Shown here in pieces: positions 1 through 44,313 of a stretch of 44,313 nt of DNA (position 1 is the stretch's first letter; each line of letters starts with the position of its first letter). The stretch is from Roseomonas sp. GTDB taxonomy: Bacteria > Pseudomonadota > Alphaproteobacteria > Acetobacterales > Acetobacteraceae. The notes under the pieces were generated by a model. That model did no database searches. It was given only the letters and a program-made list of their open reading frames with translations, and had not been told where the DNA came from. Made by a program: the position numbers and the translations under genes. The stretch lies in assembly GCA_020250005.1 (NCBI GenBank), contig JADCES010000196.1, forward strand, positions 1-44,313, given 5' to 3'.

Positions 1-1394
1 GGCACGCCACGCGGCGCGGGGGGAATGCCCGTCAGGTCGAAGGTGCCAAGCTGCTTGTTATCGGCAGCCATTTCACGTTCGCCCTGATAGACCTTGATGG
101 TGACCGCGGTTTGATTGTCATCCGCCGTGGAGAAGGTCTGGCTCTTCTTCGTCGGGATCGTCGTGTTGCGATCAATCAGGCGCGTGAAGACGCCACCCAA
201 GGTTTCAATACCAAGGCTGAGCGGCGTCACATCCAGCAGCAGTACATCCTTGACATCGCCCTTCAGCACGCCGCCCTGAATGGCCGCGCCAATGGCGACG
301 ACTTCATCGGGGTTCACGTTGCGCGCGGGTTCCTTGCCGAAGAATTGGCGAACCGCTTCCACAACCTTCGGCATGCGTGTCATGCCGCCGACCAGGATCA
401 CCTCATCCACTTCATTGGCGGCAAGGCCGGCATCCTTCAGCGCCTGGCGGCAGGGTTCCAAGGTGCGGCTGATCAGATCATCCACCAAGGCTTCAAGCTT
501 AGAGCGGGTGACTTTCATCACCAGATGCTTGGGGCCAGAGGCATCGGCCGTGATGAAGGGCAGGTTGACTTCGGTTTCCTTGGAAGAGGAAAGCTCGATC
601 TTTGCCTTTTCTGCCGCTTCCTTCAGGCGTTGCAGCGCAAGCTTATCGCCGCGCAGGTCAATGCCCTGTTCCTTGCGGAATTCATCGGCCAGATAGTCAA
701 TGATGCGCTGGTCGAAATCCTCACCACCCAGGAAGGTGTCACCATTGGTGGATTTCACTTCGAACACGCCATCGCCGATTTCCAGCACGGAAACGTCGAA
801 AGTGCCGCCACCAAGGTCATAAACCGCGATGGTGCCGCCCTTCTTCTGGTCCATGCCATAGGCGAGCGCGGCGGCGGTTGGTTCATTGATGATGCGCAGC
901 ACTTCAAGCCCGGCAACCGTGCCGGCTTCCTTGGTGGCTTGGCGCTGGGCGTCATTGAAATAGGCGGGTACGGTAATGACGGCCTGGGAAACCTTCTCAC
1001 CCAGATGGGCTTCGGCAGTTTCCTTCATCTTGGTCAGCACCATGGCGCTGATCTGCTGCGGCGCGTAGGTCTTGCCATCCACCTCAACCCAGGCATCGCC
1101 ATTGGGGGCCTTGGTGATCTTGAAGGGGGCAAGCCCGATATCCTTTTGCACCATCGGGTCATCAAAGCGCCGGCCAATCAGGCGCTTCACCGCGTAAAGC
1201 GTGCCCGTGGGGTTGGTAACCGCCTGGCGCTTCGCCGATTGCCCGACCAGCCTTTCGCCATTCTTCGCAAACGCGATCATGGAAGGCGTGGTGCGCGCGC
1301 CTTCGGCGTTTTCAATCACGCGCACATCCTTGCCTTCAAGAATGGCGACGCAGGAATTGGTGGTGCCGAGGTCTATGCCAATGACCTTACTCAT
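1..1394 (-). CDS. dnaK: Chaperone DnaK (Hsp70), 5' part, truncated by window edge
   Basis: Reading the minus strand from the ATG at 1392-1394 gives an uninterrupted frame of 464 codons that runs off the left edge. It starts [18 protein letters not shown], the Hsp70 phosphate-1 loop. Later come [20 protein letters not shown], the [15 protein letters not shown] phosphate-2 loop, the [12 protein letters not shown] adenosine motif, the hydrophobic [14 protein letters not shown] linker and the start of the substrate-binding domain. So the whole ATPase domain and part of the beta-sandwich are present; the rest of the binding domain and the lid (family total about 630-640 residues) lie outside. It folds and refolds client proteins in the cytosol with DnaJ and GrpE. 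AGGAG-like bases lie just upstream of the ATG. A possible heat-shock promoter is noted separately. Confidence 0.97.
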
Positions 1395-1531
1395 CCGAAG
1401 TCTCCTCTGCGGCGGATCGCGGCGGCCCGATATGGCACCACGGCGACCCCCTGTGCTGTACGGTGGCCAAGCGCCACCGCGGATGGGGTTACATTAAGCC
1501 TTGCCCAGACCGGGCGCGGCTGACGGTCAGG

Positions 1532-1560
1532 ATGTATGTAACCGCGCCGCGTGAGACAAG
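1532..1560 (-). promoter_or_regulatory. Candidate RpoH (sigma-32)-type promoter for dnaK
   Basis: On the minus strand this reads CTTGTCT, 15 bases, then CATACAT. The CTTG element and spacing resemble RpoH promoters, which usually drive dnaK. The implied mRNA leader is about 130 nt and contains a small hairpin (arms 1461-1467 and 1473-1479). The match is by eye only and the -10 part is imperfect. Confidence 0.3.
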
Positions 1561-1593
1561 ATGCCTCGGCCCGATCAGACGCAAAAAGACGGG

Positions 1594-2121
1594 TTAACGC
1601 GGCCCGCGGCGGCGGTTGCGGTCCAGCTCCTCGGCCGTTAGCGCAAAGGATATCCGCACCCGATATTCCGCCGGGTTGCGCCCGGCAGGGAAGATGATGC
1701 TCTCAGGCGCGGTGGTGACCCGGGCGCGGGTCTGATTGCCCTCAAAATTCACCGCCAGCAGCGCATCCTTCCGTTGGACCAATTGGCTGTCATCGCCACT
1801 GGTGACCGCCAGGAACCAGGGGAATTCCGCCCGATTCCCGCGCGAAGCCGGGCCACGTTCCACATCCATGATGGCGGCGACCCGCACATCCACCCCGCCG
1901 CCCCGGACATTGGCGCAGGTCACGCTGACCCCCGCCATGCGGCCATCCACCACCATCGCCGCCAGATCAGGCGGCGCGCCCGGCCGGTAGCGGGTGATAT
2001 CCGACCCATCGGCCAGGATCGTCACCCTGGGGCAGGGCGCCAGCACCGGCTCCCGCGATGAGGAGCCAGACCCGCAAGCTGCGACCAGCCCTGCCAAAAT
2101 CAGAACCCCGAACCGCCCCAT
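1594..2121 (-). CDS. Small predicted lipoprotein of unknown function
   Basis: The frame is open upstream to 2238, but the ATG at 2119-2121 is preferred: AAAGGGGG lies 7-8 bases upstream and the protein then starts MGRFGVLILAGLVAACGSG, a lipoprotein signal with lipobox VAAC and mature N-terminal Cys near residue 16. The 175-residue product would be anchored in the cell envelope. The mature part is mostly beta-like, with two cysteines (CPRVTIL, VTCANVRG) that could pair, and an arginine-rich end. I do not recognise a named domain. It is transcribed away from ispH, with about 100 bp between the two starts. Confidence 0.75.
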   Translation of the reverse strand: MGRFGVLILAGLVAACGSGSSSREPVLAPCPRVTILADGSDITRYRPGAPPDLAAMVVDGRMAGVSVTCANVRGGGVDVRVAAIMDVERGPASRGNRAEFPWFLAVTSGDDSQLVQRKDALLAVNFEGNQTRARVTTAPESIIFPAGRNPAEYRVRISFALTAEELDRNRRRGPR

Positions 2122-2224
2122 GCCGAAACCCCCTTTGAGCCGCACGGCCCTGCGGCTACTCTGACCATTCTTCGCGCCGCGCCGCAACCCGTGGCCGGCC
2201 CCATTTGGATGGACCCTTGCGCCC

Positions 2225-3181
2225 ATGGCCTCTGCCAAGCCGACCCTTCAGCTTCTGCTCGCCGGCCCGCGCGGCTTTTGCGCCGGCGTGGACCGCGCCA
2301 TCAAGATTGTCGAGGAAGCGCTGAAACGCCACGGCGCGCCAGTCTATGTGCGGCATGAGATTGTCCATAACCGCTTCGTGGTGGAAAGTCTGGAAAAGCA
2401 GGGCGCGATTTTCGTCGAGGAACTAAGTGAAATCCCCGATGACGGCCAGCCCGTGGTGTTTTCCGCCCATGGCGTGCCGAAATCCGTCCCGGCCGAGGCA
2501 GCGCAGCGCATGATGTTTGCGCTGGACGCCACCTGCCCGCTGGTGAGCAAGGTGCATCGCGAAGCCGAACGCCATCATGAACATGGCCGTCATCTTTTCC
2601 TTATTGGCCATGCCGGCCATCCGGAGGTGATCGGCACCATGGGCCAATTGCCCGAAGGTGCCGTGACCCTGGTGCAGGATGCGGCGGATGCGGAAAGCGT
2701 GGCAGCGCCTGAGGGCGCCACACTCGCCTACACAACCCAAACCACGCTTTCCGTGGATGATACGGCTGAGATCATCAGCATCCTGCAACGGCGCTTTCCC
2801 GACATTCGCGGCCCGGCCAAGGAAGATATCTGCTACGCCACCACCAATCGCCAGGCGGCAGTGAAGGCGATTGCCGCACGGTCCGATCTGGTGGTGGTGG
2901 TGGGCGCGCCCAATTCATCCAATAGCCAACGCCTGCGCGAAGTGGCGGAGCGCAGCGGCGCGCGCCGCGCAGTGATGGTGCAGCGCGGTGCTGATCTTGA
3001 TCTTGCGCTGGTGCAGGGCTGCAAGACCGTAGGCGTGACCGCCGGTGCCAGCGCGCCCGAAGTGCTGGTGGAAGAAGTACTTGCCCGGCTTCGTGAAGCC
3101 TATGCGCTGGAAATCGAAGAAGTGGTGGTGGCCGTAGAACAAATCACCTTCCGCCTGCCGCGCGGGCTCGCCGCCGAATAA
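2225..3181 (+). CDS. ispH: 4-hydroxy-3-methylbut-2-enyl diphosphate reductase (IspH/LytB)
   Basis: Last step of the MEP isoprenoid pathway: the [4Fe-4S] enzyme reduces HMBPP to IPP and DMAPP in the cytosol. The 318-residue protein has the three cluster cysteines in family context: C19 ([13 protein letters not shown]), C104 ([10 protein letters not shown]) and C203 ([10 protein letters not shown]). The GHPEVIGT motif with the proton-relay Glu134, TQTTLSVDD, and [14 protein letters not shown], which binds the diphosphate, are all present. Length is normal. The ATG at 2225 gives the usual short N-terminus before [12 protein letters not shown], although no strong Shine-Dalgarno is visible. The stop overlaps the next gene's start as TAATG, so thrB is probably translationally coupled. 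Fusing isoprenoid and threonine genes in one operon is common in Alphaproteobacteria. Confidence 0.97.
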
Positions 3182-4161
3182 TGGCTGTCTATACTGAAGT
3201 TTCGGATGAGGCGCTCCGCGTCTTCCTGGCCGATTATGCGCTGGGTGAATTGCTCGCCTTTCGCGGCATTGCAGAGGGTGTCGAGAATTCCAATTACGCG
3301 CTGAAGACGGAGAGCGGCGATTTCATCCTGACGCTTTATGAAAAGCGCGTGGACCCGGCGGAGCTGCCCTATTTCCTTGGCCTGATGGAACATCTGGCCG
3401 AGCGCGGCATGGCCTGCCCGACGCCGGTGCATGGGCGCGATGGCGCGGCCTTGCGCGAATTGGCGGGGCGGCCGGCGGCGATTGTCACCTTTCTGCCGGG
3501 TGTTTGGCCGCGCCGCGTGCGGGCGGAACATTGCGCGCCTCTGGGCAGGGCCTTGGCGGAGATGCATTTGGCCGGGGCAGGGTTTGCGATGCGCCGGCCC
3601 AATGCGCTTGGCCCCAAGGGCTGGGCGCCCTTGCTGGATGGTTGCCGCGCGCGCGGCGATGAGGTGCAGCCCGGCCTGATTGCGGAACTTGATGGGGCGC
3701 TCACCGGCATTCTTTCCGCCTGGCCCAACGAGGGCAGCCTGCCGGTTGGGCAAATCCACGCCGATCTTTTTCCCGATAACGCATTTTTCCTGCCGGGCGC
3801 CGATGGCCAGCCGCGCGTCTCCGGCGTGATTGATTTCTATTTCGCCTGCACGGATCTTTTCGCCTATGACATCGCCGTTTGCCTGAATGCCTGGTGCTTT
3901 GAGGCGGATTATTCCTTCAACGTGACGCGCGCGCGCGCCATGCTTGGCGCCTATCGCGCCATGCGTCCCATGAGTGAGGCTGAACTGGCTGCCCTGCCGG
4001 TGCTGTGCCGCGGTGCGGCGCTGCGCTTTCTGCTGACCCGGCTATATGACTGGACGCACACACCTGAAGGCGCGCTGGTAACGCGCAAGGACCCGGTGGA
4101 ATACTTGCGGAAACTACGCTTCTTCAGCGGCGCCGAAACACTTGCGGCCTTTGGCCTGTGA
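3181..4161 (+). CDS. thrB: Homoserine kinase, ThrB type with APH-like fold
   Basis: Phosphorylates L-homoserine with ATP in threonine biosynthesis. The 326-residue protein belongs to the choline-kinase/APH-fold homoserine kinases of alpha- and some gammaproteobacteria, not the GHMP type. It starts [16 protein letters not shown] and has [20 protein letters not shown] (nucleotide-binding N-lobe, residues 33-52), the Brenner-type catalytic stretch [13 protein letters not shown] with H193 and D195, and the metal-binding D218 in [11 protein letters not shown]. It lies between ispH (1-bp TAATG overlap) and rnhA (4-bp GTGA overlap), so the three are one transcript. Length matches the family and no key motif is missing. 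Confidence 0.95.
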
Positions 4162-4619
4162 CTGGCAGTGCAGACCCGCGCCCCTTGGTCCAGATTTGGA
4201 CCGATGGCGGCTGCAAACCCAACCCCGGCCCCGGCGGCTGGGCCGCCATTCTGCGCTTTGGCGAACATGAACGGGAGCTTTCGGGCGGCGAGGCCGAGAC
4301 CACCAATAACCGCATGGAATTGACCGCGGCCTTGCGGGCGCTTGAGGCGCTGAAAAAACCCTGCCGTGTCGCCCTGCATACCGATAGTGAATATCTGCGC
4401 AATGGCATCAGCCGCTGGATCCATGGCTGGGTGCGCGCCAATTGGCGCAATGCGGCGAAGGAGCCTGTGAAGAATTTGGATTTGTGGCAGGCCATCCTGG
4501 CCGCGGCCAAGCCGCATGAGATTGAATGGCATTGGGTGCGCGGCCATGCCGGGGATCCGATGAATGAACGTGCCGATGCGCTGGCGACAGCAGCGCGGGA
4601 CGCGGCTTCGAGAGATTGA
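4158..4619 (+). CDS. rnhA: Ribonuclease HI
   Basis: Cleaves the RNA strand of RNA-DNA hybrids in the cytosol. The 153-residue protein carries the DEDD metal-binding set: D16 ([17 protein letters not shown]), E54 ([10 protein letters not shown]), D76 (LHTDSEYL) and D140 (NERADALA), with H130 in VRGHAGDP. The basic loop ([16 protein letters not shown]) that binds hybrid is also present. The start is GTG at 4158-4160, which overlaps the thrB stop as GTGA. An ATG start would lose the first strand and D16. It is the last gene of the ispH-thrB-rnhA operon; a 207-bp gap follows. Confidence 0.96.
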
Positions 4620-4728
4620 CCTTGCTTGGCCGGCACTGAGCGCCATCGGATACGCCACGAATGGATATCGCTTGGTGCCTTTACCTCGCTTGGCAGGGGA
4701 TGTTGCCGCCGCATTGCCAAGCCAGTCG

Positions 4729-4742
4729 AAACCAGCTGGTTT
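4729..4742. promoter_or_regulatory. Perfect 14-bp palindrome, candidate operator
   Basis: AAACCAGCTGGTTT is a perfect dyad centred about 90 bp upstream of the DapA-like gene start at 4827, within the only long gap of this region. Its size suits a homodimeric repressor such as a LacI or GntR member. A weak -35-like TTGAAA (4741-4746) abuts it. No regulator gene is adjacent, so the cognate protein is unknown. Confidence 0.3.
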
Positions 4743-4826
4743 GAAAATCCTTGTCTTCCGCCGAAATCTGCCAGATGCTGCCCGGCGCAGCCAAAGCTAC
4801 GGCACCAAGAAAAGGAGAGGACGTTC

Positions 4827-5726
4827 ATGCTCAGTGATCTTCGCGGCGTGATCCCGCCGATTTCCACCCCCTTCGACGCCCAAGGCAATGTGATCCACGC
4901 TGCCCTGGCAGAGATTGTTGAATTCCAGATCGCCGCTGGCGTGCATGGGTTGATCCCCGGCGGCAGCACGGGCGAAGGCCATACTTTTGAACGTGAGGAT
5001 TTTGCCCGCATGTTCGAAACCGTGGCCAAGACAAATCGTGGCCGCCTGCCCTTGCTTGCCGGGCTGATCGTGAATTCCACGCAGGAGGCAATCATCCGCG
5101 GGCGCATGGCCCGCGACCTTGGTGCGCAAGGGCTGCAGGTGACGCCGGTGCATTACCTGTTCAAGCCGGATGAGGAAGCAACACTCGCGCATTTCCGCGC
5201 TGTTGCCGAAGGCACGGGGCTGCCCATCCTGATCTATAATGTCATTCCGTGGAATTACCTTTCTCCTGCCCTGCTGCTGCGCATCATGCGCGAAGTGCCG
5301 GGCGTGGTTGGCGTGAAGCAAAGTTCGGGCGATCTCAAGCTGCTCGCGGATCTGGTCTTGCAGGCGCGGCCGCAGGATCTGATCTTCACGGCGATCGATG
5401 CGCTGCTCTATCCAAGCTATGCGCTCGGCGCGCGGGGCACGATCTCAGCCCTGCCGGCCGCTTCGCCGCATGCCAATGTGGCACTTTGGGATGCGGTGCA
5501 GCGCGGGGATCACGCGACCGCCAAGGCGCTGCATGAACGGCTTCTGGTGCTGTGGAATGCGCTATCGGCAGAAAATCTGCCGGCCAATGTGAAATATGCG
5601 CTGGCCTGTCAGGGGGTGCCTTCAGGGCTTTCCCGCGCGCCCATGCCCATGCCTGATGCAGCGCGCCAAGCGGCGATCCGCGCCGGGCTGGAAGGGCTTG
5701 GGGTGGCGCTTCGGAAAGCGGCGTAA
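4827..5726 (+). CDS. Dihydrodipicolinate synthase / N-acetylneuraminate lyase family protein
   Basis: Class I aldolase/lyase of the DapA-NAL superfamily (TIM barrel, Schiff base with a 2-oxo acid). The frame is open from 4626, but AAGGAGAGG (4812-4820) sits 6 bases before the ATG at 4827, giving 299 residues, the normal size, beginning MLSDLRGVIPPISTPFDAQG. Visible are GGSTGEG (45-51, carboxylate-binding loop), Y137 in LIYNVIPWN and the Schiff-base lysine K164 in VGVKQSSGD. Real DapA is usually essential and sits elsewhere; the WNYLSP loop and the stand-alone context suggest a catabolic paralogue (sugar-acid, hydroxyproline or similar aldolase/dehydratase). The substrate cannot be assigned. 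It has its own upstream gap with a palindrome and ends in a hairpin shared with the convergent stress-protein gene. Confidence 0.88.
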   Translation: MLSDLRGVIPPISTPFDAQGNVIHAALAEIVEFQIAAGVHGLIPGGSTGEGHTFEREDFARMFETVAKTNRGRLPLLAGLIVNSTQEAIIRGRMARDLGAQGLQVTPVHYLFKPDEEATLAHFRAVAEGTGLPILIYNVIPWNYLSPALLLRIMREVPGVVGVKQSSGDLKLLADLVLQARPQDLIFTAIDALLYPSYALGARGTISALPAASPHANVALWDAVQRGDHATAKALHERLLVLWNALSAENLPANVKYALACQGVPSGLSRAPMPMPDAARQAAIRAGLEGLGVALRKAA

Positions 5727-5741
5727 CTGCCGCTTCAATAA

Positions 5742-5765
5742 CTCCCCCGGATTGATCCGGGGGAG
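5742..5765. terminator. Perfect 10-bp stem-loop between convergent genes
   Basis: CTCCCCCGGA (5742-5751) pairs perfectly with TCCGGGGGAG (5756-5765) around a TTGA tetraloop. It lies 15 bp after the stop of the DapA-like gene and about 40 bp from the end of the convergent stress-protein gene. That position suits a bidirectional terminator, but there is no U-run on either side, so it may be a REP-like palindrome or an mRNA 3'-end protector. Confidence 0.5.
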
Positions 5766-5807
5766 GCCTTGCCGATTGCGGGGCGATTCCGCTTTGGTTG
5801 TTACTCC

Positions 5808-6647
5808 TTAATGCGAAAGCAACACCGGCACCGTCATTTCACGAAGCAGGCTACGCGTGACGCCACCAAGAACCAGTTCACGCCAACGCGAATGGCCATA
5901 GGCACCCATCACCAGCAAATCCGCGCCCATGTCACTCGCGTGATTGAGCAGCAGTCCAGAATCAGACACATCATCCGCAACCGCCTTGGCCACTTCCACC
6001 TTCAGCCCATGGCGCGCCAAATGCCGCGCGATATCGGCACCTGGTTCTTCACCATGCCCATCCAGACCGCGCTTGGGATTGGCCAGGAAAACCGTCGCTG
6101 TTTCTGCCTTTGCAATCAGCGGCAAGGCATCATGCAGCGCACGCGATGCTTCGCGGCTGGCATTCCAGCCAACCAGCACGCGCTTGCCGACGGATTTAAA
6201 ATTGCCGGCGAAGGGAATCGCCAATACGGGCCGACCGGAATCGAACACCACCGCTTCCAAAAGCCCGGCATTGTCGCTTTCCGGATCATCCTGGCCCAAC
6301 ACGATCAGATCGGCATAACGGCCATGCAGCGCGACAATCTCCGGCGTGGTGCCCTCCATCTGGCGCCACTCACCCATGATACCCTCACGCGCCAGCGCCG
6401 CTTCAAAAGCCGCCTTGAGCTTCACGCCGGCCGCAAGCGCCGATTGGCGCATCTGTTCCATCAATTCCGCGATTACCGCGCCACCGCCGCCACCATCGCC
6501 CATGGCCATGACCGGGATCGCAACATCAATGACCTGCAGCGCGGTCAAATGCGCGCCATGCTGCCGCGCGAGCGACGCCGCGATATCAAGCCGCACCTGT
6601 GCGCGCGGCGATTGATCCAAATGGACGAGAATTTCACAGAGCTTCAT
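5808..6647 (-). CDS. Universal stress protein, tandem UspA domains
   Basis: 279 residues forming two Usp domains, each usually about 140 residues. The start is the ATG at 6645-6647 with GGGAGGAGG 6-7 bases upstream; the protein begins MKLCEILVHLDQSPRAQ. The first domain lacks a clean nucleotide loop. The second (from VLVGWNASREASRAL) has the ATP-binding signature G-x2-G-x9-G-G/S in GAYGHSRWRELVLGGVTRSL. Tandem Usp proteins of this type occur in alphaproteobacterial low-oxygen regulons. Upstream is a CRP/FNR-type site with a -10-like hexamer at the class II spacing, so induction under low oxygen is the likely control. It is convergent with the DapA-like gene. Confidence 0.92.
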   Translation of the reverse strand: MKLCEILVHLDQSPRAQVRLDIAASLARQHGAHLTALQVIDVAIPVMAMGDGGGGGAVIAELMEQMRQSALAAGVKLKAAFEAALAREGIMGEWRQMEGTTPEIVALHGRYADLIVLGQDDPESDNAGLLEAVVFDSGRPVLAIPFAGNFKSVGKRVLVGWNASREASRALHDALPLIAKAETATVFLANPKRGLDGHGEEPGADIARHLARHGLKVEVAKAVADDVSDSGLLLNHASDMGADLLVMGAYGHSRWRELVLGGVTRSLLREMTVPVLLSH

Positions 6648-6674
6648 ATCAGCCTCCTCCCGAGGAATGGCGCA

Positions 6675-6716
6675 TGAATAGATGGGATCGTCAGACGCTG
6701 ACTTGATCAATGTCAA
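6675..6716 (-). promoter_or_regulatory. FNR/FixK-type box (6703-6716) and -10 element for the stress-protein gene
   Basis: On the minus strand TTGACATTGATCAA (6703-6716) fits the CRP/FNR-family consensus TTGAY-N4-RTCAA with no mismatch. TATTCA (6675-6680), a partial -10 match, is centred 32 bp downstream, the spacing of a class II FNR promoter with the box at -41.5. Transcription would start near 6668, leaving a 20-nt leader containing the Shine-Dalgarno. The regulator gene is not in the window. Confidence 0.6.
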
Positions 6717-6728
6717 GTTTGGCGCGCT

Positions 6729-7184
6729 TCAATCCTCCTCTGGGCGCTTCCAGGTGATGAACCAGCCGACATCCCCAGGAATTCCGCCCGGCCAATCAAG
6801 GATTTGCACCTTGATCTGAAAGCCGCGTGGCGCCAATTCGCGTTCATAGAAATCATAGGCGCGCTTTGGAAAGCCGCTCAGCCTTTCCCGCCAGGCAGGA
6901 TCATGGCTGGTCATGGACCGCCCCTGATCAGGCAGCCATTCGGATGGAAAACGCATCACCAGCGCTTCCTTCTCACCAGCATCCACCGCGCGCCGCACCA
7001 GGGTGGCGATACGGTCCAAGGCGTCGGGGGCGATTTCGCGCGCCTCAAACGCTTCGCGCAACTTTTCCTGTTCCGCGCGGCGCGCTGCTGCCTCGGCACG
7101 CTCCGCGGCCTCAGCAGCGCGCTTCTTGCCGTCCACGTAATCCCAAATAGATTGAGCGCTAAAATTCTGAGTGGGTAAGGTCAT
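6729..7184 (-). CDS. Conserved-looking cytosolic protein of unknown function
   Basis: 151 residues starting at the ATG at 7182-7184, with AAAGGA-type bases upstream. Residues about 18-55 are an Ala/Glu/Arg-rich amphipathic helix, probably a coiled coil (KKRAAEAAERAEAAARRAEQ). The rest is a globular alpha/beta part with LVMRFPSEWLPDQGRSM, KRAYDFYERELAPRGFQIKV and a Trp/Gly-rich end (DWPGGIPGDVGWFITWKRP). There is no signal peptide or membrane segment. I cannot name the family. It is followed by the stress-protein gene in the same direction after an 81-bp promoter gap, and has its own CRP/FNR-type box, so a low-oxygen role is an inference. Confidence 0.7.
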   Translation of the reverse strand: MTLPTQNFSAQSIWDYVDGKKRAAEAAERAEAAARRAEQEKLREAFEAREIAPDALDRIATLVRRAVDAGEKEALVMRFPSEWLPDQGRSMTSHDPAWRERLSGFPKRAYDFYERELAPRGFQIKVQILDWPGGIPGDVGWFITWKRPEED

Positions 7185-7202
7185 GATCGCGTCCTTTTTC
7201 CT

Positions 7203-7222
7203 TTGGCGCGTTATTGCGCCAA
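7203..7222. repeat. Small inverted repeat in the leader of the unknown gene
   Basis: TTGGCGC (7203-7209) and GCGCCAA (7216-7222) are perfect 7-bp arms around a 6-base loop. It overlaps the predicted transcription start downstream of the CRP/FNR-type box at 7239-7252. It could be a second operator or an mRNA hairpin; sequence alone does not decide. Confidence 0.35.
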
Positions 7223-7238
7223 GGTCTGAGACGCGTTC

Positions 7239-7252
7239 TTGATCTACATCAC
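7239..7252 (-). promoter_or_regulatory. Second CRP/FNR-type box, upstream of the unknown gene
   Basis: On the minus strand GTGATGTAGATCAA matches TTGAT-N4-ATCAA at nine of ten positions; with one flanking base it also gives the CRP half-site TGTGA. Its centre is 61.5 bp from the start at 7184, against 62.5 bp for the box of the neighbouring stress-protein gene. AATAAC (7210-7215), four of six matches to a -10, is centred 33 bp downstream. Confidence 0.45.
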
Positions 7253-7256
7253 AATT

Positions 7257-8060
7257 TTATCTGCCCTCAAAACTTGGTGCGCGTTTTTCCAGCATGGCAT
7301 CCACGGCTTCGCGATGATCCCGCGTACCATGTGCCAGCGCCTGATAGGCCGCCGACATTTCAAGTAGCGTCGACAACCGCGTGTGCTGGCTTTCGCGCAG
7401 CAGCCGCTTGGTCAGCCGTACTGCTTGTGGCGGATTGCCGGCGATTTTCGCGGCAATGGCACGCGCCGCATCCAATAGTGCTTCCGGCGCCACCACCTTT
7501 GAAACCATGCCGCAGGCTAAAGCCTCGGCCGGGCCAATCGTCTCACCAGTGAGTGACAATTCCAAAGCCTTCGACATGCCAACTACTTTCGGCAGCAGAT
7601 AGGCGCCACCATCACCTGGCACGATGCCGACCTTGACGAAACTCTCGGCAAACAGCGCCTTCTCACTGGCGACGCGAATATCGCACATCAGCGCAAGGTC
7701 GAGCCCTGCACCAATCGCCGGCCCATTCACTGCCGCAATGGTTGGAATATCCAATTCATACAGCGCGAGCGGAATCAACTGAATGCCGCGACGATAGGAT
7801 TCGCGAATCTCTGCCCCAGTGCCGCCGCCGGTAATGCCGGTTTTGTCCCGCATGCCCTTCAAATCACCGCCGGCACAAAAGGCCGAACCGGCTCCGGTCA
7901 CGATGACGCAGCGGACGCTATCATCCCGCGAAAGTGTGCGGCAGGCTGCTTCCACTTCCTCACATTCCGCGCGCGTCGAGATCGCATTGCGTTTTTCAGG
8001 CCGATTGAGCGTGAGGATGACGATGCCGCCTTCACGTTCGATATTCAGAAATGGGCTCAT
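7257..8060 (-). CDS. Enoyl-CoA hydratase/isomerase (crotonase) family protein
   Basis: 267 residues, start ATG at 8058-8060 overlapping the preceding acyl-CoA dehydrogenase stop as ATGA. The protein begins MSPFLNIEREGGIVILTLNRPEKRNAIS. Crotonase oxyanion-hole segments are present: FCAGGDLKGM (61-70) and AAVNGPAIGAGLDLALMCD (109-127). Compared with classical enoyl-CoA hydratase, the first catalytic Glu (in the QPE motif) is replaced by Phe141, while Asp150 occurs in the following PGDGG turn. It may therefore be an isomerase or a hydratase with shifted chemistry. It is the last gene of the nine-gene acyl-CoA operon. Confidence 0.88.
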   Translation of the reverse strand: MSPFLNIEREGGIVILTLNRPEKRNAISTRAECEEVEAACRTLSRDDSVRCVIVTGAGSAFCAGGDLKGMRDKTGITGGGTGAEIRESYRRGIQLIPLALYELDIPTIAAVNGPAIGAGLDLALMCDIRVASEKALFAESFVKVGIVPGDGGAYLLPKVVGMSKALELSLTGETIGPAEALACGMVSKVVAPEALLDAARAIAAKIAGNPPQAVRLTKRLLRESQHTRLSTLLEMSAAYQALAHGTRDHREAVDAMLEKRAPSFEGR

Positions 8061-9067
8061 GGGGCGATTTCCTCCTCGCGCGCAGTGATGAAGGGCCAAA
8101 GGGCACCAGGCAGCGCTTGCGCTTCCTGCCCGATCCGCTTGGCCCAAAAGGCCTCGCTGCCACCTTCTTCGCGCCAGGACCAAAGCCGGCGCGTGAAATG
8201 ATGCAGCTGATGTTCTTCCGTAATGCCCATGGCGGCAAAAACCTGATGCGCAATGGCGGCGCCGCGCGTGGCGGCTTCACCCACCGTAATCTTGGCGCAA
8301 CCAATCTCAAACGCCGTTGCCGCCAGACCGCGCCGATCCACGGCACGCGCGGCAGCGGCCGCCGCCACTGAAGCCGCCGAAGTCTCCGCCGCAAAAACCG
8401 CAAGCTGCTGTTGAATGGCCTGAAAGCGCCCGATCGGTCGGCCAAATTGCTTGCGCGTATTGGCATGATCCACGGCAAGCGCCAGCGCTGCCTGCATCGC
8501 GCCCGCAATCTGTGCGGAACGCATCAACGCCGTGCACAACAAACCGGCTTCCGCACCCCAGCCATTGGGCAACACCGCTTCTGCGATTGGCGTACCGATC
8601 GCGCGCGCATGATCCCGCGCCTCATGGCCGATATTGCCGCCTGTTTCCCATTCAAGCGCTGCTGCCGGGTAAAGCGCGATGCGCGCGCCATCCAAAAGCG
8701 CGACATGGCCCGCATGGCGCCCCCAGGGAATGGCGCCGTTGCGCGCACCAAAACTCAGCGCGCCTTCGGGCGCCGTAATGCCCGCCGCTGCCAGCAACGC
8801 GCTGCCGAAAATACTTTCCGCCAGCGGTATGGGCGCGGCATGCCGCCCCAGCACTTCCAGCAAGGGTGCGACATCCGCAAAGCCAAGGCCGACACCGCCG
8901 GCTGCTTCCGGCACAAGCGCGCCATTCAGGCCAAGTGCCGCCATGGCATCCCAGGTGGCAGCGGGCCAGTCCCCAGCTTCAACCGCGCGCAGCACCGCGA
9001 CATCCGCCGCATCCGTCAGCGCACGATCAGCCTGTTCTGCGAGTTCTGTTGCGATTTCGCTTGCCAT
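8057..9067 (-). CDS. Acyl-CoA dehydrogenase family protein, short (partner) subunit
   Basis: 336 residues from the ATG at 9065-9067, beginning MASEIATELAEQADRALTDA. It starts 1 bp after the stop of the longer acyl-CoA dehydrogenase and overlaps the hydratase by 4 bp. The helical N-domain (MAALGLNGALVPEAAGGVGL) and C-terminal helices (FEIGCAKITVGEAATRGAAI, then HQVFAAMGITEEHQLHHFTR) are typical of the family. The middle beta domain is shortened and the usual TEPxxGSD flavin-side motif is absent. Short plus long tandem pairs form alpha2-beta2 heterotetramers in actinobacterial steroid side-chain catabolism (FadE28/29 type); I infer the same here. Confidence 0.88.
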   Translation of the reverse strand: MASEIATELAEQADRALTDAADVAVLRAVEAGDWPAATWDAMAALGLNGALVPEAAGGVGLGFADVAPLLEVLGRHAAPIPLAESIFGSALLAAAGITAPEGALSFGARNGAIPWGRHAGHVALLDGARIALYPAAALEWETGGNIGHEARDHARAIGTPIAEAVLPNGWGAEAGLLCTALMRSAQIAGAMQAALALAVDHANTRKQFGRPIGRFQAIQQQLAVFAAETSAASVAAAAAARAVDRRGLAATAFEIGCAKITVGEAATRGAAIAHQVFAAMGITEEHQLHHFTRRLWSWREEGGSEAFWAKRIGQEAQALPGALWPFITAREEEIAP

Positions 9068-9068
9068 A

Positions 9069-10208
9069 TCAGCGCAGCCCCAATTCACGCGCGATAATGC
9101 CGCGCATGATTTCCCGCGTGCCACCGCGCAAGGAGAAGGTCGGCACAATCTGCGTCAGATAGGCGTGCATGCGGCGCATATCCTCTGGCATGTCTTCGGT
9201 CGCGATCAGATCACGCACCACATTCGGCAAGGCCTGTTCGAAATCATTGCCTAGATCCTTGACCAGCGCCGCTTGCCGCACCGGGTCCTGCCCATCTTCC
9301 AACATGCCAGCCACTGCGACTGACATATTGCGTAGAGCCCAAAGCCGCGCGACTTGCCGGCCCAGTGCAGGCGTCGCCGCGCCATCCTGCCTCAACGTCG
9401 TCATCGCCGCTTCCAACAAAGGATGTGATGACAAATACCGATCCGGTCCGCTGCGTTCAAACGCCAATTCGCTGGTGGCCTGCGCCCAACCGGCGCCTTC
9501 CTGGCCGACCAGCGCATCTTCCGGCAGCATCACATCATCAAAGGTGATTTCATTGAAGCCCTTCTCACCGACCAGGTCGCGGATCGGGCGAATATGCACG
9601 CCAGGCGCGCGCAAATTGACCAGCACTTGTGAAAGCCCGATATGCCGCGCGCCGCCTTCAGGTGCGGGAGAGGTGCGCACCAGCGCAATCATCCAATCGC
9701 AAAGATGCCCGAAGGTCGTCCAGATTTTGCGGCCATTCAGCTTCCAGCCGCCATCCACCTTTTCTGCCTTGGTGCGGAGTGACGCGAGATCACTGCCCGA
9801 ATCAGGTTCCGACAAGCCGATGCAAAACGCGTATTCGCCACTGGCGATTCGCGGCAGGAAATGGCGCTTCTGTTCTTCCGTACCAAGCCGCAGGATCAGC
9901 GGGCCGGATTGCCGATCCCCGATCCAATGCGCGCCCACCGGCGCACCGGCAGCAAGCATTTCTTCCAGCACAATATTGCGTTCCAGAAAGCTTTTCTCGC
10001 CCCCGCCATAGTCGCGCGGCCAACACATGCCAATCCAGCCCTTGGCGCCAACCGCGCGGGTGAAATTCCGGTCAAACCCCATCCAGGATCGGGCGCGGAT
10101 TTCCGGCGTGAAATTTGGCGCATGTTCCGCCAAAAATGCACGCACTTCCGCACGTAGCGCCGCAGCGCCATCCGGCGCATCACGCAGATCAAAACGAAGC
10201 TTAGCCAT
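9069..10208 (-). CDS. Acyl-CoA dehydrogenase family protein, long subunit
   Basis: FAD flavoprotein that introduces the alpha-beta double bond into an acyl-CoA. 379 residues starting MAKLRFDLRDAPDGAAALRA. It has the helical N-domain ending in WPRDYGGGEKSFLER, the beta-domain motif IGLSEPDSGSDLASLRTKAE, KLNGRKIWTTFGHLCDW, and a C-terminal end with the usual FSLRGGTREIMRGIIARELG. The closing GGTREIMR helix is a hallmark of the family. It precedes the short dehydrogenase subunit by 1 bp and follows the CoA-transferase by 12 bp, so the two dehydrogenases are probably one enzyme. Confidence 0.93.
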   Translation of the reverse strand: MAKLRFDLRDAPDGAAALRAEVRAFLAEHAPNFTPEIRARSWMGFDRNFTRAVGAKGWIGMCWPRDYGGGEKSFLERNIVLEEMLAAGAPVGAHWIGDRQSGPLILRLGTEEQKRHFLPRIASGEYAFCIGLSEPDSGSDLASLRTKAEKVDGGWKLNGRKIWTTFGHLCDWMIALVRTSPAPEGGARHIGLSQVLVNLRAPGVHIRPIRDLVGEKGFNEITFDDVMLPEDALVGQEGAGWAQATSELAFERSGPDRYLSSHPLLEAAMTTLRQDGAATPALGRQVARLWALRNMSVAVAGMLEDGQDPVRQAALVKDLGNDFEQALPNVVRDLIATEDMPEDMRRMHAYLTQIVPTFSLRGGTREIMRGIIARELGLR

Positions 10209-10220
10209 GGCGCAGCCCCC

Positions 10221-11447
10221 TTACAAGACGCCGGCGGCGCGCGCCGCAGCGATTTCTTCTTCCGTCATATCCGCAAACTCACGCAGCACTGCATCCGTAT
10301 GCTCACCAGGCGCCGGAATACCATAGCGGTAGGTCACCGGCGTCGCGGTAAGATGGAGCGGCGATGCCGGCACGCGCACGCGCCCACCGGCATGATGCGG
10401 CACTTCCACGATCAGCCCACGCGCCTTGGTATGCGGATCGGCTTCGACATCGGCGGCCGTATTGATGGGGCCGGAGGTGATCTTGGCATCCTCCAAAATC
10501 GCCAACCATTCAGCCCTTGGCCTTCGGCGCAGCACATCATTCATCATGCCAAGCAGCAAATCGCGATTGGCCGCGCGATCACGCGCACGGCGGAAGCGCT
10601 CATCCTCGGCCCATTCCGCATGGCCCAGCGCAGCCGCCAGCCGGGTAAATTCGCGGTCATTCAAAACGCCAATGACGAATTTCGCGTCCGAGCCCTGGAA
10701 CACGCCATAAGGCACCGCCACAACCGCATCATTGCCGGTACGCTGCATGAGCTTGCCGGCATTGAGCCAGGATGCCATTGGCGCCTGCATCAATGACACC
10801 ATGGTCTCATAAAGCGAGACTTCGCAATATTGCCCTTCGCCGGTCTGATCGCGATGGCGTAGCGCGGCAAGGATGGAAACTGTCGCGGCAAAGCCCGTGA
10901 ACATATCCGCAACCGGCACGCCAACGCGCTGCGGGCCGCCGCCTGGTTTGCCATCAGCCTCACCGGTCACTTCCATCAACCCAGCCATTGCTTGCGCGAC
11001 AAAATCATAGCCCGAGCGATGCGCATAAGGCCCGTCCTGACCAAAGCCCGTGACCGAACAATAGATCAGCCGCGGATTAATGGCGCGCAAATCCTCATAA
11101 CCCAACCCGTAGCGTGCCAGTGTGCCTGTACGGAAATTCTCAATCAGCACATCCGCCTTCGCCACTACGCGCTTCAGAATGGCGGCACCTTCGGCTTGCG
11201 TGAAATCCAGGCTGAGGGAGCGCTTGTTCCGATTGAGCGAGACGAAATAGGTGCTGTCATCACTGCCGGCGACAAAAGGCGGGCCAAGGGCGCGCAGATC
11301 ATCACCATTGCCTTGGCGTTCCAGCTTGACGATTTCCGCCCCCAAATCGCCCAGCATTTGCGCGCAAAGCGGGCCGGCAACCACGCGGGTCAGGTCAATC
11401 ACACGAAGGCCCGTGAGTGCGCTGGGCTTTGGGGGTTCTGTCATCAT
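10221..11447 (-). CDS. Class III CoA-transferase (CaiB/BaiF family)
   Basis: Moves CoA between an acyl-CoA and a free acid. 408 residues; two adjacent ATGs (11445-11447 and 11442-11444) are possible starts. Family hallmarks: LTGLRVIDLTRVVAGPLCAQ (11-30), MLGDLGAEIVKLE, YFVSLNRNKRSLSLDF, ADVLIENFRTGTLARYGLG, and the catalytic Asp in VADMFTGFAA (D181 by alignment to the Asp169 of formyl-CoA transferase). It follows the acyl-CoA synthetase with a 3-bp gap. It offers an ATP-free way of activating the substrate, or may recycle CoA from the end product. Confidence 0.93.
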   Translation of the reverse strand: MMTEPPKPSALTGLRVIDLTRVVAGPLCAQMLGDLGAEIVKLERQGNGDDLRALGPPFVAGSDDSTYFVSLNRNKRSLSLDFTQAEGAAILKRVVAKADVLIENFRTGTLARYGLGYEDLRAINPRLIYCSVTGFGQDGPYAHRSGYDFVAQAMAGLMEVTGEADGKPGGGPQRVGVPVADMFTGFAATVSILAALRHRDQTGEGQYCEVSLYETMVSLMQAPMASWLNAGKLMQRTGNDAVVAVPYGVFQGSDAKFVIGVLNDREFTRLAAALGHAEWAEDERFRRARDRAANRDLLLGMMNDVLRRRPRAEWLAILEDAKITSGPINTAADVEADPHTKARGLIVEVPHHAGGRVRVPASPLHLTATPVTYRYGIPAPGEHTDAVLREFADMTEEEIAAARAAGVL

Positions 11448-11450
11448 GCC

Positions 11451-13061
11451 TCAGCCACCGCGCACCCGGGTGCGCAATTCGAATTTCTGGATTTTGCCTG
11501 TTGCGGTTTTGGGTAGCGGGCCGAAGGTGATGTGGCGCGGCACCTTATACCCCGCCAGATTGGCGCGGCAGAAGGCAATGATGCCATCGCGGTTTTCCGC
11601 CGCCCCTGGCTTCAAGGTGATGAAGGCATGTGGCACTTCGCCCCATTTTTCATCCGGATGCGCCACCACGGCGGCTTCCATCACATCCGGGTGGCGATAG
11701 AGCGCTTCTTCCACTTCCAGGCTGCTGATGTTTTCCCCGCCCGAGATCACAATATCCTTGGCGCGGTCCTTCACTTCGATATAGCCATCCGGGTGCAGCA
11801 CCCCAAGATCACCGGTGCGGAACCAGCCATCCACAAAAACCGCAGCATTGGCCTTGGGGTTGCGCAAATAGCCCTTCATCACGGTATTGCCGCGAATGGC
11901 AATCTCGCCAATCGTCGCACCATCGGCCGGCACTGCCGCACCCGTTTCGGTATTGATCACGGTGGCTTCTTCCAGCGTCGGTAAGGCCACACCCTGCCGT
12001 GCCATGAAGGCGGCTTTTTCCGAAAGCGGCAGATCATGCAAGCCAGGCTGCCAGGCACATAGCAGCGAAGGGCCATAGCATTCCGTCAGCCCATAAAGAT
12101 GTGTGACATCAAATCCGAGATTCTCCATCGCCGCGATCACCGGCGATGGCGGTGCGGCACCACCGGTCGCGATTCCAACACGATGCGCGAAGCTGCGGCG
12201 TTGATCTTCCGGCGCATGGATCAGCATGGTCAGCACCACCGGTGCGGCACAGAGATGCGTGACGCCATGTTCGGCAATCAGCGCGAAAATCCGCGCCGGT
12301 TCAACACGGCGCAGGCAGACATGCGTGCCACCTTGCAGCGTGACCGCCCAGCTATAGGTCCAGCCATTGCAGTGAAACATGGGCAGCGTCCAGAGATAGA
12401 TGCTTTGCGCCGTCAACCCAAAAGATAGCGCATTGCCGCAGGCATTCAGATAGGCGCCGCGATGATGCGCAACCACGCCCTTGGGATCACCCGTGGTGCC
12501 AGAGGTATAGGAAAGCGAAATGGCCGCCCATTCATCTGACGGCGGCGTCACAGGAAAGGTGGGATCACTGCCTGCAATGAATTCCTCATAAGGTGTCGCT
12601 TCAATCGCGGCGCCACCTGGGCCTTCAGGATCATCGATGATAATGACGCGCGGCGGGTTTTCCATCCCGTCCAAGGCTGCATTCGTCAGCGCGGCAAATT
12701 CACGGTCCAGCAGCAGGATTTTCGCGCCCGAATGGCCCAGGATGAAGCGCACTGTCGCTGCATCCAGCCGCGTATTGATGGGGCAAAGCACCGCATGTGC
12801 CATCGGCACGCCATTATGCGCTTCCAGCATTTCCGGAATATTCGGCAGTAGTGCGGCCACCACATCGCCCGGCGCAATGCCGGCATCGCGCAAGGCCGAA
12901 GCCAGGCGCCGACTGCGTTCCAGAAACTGCGCATAGGTGACGCGCCTGGCGCCATGAATGATAGCGATACGCTTGCCCCAGATATGCGCCGCACGCGGCA
13001 GGAAGGAAACCGGCGAAAGCGCCACATGATTGGCGTCGGTTTTCGGCAAATCATCCTGCAT
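11451..13061 (-). CDS. Acyl-CoA synthetase (AMP-forming), LvaE-like by context
   Basis: Activates a carboxylic acid to acyl-CoA through an acyl-adenylate. 536 residues beginning MQDDLPKTDANHVALSPVSF. The ANL-superfamily motifs are complete: SYTSGTTGDPKGVV (A3, 184-197), the LYGLTECYGP segment (A5), WFRTGDLGVLHPDGYIEVKD (A7), DIVISGGENISSLEVEEAL (hinge, A8) and PKTATGKIQKFEL with K523 as the adenylation lysine. Size and motifs fit medium- or short-chain acyl-CoA synthetases. Its place next to the DUF6285/APH-kinase pair mirrors lvaE in the P. putida levulinate operon, which suggests a 4-keto or 4-hydroxy acid substrate. Confidence 0.93.
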   Translation of the reverse strand: MQDDLPKTDANHVALSPVSFLPRAAHIWGKRIAIIHGARRVTYAQFLERSRRLASALRDAGIAPGDVVAALLPNIPEMLEAHNGVPMAHAVLCPINTRLDAATVRFILGHSGAKILLLDREFAALTNAALDGMENPPRVIIIDDPEGPGGAAIEATPYEEFIAGSDPTFPVTPPSDEWAAISLSYTSGTTGDPKGVVAHHRGAYLNACGNALSFGLTAQSIYLWTLPMFHCNGWTYSWAVTLQGGTHVCLRRVEPARIFALIAEHGVTHLCAAPVVLTMLIHAPEDQRRSFAHRVGIATGGAAPPSPVIAAMENLGFDVTHLYGLTECYGPSLLCAWQPGLHDLPLSEKAAFMARQGVALPTLEEATVINTETGAAVPADGATIGEIAIRGNTVMKGYLRNPKANAAVFVDGWFRTGDLGVLHPDGYIEVKDRAKDIVISGGENISSLEVEEALYRHPDVMEAAVVAHPDEKWGEVPHAFITLKPGAAENRDGIIAFCRANLAGYKVPRHITFGPLPKTATGKIQKFELRTRVRGG

Positions 13062-13064
13062 GCT

Positions 13065-13424
13065 TCAACCCTTTCCCAAAACCCGCGGCGCGCTGATGGC
13101 GCAACGCATCCGTGCTGCCTTTCGCAACATCGCTGCTACTTCCGCGTGATTCGCACTGCCTGGATCAAAGGCGCCCGCGCGAATAGCAGCAGCCAAGGCA
13201 CGGTCCGGCGCGTCAGCAGCACCGGTCAGGCGCTGCATGGAGGCGCGTGTTGCTGCCACCCAGGCATCCTCCTGCGAAGCCTCTCGCGCCGCAATCGCCA
13301 TGGCATTGGCGATCATGCGCGCGGTGAAGGCATCCGTGCCGGCAAGCTTGGGCAGGATCTCTTGCAACAGCGCCTCACGCGCCGTGGCCAATAGGCCTGC
13401 GCCCTCCGGGGCTTCACGCTGCAT
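13065..13424 (-). CDS. DUF6285-type small protein (LvaB-like partner of the kinase)
   Basis: 119 residues, all-helical, beginning MQREAPEGAGLLATAREALL, with LPKLAGTDAFTARMIANAMAIAARE as the most characteristic stretch. I recognise it as the DUF6285 type that travels with APH-fold kinases. In the P. putida levulinate pathway the small protein LvaB is required together with the kinase LvaA. Its start overlaps the end of the kinase gene by 11 bp (13414-13424), consistent with two subunits made in equal amounts. No catalytic residues are evident, which fits a structural partner. The family call is from memory. Confidence 0.78.
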   Translation of the reverse strand: MQREAPEGAGLLATAREALLQEILPKLAGTDAFTARMIANAMAIAAREASQEDAWVAATRASMQRLTGAADAPDRALAAAIRAGAFDPGSANHAEVAAMLRKAARMRCAISAPRVLGKG

Positions 13425-14421
13425 CGGGCACCCCCGTCATGTTCAGGATTTCCCATTCAAGCTCCGGCACAATATGGCCGGTCAGTGCCAGTTCCAGGCT
13501 GGTTTCCTTGCCAGACAAGTGCCGCGCGGCTTGGTCAATCGCAATCACCGCCCAGCGGATATGCGCCGCTAATTCCCACCAGGTCACACGCGCCGCATCC
13601 ACGGCATACCCGGCTTCCGCGGCATAGCCGGCGTAGAGTGCATCTCGCGCACCAATGCCGCCTGCCTCAAAAGCGCTGCCGAAGCGCCAGCATTTGGCGC
13701 AGAACCAGCCGAGGTCAGCATGCGGTTCGCCCCAGGCAGCGAATTCCCAATCCAACACGGCTGTCACACCAGTATCTGACAACATCAGATTGCCGGTGCG
13801 GAAATCATTATGGTTGAGCACAGGCGGCAGGGGCGGCGGCGCGGTGCGTTCCAAATGGCGCAAGCCCCATTCCAAAACGGGGCGCGGTAGCGCTTGCCGG
13901 TCCAGCGCGCGGCGTTGTTCAGCCACAAAGGCCAAGCAGGCATCATCGGGCGGCGCGCCCAAAAATGCCAAATCCGCGCGCGGCGGCGTGATGCGATGAA
14001 TGCGTGCCAATTCGCGCCCAAGCGCCCGCACTGCTGCATCCCGCCCACCGCAAAGTGTTTCGCTTTTCACCACGCGATACCCCGCCGCAATGCCCTGCAC
14101 GCGACGCATGATGAAGAACGGCGCGCCCAGAATGCCGGTATCCTCACACAGATAAAGCGGTTCCGGCACTGTCACGCCCGCGGCAAAAGACGCCTTCAAC
14201 AGTGCGAATTCTGCCGTGCGCGGCAGGGAAACCGCCAAGGTCGCCGCATTATCGGTGCGTAGCACCCAGGCCTCATCGCGCCCGGCCAACGTCACATCCA
14301 AAGCCCAATTTTGCTGAATGGCTCCACCGGAAAGCAAGGCCATGGCGCCAAGTTCAAGATCAGCCGCGCCGGTTGCCCCGCGCAGCCAATCCTTCAGTTT
14401 TGCGCGCCGCGCCTCATCCAT
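13414..14421 (-). CDS. APH-fold kinase (LvaA-like 4-hydroxyacyl-CoA kinase by context)
   Basis: 335 residues from the ATG at 14419-14421 (MDEARRAKLKDWLRG), overlapping the upstream dehydrogenase gene by 8 bp. Kinase features: nucleotide loop LSGGAIQQNWALDV (30-43), a VLRTD stretch around the expected lysine position with Arg instead of Lys, IMRRVQGIAAG, the Brenner motif NHNDFRTGNLML with D206, and the metal-binding D224 in AVLDWEFAAWG. This subgroup is related to human ACAD10/ACAD11 N-domains and to LvaA. In those systems it phosphorylates the 4-hydroxyl of a hydroxyacyl-CoA so that a dehydrogenase-fold enzyme can eliminate phosphate. Adjacent dehydrogenase and DUF6285 genes make that role far likelier than antibiotic resistance. 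Confidence 0.88.
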   Translation of the reverse strand: MDEARRAKLKDWLRGATGAADLELGAMALLSGGAIQQNWALDVTLAGRDEAWVLRTDNAATLAVSLPRTAEFALLKASFAAGVTVPEPLYLCEDTGILGAPFFIMRRVQGIAAGYRVVKSETLCGGRDAAVRALGRELARIHRITPPRADLAFLGAPPDDACLAFVAEQRRALDRQALPRPVLEWGLRHLERTAPPPLPPVLNHNDFRTGNLMLSDTGVTAVLDWEFAAWGEPHADLGWFCAKCWRFGSAFEAGGIGARDALYAGYAAEAGYAVDAARVTWWELAAHIRWAVIAIDQAARHLSGKETSLELALTGHIVPELEWEILNMTGVPDAA

Positions 14422-15625
14422 GCTTGGGCGGACCCCAGGCGAAGAATCCAGAACCCTCCGCCCGCAAGGTATTGGCCAGCACCATGCGATGCACTTCGGA
14501 TGCGCCATCCACCAGACGCGCCTGGCGGGCATAGCGATACATCCATTCAATCACCGTATCCTTGGAATAGCCGCGCGCGCCCAGCAATTGCAGCGCCGTA
14601 TCCACGGATTTTTGCAAAGCATCCGCGACCACGATCTTCGCCATGGAAACTTCTTTCCGCGCGAAGCCGCCCTGGTCCAGAATCCAGGCCGCCTTCATGG
14701 TCAGCAGCCGGCCGATTTCAATTTCCATCGCCGCCTGGCCCACCAGGCCCTGCACGCTTTCACGATCAATCAGCTTCATGCCGAAGGAATCACGCTGCGC
14801 GATGCGTTCCATGGCGATTTCCAAAGCACGCCGAGACAAGCCCAGCCAGCGCATGCAATGCGTCAACCGTGCGACGCCAAGGCGCATTTGCGTGAGCTTC
14901 AGCCCATCGCCTTCGCTCATCAGCAAATGTTCATTCGGGACTTCCAGCCCGTCGAATTCCAACTCGCAATGCCCGCCATGTTCTTCCGGCCCCATGATCG
15001 GGATGCGCCGCACAATCTTCCAGCCCGGCTGATCGGCGCTGAACAGAAAAGCGGAAAGCCCCTTGCGCGGATCATCCGATGTGCGCGCCAGAATAATAAA
15101 AATCTTCGCATTGCCGGCACCGGTGATGAACCACTTGCGCCCGGTGATGCGCCAGCGATCATTGCCGACGCGTTCCGCCTTGGTATAGGTCAGATTGGGG
15201 TCGGAACCGCAGCCATCCGGTTCCGTCATGGCGAAGGCGGATTGCACATCGCCATTCACAATCGGCTGCAACCAGCGCGGCTTCATCGCTTCCGGCAAAA
15301 CGCGATCCAGGATCATCATATTGCCGTCATCCGGCGCGGCGCTATTGAACACCACGGGCCCGAAGATGGAGCGGTTCATTTCCTCATAACAAGCGGCCAT
15401 GCCAATGCGTGGCAATTCCTGACCGCCCAGGCGCTTTGGCATTTGCAGCGCCCAAAGCCCTTCTGCCTTCGCGGCCTTGCGCATTTCCGCCAGCACATGC
15501 GGCGCGATGTTTTCATGCTCATCGAAATTCGCGCGGTCGGATTCCAGCGGAATCAGCTTTTCATCCACGAAGCGGCGAATGCGCCGGCGCATATCATCAA
15601 TTTCGGGGGGCAGCGTGAATTCCAT
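14414..15625 (-). CDS. Acyl-CoA dehydrogenase family protein (LvaC/ACAD11-like by context)
   Basis: 403 residues beginning MEFTLPPEIDDMRRRIRRF. Family motifs: AFAMTEPDGCGSDPNLTYTK (129-148), KWFITGAGNAKIFIILART, a full central beta domain, the QLLGARGYSKDTVIEWMYR helix and VDGASEVHRMVLANTL at the C-terminus. It lies directly before the APH-fold kinase (8-bp overlap), as ACAD and kinase modules are fused in human ACAD10/11 and adjacent in lvaA/lvaC. I infer that it acts on the 4-phospho-acyl-CoA made by the kinase rather than being a plain desaturase. It is distinct in sequence from the other two dehydrogenases of the operon. Confidence 0.93.
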   Translation of the reverse strand: MEFTLPPEIDDMRRRIRRFVDEKLIPLESDRANFDEHENIAPHVLAEMRKAAKAEGLWALQMPKRLGGQELPRIGMAACYEEMNRSIFGPVVFNSAAPDDGNMMILDRVLPEAMKPRWLQPIVNGDVQSAFAMTEPDGCGSDPNLTYTKAERVGNDRWRITGRKWFITGAGNAKIFIILARTSDDPRKGLSAFLFSADQPGWKIVRRIPIMGPEEHGGHCELEFDGLEVPNEHLLMSEGDGLKLTQMRLGVARLTHCMRWLGLSRRALEIAMERIAQRDSFGMKLIDRESVQGLVGQAAMEIEIGRLLTMKAAWILDQGGFARKEVSMAKIVVADALQKSVDTALQLLGARGYSKDTVIEWMYRYARQARLVDGASEVHRMVLANTLRAEGSGFFAWGPPKHG

Positions 15626-15636
15626 GGCGGCAAAAC

Positions 15637-16404
15637 CTAAAGCGGGTTGATCGAATGGCCGCCGTCCACTGTCACCACCGCGCCGGTCATATGCACCCCG
15701 GCTTCGGAAGTGAGCAGCAATAGCGGCCCGGTAAGGTCCTCGGCAGCGCCCAGCCGGCGCTGCGGTATGCGTTTGATCATCGCCTGCCCGGAATCGGAGG
15801 CGAAGTAATCGCGGTTGATATCAGTGGCGATATAGCCAGGCGCAATCGCATTCACGCGAATGCCATGCCGCGCCCATTCCACCGCCAAATGGCGCGTCAT
15901 GTGCAAAAGCCCGGCCTTTGCGGCGGTATAGCCGACCACGCCGGGAATGATGCGCTCCCCAAGGACCGAGGCGATATTCACCACCACGCCCGGGCGCTTC
16001 GCCGCCACCAGGCGCTTGGCGGCTTCCTGCGCCACCAGAAAACAGCCGCGCAGATTCACATCCAGCACGGCATCCCAGTCTTCCGCGCTTTGTTGCAAGG
16101 CTGGCTTGGTCACGGCGATGCCGGCATTGTTGACCAGAATATCGCAGGGCGCGCCGAAGGCGGCTTCCGCGGCGGCAAAGGCGGGTGCGATGCTCTCCGG
16201 CGCTGTCACATCCAAGGGCACGGATACCGCGCGCGCACCCAATTCGGCCGCCAGCGCGGCGGTTGCGGCTTCCCGCCGTGCGGCCAGCGCCACGGAAGCC
16301 CCGGCGCCATGCAGCACACGCGCGAAATGCGCGCCCAAAACGCCGGACGCACCAGTCACCAGCGCCACGCGCCCCTGCAACGAGAACAATCCAGCAATAT
16401 CCAC
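15637..16404 (-). CDS. Short-chain dehydrogenase/reductase (LvaD-like by context)
   Basis: 255 residues from a GTG start (16402-16404) with GGGAGG 8-9 bases upstream; there is no ATG suited to the fold, and the upstream extension is not protein-like. The Rossmann motif reads TGASGVLG (17-24), with Val at a usually Gly position. NNAG (92-95), S146 in NIASVLGE and Y159/K163 in VGYTAAKAG complete the SDR catalytic set. It is the first gene of the operon, 11 bp before the dehydrogenase. In the lva pathway an SDR reduces the 4-keto-acyl-CoA to 4-hydroxy. A 3-hydroxyacyl-CoA dehydrogenase role is the alternative. Confidence 0.88.
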   Translation of the reverse strand: MDIAGLFSLQGRVALVTGASGVLGAHFARVLHGAGASVALAARREAATAALAAELGARAVSVPLDVTAPESIAPAFAAAEAAFGAPCDILVNNAGIAVTKPALQQSAEDWDAVLDVNLRGCFLVAQEAAKRLVAAKRPGVVVNIASVLGERIIPGVVGYTAAKAGLLHMTRHLAVEWARHGIRVNAIAPGYIATDINRDYFASDSGQAMIKRIPQRRLGAAEDLTGPLLLLTSEAGVHMTGAVVTVDGGHSINPL

Positions 16405-16492
16405 TGCGCCGCCTCCCTCTCTTACAAGGGGTGCCACCGGGCGCGCGCCGGGGCAAGCCCTCAAGACAAGCCGGCTTTTTACGCCTAGCCTG

Positions 16493-16510
16493 CCCCCAGA
16501 ATTCAGGGGG
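16493..16510 (+). promoter_or_regulatory. Possible hairpin covering the Shine-Dalgarno of the SDR gene
   Basis: CCCCC (16493-16497) can pair with GGGGG (16506-16510); the latter is the only Shine-Dalgarno-like sequence for the ATG at 16519, 8 bases on. A weak promoter (AAGACA, 17 bases, TAGCCT ending at 16490) would start transcription close by. Only five pairs form, so regulation is speculative. Confidence 0.25.
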
Positions 16511-16518
16511 TTCGAACC

Positions 16519-17268
16519 ATGACAGGCGAAACGCGGGTGGCGCTGGTCACTGGCGCGCAGCAGGGCATCGGGGCCGCGGCCGCGCGCGCCCTGGCGGTGG
16601 CAGGGCATGATGTCGCGATCAATTGGTTGGATGATCAGGCCCAGGCGGAAGCCGTGGCGGCCGAGGTCCGTGCCTCAGGCCGCCTTGCCGAACTGATTCG
16701 GGGCGATGTCGGCACCGCCGCCGGCGCTGCCGCCCTGGTAGAACAGACTATCGCCGCACTCGGGCGCATTGATGTGCTGGTGAATAATGCCGGTATCTTC
16801 CCGCGCGTTGAATTCCTGGACATGACGGAAGCCGAATGGGACCGCGTGATTGCCGTGAACCTCAAGGGCAGCGCCTTTTGCGCCCAGGCGGCGGCGCGCG
16901 CCATGGTGGCCGCGGGGATCAAGGGGGTGATCATCAATCTTTCTTCCTCCTCCGTCCGGGGGGCGCCGCTTGGGGTGCATTATACCGCGACCAAGGCCGG
17001 CATTATCGGCATGACACGGTCCATGGCCCTGTCCCTGGCTTCGAAAGGCATTCGCGTGAACGCCATCGCGCCCGGCCTGACGGATACCGCGCAGCCGCGC
17101 TACGGCAATAGTGAAGCCGAGCTTGCGGTGATGGCGCAGCAAATCCCGCTGGGGCGGATGGGGCGGCCGGAAGAAATCGCCGGGTTGATCGCCTATCTTG
17201 CGTCTGATCAAGCCGCCTGGATCACGGGTCAGGTTTATCACATCAATGGGGGCAATTACCTTGCATAA
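16519..17268 (+). CDS. Short-chain dehydrogenase/reductase, FabG-like
   Basis: 249 residues, MTGETRVALVTGAQQGIGAA, with the TGAQQGIG cofactor loop (11-18), NNAG (89-92), the Ser-rich active-site strand INLSSSSVRG (139-148) and Y155/K159 in VHYTATKAG, then the C-terminal YHINGGNYLA. All four catalytic positions are present. It reads divergently from the acyl-CoA operon, 114 bp from that operon's first start. The aspartate after the second strand (NWLDDQ) leaves NAD or NADP open. The substrate is unknown; 3-oxoacyl or sugar dehydrogenases are both common in this subgroup. A small cytochrome c gene follows after 22 bp. Confidence 0.92.
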   Translation: MTGETRVALVTGAQQGIGAAAARALAVAGHDVAINWLDDQAQAEAVAAEVRASGRLAELIRGDVGTAAGAAALVEQTIAALGRIDVLVNNAGIFPRVEFLDMTEAEWDRVIAVNLKGSAFCAQAAARAMVAAGIKGVIINLSSSSVRGAPLGVHYTATKAGIIGMTRSMALSLASKGIRVNAIAPGLTDTAQPRYGNSEAELAVMAQQIPLGRMGRPEEIAGLIAYLASDQAAWITGQVYHINGGNYLA

Positions 17269-17290
17269 GCCCCGAAGCAGGAGGATAACA

Positions 17291-17608
17291 ATGCGCCCTT
17301 GGCTGATCGCATGCGTATTGACGGCTTTGCCCGGTGCAGCCCTGGCGCAAATGGAACCCGGGGACCCCATCGCCGGCCAGCGCCTGGCGGCCAGCTGGTG
17401 CGCCAATTGCCACCGCATAGCGCCGGGCGGCCCCGGCCCCGCGACCGACATCGCGCCAAGCTTCTCCGCCATTGCAGCGCTGCCTTCCACAACTTCCATG
17501 TCTTTGCGCGCGTATTTGCGCACGCCGCATGCGAATATGCCCGATTACCGCCTAAGCCGGGAGGAGCTGGACGATATCGTGGCTTATCTGTTGACGGTCA
17601 GGCGTTGA
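17291..17608 (+). CDS. Small secreted c-type cytochrome
   Basis: 105 residues from the ATG at 17291, preceded by AGGAGG. MRPWLIACVLTALPGAALAQ is a signal peptide cleaved near residue 19, so the protein is periplasmic. One haem site, C37-A-N-C40-H41, is followed by GPGPATDIAPSFSAIA, and M83 in TPHANMPDYRLS is the likely axial ligand; the final helix (REELDDIVAYLLTV) is typical of class I cytochromes. About 85 residues in the mature form is at the small end of the class. It is close behind the SDR gene in the same direction and may accept electrons from a periplasmic enzyme, but no partner is obvious. Confidence 0.9.
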   Translation: MRPWLIACVLTALPGAALAQMEPGDPIAGQRLAASWCANCHRIAPGGPGPATDIAPSFSAIAALPSTTSMSLRAYLRTPHANMPDYRLSREELDDIVAYLLTVRR

Positions 17609-17690
17609 ACCCTTAGCGGAACGGCTTGTTCAGATTCGAGCATCCGCTACGTAGCTGACAGCTCAACGTCTGGCGTACAAGGCAAGAGCG

Positions 17691-18554
17691 ATGACCTTTC
17701 AGAGATACTACGTTGCCGTTGCCTTTGCGATCTGGGGTTCCATGTCTCTCTATTGGAGCCTGCTGCCCGGAGTGGCGGAAATCACCGTCGTAGCGTTTCG
17801 CATTGTCACCACGCTCTTTGTCTATGCAGCCGTGGCACTCAACGGCCAAGGCAGTCTCCGTCTCACCCGCAAAGATTACGCGCTGGCCGCTCTCGCGGGC
17901 GCCGTGATCGGCCTGAACTGGCTCTGTTTTGTCTATGCGGTGACCCTGGAAAAAGTCACAGAGTTCAGTTTGGGCACCTTCTCGGCCCCCGCATTGTCAA
18001 TGATGCTGGGCTATTGGTTCTTCTCGGAAAAAGCCTCGAAACTGGATTTCCTATCCTTTGCCTTTGTCCTGCTCGGCATTGCGGTCTATGCGTTGTCCAT
18101 GTCTAATCTGCCGATCCTTGGCATTCTGGTGATGCTAACGACATCGGTTTACTTTGCCCTGAAGAAAGTGATCAGCGGGCCGGCTTCAACGGTCTTGCTT
18201 GTAGAAACGCTCACCTTGTTACCGGTTGCCCTCATGGTGCTGTACCTCCACCGGGGAGAAATTGCGGGTTTCGATCTGCGTACTTTGGTGCTTCTCCTTC
18301 TGATCGGACCGGTCAGCTTCGTGCCGCTTTATCTCTTTGGCGTTGGTGTCAAATTTACTCGAATGATCGAAGTCGGCTATCTGCAATATATTTCGCCCTT
18401 CCTAAGCCTTACTTTGGCGCTGCTATACTTTGGCGAAAAGATTACCGAAGTGCGCATGGTGGCCTTTGGCCTGATCGGTCTGGCGGTGGCATTGCGGCTG
18501 CAAGCGCTGCGGCGCAAGGCCAATCCGGCCCCCTGTGGCACGGCCAAGACCTGA
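17691..18554 (+). CDS. EamA/DMT-superfamily permease, RarD-like
   Basis: 287 residues with about ten hydrophobic helices in two EamA halves. Segments such as AIWGSMSLYWSLLP at the start, LNWLCFVYAVTLEKVTEFSLG in the third to fourth helix and YLQYISPFLSLTLALLYFGE near the end match RarD-type transporters. It sits in the inner membrane and probably exports or imports a small metabolite; RarD substrates are not firmly known. Start ATG at 17691 with an AAGGCAAGAG stretch upstream. Third codon positions carry more A and T than in all neighbours, and the flanking gaps (82 and 168 bp) hold no genes, so recent transfer from a lower-GC source is plausible. Confidence 0.88.
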   Translation: MTFQRYYVAVAFAIWGSMSLYWSLLPGVAEITVVAFRIVTTLFVYAAVALNGQGSLRLTRKDYALAALAGAVIGLNWLCFVYAVTLEKVTEFSLGTFSAPALSMMLGYWFFSEKASKLDFLSFAFVLLGIAVYALSMSNLPILGILVMLTTSVYFALKKVISGPASTVLLVETLTLLPVALMVLYLHRGEIAGFDLRTLVLLLLIGPVSFVPLYLFGVGVKFTRMIEVGYLQYISPFLSLTLALLYFGEKITEVRMVAFGLIGLAVALRLQALRRKANPAPCGTAKT

Positions 18555-18708
18555 CTGACCCGGCCCGCGTATCGCAACGCCAATGCGTGGGCCACTGGGC
18601 GCCGCGACGCACCATACGTAGCCGGCGCGGCCCGCACACACGGCCCGCCTAATAACGGATAGATGGTAGGCGCTGGCTCTGGCGCCCCCGCAAAACCGGG
18701 TCTAGCAT

Positions 18709-18729
18709 CCCCGCATTGAGAAATGGGGG
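18709..18729 (+). promoter_or_regulatory. Hairpin around the start region of the hydroxyacid dehydrogenase gene
   Basis: CCCC-g-CATT (18709-18717) pairs with AATGGGGG (18722 onward) around a GAGA loop, with one bulged base. The G-run is the only Shine-Dalgarno-like sequence here, and it fits the TTG at 18738 better than the ATG at 18723, which would lie inside the stem. Confidence 0.25.
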
Positions 18730-19796
18730 AAGCTAACTTGTCCGCAGTCAATAAGCCATTCCGCGTCGCCTATCTGGAACGCGTGCCACATACAAGCTTT
18801 CTGGAAACCGCCACCGCCGACCCAGCGCTGGAAGTGGTGCGGCTTTCCCTCGATAACGGGGAAGAAGCCGCGCTGGCGGAACTGGCCACCTGTGATGGCT
18901 ATTATGTGCGTGCGTCGCGCGACGAATTGCCCAAGGCGTTTCATGTGAATGATACGCTGCTGGCGCGCCTGCCCAATCTGCTGATGGTCGCATCCCAGGG
19001 TGCAGGCTATGACACGATCAACCCGGATTCCTGCACCAAGGCGGGCGTGCTGCTGGTGAACCAGGCCGGCGGCAATGCCGAAGCCGTGGCGGAGCACGCC
19101 GTTGGCATGATGCTGGCACTCATCAAGAAAATGCCGCAGACCCATGCCGCCATGCGGGCGGGCGAAGCCAAGCGCCGCGAGGTCTTCATGGGCAATAATC
19201 TGCTCAATAAGACGGTTGGCGTGATTGGCATTGGCAATGTCGGGTCGCGCACCACCGCCATTGTGAAGGCCGCCTTCAATTGCCGCGTTTTGGCCTATGA
19301 CCCCTATGTGGATGCCGAAACCGTGGCCAAGCGCGGGGCGGAGAAGGTAGAGCTGCCCGAATTGCTGGCGCAATCCGATATCGTCAGCGTGCATTGCCCG
19401 CTTACGCCACAAAGCCGCGCCATTATTGATGCCAAGGCGCTTGGCATGATGAAGAAGGGCGCCATTCTGGTCACTACCGCACGTGGTTCCATCCATGATG
19501 AGAACGCCGTGCTGGCAGCGCTGGAATCCGGGCAACTGGCCTCGGCCGGTTTGGATGTCTGGGAACAGGAACCGCCGCCCAAGGATCACCCGCTTTTGTG
19601 GCACCCGGCAGTGATCTGCACGCAGCACACGGCGGGGGTCACGCATGAAAGCCGGTCCATGATCACGCGCATTGCGGCGGAAGCCTTTTCTGCCTGCGCT
19701 GCCGGCAAGATGCCGCCACGTATCATCAATCCGGAAGTGAAAGGCCGCTTCGCGGAGCGCTACGCCAAGGCGCGTGGCCGCGCCATTACGGATTGA
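18723..19796 (+). CDS. D-2-hydroxyacid dehydrogenase family protein
   Basis: NAD-dependent reduction or oxidation of a 2-oxo/2-hydroxy acid. 357 residues from the ATG at 18723; a TTG at 18738, behind GGGGGAAG, is an equally good start and gives 352. The NAD loop is VGVIGIGNVGSR (165-176). The catalytic trio is R254 (TTARGSIHDE), E283 (DVWEQEPP) and H302 (CTQHTAGVTHE). GAGYDTINPD and GGNAEAVAEHAVGMML are typical of the phosphoglycerate-dehydrogenase subgroup. No ACT domain is present, so it is not serine-pathway SerA. It is the first gene of the cluster running to 27966; with the ThDP enzyme it could process a 2-oxo acid released from the substrate. Confidence 0.92.
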   Translation: MGEANLSAVNKPFRVAYLERVPHTSFLETATADPALEVVRLSLDNGEEAALAELATCDGYYVRASRDELPKAFHVNDTLLARLPNLLMVASQGAGYDTINPDSCTKAGVLLVNQAGGNAEAVAEHAVGMMLALIKKMPQTHAAMRAGEAKRREVFMGNNLLNKTVGVIGIGNVGSRTTAIVKAAFNCRVLAYDPYVDAETVAKRGAEKVELPELLAQSDIVSVHCPLTPQSRAIIDAKALGMMKKGAILVTTARGSIHDENAVLAALESGQLASAGLDVWEQEPPPKDHPLLWHPAVICTQHTAGVTHESRSMITRIAAEAFSACAAGKMPPRIINPEVKGRFAERYAKARGRAITD

Positions 19797-20982
19797 TCGC
19801 GCGTTTGGGCCTTTTTCCGTGAGCGCGACCGCTTCCAAGGCCAGGGTGGTGACGGTGCTTGGCACCACCCAGACCCTGGCCTGGGGGTCTTCCTATTACC
19901 TTCCAGCGATTCTGGCCGCACCAATCGCCGAAGATCTTGGCCTGTCCCGCGCCATGGTCTTTGGCGTGTTTTCGGGCTCCCTGCTGCTGACCGCGCTACT
20001 TGGTCCCGCAGCGGGCCGCGCGATTGACCAGCGCGGCGGGCGCGATGTGCTGGCGATTTCGAACGTGATTTTCATCCTCGGCCTGCTGATCATGGCCTTC
20101 GCCCATGGCCTGCCTTTGCTGATCCTGAGTTGGTTCATCATCGGCATTGCCATGGCGATGGGGCTGTATGATGCGGCCTTCGCGACTCTTGCCGGGCTTT
20201 ACGGCAAGGATGCGCGCAACAGCATCACCGGCATTACGCTGATTGCGGGCTTTGCCAGCACGGTCGGATGGCCGCTTTCCGCGTTGATGGAAGCGGAATG
20301 GGGCTGGCGCGGTGCCTGCCTTGGCTGGGCGGCCTTGCATCTTTTCATCTGCCTGCCGCTCAATCGCCTGCTGATCCCAAAAGCACCGCCGCCACCACCG
20401 AAGGAAGCTGTGCCGCCATTATCCGCCGAGGAAACGCGTGATCGTAAACGCGATATGATCCTACTCGCTTTCGTGTTGGCCACGGCGAGTTTCAGCTCCA
20501 CCGCGCTTGGCGCGCATTTGCCAGGGCTGCTGCAATCCGCCGGCACATCGCTTGCCGCGGCGATTGCCGCCGGCGCGCTGATGGGCCCGGCGCAGGTGGC
20601 GGCGCGCGTTGTTGAATTCACCATCATGCGCAAGATGAACCCGCTGTTTTCTGCACGCATCGCCGCCGGCGCGCATCCGGTGGCGGTGGCAGTGCTGATG
20701 GCGCTTGGCGCGCCCTTTGCTGCGCTATTCGTCATCATCCACGGCGCGGGCAATGGCCTGCTGACCATCACGCGCGGCACGCTGCCATTGGCGCTCTTTG
20801 GTCCCGTTGGCTATGGCCAACGCCAGGGTTTTATTACCGCGCCGGCGCGGGCTTCACAGGCTTTCGCGCCCTTGTTGTTTGGGCTGCTGCTCGATGATTT
20901 TGGCGCGGCGTCCTTGTGGTTCACAGCCTTGCTGGGCGTGGCGGCAGTTGGCGCGCTCATGCTCATGCGGGTACGACAATAG
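19774..20982 (+). CDS. MFS transporter
   Basis: About 400 residues with twelve likely membrane helices in two halves. The hydrophilic loop between them is at about 207-232 (KAPPPPPKEAVPPLSAEETR). The loop between helices 2 and 3 reads GRAIDQRGGRDVLA, a relaxed form of the MFS G-x3-D-x2-G-x2 signature. Start is uncertain: GTG at 19774 overlaps the previous gene by 23 bp, while GTG at 19819 (VSATASKARVV) lies just before the first helix; neither has a clear Shine-Dalgarno. Lies in the inner membrane. The position before a gamma-glutamyltransferase-like enzyme suggests uptake of that enzyme's substrate. Confidence 0.88.
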   Translation: MAAPLRIDRAFGPFSVSATASKARVVTVLGTTQTLAWGSSYYLPAILAAPIAEDLGLSRAMVFGVFSGSLLLTALLGPAAGRAIDQRGGRDVLAISNVIFILGLLIMAFAHGLPLLILSWFIIGIAMAMGLYDAAFATLAGLYGKDARNSITGITLIAGFASTVGWPLSALMEAEWGWRGACLGWAALHLFICLPLNRLLIPKAPPPPPKEAVPPLSAEETRDRKRDMILLAFVLATASFSSTALGAHLPGLLQSAGTSLAAAIAAGALMGPAQVAARVVEFTIMRKMNPLFSARIAAGAHPVAVAVLMALGAPFAALFVIIHGAGNGLLTITRGTLPLALFGPVGYGQRQGFITAPARASQAFAPLLFGLLLDDFGAASLWFTALLGVAAVGALMLMRVRQ

Positions 20983-20995
20983 AAAGCAAAATCTC

Positions 20996-22684
20996 ATGAC
21001 CCAGGAATGGCTTTCGCGCGCCGGTTCGCGCTTCACCACGGAAAAGCGCCCTGCCATTGGCACGCGCGGCATGGTGGTGACGAACCACCCCTTGGCCTCC
21101 GCTGCGGGGGCCGAGATGCTGGCCGCCGGCGGCAATGCGGTGGATGGCGCTATCGCCGCCTTGTTTGCGCTGACGGTGGTGGAGCCCATGATGGTCGGCA
21201 TTCTGGGTGGCGGCATGGCGCATCTGCGCCTGCCAGATGGGCGGCACACCGTGATTGATGGGCTATCCACCGCGCCGGCCGCAGCGCGCGCGGATATGTT
21301 TTCCCCGGCCGAGCCCGCCAATGCGATGAATTTCGAAGCAACGGGCCGCGCCAATATTGTTGGGCCGCTCTCGGTTGCGGTGCCCGGCAATTTGCGCGCC
21401 TGGTACGAAACGCTGGAACGTTTCGGCAGCATGCCACTTGCCGATGTGATGGCGCCCGCCATCCGCCACGCTGCGCGGGGTTTTGCCGTCACGCCCTATC
21501 TGGCGGAATGCATCAATGAAGCCGCGCATGATCTGGCGCGTGATCCCGCCATTGCCGCGTTGCTGTTGCCCGGTGGCGCGCCGATCCAACCAGGTGGGCG
21601 ACTGATCCAGGCGGAATATGCCGAAACCCTCTCGCTGATTGCGCGCGAAGGGCCGGGCGTGCTGAAGGGTGCCCTGGGCAGCGCAATTGCCGATGGCATC
21701 AGGAGGGCAGGCGGCATTGTCTCCGCCGCGGATATCGCGGATTTCGCAACGATTGAACGGGCACCCCTGCGCGGCCCCTATCGCGGTTATGAGGTGCTAC
21801 TGCCACCGCCCCCGGCATCATCCGGCGTACATGTGCTGCAAATGCTGAATATCCTGGAAGGCTTCGATCTTCGCGGGATGGGTTTTGGCAGCGCCGATAC
21901 GCTGCACCTGCTGGCAGAAGCCTTGAAGATTGCCTTCGCCGATCGCGCCGCCGCCACGGCTGATCCTGCCTTTGTGGATGTGCCCGTGGCGCGGCTGATT
22001 TCGCGTGCCTATGGCGATGAACGCCGCGCCGCCTTGGATATGGCGCGTGCGCAAGCCTGGGGGCCGGGCGTCAGCCCAGGTGAGAGCGCCAATACCACCC
22101 ATGTCACGGTCGCGGATAATCAGGGCAATATTGTTTGCTCGACGCAGACGATCAATTCGCTTTTCGGCGCGCGCTTTCTGGTGCCGGGCACGGGGCTGAT
22201 CCCGAATAATTACATGGCGCTGTTTGATCCGCGCCCTGGCAAGGCTTTGTCCGTGGCGCCCGGCAAGCGCATCACCACATCCCAGGCGCCGCTGATTGCG
22301 CTGAAGGATGGCAAGCCCGCCTATGCGCTGGGCATGCCGGGCGGTTTGCGGATTTTTGGTTCTGTCATGCAGGGTTTCCTCAATCTGGTGGATCACGGCA
22401 TGGCGCTGCAGGAAGCCGTGGAAGCGCCGCGACTATGGACGCAAGGTGCCGCGGTGGAGGTGGAACCGGCCTTTGATGCGGCAGTGTTGGAAGCACTCAG
22501 CAAGCGCGGGCACCAAATCTCCTCCATGCCGCATGTCGGTGGCGGGATGAATGCCATTGCATTCCGCGCTGATGGCAGCATGGAAGGTGCGGCTTGCTGG
22601 CGCGCGGATGGCACGGCGATTGGCCTTGGTGGAGGTCTGGCCCGCGCTGGTGTGCGCTTCTGGCCGGATCAGGTCCGCGCATGA
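20996..22684 (+). CDS. Gamma-glutamyltransferase family Ntn hydrolase, cytosolic
   Basis: 562 residues starting at ATG 20996 (MTQEWLSRAGSRFTTEKRPA), 13 bp after the transporter. Family features: AAGGNAVDGAIAALFALTVV, VGILGGGMAHLRL, and the autoprocessing site SANTTHVTVAD with T367, first Thr of TTH, as the expected nucleophile. Downstream are GTGLIPNNYMALFDP and MGMPGG-type segments (LGMPGGLRIFG). There is no signal peptide, unlike periplasmic GGT, so it acts inside the cell. Members of this subgroup include amidohydrolases such as oxamate amidohydrolase (HpxW) as well as true GGT, so the amide cleaved is open. It ends ATGA-overlapped with the ThDP gene, a strong sign of joint function. Confidence 0.92.
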   Translation: MTQEWLSRAGSRFTTEKRPAIGTRGMVVTNHPLASAAGAEMLAAGGNAVDGAIAALFALTVVEPMMVGILGGGMAHLRLPDGRHTVIDGLSTAPAAARADMFSPAEPANAMNFEATGRANIVGPLSVAVPGNLRAWYETLERFGSMPLADVMAPAIRHAARGFAVTPYLAECINEAAHDLARDPAIAALLLPGGAPIQPGGRLIQAEYAETLSLIAREGPGVLKGALGSAIADGIRRAGGIVSAADIADFATIERAPLRGPYRGYEVLLPPPPASSGVHVLQMLNILEGFDLRGMGFGSADTLHLLAEALKIAFADRAAATADPAFVDVPVARLISRAYGDERRAALDMARAQAWGPGVSPGESANTTHVTVADNQGNIVCSTQTINSLFGARFLVPGTGLIPNNYMALFDPRPGKALSVAPGKRITTSQAPLIALKDGKPAYALGMPGGLRIFGSVMQGFLNLVDHGMALQEAVEAPRLWTQGAAVEVEPAFDAAVLEALSKRGHQISSMPHVGGGMNAIAFRADGSMEGAACWRADGTAIGLGGGLARAGVRFWPDQVRA

Positions 22685-24279
22685 ATACCGCTGAGTATTT
22701 GCTGGCAGCGCTCGCGCGGCATGGCACGAAGCGCATCTACGGCGTACCGGGTGGTGGTTCTTCGCTGGATATCATCGCGGCGGCGGAGCGTTTTGGCATT
22801 CGCTTCATCCTCGCCCGTCACGAAGGCAATGCGGCGATGATGGCAGTGGCCGATGCGGAAGTGACCGGCGCGCCCGGCGTGGTGCTGACCACCAAGGGCC
22901 CAGGGCTGATGAATGCGCTGAATGGCGTTGCCTGCGCCGCGTTGGAACGCGCGCCGGTGCTGCTGCTGACGGATGGCTTCACCGAAAAGCAACTCAGCTA
23001 CATCACCCATCAGGTGTTTGATCAGCGTGCCGCGACTGCAGAATTGGTGAAGGGCTATACGCAAGCGCGTAGCGAAAACCCAGCGGCTGAGATCGAAGCC
23101 CTGCTTGATCTTGCGATGCAGGCGCCCATTGGCCCGGTGCATCTGGATTTGACCAGCGAAGCCGCGCGCCGTCCGGCGGGCGAATTGCTGCCTTCACCGT
23201 CAAACACCGCAACACCGCTTGATGCCGATGCGCTGGCGAAAGCACGCGCCATGCTGGCAGCCGCGCGCAAACCCGTGATCCTGGCAGGGGTGGAGGCTGT
23301 CGTGGCAGCCGAACCACTGCGCGCTTTGGTCGCAGCCCTCGGCTGCCCTGCGCTGGTGACCTATAAGGCCAAGGGCGTGATCGCGGATGCCGATCCGCAT
23401 TTCGTTGGCATTTTCACTGGCGGATCACTGGAAGCGCCCTGCGTGCAGGATGCGGATTTGATCATCCTCGCGGGCCTCGATCCCGTGGAACTGATCCTGC
23501 AACCCTGGCGCTATAGCGCGCCGGTCTTGGATATCGGATTGCGCGCGCATCCCGTGCATTACGTCACGCCAAGCGCCTCACTGCATGGCGCGCTGGCGCC
23601 TGCCTTCGCCGCGCTGACGCAAAACGCGGCGCGTAGTGCCTGGAAGGCTGAGGAAATTGCCACGCATCGCGATACCATGCGCGCCGCACTTGCTTGGCAA
23701 GGCTCGGGCGGTGTGGCGCCGCCGCGTATCGTGACTCTGGCGCAGGAAGCCGCGCGCCGCGCTGGACGCCGCCCGCGCATTAGTGTCGATGCGGGCGCGC
23801 ATATGTTCTCGGCCACCGCCTTCTGGGAATGCGCGGCACCGCGCGATGTGTTGATTTCAAACGGGCTTGCCTCCATGGGTTTTGCGCTGCCCGCCGCGCT
23901 GGCTGCGGCGTTGGAAAACCCTGCTGATGGCGCCATTGCCTTTACCGGCGATGGCGGCTTGATGATGTGTGTGGCGGAACTTGCCACCGCCGCCGAAGCC
24001 GGTGCGCCCTGCATCACCATTGTCTTCAATGATGGGGCACTATCGCTGATTGATATCAAGCAGCAGCAACGGCAATTACCGCCCGAAGGCGTGCGCTGGG
24101 CACGGCCGGATTTCGCCGCCATCGCGGAGGGTTTCGGCGCCAAGGGTTTCGCTGTCGCGACCGAGGCTGACTACATCACCGCACTCGATGCAGCCTTCGC
24201 TCATCAAGGCCCGAGCCTGATTGACGTGATGGTGAACCCCGCCGGCTACTCCGCGCAACTGCAAGCCATGCGCGGCTGA
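22681..24279 (+). CDS. Thiamine-diphosphate-dependent enzyme, acetolactate synthase-like
   Basis: 532 residues from ATG 22681, overlapping the previous stop by 4 bp. The three-domain ThDP fold is complete: PYR domain with catalytic E48 (LARHEGNAAM), TTKGPGLMNALNGVACA, central domain about 180-330, and the PP domain motif GDG (423-425) followed by N450-D451. The C-terminal SLIDVMVNPAGYSAQL is shorter than in IlvB. It could be a 2-oxo-acid decarboxylase, a carboligase or a C-C hydrolase like IolD. IlvB is unlikely because no IlvN small subunit is beside it. Context with a D-2-hydroxyacid dehydrogenase suggests it makes or uses a 2-oxo acid or aldehyde. Confidence 0.9.
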   Translation: MNTAEYLLAALARHGTKRIYGVPGGGSSLDIIAAAERFGIRFILARHEGNAAMMAVADAEVTGAPGVVLTTKGPGLMNALNGVACAALERAPVLLLTDGFTEKQLSYITHQVFDQRAATAELVKGYTQARSENPAAEIEALLDLAMQAPIGPVHLDLTSEAARRPAGELLPSPSNTATPLDADALAKARAMLAAARKPVILAGVEAVVAAEPLRALVAALGCPALVTYKAKGVIADADPHFVGIFTGGSLEAPCVQDADLIILAGLDPVELILQPWRYSAPVLDIGLRAHPVHYVTPSASLHGALAPAFAALTQNAARSAWKAEEIATHRDTMRAALAWQGSGGVAPPRIVTLAQEAARRAGRRPRISVDAGAHMFSATAFWECAAPRDVLISNGLASMGFALPAALAAALENPADGAIAFTGDGGLMMCVAELATAAEAGAPCITIVFNDGALSLIDIKQQQRQLPPEGVRWARPDFAAIAEGFGAKGFAVATEADYITALDAAFAHQGPSLIDVMVNPAGYSAQLQAMRG

Positions 24280-24289
24280 AGGAGAATCC

Positions 24290-25888
24290 ATGTCCAGCTT
24301 TTCCGCCCTTCGGCTTGGCACCGCCTGGCAGCGCATTGCCGGGCTGATGGATGAAACGGCGCAGAGTTTTGTCCGTACCTCCTTCTCCTCCGTCGTGCGT
24401 GACAATTGGGATATGGCGATTGGGTTGATGGACAGCGCCGGGCGGCAATTCGCGCAATCTTCGCGTTCTGTGCCGTCTTTTGTCGGCACCATGCCGCGCA
24501 CCTTGGCGATTATGCTGCAACGCTACCCCGCGGCGCGGCTTTCGCCTGGCGATGTGCTGATTTCCAATGATGGCTACTACGGCACTGGTCATTTGAATGA
24601 CATCACAATGATCAAACCCATCTTCGCCAAGGGCCGCGTGATTTCCTGGCTGGGCAGCACCTTCCATTCCACTGATATCGGCGGCGCACCTTCCGTGGAT
24701 GCGCGCGATTCCTGGGAAGAGGGCCTGACCATCCCCATCACCCGCATCCTGAAGGGTGGCGTGGAAAATGAGGATGTGATCGCCTTTCTGGAAGCCAATC
24801 TGCGCCAACCGGACGAAACGCTCGGCGACATCCGCGCGCAATTCGCGGCCTATGAACAGGCAGAAAAGCGCCTGGCGCGCATTATGGCGGAAGAAGGCAT
24901 TGATGATCTGGATGCTTTGGCCGGCGAAATCTTCACCCGTTCCGAACGCGCCATGCGCGATGCGATTGCCGCGGCACCTGATGGCGTGGTGGAAGATGAA
25001 GTCACGGCGGATGGCTTTGAACACCCCGTTACCATTCGCCTGAAACTCACCATCAAGGGCAGCGATCTGATCCTGGATTTCACCGGCACGGATGGGCAGA
25101 TTGCGCGGCCAGTGAATGCACCGCTCAATTTCACGCGCGCCTATTCCAATTACGCAGTGAAATGCGCCTTCGATCCCGCGACGCCAAATAATGATGGGTC
25201 CTTCCGACCCATTACCTTCATCGCGCCGGAAGGCTCCATCGTGAATCCACGCCGGCCCGCGCCGGTTTGGGGTCGGCACCTCACAGGCCATTATCTGCCC
25301 ATGCTGGTGCTGGCGGCGCTTGCGAAACTCATCCCGGATCGCGTGATCGCGGAAAGCGGCAGCCCGTTGTGGAACGTGTATTTCACGGGGGAGAATGCCG
25401 AAGGCCGCCGCTATGTGCGCATGTTCTTCATGAATGGCGGCCATGGCGCCGCACCCCAACATGACGGCCCCGCCTGCCTTTCCTTCCCGTCCAATGTTGC
25501 AACACAAGCGGTAGAGCAGTTTGAAAACGCCGTCCCCATGCTGATGACGGAAAAGGAGCTTATCCCCAATTCTGGCGGCGCGGGGCGCATGCGCGGCGGG
25601 CTTTCGCAACGACTTTCCTTCGAAGTGGTCGGCGAAAAACCCGTGACCGCCACCTATCGCCACGAACGCGTGCAGCACCCGCCGCGCGGTGTTTTGGGTG
25701 GTGCCCCCGGGCGCGGTGGGCGCGATCTGGTGAATGGCAAGCCCGTTCCCGCCAAGGCACGCATCGTGCTGCAACCAGGCGATGTCATTACCTATGAAAC
25801 GCCTGGCGGCGGCGGCATGGGGCCACCATCAGAACGCGATCCCGCCGCCACCCTCCGCGACATCAAGGAAGGCTATGTCACGCCATGA
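24290..25888 (+). CDS. Hydantoinase B/oxoprolinase family subunit
   Basis: 532 residues from ATG 24290 with GAAGGAGA upstream, 10 bp behind the ThDP gene. HyuB-family marks: SFSSVVRDNWDMAIGLMD near the N-terminus, PGDVLISNDGYYGTGHLND (85-103), TFHSTDIGG, DFTGTDGQIARPVNAPLNF and the Gly-rich end PGDVITYETPGGGGMG. It needs the HyuA-type partner encoded next (4-bp ATGA overlap). Such pairs hydrolyse or carboxylate cyclic amides and ketones with ATP: 5-oxoproline, N-methylhydantoin, caprolactam, acetone. No third (gamma) subunit typical of acetone carboxylase is present, so the lactamase or hydantoinase types fit better. Confidence 0.93.
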   Translation: MSSFSALRLGTAWQRIAGLMDETAQSFVRTSFSSVVRDNWDMAIGLMDSAGRQFAQSSRSVPSFVGTMPRTLAIMLQRYPAARLSPGDVLISNDGYYGTGHLNDITMIKPIFAKGRVISWLGSTFHSTDIGGAPSVDARDSWEEGLTIPITRILKGGVENEDVIAFLEANLRQPDETLGDIRAQFAAYEQAEKRLARIMAEEGIDDLDALAGEIFTRSERAMRDAIAAAPDGVVEDEVTADGFEHPVTIRLKLTIKGSDLILDFTGTDGQIARPVNAPLNFTRAYSNYAVKCAFDPATPNNDGSFRPITFIAPEGSIVNPRRPAPVWGRHLTGHYLPMLVLAALAKLIPDRVIAESGSPLWNVYFTGENAEGRRYVRMFFMNGGHGAAPQHDGPACLSFPSNVATQAVEQFENAVPMLMTEKELIPNSGGAGRMRGGLSQRLSFEVVGEKPVTATYRHERVQHPPRGVLGGAPGRGGRDLVNGKPVPAKARIVLQPGDVITYETPGGGGMGPPSERDPAATLRDIKEGYVTP

Positions 25889-27966
25889 ATACGGCCCCTT
25901 GGCGCATTGGTGTTGATATTGGCGGCACCTTCACTGATCTGGTCATGCTCGATTCGCGTGATGGCCGCATCTTCAATGGCAAGGTCCTCACCACGCCCCA
26001 TGCGCCCGAAGAAGCCGTGCTGGAAGGCGTGCGTGATTTGCTGGCACGCACCGGTGCGCGGGCGGATCAGGTGCGACATGTCATTCACGGCACCACGCTG
26101 GTCGCCAATGCGCTGATCGAAAGGCGCGGCGTACCGACGGGCCTGATCACCACCAAGGGCTTTCGCGATATCCTGGAAATCGGCACAGAACTCCGCCACG
26201 ACACCTATGACCTTTTCATGCGCGTACCCGAACCGCTGGTGCCGCGCCATCGCCGGCTTGGTGTCGCGGAACGGCTGGTGCCGGATGGCACGGTGCGCGA
26301 AGCCCTTGATGAAGCGGGCGCGCGCGAAGCAGTGCGCGCCTTGCGCGCTGCTGGCGCCAAGGCTGTGGCAGTATGTTTCCTGCACGCCTTCCGCAACCCC
26401 GCCCATGAAGCACGCATGCGCGCGATTCTGTCGGAAGAAGCGCCCGATCTCACCATCTGTCTGTCATCCGAAGTGGTGCCCGAGATCGGCGAATATGAAC
26501 GCGCCTCCACCACTGTCTGCAACGCCTATGTGCAGCCAGTGTTCGAACGCTATCTGCGCTGCTTAAGCGATGGATTGCGCGGCTTTGGCCTGACTGGCCC
26601 GCTTTTCCTGATGCTGTCTGATGGCGGCACCGTAGCAGAAGAAACCGCCGCGCGTCACCCGATCCGCCTCGTGCAATCGGGCCCTGCCGGTGGTGTGGAA
26701 GCCACCGGCATTTACGGCGCTGCGGCTGGCGCGCGCGATATCCTTTGCTTTGACATGGGCGGCACCACCGCCAAGGCCGCGCTGATTGACAATGGCGAAG
26801 CGCAGCGCAGCCTTGATTTTGAAGTCGCGCGTGTGGATCGCTTCCGCAAGGGCAGTGGCCTGCCCCTCAAGGTGCCGGTCATTGACATGATCGAAATCGG
26901 CGCTGGCGGCGGTTCCATCGCGCGTGTGGATCGTCTTGGTCTGGTGCGCGTCGGGCCTGAGAGTGCAAGCTCCGATCCCGGCCCCGCCTGCTATGGGCTT
27001 GGCGGCGCGCGGCCAACAGTCACGGATGCTGATTTGGTGCTCGGTTATCTTGGCGCTGAAAGCTTTCTGGGTGGCGCGATGAAGCTTGATGTAGCGGCGG
27101 CAGAGGCAGCACTGGCGGAACATATCGGCAAGCCGCTCGGCCTTTCCGTGCCGGAAGCCGCCTGGGCCATTCATGAAACGGTCAATGGCAATATGGCACA
27201 GGCCGCGGCCATCCATGCGCTGGAAAAAGCGAAGCGCATTGATGCCTACGCCATGGTCCCAATAGGCGGCGCGGGGCCAGTGCATGCGTGCCATATCGGT
27301 ATGAAGCTTGGCCTTCGACGCATCATCGTGCCACTGGGCGCGGGCGTTGCTTCGGCCTTTGGCTTCCTCGCCGCGCCGATTTCCTTTGCCTTTGTGCAGG
27401 GTTGGGTGGCGCCGCTGGCGGGGCTGGATTTCGCCAAGCTGCGTGAGATTACCGGCACCATGACCGCGCAAGGCGAGGCGATGGCAGCAGCCGCAGGTGT
27501 GGCGCCAGAAACGGCCTCAGCGCGCATCCTGGGCGCCATGCGCTACGCCGGCCAAGGGTTTCAGGTGGAAGCGGAAATTCCGGAAGACGCCATCACACAG
27601 GGCGATGCGGCAATGCTGCGCGCAAAATTCGAAGCTGCCTATCTGGCGCTATATGGCCGCACTGAACCGGGCCTGCCGGTGGAATGCGTTTCCTGGCAGG
27701 TGATTGTCGCAGGGCCTCGCCCGGTTGTGGACCTCACGCAGCAGGGCACTGCTGCGGAAGGCTCGCTACAGCGCGGCACGCGCCGCGCCTGGTTTGGCGG
27801 TGCCTATGTCGAGGCACCAGTGCTCAATCGCCTCGCGCTGCGCCCAGGTGAGAGCGTTGTTGGCCCTGCGCTGATCGAAGAACGCGAATGCACTTTGGTG
27901 CTGCCACCGGGCGCCAGCGCACGCTGCGATGCGGCGCTGAACATGGATGTCAGCCTGCCGGCCTGA
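25885..27966 (+). CDS. Hydantoinase A/oxoprolinase family subunit
   Basis: 693 residues, ATG at 25885 overlapping the HyuB-type gene. The actin-like ATPase motifs are visible: GVDIGGTFTDLVML (9-22), HGTTLVANALIERRGVPTGL, GPAGGVEATGIYG and CFDMGGTTAKAALI, then GAGGGSIARVD and ASSDPGPACYGLGG. The length is standard for the ATP-binding A subunit. It phosphorylates the cyclic amide or ketone before ring opening by the B subunit. It is the last gene of the six-gene cluster and meets the secretion-region genes tail to tail with a 12-bp gap and no visible terminator hairpin. Confidence 0.94.
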   Translation: MNTAPWRIGVDIGGTFTDLVMLDSRDGRIFNGKVLTTPHAPEEAVLEGVRDLLARTGARADQVRHVIHGTTLVANALIERRGVPTGLITTKGFRDILEIGTELRHDTYDLFMRVPEPLVPRHRRLGVAERLVPDGTVREALDEAGAREAVRALRAAGAKAVAVCFLHAFRNPAHEARMRAILSEEAPDLTICLSSEVVPEIGEYERASTTVCNAYVQPVFERYLRCLSDGLRGFGLTGPLFLMLSDGGTVAEETAARHPIRLVQSGPAGGVEATGIYGAAAGARDILCFDMGGTTAKAALIDNGEAQRSLDFEVARVDRFRKGSGLPLKVPVIDMIEIGAGGGSIARVDRLGLVRVGPESASSDPGPACYGLGGARPTVTDADLVLGYLGAESFLGGAMKLDVAAAEAALAEHIGKPLGLSVPEAAWAIHETVNGNMAQAAAIHALEKAKRIDAYAMVPIGGAGPVHACHIGMKLGLRRIIVPLGAGVASAFGFLAAPISFAFVQGWVAPLAGLDFAKLREITGTMTAQGEAMAAAAGVAPETASARILGAMRYAGQGFQVEAEIPEDAITQGDAAMLRAKFEAAYLALYGRTEPGLPVECVSWQVIVAGPRPVVDLTQQGTAAEGSLQRGTRRAWFGGAYVEAPVLNRLALRPGESVVGPALIEERECTLVLPPGASARCDAALNMDVSLPA

Positions 27967-27978
27967 TCTTCGCTGAGC

Positions 27979-28656
27979 CTATTGGCGCTGCAAGGGCAGA
28001 ATCAGATTGGTGACATCGCAAAGATTCACGCCGCGGCGTTCGTCCGTCTGGCCATTCTCATAAACAAAGCGCACATCATAAAGACAGGGGCCTTCCGGCA
28101 GGCGAATGGCAAAATGCCGCCCCGGTGCGACCACGTCATTGCCCAGCCGATCCGGCCCCCATTCCTGTTCTGTCGATAGCGAGACATAGGCTTCCATCAC
28201 CGTCACGCGCGCTTGATTGACCAGGTTGAAGGAAGGATTGCCGCTGGGTGTGGCGCGCTGCGGTGGCGTCGGCTGAGGTCGGGGCTGCGGCTGTGGTTGC
28301 GGCGGCTGCGCCATTTGCCGGCCGTCAAACACCACCTCCGTCACGGCGCAAAGGTTGATGTTGCGCCTTTCCTCGGCTGGGCCATTGGCGCGTTCATAGA
28401 CCACGCGTAAATCCCAGATGCAGGGGCCTTGCGGCAGGCGGAGCGTGAAGCTCCGCCCATTGGGCAGCGCATTATCACCAAGCCGATCCGGCCCCCAATC
28501 CTGATCTGTGGCGAGTGAGGCATAAACCTCAAAAATCAAACGCCCGGAACGATTGACCAGATTGAAGGAAGGGTCCCCCTGCTGTGCCAGTGCCGGCGCG
28601 GCGGAAAGGCCAAAAAGACAGAGCGCCAAGGCACCGAGGAAACGGCGAAACAGCAT
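27979..28656 (-). CDS. Secreted protein with two copies of one ~80-residue domain
   Basis: 225 residues from the ATG at 28654-28656 with GAGGAGAAA upstream. MLFRRFLGALALCLFGLSAA and PALAQ form a signal peptide (cleaved near residue 25). Two copies of one domain, about 28-110 and 139-220, share SFNLVN, EVYASL/EAYVSL, WGPDRLG, LPQGPC/LPEGPC, VVYE/FVYE and a closing NLC. Each copy has two Cys (C79/C103 and C191/C213) that may pair. A linker of Pro/Gln/Arg (about 113-136) joins them. Single-domain relatives are common in Alphaproteobacteria as small periplasmic proteins of unknown function. It starts 45 bp behind the HlyD gene on the same strand, so it may be the last gene of the secretion operon. 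Confidence 0.8.
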   Translation of the reverse strand: MLFRRFLGALALCLFGLSAAPALAQQGDPSFNLVNRSGRLIFEVYASLATDQDWGPDRLGDNALPNGRSFTLRLPQGPCIWDLRVVYERANGPAEERRNINLCAVTEVVFDGRQMAQPPQPQPQPRPQPTPPQRATPSGNPSFNLVNQARVTVMEAYVSLSTEQEWGPDRLGNDVVAPGRHFAIRLPEGPCLYDVRFVYENGQTDERRGVNLCDVTNLILPLQRQ

Positions 28657-28701
28657 GAATTTCTCCTCAAGTGGTGCTGCGATGTCGTGTCGCTTGTCAG
28701 T

Positions 28702-30030
28702 CTAGAACTCTCGGATGGATTTGGCGAAGCGATCTGCCAGGGGCCGGGCAAGGTAGGATGCAAAGGAACGCTCACCACGCCTTATCAGCACTTCCGCATG
28801 CATGCCCGGCTGCAGACGCAGGGCATCATGCTTGGCCAATTCCTCGGGCGCGAAGCCAACGCGCGCCTCGAAATATGGCATGCCGGTGCGTTGATCCGTC
28901 GTGCGGTCAGGCGAAATCCTTTCAACAACGCCTTCCAGAATGGGGGTGGTGCGCGCCGCGGCATGGGAAAGCCGGATGGAAGCCGGCATGCCAATGCGCA
29001 CCGTATCCACGTCAATTGGCGTGATCTGTACATCCACCACCAGTCTTTCTTCCTGCGGCACAATGGACGCAACCTGGGATCCGGGGGCAATCACGCCACC
29101 CCGGGTCGTGTAGCGCAAATCCATCACCATGCCGGCTTCGGGCGAATCTATTGTCAGGCGCATCAACTGGTCATTGGCACTGATTTCACGCTCTCGCAGT
29201 TCCAAAAGCCGGCCCTGCAATTCGCGCAATTCCTTGGCGATTTCTTCCTGACGGGCACGCACCAATTGCGCGCGCTGCATTTCCGCTTCGCCCACCGCCT
29301 GTTGGGTACGCGCGACATTCTCGATCGCCTCACCACGTTCACCGATCAGCCGTGCCTCTTCGCGTTGCAGGGAAAGCAGGCGCGGCAGGCGTTCCAGCCC
29401 CATGCGCACCAACCCTTCCACGCCAAGGATTTCCTGGCGCACCAGGGCAAGCTGCCGATCATTGGAATCGATGCGCACATTCAACCCGTCAATCTGCTTT
29501 TGCAGTTGCAGCGCGCGCTGGGTGAGGATTTCGATCTGGCCTTGCAGCGCGTTGCGCCGCGCGATGAATTCATTGCCCTGTACGGCAAGGATCTCGGCCA
29601 CCTTTGGTTCATTCCGTCGGGCCATCAATTCAGGCGGGAAAACCGGGGCAGGCGCTTCCTCTCGTTCCGCGGTCAGCACCGCGATTCGCGCACGCGTACG
29701 GTCGGTTTCATCCAGCACCACATTCAACCCCGCGCGTACGCGCGTATCATCCAGCCGGATCAATGGCTGGCCGGCCATCACCATGGTGCCGTTGCGCACC
29801 AGCACTTCACCGACAATGCCGCCTTCCAGGTGCTGCACATTGCGGCGATTGCCTTCCACCATCAGGGTACCGGGCGCGACGACGGCGCTATCAATCATGG
29901 CAAAGGCGCCCCAGCCAAAAACGCCGCCCACGCCAAATAGAATGGTGAAAAGCGCAAAGCGCAGGGGCCGCCAGATCGGTGCCTTTGATGCCGCGGCACC
30001 AAGCTCAGGCCTTGCGTTGTTGCGGTTCAT
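28702..30030 (-). CDS. Type I secretion membrane-fusion (HlyD/PrtE-family) protein
   Basis: 442 residues from the ATG at 30028-30030 (GGGGAAGGATC upstream). Single N-terminal membrane helix about 23-46 (RFALFTILFGVGGVFGWGAF); barrel-sandwich/lipoyl segments LEGGIVGEVLVRNGTMVMAG (68-87) and, after the coil, IDSPEAGMVMDL; long coiled-coil hairpin about 105-300; C-terminal beta-barrel (VEERLVV-type strands, PGMHAEVLIRRGER). It links the inner-membrane ABC transporter to an outer-membrane TolC-type channel. It lies 11 bp after the ABC gene, as in PrtD-PrtE systems. No TolC homologue occurs in the window, so a shared or distant one is needed. Confidence 0.93.
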   Translation of the reverse strand: MNRNNARPELGAAASKAPIWRPLRFALFTILFGVGGVFGWGAFAMIDSAVVAPGTLMVEGNRRNVQHLEGGIVGEVLVRNGTMVMAGQPLIRLDDTRVRAGLNVVLDETDRTRARIAVLTAEREEAPAPVFPPELMARRNEPKVAEILAVQGNEFIARRNALQGQIEILTQRALQLQKQIDGLNVRIDSNDRQLALVRQEILGVEGLVRMGLERLPRLLSLQREEARLIGERGEAIENVARTQQAVGEAEMQRAQLVRARQEEIAKELRELQGRLLELREREISANDQLMRLTIDSPEAGMVMDLRYTTRGGVIAPGSQVASIVPQEERLVVDVQITPIDVDTVRIGMPASIRLSHAAARTTPILEGVVERISPDRTTDQRTGMPYFEARVGFAPEELAKHDALRLQPGMHAEVLIRRGERSFASYLARPLADRFAKSIREF

Positions 30031-30041
30031 GATCCTTCCCC

Positions 30042-31778
30042 TCAGCTTTTTGCGATGGCCGTGACAGGGCGCGGCGGCTGGGCCGGGCGGGTCAGGCGGG
30101 GCAGGATTTCATCACGTTTGCCGAAGGCTTCCACCGCCCCAGCGCGCATCAGCAGGATCTTGTCCACTGCGGCCAGAATATTCGCGCGATGCGTGATAAT
30201 GACAGTGGTGACGCCCATGTCACGAAGCCTACCCAGCGCCGCCGCCAAAGCCGCTTCCCCATCGCTATCGAGATTCGAATTGGGTTCATCCAGCACCACA
30301 AGCTTGGGCGAACCATAAAGCGCGCGCGCAAGGCCAATGCGCTGCCGCTGGCCTGGCGAAAGCCCACGCCCGCCAGGACCCAGCGGCGTATCATAGCCTT
30401 CTGGCAGATGCAGGATCAGATCATGCAGCCCGGCATCCTTGGCGGCCGCCACCACCTTTTCTGAATCCACCGTGCCAAGCCGCGCGATATTCTCCGCAAC
30501 GGTGCCCTCGAACAACTCCACATCCTGCGGCAGATAACCCAGATGCTGCCCCACCTGATCACGCGGCATGCGCGCCATATCCGCACCATCCAGTCGCACT
30601 GCCCCGGCCCGCGGCGGCCATATGCCCAGAAGCGCGCGCGCCAGACTGCTTTTGCCCGCGGCACTTGGCCCAATTACCGCGAGCGATTCGCCCGGCTGCA
30701 AGGCAAAGCTCACTCCGCGCAGCACAACGGTATCGGTTCCCGGCACGGCAAGCACAAGGTTTTCCACCGCCACGGTGCCTTGCGGCGCCGGCAGCTTCAT
30801 GCCCTGTTTTTCCGCCGGAGCAATCGCCAGAAATTCACACAGGCGCCGATGCGCCGCACGCGCATTCATCGCCTGCTGCCAAAGCGCCACCACCTGCATG
30901 CTGGGGGCCAAGGCACGCGCCAGGATGAAGGTTGCCACAATCATTGCGCCAGGCGTGATGGATTGTTCAATCACCAGCAGCGCACCAAGGCCCAAAGTCA
31001 GCACCCCGGTCAGCGCCAATTGCAGGAACTTGATGATGGCGGCGAAACTGCCTGCAATCTGGCTCGCGGTTTGCTGTTGGTTCAGCATGCCCAAATGGCG
31101 TTCCTGCCAGCGCTGCCAAACCCCCGGCCGCATGCCCATGGCTTCAGCCGTTTCAGCGTTGCGGATGCTGGCCTCCACAAAGGCATAGGCCTGGACATTG
31201 TTGTTGGAAGCTTCGGCCAGTTTTTTCGTCGAGAGAAACGCCTGGGCCAAGGCGCTGCCAATGACAACGAAAACCGCGACGGTGCCGAAAAAGGCGAAGA
31301 AGGGATGAACGATATACAAAATGACCAGAAACACCGGGATCCATGGCGCATCAAGCGTGGTTGTCAGGCCTGTGGTTGAAATGAAGGACCGGACCTGTTC
31401 GAGATCGCGGAGCGGTTGCACCCCCACCCGGTCACTACCGCGCAGGCTGCCCTGAACGAACAAGGCATCAAAAACCCGTGACGACAGGCGGCGGTCAATC
31501 AACCGCCCAAGACCGATCAGGGCAAAGCTGCGGCAGCCTTCCAAAACGCCATAAATCAGGATCAGAAACAGCGAAATCAGCGTGAGCGCCAAAAGAGTCG
31601 CTTCGCTCTGGCTCGACAGGACGCGGTCATAGACCTGCATCATGTAAACAGAGCCCGTCAATTGCAGCAGGTTGACGACAAAACCGACCGCGAAAAGCAG
31701 CGCAAGCGCGCCCTTCATTTCGCCCAGGATGCCATAGACCGGCGAGGCAGGCCCCTTGCGCAGCATATTTGGCCTCAT
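30042..31778 (-). CDS. Type I secretion ABC transporter, permease/ATPase (PrtD family)
   Basis: 578 residues. The N-half has five or six membrane helices, with MMQVYDRVLSSQSEATL (46-62) and LDAPWIPVFLVILYIVHP (142-159), both typical of PrtD/HasD exporters. The ATPase half has Walker A GPSAAGKSS (370-378), the Q-loop LPQDVELF, signature LSPGQRQR (473-480), Walker B KLVVLDEPNSNLD with E498, and the switch H530. There is no C39 peptidase or CLD domain, so substrates with uncleaved C-terminal signals, such as RTX proteins, are expected. The start is ATG 31778; ATG 31766 has GAGG better placed and is an alternative. The RTX protease gene just upstream is the natural substrate. Confidence 0.95.
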   Translation of the reverse strand: MRPNMLRKGPASPVYGILGEMKGALALLFAVGFVVNLLQLTGSVYMMQVYDRVLSSQSEATLLALTLISLFLILIYGVLEGCRSFALIGLGRLIDRRLSSRVFDALFVQGSLRGSDRVGVQPLRDLEQVRSFISTTGLTTTLDAPWIPVFLVILYIVHPFFAFFGTVAVFVVIGSALAQAFLSTKKLAEASNNNVQAYAFVEASIRNAETAEAMGMRPGVWQRWQERHLGMLNQQQTASQIAGSFAAIIKFLQLALTGVLTLGLGALLVIEQSITPGAMIVATFILARALAPSMQVVALWQQAMNARAAHRRLCEFLAIAPAEKQGMKLPAPQGTVAVENLVLAVPGTDTVVLRGVSFALQPGESLAVIGPSAAGKSSLARALLGIWPPRAGAVRLDGADMARMPRDQVGQHLGYLPQDVELFEGTVAENIARLGTVDSEKVVAAAKDAGLHDLILHLPEGYDTPLGPGGRGLSPGQRQRIGLARALYGSPKLVVLDEPNSNLDSDGEAALAAALGRLRDMGVTTVIITHRANILAAVDKILLMRAGAVEAFGKRDEILPRLTRPAQPPRPVTAIAKS

Positions 31779-32101
31779 TTCCGGCTGACGCGCATCCTAC
31801 GCCCCCTCCCCTTTGCTCGAAGCGCATCCTAACTGATTGCCAAGACTGCCGCCACCCAATCGCCCTGTGGACGCGGCAACCCCACCCGCGCCCGAGCGCC
31901 CGCGAACAACGCCCTTCGGGATGAAACACCTGCTATGTAAAGGCTTTGAGAAGCCGTGTCGAGAAAAGGCAATGATTTTCGCGGTATCTTCAATCGCAAC
32001 AAAAGGGGGCGCGCAGTAAAGACGCCGCATGGCCCTAAGGGCGGGCGATAGGCAAGGTTTGGTTCGAAGCCCCTAAGCTCAGGGTACCGCGCGGCCCGCC
32101 G
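31779..32101. other. 323-bp gap between protease and transporter genes
   Basis: No convincing coding frame on either strand. The base composition is mixed, with several A/T-rich patches (near 31970-32000) on the side of the transporter start where a minus-strand promoter could lie. I see no strong hairpin with a U-run after the protease stop, so read-through into the transporter genes remains possible. The pieces TAGGATGCGC occur twice on the minus strand, 31790-31834, close before the transporter start; their role is unknown. Confidence 0.4.
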
Positions 32102-34402
32102 TTACAGGATGAAATCCGTCGCAGAAAGAACAGAAACTCCCTGGATCGCGATCTCAAAATCGGCGCGCGCATCACCATTCACATCGGCCTGTAGCACCCC
32201 ACCCGCGAAGCGAAGCTGCCCGGCAACCCTGGTGAAGACACCCCCACCAATAAAGGCAAAGGCCTGGTCACCAGAAACCCGCGAATTCGCATCAAGGGCG
32301 GCCAAGCCAATCCGATCGCCGTCGGCCCGGCTGAAATCGGTGATGAGATCACGGATCGACCCCGGCGAACTATCGGCCAGCGTGAGAAAGGTAAACGCGT
32401 CCGCCCCAGTACCGCCGGTCAATACATCCTGTCCTGCCCCACCGATAAGCCAATCATTGCCTGCCCCGCCGTCAAGCGTATCATTACCAATGAGACCCGA
32501 GAGCGAGTCATTGCCACCCGCGCCAACCAACCGGTCATTGCCAGCCTGCCCATTCAGGGTGTCATTGCCGCCAGCGCCGTTCAACGTATCATTGGCAGCA
32601 GTGCCATTCAGTATCCGATCAGCCTCCACCGCGGTCATGGTAAGATTGTAGCTTCCGGTAGATGCGCCGGACCCCTGCGCGCTCAGGTAATAGGTGCCGC
32701 TGGTAGTGGCCACGAAAGAAATTCGCGGATTTGTCCCTAGCGCGTCATCATTGAAGGCCAATTGCTGCCCAGTCGCGCCCAGCAGTCGCAAATAGCCGTT
32801 CAGGGATGAACCCGTTGCGGCGTCTGCCGCGAAACTATAGCGCCAGCCGGCAGTCAGGGTCAGTCGGAACCAATCCTGATCTCCGCTGAAATCAATGCTG
32901 GAGGCCTGCGCTGCGCCTGGGGAAAGCACGGCGGCCGTTGAGGCATTGCCGGCGATCCCGTCGATCAGCCCAGACACGCCAGGGACCGTATCCAGCAGCG
33001 CGCCAATATCAAGTCGCCCACCCGTCACCATCAGGCCGCCAAGCGATGGGGTTGCCGCTGCGCTGTTCAGCAGCGCGGCCCTGATCTCAGCCGCAGTCGC
33101 ATCCGGATGCTCTGCGGCATATAGCGCGACCGCACCGGTCACATGCGGTGTCGCCATGGAAGTCCCGCTCCAGGAACTGTAGCGTTCCCCATTCGGAAGG
33201 GTGGACACAATGCTCGACCCTGGAGCGGCAATATCCACCGTGGTCGCCCCGAAATTCGAGAAGGAGGAAAGGGCACCCGTGCTCGTGATGGACGCAACCG
33301 ATATCACGGCCTCATACCCGGCTAGGCTGGTTGTCGAGTAGTTGGCGGGAAATTGTGGTTGCAAATCATTGTTGCGGCTGGAATTGCCGGCCGCGGCAAC
33401 GAAAAGGATATCCTGCTGGGCGGCGCGCCCAATCGCTTCCTGCAGTGCCGCAGAAAAGCTCCCCCCGCCCCAGGAAGCATTCACCGCAATGAAGTCTTCG
33501 TCATCACTCGCGCGGATGGCGGCATCGGCGCAGTAATTCACGGCACTGACAGCCGAGGAGGTAAAGCCGGAACCCGAAGCCGAAAGGGTCTTCAGCGCAA
33601 CCATCTGGATGGTCCAATTAACCCCTGCAACGCCCCTTCCATTGCCGCCTATGCCACCGATTGTACCGCTGACATGCGAACCATGGCCGTGATCATCGAA
33701 AGGATCATTGTCGTTATTCACAAAATCCCAGCCGATCAGATCGTCGCCGTAGCCATTGCCATCTTCATCAACGCCGTTTTCCCAGCGCACATCATTCAGC
33801 AAATCGCCGGCGTCAATCCGGCCATTGCGGTTGTAGTCCATCACATAGGCGGCATTCGCCGCACCATTCAAATCACGGAAAGTGATCAGATCATCCGCAT
33901 CAATGTCGGAAAGGCTCGCCCGCAGGGTGGTCGGAATTTCGCGCTGATTGAGCCAAATATTCAAGTAAAGATCGGGATGCGTATAATCTATGCCCGTATC
34001 AATGACGCCCACAACGCAGGAGGTGGACCCTGTGGCCCCTTCTGCCCAGGCTTCGTTTGCCTGGCTGCCAAACGCGTTCTGCACCGGCCCCGTATCGCCC
34101 AGCATCCCCCACAGCATATTGTTGCTGTAGAAGAAATCATTGCTCACGACCGAGATGCTGATATCGGCTTCTTGCGCCAAATCGGCGGGGGGGGACGCTT
34201 CAACAGGCGGCGCCGCAAGCGCAGGCGGCGCTGATGTGGAGGGTATGGGCGTGGGGTTTTCCGCTATGAAGGCCGGTTCGGCCACGGCGATCGGTGCCAG
34301 CCACAAGCCTTCATCTGCCTCTCTCCCCTCAGGTTGGAAAGCGGCTTGATCCTGCGAATTCCAAATGAAGCGACGATGCATCATTGCGATGGTAAGATTC
34401 AT
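32102..34402 (-). CDS. Secreted subtilisin-family (S8) protease with PPC domain and RTX repeats
   Basis: 766 residues from the ATG at 34400-34402; the frame is open a little further upstream. There is no signal peptide. A Pro/Ala-rich stretch (about 48-75) precedes the S8 domain (about 125-445) with catalytic D135 (GVIDTGIDYTHPDL), H240 (DDHGHGSHVSG), oxyanion N340 (AAAGNSS) and S415 (SGTSMATPHV). Between D135 and H240 lies a long acidic insertion (about 148-236) with EF-hand-like loops. A PPC-type beta domain follows (about 500-590), then RTX nonapeptide repeats (about 598-667: GGNDTLNGQ, GNDRLVGAG and so on) and the conserved C-terminal export region. RTX repeats fold on binding calcium outside the cell. 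The adjacent ABC and HlyD genes are its probable exporter. Confidence 0.94.
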   Translation of the reverse strand: MNLTIAMMHRRFIWNSQDQAAFQPEGREADEGLWLAPIAVAEPAFIAENPTPIPSTSAPPALAAPPVEASPPADLAQEADISISVVSNDFFYSNNMLWGMLGDTGPVQNAFGSQANEAWAEGATGSTSCVVGVIDTGIDYTHPDLYLNIWLNQREIPTTLRASLSDIDADDLITFRDLNGAANAAYVMDYNRNGRIDAGDLLNDVRWENGVDEDGNGYGDDLIGWDFVNNDNDPFDDHGHGSHVSGTIGGIGGNGRGVAGVNWTIQMVALKTLSASGSGFTSSAVSAVNYCADAAIRASDDEDFIAVNASWGGGSFSAALQEAIGRAAQQDILFVAAAGNSSRNNDLQPQFPANYSTTSLAGYEAVISVASITSTGALSSFSNFGATTVDIAAPGSSIVSTLPNGERYSSWSGTSMATPHVTGAVALYAAEHPDATAAEIRAALLNSAAATPSLGGLMVTGGRLDIGALLDTVPGVSGLIDGIAGNASTAAVLSPGAAQASSIDFSGDQDWFRLTLTAGWRYSFAADAATGSSLNGYLRLLGATGQQLAFNDDALGTNPRISFVATTSGTYYLSAQGSGASTGSYNLTMTAVEADRILNGTAANDTLNGAGGNDTLNGQAGNDRLVGAGGNDSLSGLIGNDTLDGGAGNDWLIGGAGQDVLTGGTGADAFTFLTLADSSPGSIRDLITDFSRADGDRIGLAALDANSRVSGDQAFAFIGGGVFTRVAGQLRFAGGVLQADVNGDARADFEIAIQGVSVLSATDFIL
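32402..32611 (-). repeat. RTX calcium-binding nonapeptide repeat block
   Basis: About seven imperfect GGxGxDxUx units in the protease C-terminus, for example AGGNDTLNG, AGNDRLVGA, GGNDSLSGL, IGNDTLDGG and AGNDWLIGG. The DNA shows matching 27-bp periodicity. These are the standard mark of type I secretion substrates. Confidence 0.9.
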
Positions 34403-34772
34403 GACCCCAAGCCCCAACTGAAGTCCGTAGACGCTAGCGTGGCGCCCATGAACGAACCTTTAACGTGTCTCATACCTCAGAACGAAGAAAAAAAGGATGA
34501 TCCAAGTTTACTCCATCAGTGCCGGAACTTCAGCATGGAAAATGAGCGTCTCAGTCCTTTTTTGATACCAAACCATAAGGGGTCACAAAATCGGGGTCGC
34601 TCTCAAGCCCAGTTGTCTTGGCGGGACACTTTTCCACAATGGCCGGACGAAGCTGGCTGGCACAAAATACCCGCAGCAAACCAACTGCCTTGGTCGCTCC
34701 GTCAAGGTTTTTGTCGCATTCCCGCCATGGAGGTCCTATATCTCACGAAGACGATTCGCAGTTACGGACCCG
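34403..34772. other. 370-bp gap upstream of the protease and Nudix genes
   Basis: The two genes diverge here. The sequence is distinctly more A/T-rich than its surroundings around 34480-34620 (runs such as GAAGAAAAAAAGGATG), as expected for a promoter region. A plus-strand frame crosses the gap but its composition is not protein-like and it enters the Nudix gene out of frame. No clear -35/-10 pair with standard spacing stands out. Confidence 0.4.
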
Positions 34773-35315
34773 ATGACCCGCTTCATCCGCCAAATTCCCG
34801 AAGGCGACGACCGAGAGCGCTTGATGTGCCCCGATTGCGGGCATGTCGCCTATGAGAACCCGAAGGTGGTGGTGGGCAGCGTGGTCGCGGAAGGGGATCA
34901 CATCCTACTTTGCCGGCGCGCCATTGAACCCCGCGCCGGCTTTTGGACCATCCCCGCCGGCTATATGGAATTGGGCGAAACAGCCGAAGAAGGCGCGGCG
35001 CGGGAAGCCTGGGAAGAAGCCCGGTTACGCATTGCATTGGATGGGGTACTGGCGGTCTATTCCATCGCCCGCATCGGACAGGTGCAGGTGATTTTCCGCG
35101 CCCGTTTGGCCGAACCAGGCTTCGCGCCCGGCCCGGAAAGCCTTGAAATTGCTCGCTTTCATTGGTCCGAGATTCCCTGGGAGGAGCTTGCCTTCCCCTC
35201 CGTCCATTGGGCGTTGAAGGCTTGGCGGGATTCCGCCCATGGCGCCTTGCCGGCCGCCGCGTTGAACCCCCTGGAAGACAGGCGCGGCGTGCATCGCCTG
35301 CCGGTGGCCTCCTGA
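34773..35315 (+). CDS. Nudix hydrolase with N-terminal zinc-ribbon half
   Basis: Hydrolyses a nucleoside diphosphate linked to another group. 180 residues, [17 protein letters not shown], then C19-P-D-C22 with [13 protein letters not shown], a ribbon-type start as in NADH pyrophosphatase-like Nudix proteins, though only one CxxC pair is present. The Nudix box spans 63-85 ([20 protein letters not shown]): G63, E69, R77-E78 and E81-E82 are all present, but the late Gly is R84. Metal-binding glutamates are intact, so activity is likely. Substrate unknown. The stop overlaps the next start as TGATG, so the small secreted protein is translationally coupled. Confidence 0.92.
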
Positions 35316-35716
35316 TGTTGGGGCGTCGCGGGCTGCTGACTGGGCTGCTGCTGACCCTCGGGGCGGGATCGGCCTTGGCACAAAACACGACGCCAAGCGT
35401 CACGCGCCCCAACGCGCCCCGCCCCGCTGCATCGCCCGTGCCTCCGCGTAACCCTGAGCTGCGCCGCCAACGCCGGCAGGCTGAGAAAATCGTCACCGCC
35501 CCGGAACCCCATGGCAAACCCGCCCCTGTCCCCAATCGCGACATTGAGCCCCCGCGCGGGCTGAATGAGCCGCCACGCGCGAGCCTCAGCCCCACCCTCA
35601 TCCACCCGGAAGCGGCTCAGCCGCATTTGGGCCGGTCAGGCTTTGCCGTGCAGGCGCAAGAAGATCGGCTGCTCCGCCAACCCGCGCCAGGCGCACGGCT
35701 GAACGTTCCTTTTTAG
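35315..35716 (+). CDS. Small secreted proline/arginine-rich protein, unknown function
   Basis: 133 residues from ATG 35315, overlapping the Nudix stop by one base. [20 protein letters not shown] with a following LAQ is a signal peptide with a Tat-like RR pair. The mature part is Pro-, Arg- and Gln-rich and looks disordered (ten or more Pro in the first 60 residues), without domains I can name. No Cys occurs. Codon choice is as in neighbouring genes, and overlap with the Nudix gene supports it being real. It is convergent with the BolA gene (2 bp between them). Confidence 0.6.
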   Translation: MLGRRGLLTGLLLTLGAGSALAQNTTPSVTRPNAPRPAASPVPPRNPELRRQRRQAEKIVTAPEPHGKPAPVPNRDIEPPRGLNEPPRASLSPTLIHPEAAQPHLGRSGFAVQAQEDRLLRQPAPGARLNVPF

Positions 35717-35718
35717 GG

Positions 35719-35994
35719 CTAACGAGCCTCCTCAGGGCTTTGCAGCCTGAGCGCCAGCGCATGCAACCCTGTGGCGAATTCGCCCGCCAAAGCCTCATGC
35801 ACCGCGCGGGACCGCGCGACGCGCGACATCCCCGCAAAACCCGCCGAGACCATATGCACGGAATAATGCGTCTCACCCCCCGGGCTTGCGCCGGCATGGC
35901 CGGCATGGCGGGCGCTGTCATCGGTGATCTCAAGCAAGGCAGGCTGAAAGCGCGCTTCCAGGGCCTGTCTTATGCGGTCAAGACGTTGGGTCAT
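35719..35994 (-). CDS. BolA family protein
   Basis: 91 residues, MTQRLDRIRQALEARFQPAL, with the BolA fold marks: HAGHAGASPGGETHYSVHMV and the helix-turn RVARSRAVHEALAGEF followed by GLHALALRL. BolA proteins pair with monothiol glutaredoxins in iron-sulfur trafficking or act as transcription regulators. The conserved His in AVHEAL, near the site that shares an Fe-S cluster with Grx, is present. It lies divergent from a J-domain gene, with the cobS-cobT pair beyond, a grouping seen widely in Alphaproteobacteria. Confidence 0.92.
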   Translation of the reverse strand: MTQRLDRIRQALEARFQPALLEITDDSARHAGHAGASPGGETHYSVHMVSAGFAGMSRVARSRAVHEALAGEFATGLHALALRLQSPEEAR

Positions 35995-36077
35995 GGGGCG
36001 TTTTTCCGCGTTTGTGACTTTTTTGCCAAGCCCTTATCTGCCTTGCGGCTTGGCGCGACCACCCCCATAAAGCCTTG

Positions 36078-36662
36078 ATGTTCGCGCGCAAACGACGCAA
36101 GGCCTATGCCCCGGATGACGCAGCGCCCCCTGGGCGGCTTTGCGATGCGCCGGATTGCGCCGAGCCCGGCCAATATCGTGCGCCCCGGGACCGGTCCCTG
36201 CGCGATTTCCACTGGTTCTGCCTGGATCATGTGCGCGCCTATAATGCCAGTTGGGATTTCTATAAGGGCATGGGCCCGGATGAGATCGAGGCGTGTCTCC
36301 GCGCCGATACCTCCTGGCAGCGCCCCACCTGGCCGCTGGGCCGGATTGGCGGTTCCGGCCGCTTTGACCCTGAAATCCTGCGCGACCCGCTCGGCGTGCT
36401 GGGCGCAGAAGCCCCAAGCCCGCGCCGCCCGCCGCCGGAAAGCGCCGCGCCCCCGGAACTCCGCGCCGCGCTTGATCTTCTGGGTCTCAAATGGCCCTTG
36501 GATTCAGCGGAATTGCGCGCCCGCTACAAGGATCTTGCGAAGCAGCACCACCCCGATGCCACCGGCGGCGACAAGCAGGCTGAGGAGCGTTTGAAGGATA
36601 TCAACCGCGCCTATAGCCTGCTGAAACACCGCCTCGCGAAACAACCTGCGCCCGCCGGGTAG
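36078..36662 (+). CDS. J-domain protein with N-terminal Cys/His motif
   Basis: 194 residues from ATG 36078 (a TTG three bases earlier is less likely). The N-terminal part has C22-x4-C27 and, after DFHWF, C48-x2-H51, a possible small zinc site conserved in context (WFCLDHVRAYNASWDFYKGM). A Pro-rich linker (112-126) leads to a J domain at the C-terminus (128-188) with the HPD tripeptide at 158-160 (LAKQHHPDATGG) and the DINRAYSLLK helix. J domains stimulate the ATPase of DnaK-type chaperones. Having the J domain at the C-terminus with no G/F region means it is a type III co-chaperone with a dedicated client. It precedes cobS by 59 bp. Confidence 0.92.
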   Translation: MFARKRRKAYAPDDAAPPGRLCDAPDCAEPGQYRAPRDRSLRDFHWFCLDHVRAYNASWDFYKGMGPDEIEACLRADTSWQRPTWPLGRIGGSGRFDPEILRDPLGVLGAEAPSPRRPPPESAAPPELRAALDLLGLKWPLDSAELRARYKDLAKQHHPDATGGDKQAEERLKDINRAYSLLKHRLAKQPAPAG

Positions 36663-36721
36663 CCGGATTGGCATTACCGGCCTAAACTCCCCTTTTCCCA
36701 ATGCACGGAACCTGACACGCG

Positions 36722-37729
36722 ATGAACAAAATCGCCCCTATTGCCGATATCAAGCCGACTTCGGCGATTTCTGCCCCGGATACCACCGTCAAGGCGCGTG
36801 AGGCCTTTGGCGTGGATGTGGATATGGATGTGCCCGCCTTTTCGGTGCGCACGGAACATGTGCCCGAAATTGACACCAGCTACCGCTTCGACAAGGAAAC
36901 GACGCTGGCCATTATTGCGGGCTTTGCCTTCAATCGCCGCGTGATGATCCAGGGCTATCACGGCACCGGGAAATCAACCCATATCGAACAGGTTGCTGCT
37001 CGGCTGAATTGGCCTTGCATTCGCGTCAATCTGGACAGCCACATCAGCCGTATTGACCTGATCGGCAAGGACGCCATCGTGCTGAAGGATGGCCAGCAGG
37101 TCACGGAATTCCGCGAAGGCATCCTGCCCTGGGCGCTGCAACACCCCTGCGCTTTGGTATTCGATGAATATGATGCCGGCCGCCCGGATGTGATGTTCGT
37201 CATCCAACGCGTGCTGGAAGTGGAAGGCAAGCTGACGCTGCTCGATCAAAGCCGCGTCATTCGCCCCAACCCGTATTTCCGGCTTTTCGCCACGGCGAAT
37301 ACCGTCGGGCTTGGCGATACCACCGGGCTTTATCATGGCACGCAGCAGATCAATCAGGGCCAGATGGACCGCTGGAACATCGTCGCCACCCTGAACTACC
37401 TGCCGCATAAGCAGGAAACCGAAATCGTGCTGGCGAAGCTTGGTGCCGAGGGTGACGCCAAGATGAAGAAGCAGGTGGAAGCCATGGTGGCATTGGCGGA
37501 TCTGACCCGCGCCGGCTTCATCGCGGGCGATATCAGCACCGTCATGTCGCCGCGCACTGTCATCACCTGGGCCGATAATGCCAAGATTTTTGGTGATGTC
37601 GGCTTTGCCTTCCGCCTTTCCTTCCTGAACAAATGCGATGAGGCGGAACGCAGCACGGTCGCTGAATACTACCAGCGCTGCTTCAATGAGGAATTGCCCT
37701 CAGGGTCGATGCTCCGCAAGGCGGGCTGA
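36722..37729 (+). CDS. cobS: Cobaltochelatase subunit CobS
   Basis: AAA+ ATPase of the aerobic cobalt chelatase (CobN-CobS-CobT), which puts Co into hydrogenobyrinate a,c-diamide on the way to cobalamin. 335 residues beginning [14 protein letters not shown]. Walker A is GYHGTGKST (78-86), Walker [11 protein letters not shown] (144-153), sensor [12 protein letters not shown] and arginine-finger region [12 protein letters not shown]. Size is that of CobS, not a magnesium chelatase BchI. It is followed by cobT after 57 bp; cobN is not in the window. No cobalamin riboswitch was seen in the 59-bp upstream gap. Confidence 0.96.
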
Positions 37730-37786
37730 ACCCAGTAACGGCGGCGTCAGCCCCTGGCGCCGCCATTGCATGCCAGAGAGAGTAAC

Positions 37787-39661
37787 ATGAGCGGCAAGCA
37801 GGATCTGACCCGGCAGGAAGAATTCAAGCGCGCCACCGCGGGCGTTTTGCGCGCCATGGCGCATGCCGATGCGGAAGTGCAGGTAGCCTTTCAACCTGGG
37901 CCTTCCGGGGTTGCAGGCAAGCGCGTGCGCCTGCCGCTGCCAACCCGCGCTTTGCCTGCCAATGAGATGGCGAAGCTCCGCGGTGCGGCGGATGCCGCTG
38001 CGCTCAAGCTCCGCCACCATGATGAAGCGCTGCACGCCAGCCGCATTCCAACGCGGCGCGAAGCCAAAGAAGTGTTTGACGCGCTTGAACAGGTGCGCGT
38101 GGAGGCGGTGGGATCGCGCCACATGGCCGGCGTCGCCGCCAATCTGCGCGCCAAGCTTGTCGAAGAATGCGAAGCCGAAGGCTATGACCGCATGACGCGC
38201 AAGGACCAGATGCCGCTGCCGGCGGCGCTTGGCCTGATTGCGCGTGAACGCCTGACTGGCGAAGCCGCACCGGAAGCCGCGCATCGCGTGCTTGACCTGT
38301 GGCGCGACACGATTGGTGAGGATGCCGAAAAGGCCCTGACCGAAATGACGGATACGGCGGAAGACCAAGGCGCATTCGCCCGCGCCGCACGCAAGCTGCT
38401 GACCGCGCTCGACCTCGCTGAGGCTGAGATGGAAGCGGAAAGCGAACAGCAGGACGAAGAAGGCGAAGAAGGCGGCGAAAGCACGCCCCAGCAGGACCAA
38501 TCCGGCGAAGGGCAAAGCCAATCCGAACAGGAAGATGAAATGCTCGGCGCCCAGCCCGAGCAGATGCAGGGCGAAGCATCCGAAGAAGAAGCCGAAGAAT
38601 CCGAAGAAGATGGCGCCGCAGCCGATGGCGATGACAAGCCAGGTGGCCCGCAGCAGCGCCGCGAAGTGCCGCAGGTGGATGACACCACGCGCTACCACGC
38701 CTTCACCTCGCAATTCGATGAGGTGGTGGCCGCCGATGATCTTTGCGATCCGGATGAATTGACGCGGCTGCGCCAACAGCTTGACCAGCAGCTTTCCCAT
38801 TTGCAGGGCGTTGTCTCCAAACTCGCCAATCGGCTCCAGCGGCGTTTGCTGGCGCAACAACAGCGCGCCTGGGATTTCGATCTGGAAGAAGGCATTCTGG
38901 ATGTCGCGCGCCTGGCGCGCATTGTCGCCAACCCAACCCATTCGCTGTCCTATAAGCGTGAGCGGGAGACGGATTTCCGCGACACGGTAGTCACGCTGCT
39001 GATTGACAATTCGGGTTCCATGCGCGGGCGCCCGATTACCGTTGCCGCCATGTGCAGCGATATCCTGGCGCGCACTTTGGAACGCTGCGCGGTCAAAACC
39101 GAAATCCTTGGTTTTACGACGCGCGCCTGGAAGGGCGGGCAAAGCCGCGAACGCTGGGTGGCGGAAGGCAAGGCGCGTAATCCGGGCCGGCTGAATGATC
39201 TGCGCCACGTGATCTACAAGCCCGCCGATGCGCCCTGGCGGCGTGCGCGCAAAAACCTCGGCCTCATGCTGCGCGAAGGCCTGCTCAAGGAAAACATTGA
39301 TGGTGAGGCTTTGGAATGGGCCTATAAGCGCATCCTCGCGCGGCCTGAACATCGCCGCATCCTGATGGTGATTTCCGATGGCGCGCCGGTGGATGACAGC
39401 ACGCTTTCGGTCAATCCTGGCAATTACCTGGAACGGCATTTGCGCAAAGTGATTGGCGAGATTGAAGGCCGCGGCGCGGTGGAATTGGTCGCGATTGGCA
39501 TCGGCCATGATGTGACGCGCTATTACCGCCGCGCGGTGACGATTGTGGATGCCGAAGAATTGGGCGGCACCATGATGAAGAAGCTCGCCGAGTTGTTCGA
39601 TGAAGACGCGGCGGAAGCCTGGCAGCGGAGCGCGGCTGAGCGTTCCGCCATGGTGGCGTGA
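37787..39661 (+). CDS. cobT: Cobaltochelatase subunit CobT
   Basis: Partner of CobS in cobalt insertion. 624 residues from ATG 37787 (AGAGAGAG upstream). The N-domain (1-210) is mostly helical; residues about 212-285 are a strongly acidic low-complexity region (many Glu, Gln, Asp), a standard CobT trait; the C-terminal von Willebrand A domain starts about 398 with the MIDAS motif DNSGS (D407-S411), and [14 protein letters not shown] is the second metal region. The end [16 protein letters not shown] is as in other CobT proteins. Gene order cobS-cobT and an esterase-like gene 16 bp behind recur across Alphaproteobacteria. Confidence 0.96.
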
Positions 39662-39677
39662 CGCGCTGAAGGCACCA

Positions 39678-40634
39678 ATGGCGCCGGCGCCTTTGCTGTC
39701 GCGCCGTGCCCTGCTTGCCGCTTGTCTCGCTGCAAGCGCGCCACCAGCCTTGGCGCAAAATGCCGCGCAGCCTTTTGCGCTGTCCGATATCCCCGGACCC
39801 CTGCGCCCGCTTGGTGGGCTGGTGATTGACGCAAAAGCCTTGGGCGGTGGCGGTTTTTCCGCGGCGCATCTGGCGCAGGATTTGACCCTGACCCTGATCA
39901 GTGATCGCGGCCACTGGGCCGAAGCGCGGCTGCTGCTGGAGGACTTGGCGCCGATTGGTCTCGCGCCCCTCCGCCACGGGCCTTTGCGCGATGAGGTCGG
40001 GCGGGCTTTGCCGCGCGGTTTTGCCACCGATGCCGAAGCGCTGGCGCGTCTGCCCGATGGGACCTGGCTGGTGGCCTTTGAACGACGCCATCGCATCCGC
40101 GCCTATCGCCAATGGGATGGGCCGGGCGCTTATGTCGCGCCGCCGCCGGGCCTGGACAACGCGCCGGCAAATGGCGGGCTGGAAAGCCTGGCCGTGCTGC
40201 CAGATGGCCAGCTTTTCGCCATTGCGGAGACCTTCACCCCACCTGACCGCCCTGAATTGCGCCATGCCTGGCTTGGTGCGCCGGGGCGCTGGGTGCCACT
40301 TTATTGGCAGCCCGCGCCTGGCTTTCACCCGACCGATGCGGCCATCCTGCCTGATGGCAGCGCACTGGTTATGGAACGGCGCTTCAGCCTTTTGGGCGGC
40401 TTTGCCGCGCGGTTGGTGCGCACCGCACCGGATGCGCTGCGCTTGGCACGCGAAGGCGTGGTGCTGACGGGTGAGACGATCCTGACTTTGGATGATGCGC
40501 CCTTGCCTTCCGAGAATTGGGAAGCCGTGGCGGTAACGCGCTATGGCGATCAGACGCTGGTGGCGCTGATATCCGATGACAATGAAAGCATGCTGCAACG
40601 CAGTCTCTTGCTGCTGTTTGCTTGGCGGAAGTGA
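39678..40634 (+). CDS. Secreted esterase-like/phytase-like beta-propeller protein
   Basis: 318 residues from ATG 39678, 16 bp after cobT. The leader MAPAPLLSRRALLAACLAAS ending PPALAQ is Tat-type (SRRALLAA), so the folded protein goes to the periplasm. The body matches the family annotated as esterase-like activity of phytase: ISDRGHWAEARL, ALARLPDGTWLVAFERRHRI, GLESLAVLPDGQLFAIAE, HPTDAAILPDGSALVMERRF and VALISDDNESM. The repeated LPDG turns reflect blades of a propeller. The catalytic residues are not defined for the family, so phosphatase activity is unproven. It often follows cobST without a known role in cobalamin synthesis. Confidence 0.88.
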   Translation: MAPAPLLSRRALLAACLAASAPPALAQNAAQPFALSDIPGPLRPLGGLVIDAKALGGGGFSAAHLAQDLTLTLISDRGHWAEARLLLEDLAPIGLAPLRHGPLRDEVGRALPRGFATDAEALARLPDGTWLVAFERRHRIRAYRQWDGPGAYVAPPPGLDNAPANGGLESLAVLPDGQLFAIAETFTPPDRPELRHAWLGAPGRWVPLYWQPAPGFHPTDAAILPDGSALVMERRFSLLGGFAARLVRTAPDALRLAREGVVLTGETILTLDDAPLPSENWEAVAVTRYGDQTLVALISDDNESMLQRSLLLLFAWRK

Positions 40635-40705
40635 GGCTTCATGGCGGCCTCGGCGATGGGCTTGAGCGAAGCGACGAAAATCGCATAGCGCCACGCCGCG
40701 CAGCT

Positions 40706-41209
40706 TCAGTCGGTCATGATCAGCGCCCAATAGCGCCCAAAGGCAGAATGGGGCGCCGGTGCCATGGCAAGCCCCATGCGGCGCAAGCCTGGCTGCAGCA
40801 TATTCTGCCGATGGCCGGCAGAAAGGCTCCAGGCGGTGATCGCCTCCGCCGGGGTTTCCTGGCCCGCGGCGATATTCTCAATCGCCATGCCTGGCGCCTG
40901 ACCAGCCCCCATGAGCCGCGCGGCGAGACTGCCCTGCACCTCATGGCTCAGTTGATCCGCCTGCGCCATGGCAAGCGCCTGCTCAGCCGCCAGACGCTGC
41001 AAGCCTTCATCCGTGGCAATGGCGCCCCGCCTATTCGCCATCCGCAGCTGAGAGATCATCGCCGCCGCCAGCGCGGCACCTTCGGTCATGGTGTGAAGTT
41101 CGGCCGCGCTGACCTGCCGCGCAGAAGATGGCGCCTCGGCGCAGGCAGGGATGGCCGGGATCAGGCAGAAAAAGCCGCGCCTGCTGAGGCAATATCCCAA
41201 ACCCGCCAT
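40706..41209 (-). CDS. Secreted CAP-domain (SCP/PR-1-like) protein
   Basis: 167 residues from the ATG at 41207-41209. The leader (LSRRGFFCLIPAIPACAEA) has a Tat-like SRRGFF; the Cys at residue 23 is not in a good lipobox, so cleavage after AEA is favoured. The CAP domain shows ADQLSHEVQGSLAARLM, AIENIAAGQETPAEAI and WSLSAGHRQNMLQPGLRRMG, with the cavity residues H (DQLSH), E (AIEN) and H (AGHRQN). Bacterial members are secreted and mostly uncharacterised; some bind lipids or cell wall. It is convergent with the phytase-like gene and shares a direction with the receptor gene that starts at 42207. Confidence 0.88.
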   Translation of the reverse strand: MAGLGYCLSRRGFFCLIPAIPACAEAPSSARQVSAAELHTMTEGAALAAAMISQLRMANRRGAIATDEGLQRLAAEQALAMAQADQLSHEVQGSLAARLMGAGQAPGMAIENIAAGQETPAEAITAWSLSAGHRQNMLQPGLRRMGLAMAPAPHSAFGRYWALIMTD

Positions 41210-41235
41210 GCTGCTGTGCTGACCGCCCGCCGCTT

Positions 41236-42207
41236 CTATTCCGCCCTGATCCCCGCCGCGCGAACCACCGTGCTCCAACGCTCCCATTCCTCAGTCACCA
41301 TTTGCGCAAATGCAGTGCGGCTGATCTGGCCGGGCTCGGCGCCGAGTTGGTGAACGCGGGCGATCACATCAGGCTGGCGCAGCACTTCATTAACCTCGGC
41401 ATGGATGCGGTCCAGCACGGGCGCGGGTGTGGCGCGCGGCGCAAAAAGCCCCCCCCAAAACATCAGGGCATGCCCAGGCACGGTTTCGGCGAAGGTCGGC
41501 ACATCGGGCATGATCGAAAGGCGCTTTGCGCTGCTGACGGCGATGGGGCGCAACTGACCGGAATCGACAAAGCTGCGGGCGGATAGCGTGCTGTCATGGG
41601 CGAAATCCACATCGCCGCGCACCAGCGCCGTCAGGGCTGGGGCATTCCCCGTATAGGGCACCAGGGTGAATTCCGTGCCCGTTTCGCGCTGGAAAAGTGT
41701 CATCGTCAAATGATTGATGGCCCCCGTGCCAGGATGGGAGACCGTCAGGCGCCCAGGCGCGCGGCGCGCGGCTTCAATCATCTGCGCGACGGTGCGGATG
41801 GGGCTATCGGGGCGGACCAGCAGCAGCATCGGCGCTTCCTGCGCCAGCACAATCGGCGCGAAATCCCGCATGGGGTCGAAGGTAGAACCCCTATTCACCA
41901 AGGGCGAGATGATGGTGGAATTCGATGTGTACATCAGCGTCATGCCATCGGGTGCCGCGCGCGCCACCTGATCGGCCGCGACCAGCGTTGCTGCGCCGGG
42001 GCGGTTTTCAACAATGAAGCTGGTGCCTGGCAGGCGTTCATTCAGCTTGCCGGCAACGAGCCGCGCCATGATGTCATTGGCCCCGCCCGGTGCGAAGCCA
42101 ACAATAAAGCGCACCTGGCGCAGCGGAAAATTCTGCGCCAAAGTGGGCGCGGCGGCGAATAGTGCTGATGCACCAAGCAAGGCGCTGCGGCGGCGAATGG
42201 CGATCAT
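41236..42207 (-). CDS. Tripartite tricarboxylate transporter receptor (Bug family), copy 1
   Basis: 323 residues from ATG 42205-42207 with GGGAGGA 6 bases upstream. Leader IRRRSALLGASALFAAAPTL followed by AQ, Tat-like. Bug-family marks: FPLRQVRFIVGFAPGGANDI (from about 27), ENRPGAATLVAADQVARAAP, SHPGTGAINHLTM, VPYTGNAPALTALVRGDVDF and VPTFAETVPG. It binds a carboxylate in the periplasm for a TctAB-type membrane transporter or for sensing. No TctA or TctB gene is in the window, so it is an orphan receptor. Substrate is not deducible. Confidence 0.93.
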   Translation of the reverse strand: MIAIRRRSALLGASALFAAAPTLAQNFPLRQVRFIVGFAPGGANDIMARLVAGKLNERLPGTSFIVENRPGAATLVAADQVARAAPDGMTLMYTSNSTIISPLVNRGSTFDPMRDFAPIVLAQEAPMLLLVRPDSPIRTVAQMIEAARRAPGRLTVSHPGTGAINHLTMTLFQRETGTEFTLVPYTGNAPALTALVRGDVDFAHDSTLSARSFVDSGQLRPIAVSSAKRLSIMPDVPTFAETVPGHALMFWGGLFAPRATPAPVLDRIHAEVNEVLRQPDVIARVHQLGAEPGQISRTAFAQMVTEEWERWSTVVRAAGIRAE

Positions 42208-42288
42208 GGTTTCCTCCCTTTGCATTTCAGGCAGGAAACCACCCTGGCAGGTTTTGGTCGAGAGGGTCTGGTGGGCCAGCCCACGGCA

Positions 42289-43272
42289 CTATTCCACACG
42301 ACCGATCCGATTCACCGCCGCTTCCACGCGCTTGAAATCGGCATCCAGAAAATCCTGGAAGGCGCGACCGTCGCGGTGGTCCAGCTCCAGCCCGGCCGCT
42401 TCAAGTTGGCGCAGCATTTCAGCGTCCTTCACAACAGCCGCGGTTGCCTGCCGCCAGGTTTCGCGTTCTGCGGCCGGTGTCGCGGTTTGGCTGAAAATGC
42501 CGACCCACAGATAAAACTCCACCTCATTAAGCCCGAGTTCCAAGGCGGTTGGCACATCCGGCAACAAGGCCACGCGGCGCCCGCCCGTGTTTACCAAGGC
42601 GCGCATTGCGCCAGAGCGGATTTGCGGCGCCGCCACAGCAGCGGTGGCAGCGGTTGCGGCGACATGCCCACCAAGCACTGCCGTCATGGCTGGGCCGCCA
42701 CCGGAATAGGGCACGTGGTTCAGTCGGAAACCGCCGGCATGCGCCAGCATTTCAAAGGGCAGGTGGATCGCGCTGTAGGGGCCGGAAGAACCGTAAGCGA
42801 TCTGCCCGGGCTGGCGCCGCGCATCCTCGGCGAAGTCCTGGAAGCTTCGCCAGGGCGCATCGGCCTTCACCACAATCATCAGGGGGTCAGCCGTCAGCAG
42901 GGCAATCGGCGCAAGGCTTGCGCGTTCAAGGGAAGCCGGGCGCTGAAACAGCGTATCCGCCGCCGGGATCGAGGAATAGGAAACATGCGCAATCACGCCG
43001 GTATAGCCATCGGGCCGCGCCGTGGCGCCGGCATTCATGCCAAGCGCACCACCGGCGCCGCCCCGGTTTTGCAGCACGACCGATTGGTTCCAATGGCGCT
43101 GCAAGGCGGCACCATAGGGCCGCGCGATCAGATCGGTTGCGCCACCGGGCGGGAAGGGCACGATGATGGTGACCGCCCGCGTGGGAAAGCCGGGCTGCTG
43201 CGCAAGTGCGGGGGATGCTGCGCCCGCCAGCGCCAAGCCAAGCGCCCCGCGGCGTGACAGGATGTGCTTCAT
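42289..43272 (-). CDS. Tripartite tricarboxylate transporter receptor (Bug family), copy 2
   Basis: 327 residues from ATG 43270-43272 with GGGGAGGAG upstream. Leader MKHILSRRGALGLALAGAAS ending PALAQ is Tat-like. Family marks: FPTRAVTIIVPFPPGGATDL, LQNRGGAGGALGMNAGATAR, YGSSGPYSAIHLPFEMLA, VPYSGGGPAMTAVLGGHV and VPTALELGLNEVEF. It is only distantly similar to the other receptor, so the pair is not a recent duplication. The gap to the next receptor is 81 bp and contains a small hairpin but no transporter gene. An upstream palindrome and promoter-like elements are listed separately. Confidence 0.93.
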   Translation of the reverse strand: MKHILSRRGALGLALAGAASPALAQQPGFPTRAVTIIVPFPPGGATDLIARPYGAALQRHWNQSVVLQNRGGAGGALGMNAGATARPDGYTGVIAHVSYSSIPAADTLFQRPASLERASLAPIALLTADPLMIVVKADAPWRSFQDFAEDARRQPGQIAYGSSGPYSAIHLPFEMLAHAGGFRLNHVPYSGGGPAMTAVLGGHVAATAATAAVAAPQIRSGAMRALVNTGGRRVALLPDVPTALELGLNEVEFYLWVGIFSQTATPAAERETWRQATAAVVKDAEMLRQLEAAGLELDHRDGRAFQDFLDADFKRVEAAVNRIGRVE

Positions 43273-43300
43273 GATCTCCTCCCCTTTTTCTGAAGACGAG

Positions 43301-43333
43301 ATTAGATGATTTTAAAGCAGAGTTGAACAACTC
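43301..43333 (-). promoter_or_regulatory. Candidate promoter with overlapping palindrome, upstream of receptor copy 2
   Basis: On the minus strand TTGTTC (43325-43330), 18 bases, then TCTAAT (43301-43306) gives a weak -35 and a good -10. The perfect dyad GAGTT-GAAC-AACTC (43320-43333) covers the -35, where a repressor dimer would block RNA polymerase. This is by eye only. Confidence 0.3.
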
Positions 43334-43347
43334 ATGCCGCGTGGGCG

Positions 43348-44094
43348 TCAGAGCGCGCGCTCCTGCGCGCAGCGAAAGCCGATATAGACCACGGCAGTTT
43401 CCGGCGGCTTGCTGGCGCGATGGTCCCGGCGCATTTGCGCCGCGCCATACCACCAGGATCCGCCACGCGTGATGCGCTCATTCCCCAGCGCGGTATCCAC
43501 CCATTCCCAGACATTAGCACCCATATCGTAAAGGCCATTCACGCCTTGCTGCGTGGTGCCGACGCGTGCGGGGCCGATGCCGCGATTGAGTCTCGCGGAA
43601 CGATCAAGCGCAAAAGCTGTCGGCCCGCAATCGCGCAGGCAATTCGCGCCATTCGGGCGCTCCCCGGTGGGATAGAGATAGGTCGTGCCAGTCTGAAATG
43701 GCGCCGGAGGCGACGCACGCCTTTCGGTATGCGCGGCTTCCAGCCATTCCGCATCCGTTGGCAGGCGCTTGCCGGCCCAGCGGCAAAAGGCTGCGGCTTC
43801 GTCGAAGGTGATATGCACGGCGGGCTCTCGTTCATCAGCGGGCTCACCAAAGGGGGTGCGCCAGGTCCAGCCAGGCTTGCGCACCCAGCCCGCTTCGAAC
43901 ACTGAGCCACCGCCTTGCCGTTCCGCCAAGGTCACCATGCCGGTGGCAGTGACAAAGCGGCGAAAGGCCGCGACCGAGACCTCAGTCCGATCAATGGCGA
44001 AGCGACCGATGGGCTGCATATCACCATCCGCCCGTGCGGCGGGGGCGGCGAGAAGGGTGAGGATCATCAGGCTAAGCTTGAGCAGAAAACGCAT
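43348..44094 (-). CDS. Secreted FGE-sulfatase-fold (SUMF1-like) protein lacking the active-site Cys pair
   Basis: 248 residues from ATG 44092-44094. MRFLLKLSLMILTLLAAPAA followed by RADG is a signal peptide. The FGE fold is visible in FAIDRTEVSVAAFRRFV, FDEAAAFCRWAGKRLPTDAE, GLYDMGANVWEWVDT and ITRGGSWWYGAAQMRRDHR, ending YIGFRCAQERAL. True formylglycine-generating enzymes have two Cys in the segment that here reads RRDHRASKPPE, so sulfatase activation is not expected. Related folds serve as EgtB-type oxygenases or binding proteins, yet the EgtB iron histidines are not evident either. A periplasmic structural or ligand-binding role is possible. Confidence 0.88.
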   Translation of the reverse strand: MRFLLKLSLMILTLLAAPAARADGDMQPIGRFAIDRTEVSVAAFRRFVTATGMVTLAERQGGGSVFEAGWVRKPGWTWRTPFGEPADEREPAVHITFDEAAAFCRWAGKRLPTDAEWLEAAHTERRASPPAPFQTGTTYLYPTGERPNGANCLRDCGPTAFALDRSARLNRGIGPARVGTTQQGVNGLYDMGANVWEWVDTALGNERITRGGSWWYGAAQMRRDHRASKPPETAVVYIGFRCAQERAL

Positions 44095-44313
44095 ATCTTC
44101 TGGCCTTTCACGAATTGGGGCGGGTTGCTGCGCGGCGCTGCTGTACGCCCGGGCCGATATGGGGTTTGCCGCGGGGTCCGCATGGGGGCCGCGGATTTTT
44201 GGGCGGATGGCGAATGATCCGCAAGCCTGTGATTTAATTGATATCCCCGGCGAGAGGGGACGACAAACCTGTCCGCTAACTCATTGAAAAGAAGAAGAAA
44301 AAAACCGTCAAAA
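44095..44313. other. Right-edge intergenic region, possible start of a plus-strand gene
   Basis: About 220 bp with no complete gene. From the TTG at 44284 a plus-strand frame, LKRRRKKPSK, stays open to the window edge, but no Shine-Dalgarno precedes it and ten codons prove nothing. The last 30 bases are A-rich, unlike the rest of the window. Confidence 0.2.

Follow-up and report, generated by a model that had tools for sequence, protein, structure and literature searches.

The phosphorylation-elimination pathway is known, has been little studied and is shared in outline with mammals, in which its finding is recent. The levulinate operon of Pseudomonas putida, lvaABCDE(FG), was reportedly described by Rand et al. 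in 2017. In the portion of PMC6692424 used here, this operon has its enzyme genes in the order A-B-C-D-E, together with the lvaFG transporters and the lvaR regulator. According to the parts of PMC12440821 and PMC11342911 used here, ACAD10 and ACAD11 contain an aminoglycoside phosphotransferase (APH)-type kinase for the 4-hydroxyl group and, in the same chain, an acyl-CoA dehydrogenase (ACAD) with a catalytic Asp and an Arg/His/Arg phosphate clamp; the roles of the ACAD11 catalytic Asp, phosphate-clamp residues and kinase residues are taken from the former. The window, by which we mean the whole stretch of 44,313 nucleotides from Roseomonas sp. that was analyzed, has all five enzyme classes and the catalytic residues in common with the lva operon, and the kinase type, catalytic Asp and clamp in common with ACAD10/ACAD11, but its kinase and ACAD are two genes with an 8-bp overlap instead of one chain. 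We consider the window to carry an lva-type 4-hydroxyacid catabolic operon, with a probability of roughly 0.8, that very probably serves the breakdown of 4-hydroxy or 4-keto acids via phosphorylation and then phosphate elimination.

The five adjacent minus-strand genes of the original prediction (D, C, A, B and E) were recovered as open frames at the coordinates in Table 1, as were the overlaps between the kinase and DUF6285 genes (11 bp, 13414-13424) and between the ACAD and kinase genes (14414-14421). The start of D at 16404, kept as in that prediction, is an internal GTG of a listed ORF that extends to 16608, and the listed ORF of the kinase reaches 14550. The same-strand run extends past E through CaiB, FadEa, FadEb and ECH, down to 7257, which had been missed earlier, and it therefore comprises at least nine genes, beyond the five first noted. 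The Pfam and NCBIfam scores of FadEb, including an IpdE2 match of 65.5 bits that is under its cut-off of 450, were computed from a start at 9073, two residues longer than the start at 9067.

Table 1. Genes of the same-strand run, with the matches on which their naming is based
Feature	Description	Position	Strand	Basis
D	SDR oxidoreductase, LvaD-like, probable 4-oxoacyl-CoA reductase	15637..16404	-	Pfam PF13561 (adh_short_C2) 191 bits
C	Atypical acyl-CoA dehydrogenase, probable 4-phosphoacyl-CoA phosphate-eliminating enzyme	14414..15625	-	Pfam Acyl-CoA_dh_1 124 bits
A	APH-fold kinase, lva-kinase clade	13414..14421	-	Pfam PF01636 (APH) 125 bits
B	DUF6285 protein, LvaB-like kinase partner	13065..13424	-	PF19802 69.3 bits, cut-off 28.1
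E	Acyl-CoA synthetase, LvaE-like	11451..13061	-	Pfam AMP-binding 267 bits; NCBIfam NF006020 828 bits, cut-off 677
CaiB	CoA-transferase family III (CaiB type)	10221..11447	-	PF02515 429 bits; 3 bp after E
FadEa	ACAD subunit	9069..10208	-	PF02770/PF02771; 12 bp after CaiB
FadEb	ACAD subunit	8057..9067	-	PF00441 72.8 bits; ATG at 9067, 1 bp after FadEa
ECH	Enoyl-CoA hydratase family protein	7257..8060	-	PF00378 197 bits; NF006699 414 bits, cut-off 354; 4-bp overlap with FadEb
ORF after ECH	Conserved 151-aa ORF, uncertain member of the run	6729..7184	-	

The lva-like reading of the five-gene set is supported, since complete lvaRABCDEFG-type loci have the same gene content in their enzyme core, as had been proposed. 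One such locus (L225) has the full lvaR-A-B-C-D-E-F-G set by Pfam, with a DUF6285 gene in the lvaB position. A plasmid of Stutzerimonas stutzeri carries a full lva-type set by annotation, again with DUF6285 at lvaB, and has an extra histidine phosphatase gene between B and C. From this operon structure the DUF6285 domain occupies the place of lvaB, and the window has the same kinase partner. Azotobacter salinestris has an A-B-C-D-E-DUF485 locus, and the A-B-C-D-E order was found in four further loci (L223, L224, L226 and L227). As lva references, L225 and the other lva-ordered loci stood in for the LvaA, LvaB and LvaC sequences of strain KT2440. The window proteins are 46 (A), 39 (B), 42 (C), 48 (D) and 61% (E) identical to those of L225, E being the closest of the five to its counterpart; for D and E, the lva likeness comes from these identities and not from trees. 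The order in the window is D-C-A-B-E, unlike A-B-C-D-E, as originally noted. Also as noted, lvaFG-type transporters were not found in the window ORFs scanned: a sodium:solute symporter (SSF), a DUF485 protein and a PrpR-type (PrpR_N) regulator were all absent from the Pfam matches of the 39 ORFs. Thus, in contrast to the lva operon, the core in the window is not flanked by lvaR, lvaF and lvaG and is followed instead by CaiB-FadE-FadE-ECH.

Linkage of these genes was counted over 80 retained related loci, with the testable loci as denominators. The order C-A was kept in 73 of 76 loci and A-B in all 69, and D came before C in 61 of 76; because these linkages are kept across related loci, the association of the genes is not due to chance. 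E lies outside the conserved core, as it was found downstream in 25 of 63 loci. The relatives thus do not all have a 4-oxo substrate: 15 of 76 loci have no D beside C, and 38 of 63 lack E downstream. The order D-C-A-B is also that of a cluster on pTT27 of Thermus thermophilus HB8 (L080), which differs from the window in a histidine phosphatase gene after B and an AMP-binding protein gene before D, and whose proteins are 31-45% identical to those of the window.

The best PDB match of C was ACAD11 (2wbi, 242 bits), followed by 4hr3 (213 bits) and the short-chain ACAD 1jqi (151 bits). Residues R248, R253, H256, R259 and D373 of C align with R626, R631, H634, R637 and D753 of mouse ACAD11, and D373 is the position that corresponds to the D753 to N change in 8v3v. 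All 48 Asp-type ACADs examined (5 lva, 20 D-C-A-B, 16 ACAD11-type and 7 Massilia/Thermus) had R626/H634/R637/D753, whereas none of 21 ordinary ACADs, which have no His in the H634 column, had these residues as a set. The original prediction had related the dehydrogenase to LvaC and ACAD11, and the key residues agree with this. In a tree of matches over 70 bits, the window C, with its 42% identity to the C of L225, fell in a separate clade (100) that was joined to the lva C proteins at an SH-aLRT of only 89. AU tests did not reject alternative placements (p = 0.23 and 0.287), and C was then no longer assigned simply as an LvaC. In the part of PMC11342911 used here, the LvaC of KT2440 is given an identity of 62% to ACAD10 and 56% to ACAD11. 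Against mouse ACAD11, the C proteins of five lva-ordered Pseudomonas-family loci showed 34-35% identity and 50-51% similarity, and the published figure may represent similarity, or KT2440 may have another C. A second LvaA/LvaC pair in the genome of the window was considered and rejected on the ACAD matches: among 12 places with ACAD matches (E <= 1e-10, the window's own counted), the next best was 35% identical and had a Glu in the motif YEGPSEVH.

The kinase could be placed by phylogeny with its proposed lva counterparts, in one 30-row clade (100/98) with five kinases of lva-ordered loci, which stand for LvaA in the tree. In contrast, the suggestion that ACAD10/11 would serve as its model did not hold, since the window kinase was separated from the ACAD11-type kinases (100/100) and ACAD10/11 are therefore not its closest model. 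The first tree contained 72 rows and took in 64 of 66 candidates, the two omitted being short pieces from L101 and L164. Three long branches (ThrB, L146 and L102) were then removed to give the final 69 rows; the candidates included no kinase row from L065. The window kinase is 28% identical to mouse ACAD11. Its D206 and N211 align with D220 and N225 of ACAD11 and are thus kept equivalents (one row of the ACAD11 group has a gap at these catalytic columns), and D206 corresponds to the D220 to A change in 8v3u. Of the five APH matches of the genome, the two that were studied lie in the window and are the kinase and a ThrB-like gene (3181-4161).

The window kinase also differs from ACAD11 in that it has a DUF6285 partner and has Ala70 and Leu163 where ACAD11 has two arginines proposed to hold CoA. 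These arginines co-occurred in 18 of 18 ACAD11-type kinases and in 0 of 53 DUF6285-partnered kinases, and Arg47 of DUF6285 is near-invariant (195 of 199 loci). A speculative and rather doubtful interpretation of these alignments would be that 4-hydroxyacyl-CoA kinases have two solutions for CoA recognition, ACAD10/11-type kinases using their own arginines and LvaA-type kinases, which lack both, depending on DUF6285 (LvaB), with Arg47 and the C-terminal basic stretch as the proposed CoA-binding part. If true, a CoA role of DUF6285 would account for the essentiality of lvaB in Pseudomonas and provide a function for this domain; the split between arginines and DUF6285 offers a cheap test of the role of LvaB. 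B is the sole DUF6285 (PF19802) match in its genome. Of 34 other genomes from the genus, 33 have a DUF6285 gene, the exception being 78% complete; across 299 Pseudomonadota, with the genome of the window included, the number is only 26. In nine relatives DUF6285 and the kinase form one fused protein, and a natural fusion of this kind occurs in Roseococcus (L269); two further apparent fusions (L293 and L308) were dropped because the kinase matches sit in another frame of long ORFs. No use of the name DUF6285 was found in the literature searched.

To the observed genes, their order, homology, conserved residues and conserved linkage we attach a series of reactions, each of which we infer from the work on LvaABCDE and ACAD10/11. 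E would convert a 4-oxo or 4-hydroxy acid to its CoA thioester, and D would reduce the 4-oxoacyl-CoA to the 4-hydroxyacyl-CoA, the 4-hydroxyl group of which would be phosphorylated by the kinase, A, together with the DUF6285 protein B. C, through Asp373 and a clamp of Arg248, His256 and Arg259, would then eliminate the phosphate to give a 2-enoyl-CoA that could enter beta-oxidation, possibly via the downstream ECH and ACAD genes.

Levulinate as the substrate is a guess. Levulinic acid and Roseomonas occur together in a single paper of the literature searched, a review. We give even odds to the same chemistry acting on another substrate, such as a 4-hydroxy acid or gamma-lactone that is longer, is branched or bears a ring, and the breakdown of which would be completed by the nine-gene run. 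The four genes after E, which begin after gaps of 3, 12 and 1 bp and, in the case of ECH, within the last 4 bp of FadEb, are consistent with this, as are the absence of lvaFG-type genes from the 39 ORFs scanned in the window and a Massilia relative in which the set is surrounded by more ACAD genes and by thiolase, ECH and MaoC genes. Of 54 testable loci, 8 have at least three of the four extension genes downstream at >50% identity. However, the extension failed this test in the other 46, and therefore the core does not need CaiB-FadEa-FadEb-ECH; furthermore, it is E that most closely resembles its counterpart in a complete lva-type locus. The 46 loci with the core and without the extension also suit two pathways on one transcript, in which CaiB-FadEa-FadEb-ECH would process a dicarboxylate via CoA transfer beside the five-gene core. 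This is possible, at odds that we set below even. The best NCBIfam matches of CaiB (succinate-glutarate type NF052585, 377 bits) and FadEa (PimC-like, 172.5 bits) point to it, both being under their cut-offs (750 and 623.85, respectively), but the 3-bp spacing between E and CaiB, and the repetition of their linkage in near relatives (L231, L234, L236, L237 and L238), argue against such a division.

A very improbable alternative makes C an ordinary acyl-CoA dehydrogenase that depends on FAD and gives the kinase an unrelated target, such as a sugar or an aminoglycoside. Both proteins belong to large generic Pfam families, and in the PDB the kinase scored highest with 9o56 (52 bits), an entry named aminoglycoside phosphotransferase; however, this is followed by 3dxp, whose deposited name is putative acyl-CoA dehydrogenase, and by ACAD11. 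An aminoglycoside resistance role was not supported despite the name of 9o56, as no NCBIfam resistance family was over its cut-off: the four matches of the kinase scored 19-28 bits, far under cut-offs of 299-390, the capreomycin phosphotransferase match being 19 bits against 390. The strong C-A-B linkage also speaks against this explanation, and an ordinary ACAD was ruled out for C by the Asp at the base position and the whole phosphate clamp.

The lva-type catabolic reading would extend the phosphorylation-elimination route into beta-oxidation to an alphaproteobacterial genus and beyond. The genes of the relatives are annotated as phosphotransferase, acyl-CoA dehydrogenase and DUF6285 protein, and because of this generic annotation the pathway goes unseen. 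The 151-aa ORF after ECH had no Pfam match at E 0.1, and it is found at 82-95% after ECH in four very near relatives (L234, L236, L237 and L238).

All five genes of the original prediction, encoding an SDR (D), an acyl-CoA dehydrogenase (ACAD; C), an APH-fold kinase (A), a DUF6285 protein (B) and an acyl-CoA synthetase (E), were found on the minus strand with the overlaps as claimed, and their classes were confirmed by Pfam and NCBIfam. A gene for a family III CoA-transferase (CaiB) starts 3 bp past E on the same strand, and the run continues with two ACAD subunits (FadEa, after a gap of 12 bp, and FadEb, after 1 bp) and an enoyl-CoA hydratase (ECH), which overlaps FadEb by 4 bp. The host genome is 4.03 Mb, and C is 86-88% identical to its counterparts in named Neoroseomonas and 97-99% to those in MAGs titled Roseomonas, Rhodospirillales or Alphaproteobacteria. 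By homology, from which all of the pathway steps are inferred, E would convert the acid to its acyl-CoA, D the 4-keto to the 4-hydroxy form, and A together with B the 4-hydroxy to the 4-phospho form, from which C would eliminate phosphate to give a 2-enoyl-CoA for beta-oxidation.

Among the best 80 of at least 562 confirmed relatives, a set that includes Alpha-, Beta- (Pollutimonas) and Gammaproteobacteria (Marinobacter), A followed C in 73 of the 76 loci that could be tested, B followed A in 69 of 69 and D preceded C in 61 of 76, while E was downstream in 25 of 63 and upstream in 6 of 80, and at least three of CaiB, FadEa, FadEb and ECH were downstream at more than 50% identity in 8 of 54. 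Therefore, the conserved core is D-C-A-B, and E and the tail are variable. The D-C-A-B order is also plasmid-borne in Paroceanicella and Thermus, and in Massilia C lies ahead of D-A-B. This kind of gene set is already known, since the excerpted text of PMC6692424 reports lvaABCD homologues in Alpha-, Beta- and Gammaproteobacteria from Rand et al. Within the host genus, 33 of the 34 further genomes carried DUF6285, as did 26 of 299 Pseudomonadota genomes (the window's own counted), 9 of 369 genomes of the class of genome G249 (G249 counted; taken as Gammaproteobacteria because its kinase clusters with Marinobacter) and 8 of 111 genomes of one Pseudomonas-family genus. The apparent ABC transporter genes of the Marinobacter changyiensis locus (Table) are possibly an uptake system replacing lvaFG.

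A genome with a strong OprF match was taken as a member of the Pseudomonas family, and when one genus of this family was screened for DUF6285, 5 of its 8 DUF6285-bearing genomes had the order A-DUF6285-C-D-E. One of these loci, L225, is complete by Pfam, with a divergent PrpR_N/sigma-54 regulator, APH, DUF6285 (74.5 bits), ACAD, SDR, AMP ligase, DUF485 and a sodium:solute symporter; its 137 DNA matches include 53 Pseudomonas and 3 Stutzerimonas plasmid records. The annotation of a plasmid from Stutzerimonas stutzeri lists prpR, phosphotransferase, DUF6285, histidine phosphatase, ACAD, SDR, acyl-CoA synthetase, DUF485 and cation acetate symporter, and that of Azotobacter salinestris lists phosphotransferase, DUF6285, ACAD, SDR-type dehydrogenase, acyl-CoA synthetase and DUF485. 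These loci fit the lva description in the excerpts of PMC6692424, according to which LvaB of P. putida KT2440 was shown by pulldown to bind LvaA and is required for growth on levulinate, and P. citronellolis has a histidine phosphatase and lacks lvaB. Genes for a histidine phosphatase are found repeatedly next to kinase/ACAD sets, whichever of the two classes the kinase belongs to (Table; also L137, L143, L151, L210, L229, L287, L302 and L303), and none was seen in the window.

The window kinase falls, within the DUF6285-partnered half of a 69-row tree, in a 30-row clade with all five lva-ordered kinases (100/98), set apart from the ACAD11-type kinases that form the other half (100/100). Its Asp206 and Asn211 are counterparts of the ACAD11 catalytic D220 and N225. 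Identity between the lva-ordered kinases and the kinase of mouse ACAD11 is 28-30%, in agreement with the 29% given for LvaA in the excerpts of PMC11342911.

From modelling, it has been proposed that CoA is held by two arginines of the kinase, namely R86, which adjoins the alpha-C glutamate, and R176 (PMC12440821, in excerpt). In the printed chain, the arginine adjoining this glutamate has number 83 by our count, so that equating it with R86 is an assumption, while R176 fits. Both were present in 18 of 18 ACAD11-type kinases, whereas they occurred together in 0 of 53 DUF6285-partnered kinases, of which 3 had one of them and 18 were gapped in the second column. DUF6285 was absent from 16 ACAD11-type loci (15 places), seven of which span only 3-4 kb; the ACAD11-type kinase of L109 has a DUF6285 gene at a distance of about 2 kb, and the mixed locus L069 (genome G072) has two DUF6285-type kinase pairs beside two ACAD11-type ACADs (51-53% identical to mouse ACAD11). 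Because each kinase class is a single clade, this split amounts to one evolutionary contrast and not many. We propose that DUF6285 completes the acyl-CoA site. Pro6, Leu11, Met37, Ala41, Ala45 and Arg47 of DUF6285 are invariant in 34 D-C-A-B-kind rows, and Arg47 is kept in 195 of 199 loci, some repeating one place (lva loci, 5/5; named loci with B, 71/71; Thermus, Massilia and Paroceanicella, 3/3; others, 116/120). In-frame kinase-DUF6285 fusions, kinase first, occur in nine genomes (L093, L096, L009, L072, L073, L111, the G162 locus, and L269 and L270 of Roseococcus), and the ones included in the kinase tree occupy three places there (L093/L096, L073/L111 and L072).

Coordinates of fusions and neighbouring features
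Locus	Position	Feature	Remark
L269 (Roseococcus)	9199-10545	kinase-DUF6285 fusion	kinase first
L270 (Roseococcus)	6718-8082	kinase-DUF6285 fusion	kinase first
L292 (Marinobacter changyiensis)	12330-16940	D-C-A-B-E, then apparently five branched-chain-type ABC transporter genes	judged from protein beginnings
L080	9475-10128	histidine phosphatase	
L131	3448-4122	histidine phosphatase	
L311	4490-5251	histidine phosphatase	
Window	2225-4619	LytB/IspH, APH-fold kinase, RNase H	ordinary; kinase presumably homoserine kinase ThrB
Window	6729-7184	151-aa ORF without Pfam match	kept downstream of ECH in near relatives
Window	41236-43272	two adjacent TctC (tripartite tricarboxylate transporter receptor) genes	same strand; ~24 kb from gene set

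Against L225, the window proteins A, B, C, D and E are 46, 39, 42, 48 and 61% identical, respectively, and levulinate is a possible substrate because E is the one nearest its lva counterpart. Although this proximity speaks against them, longer 4-hydroxy acids or lactones may be the substrate instead, since none of the 39 ORFs scanned in the window is of the lvaFG transporter type, many of the best 80 of at least 562 relatives have no E or D, and the CaiB-FadE-FadE-ECH tail follows E.

In a ranking of PDB sequences, C matched ACAD11 (242 bits) ahead of 4hr3 (213) and short-chain ACAD (151). In mouse ACAD11, phosphate is held by R626, H634 and R637, with D753 as the base, a clamp derived from molecular dynamics (PMC12440821, in excerpt); by our count, the printed chain is numbered one below the paper for ACAD residues. 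All 48 Asp-type ACADs compared (5 lva, 20 D-C-A-B, 16 ACAD11-type and 7 Massilia/Thermus) had these four residues, and none of the 21 ordinary ACADs, of which ten come from the genome of the window, had the complete set. The D-C-A-B type C forms a separate clade (100), joined to the lva and Massilia/Thermus C at 89, and its placements with ACAD11 were not rejected (p-AU 0.23 and 0.287). The C of lva-ordered loci is 34-35% identical to ACAD11, which disagrees with the 62 and 56% given for LvaC in the excerpts of PMC11342911. In Massilia, C clusters with the lva C (71% identity to that of L225), but the kinase clusters, weakly, with those of the D-C-A-B loci in Cycloclasticus and Amylibacter (89/97), which suggests that C has been swapped between such operons. 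An ACAD11-type ACAD was also found in 350 of 398 Pseudomonas-family genomes (family of genome G100) at E 1e-90, and when 18 larger regions were viewed, many had no kinase next to it.
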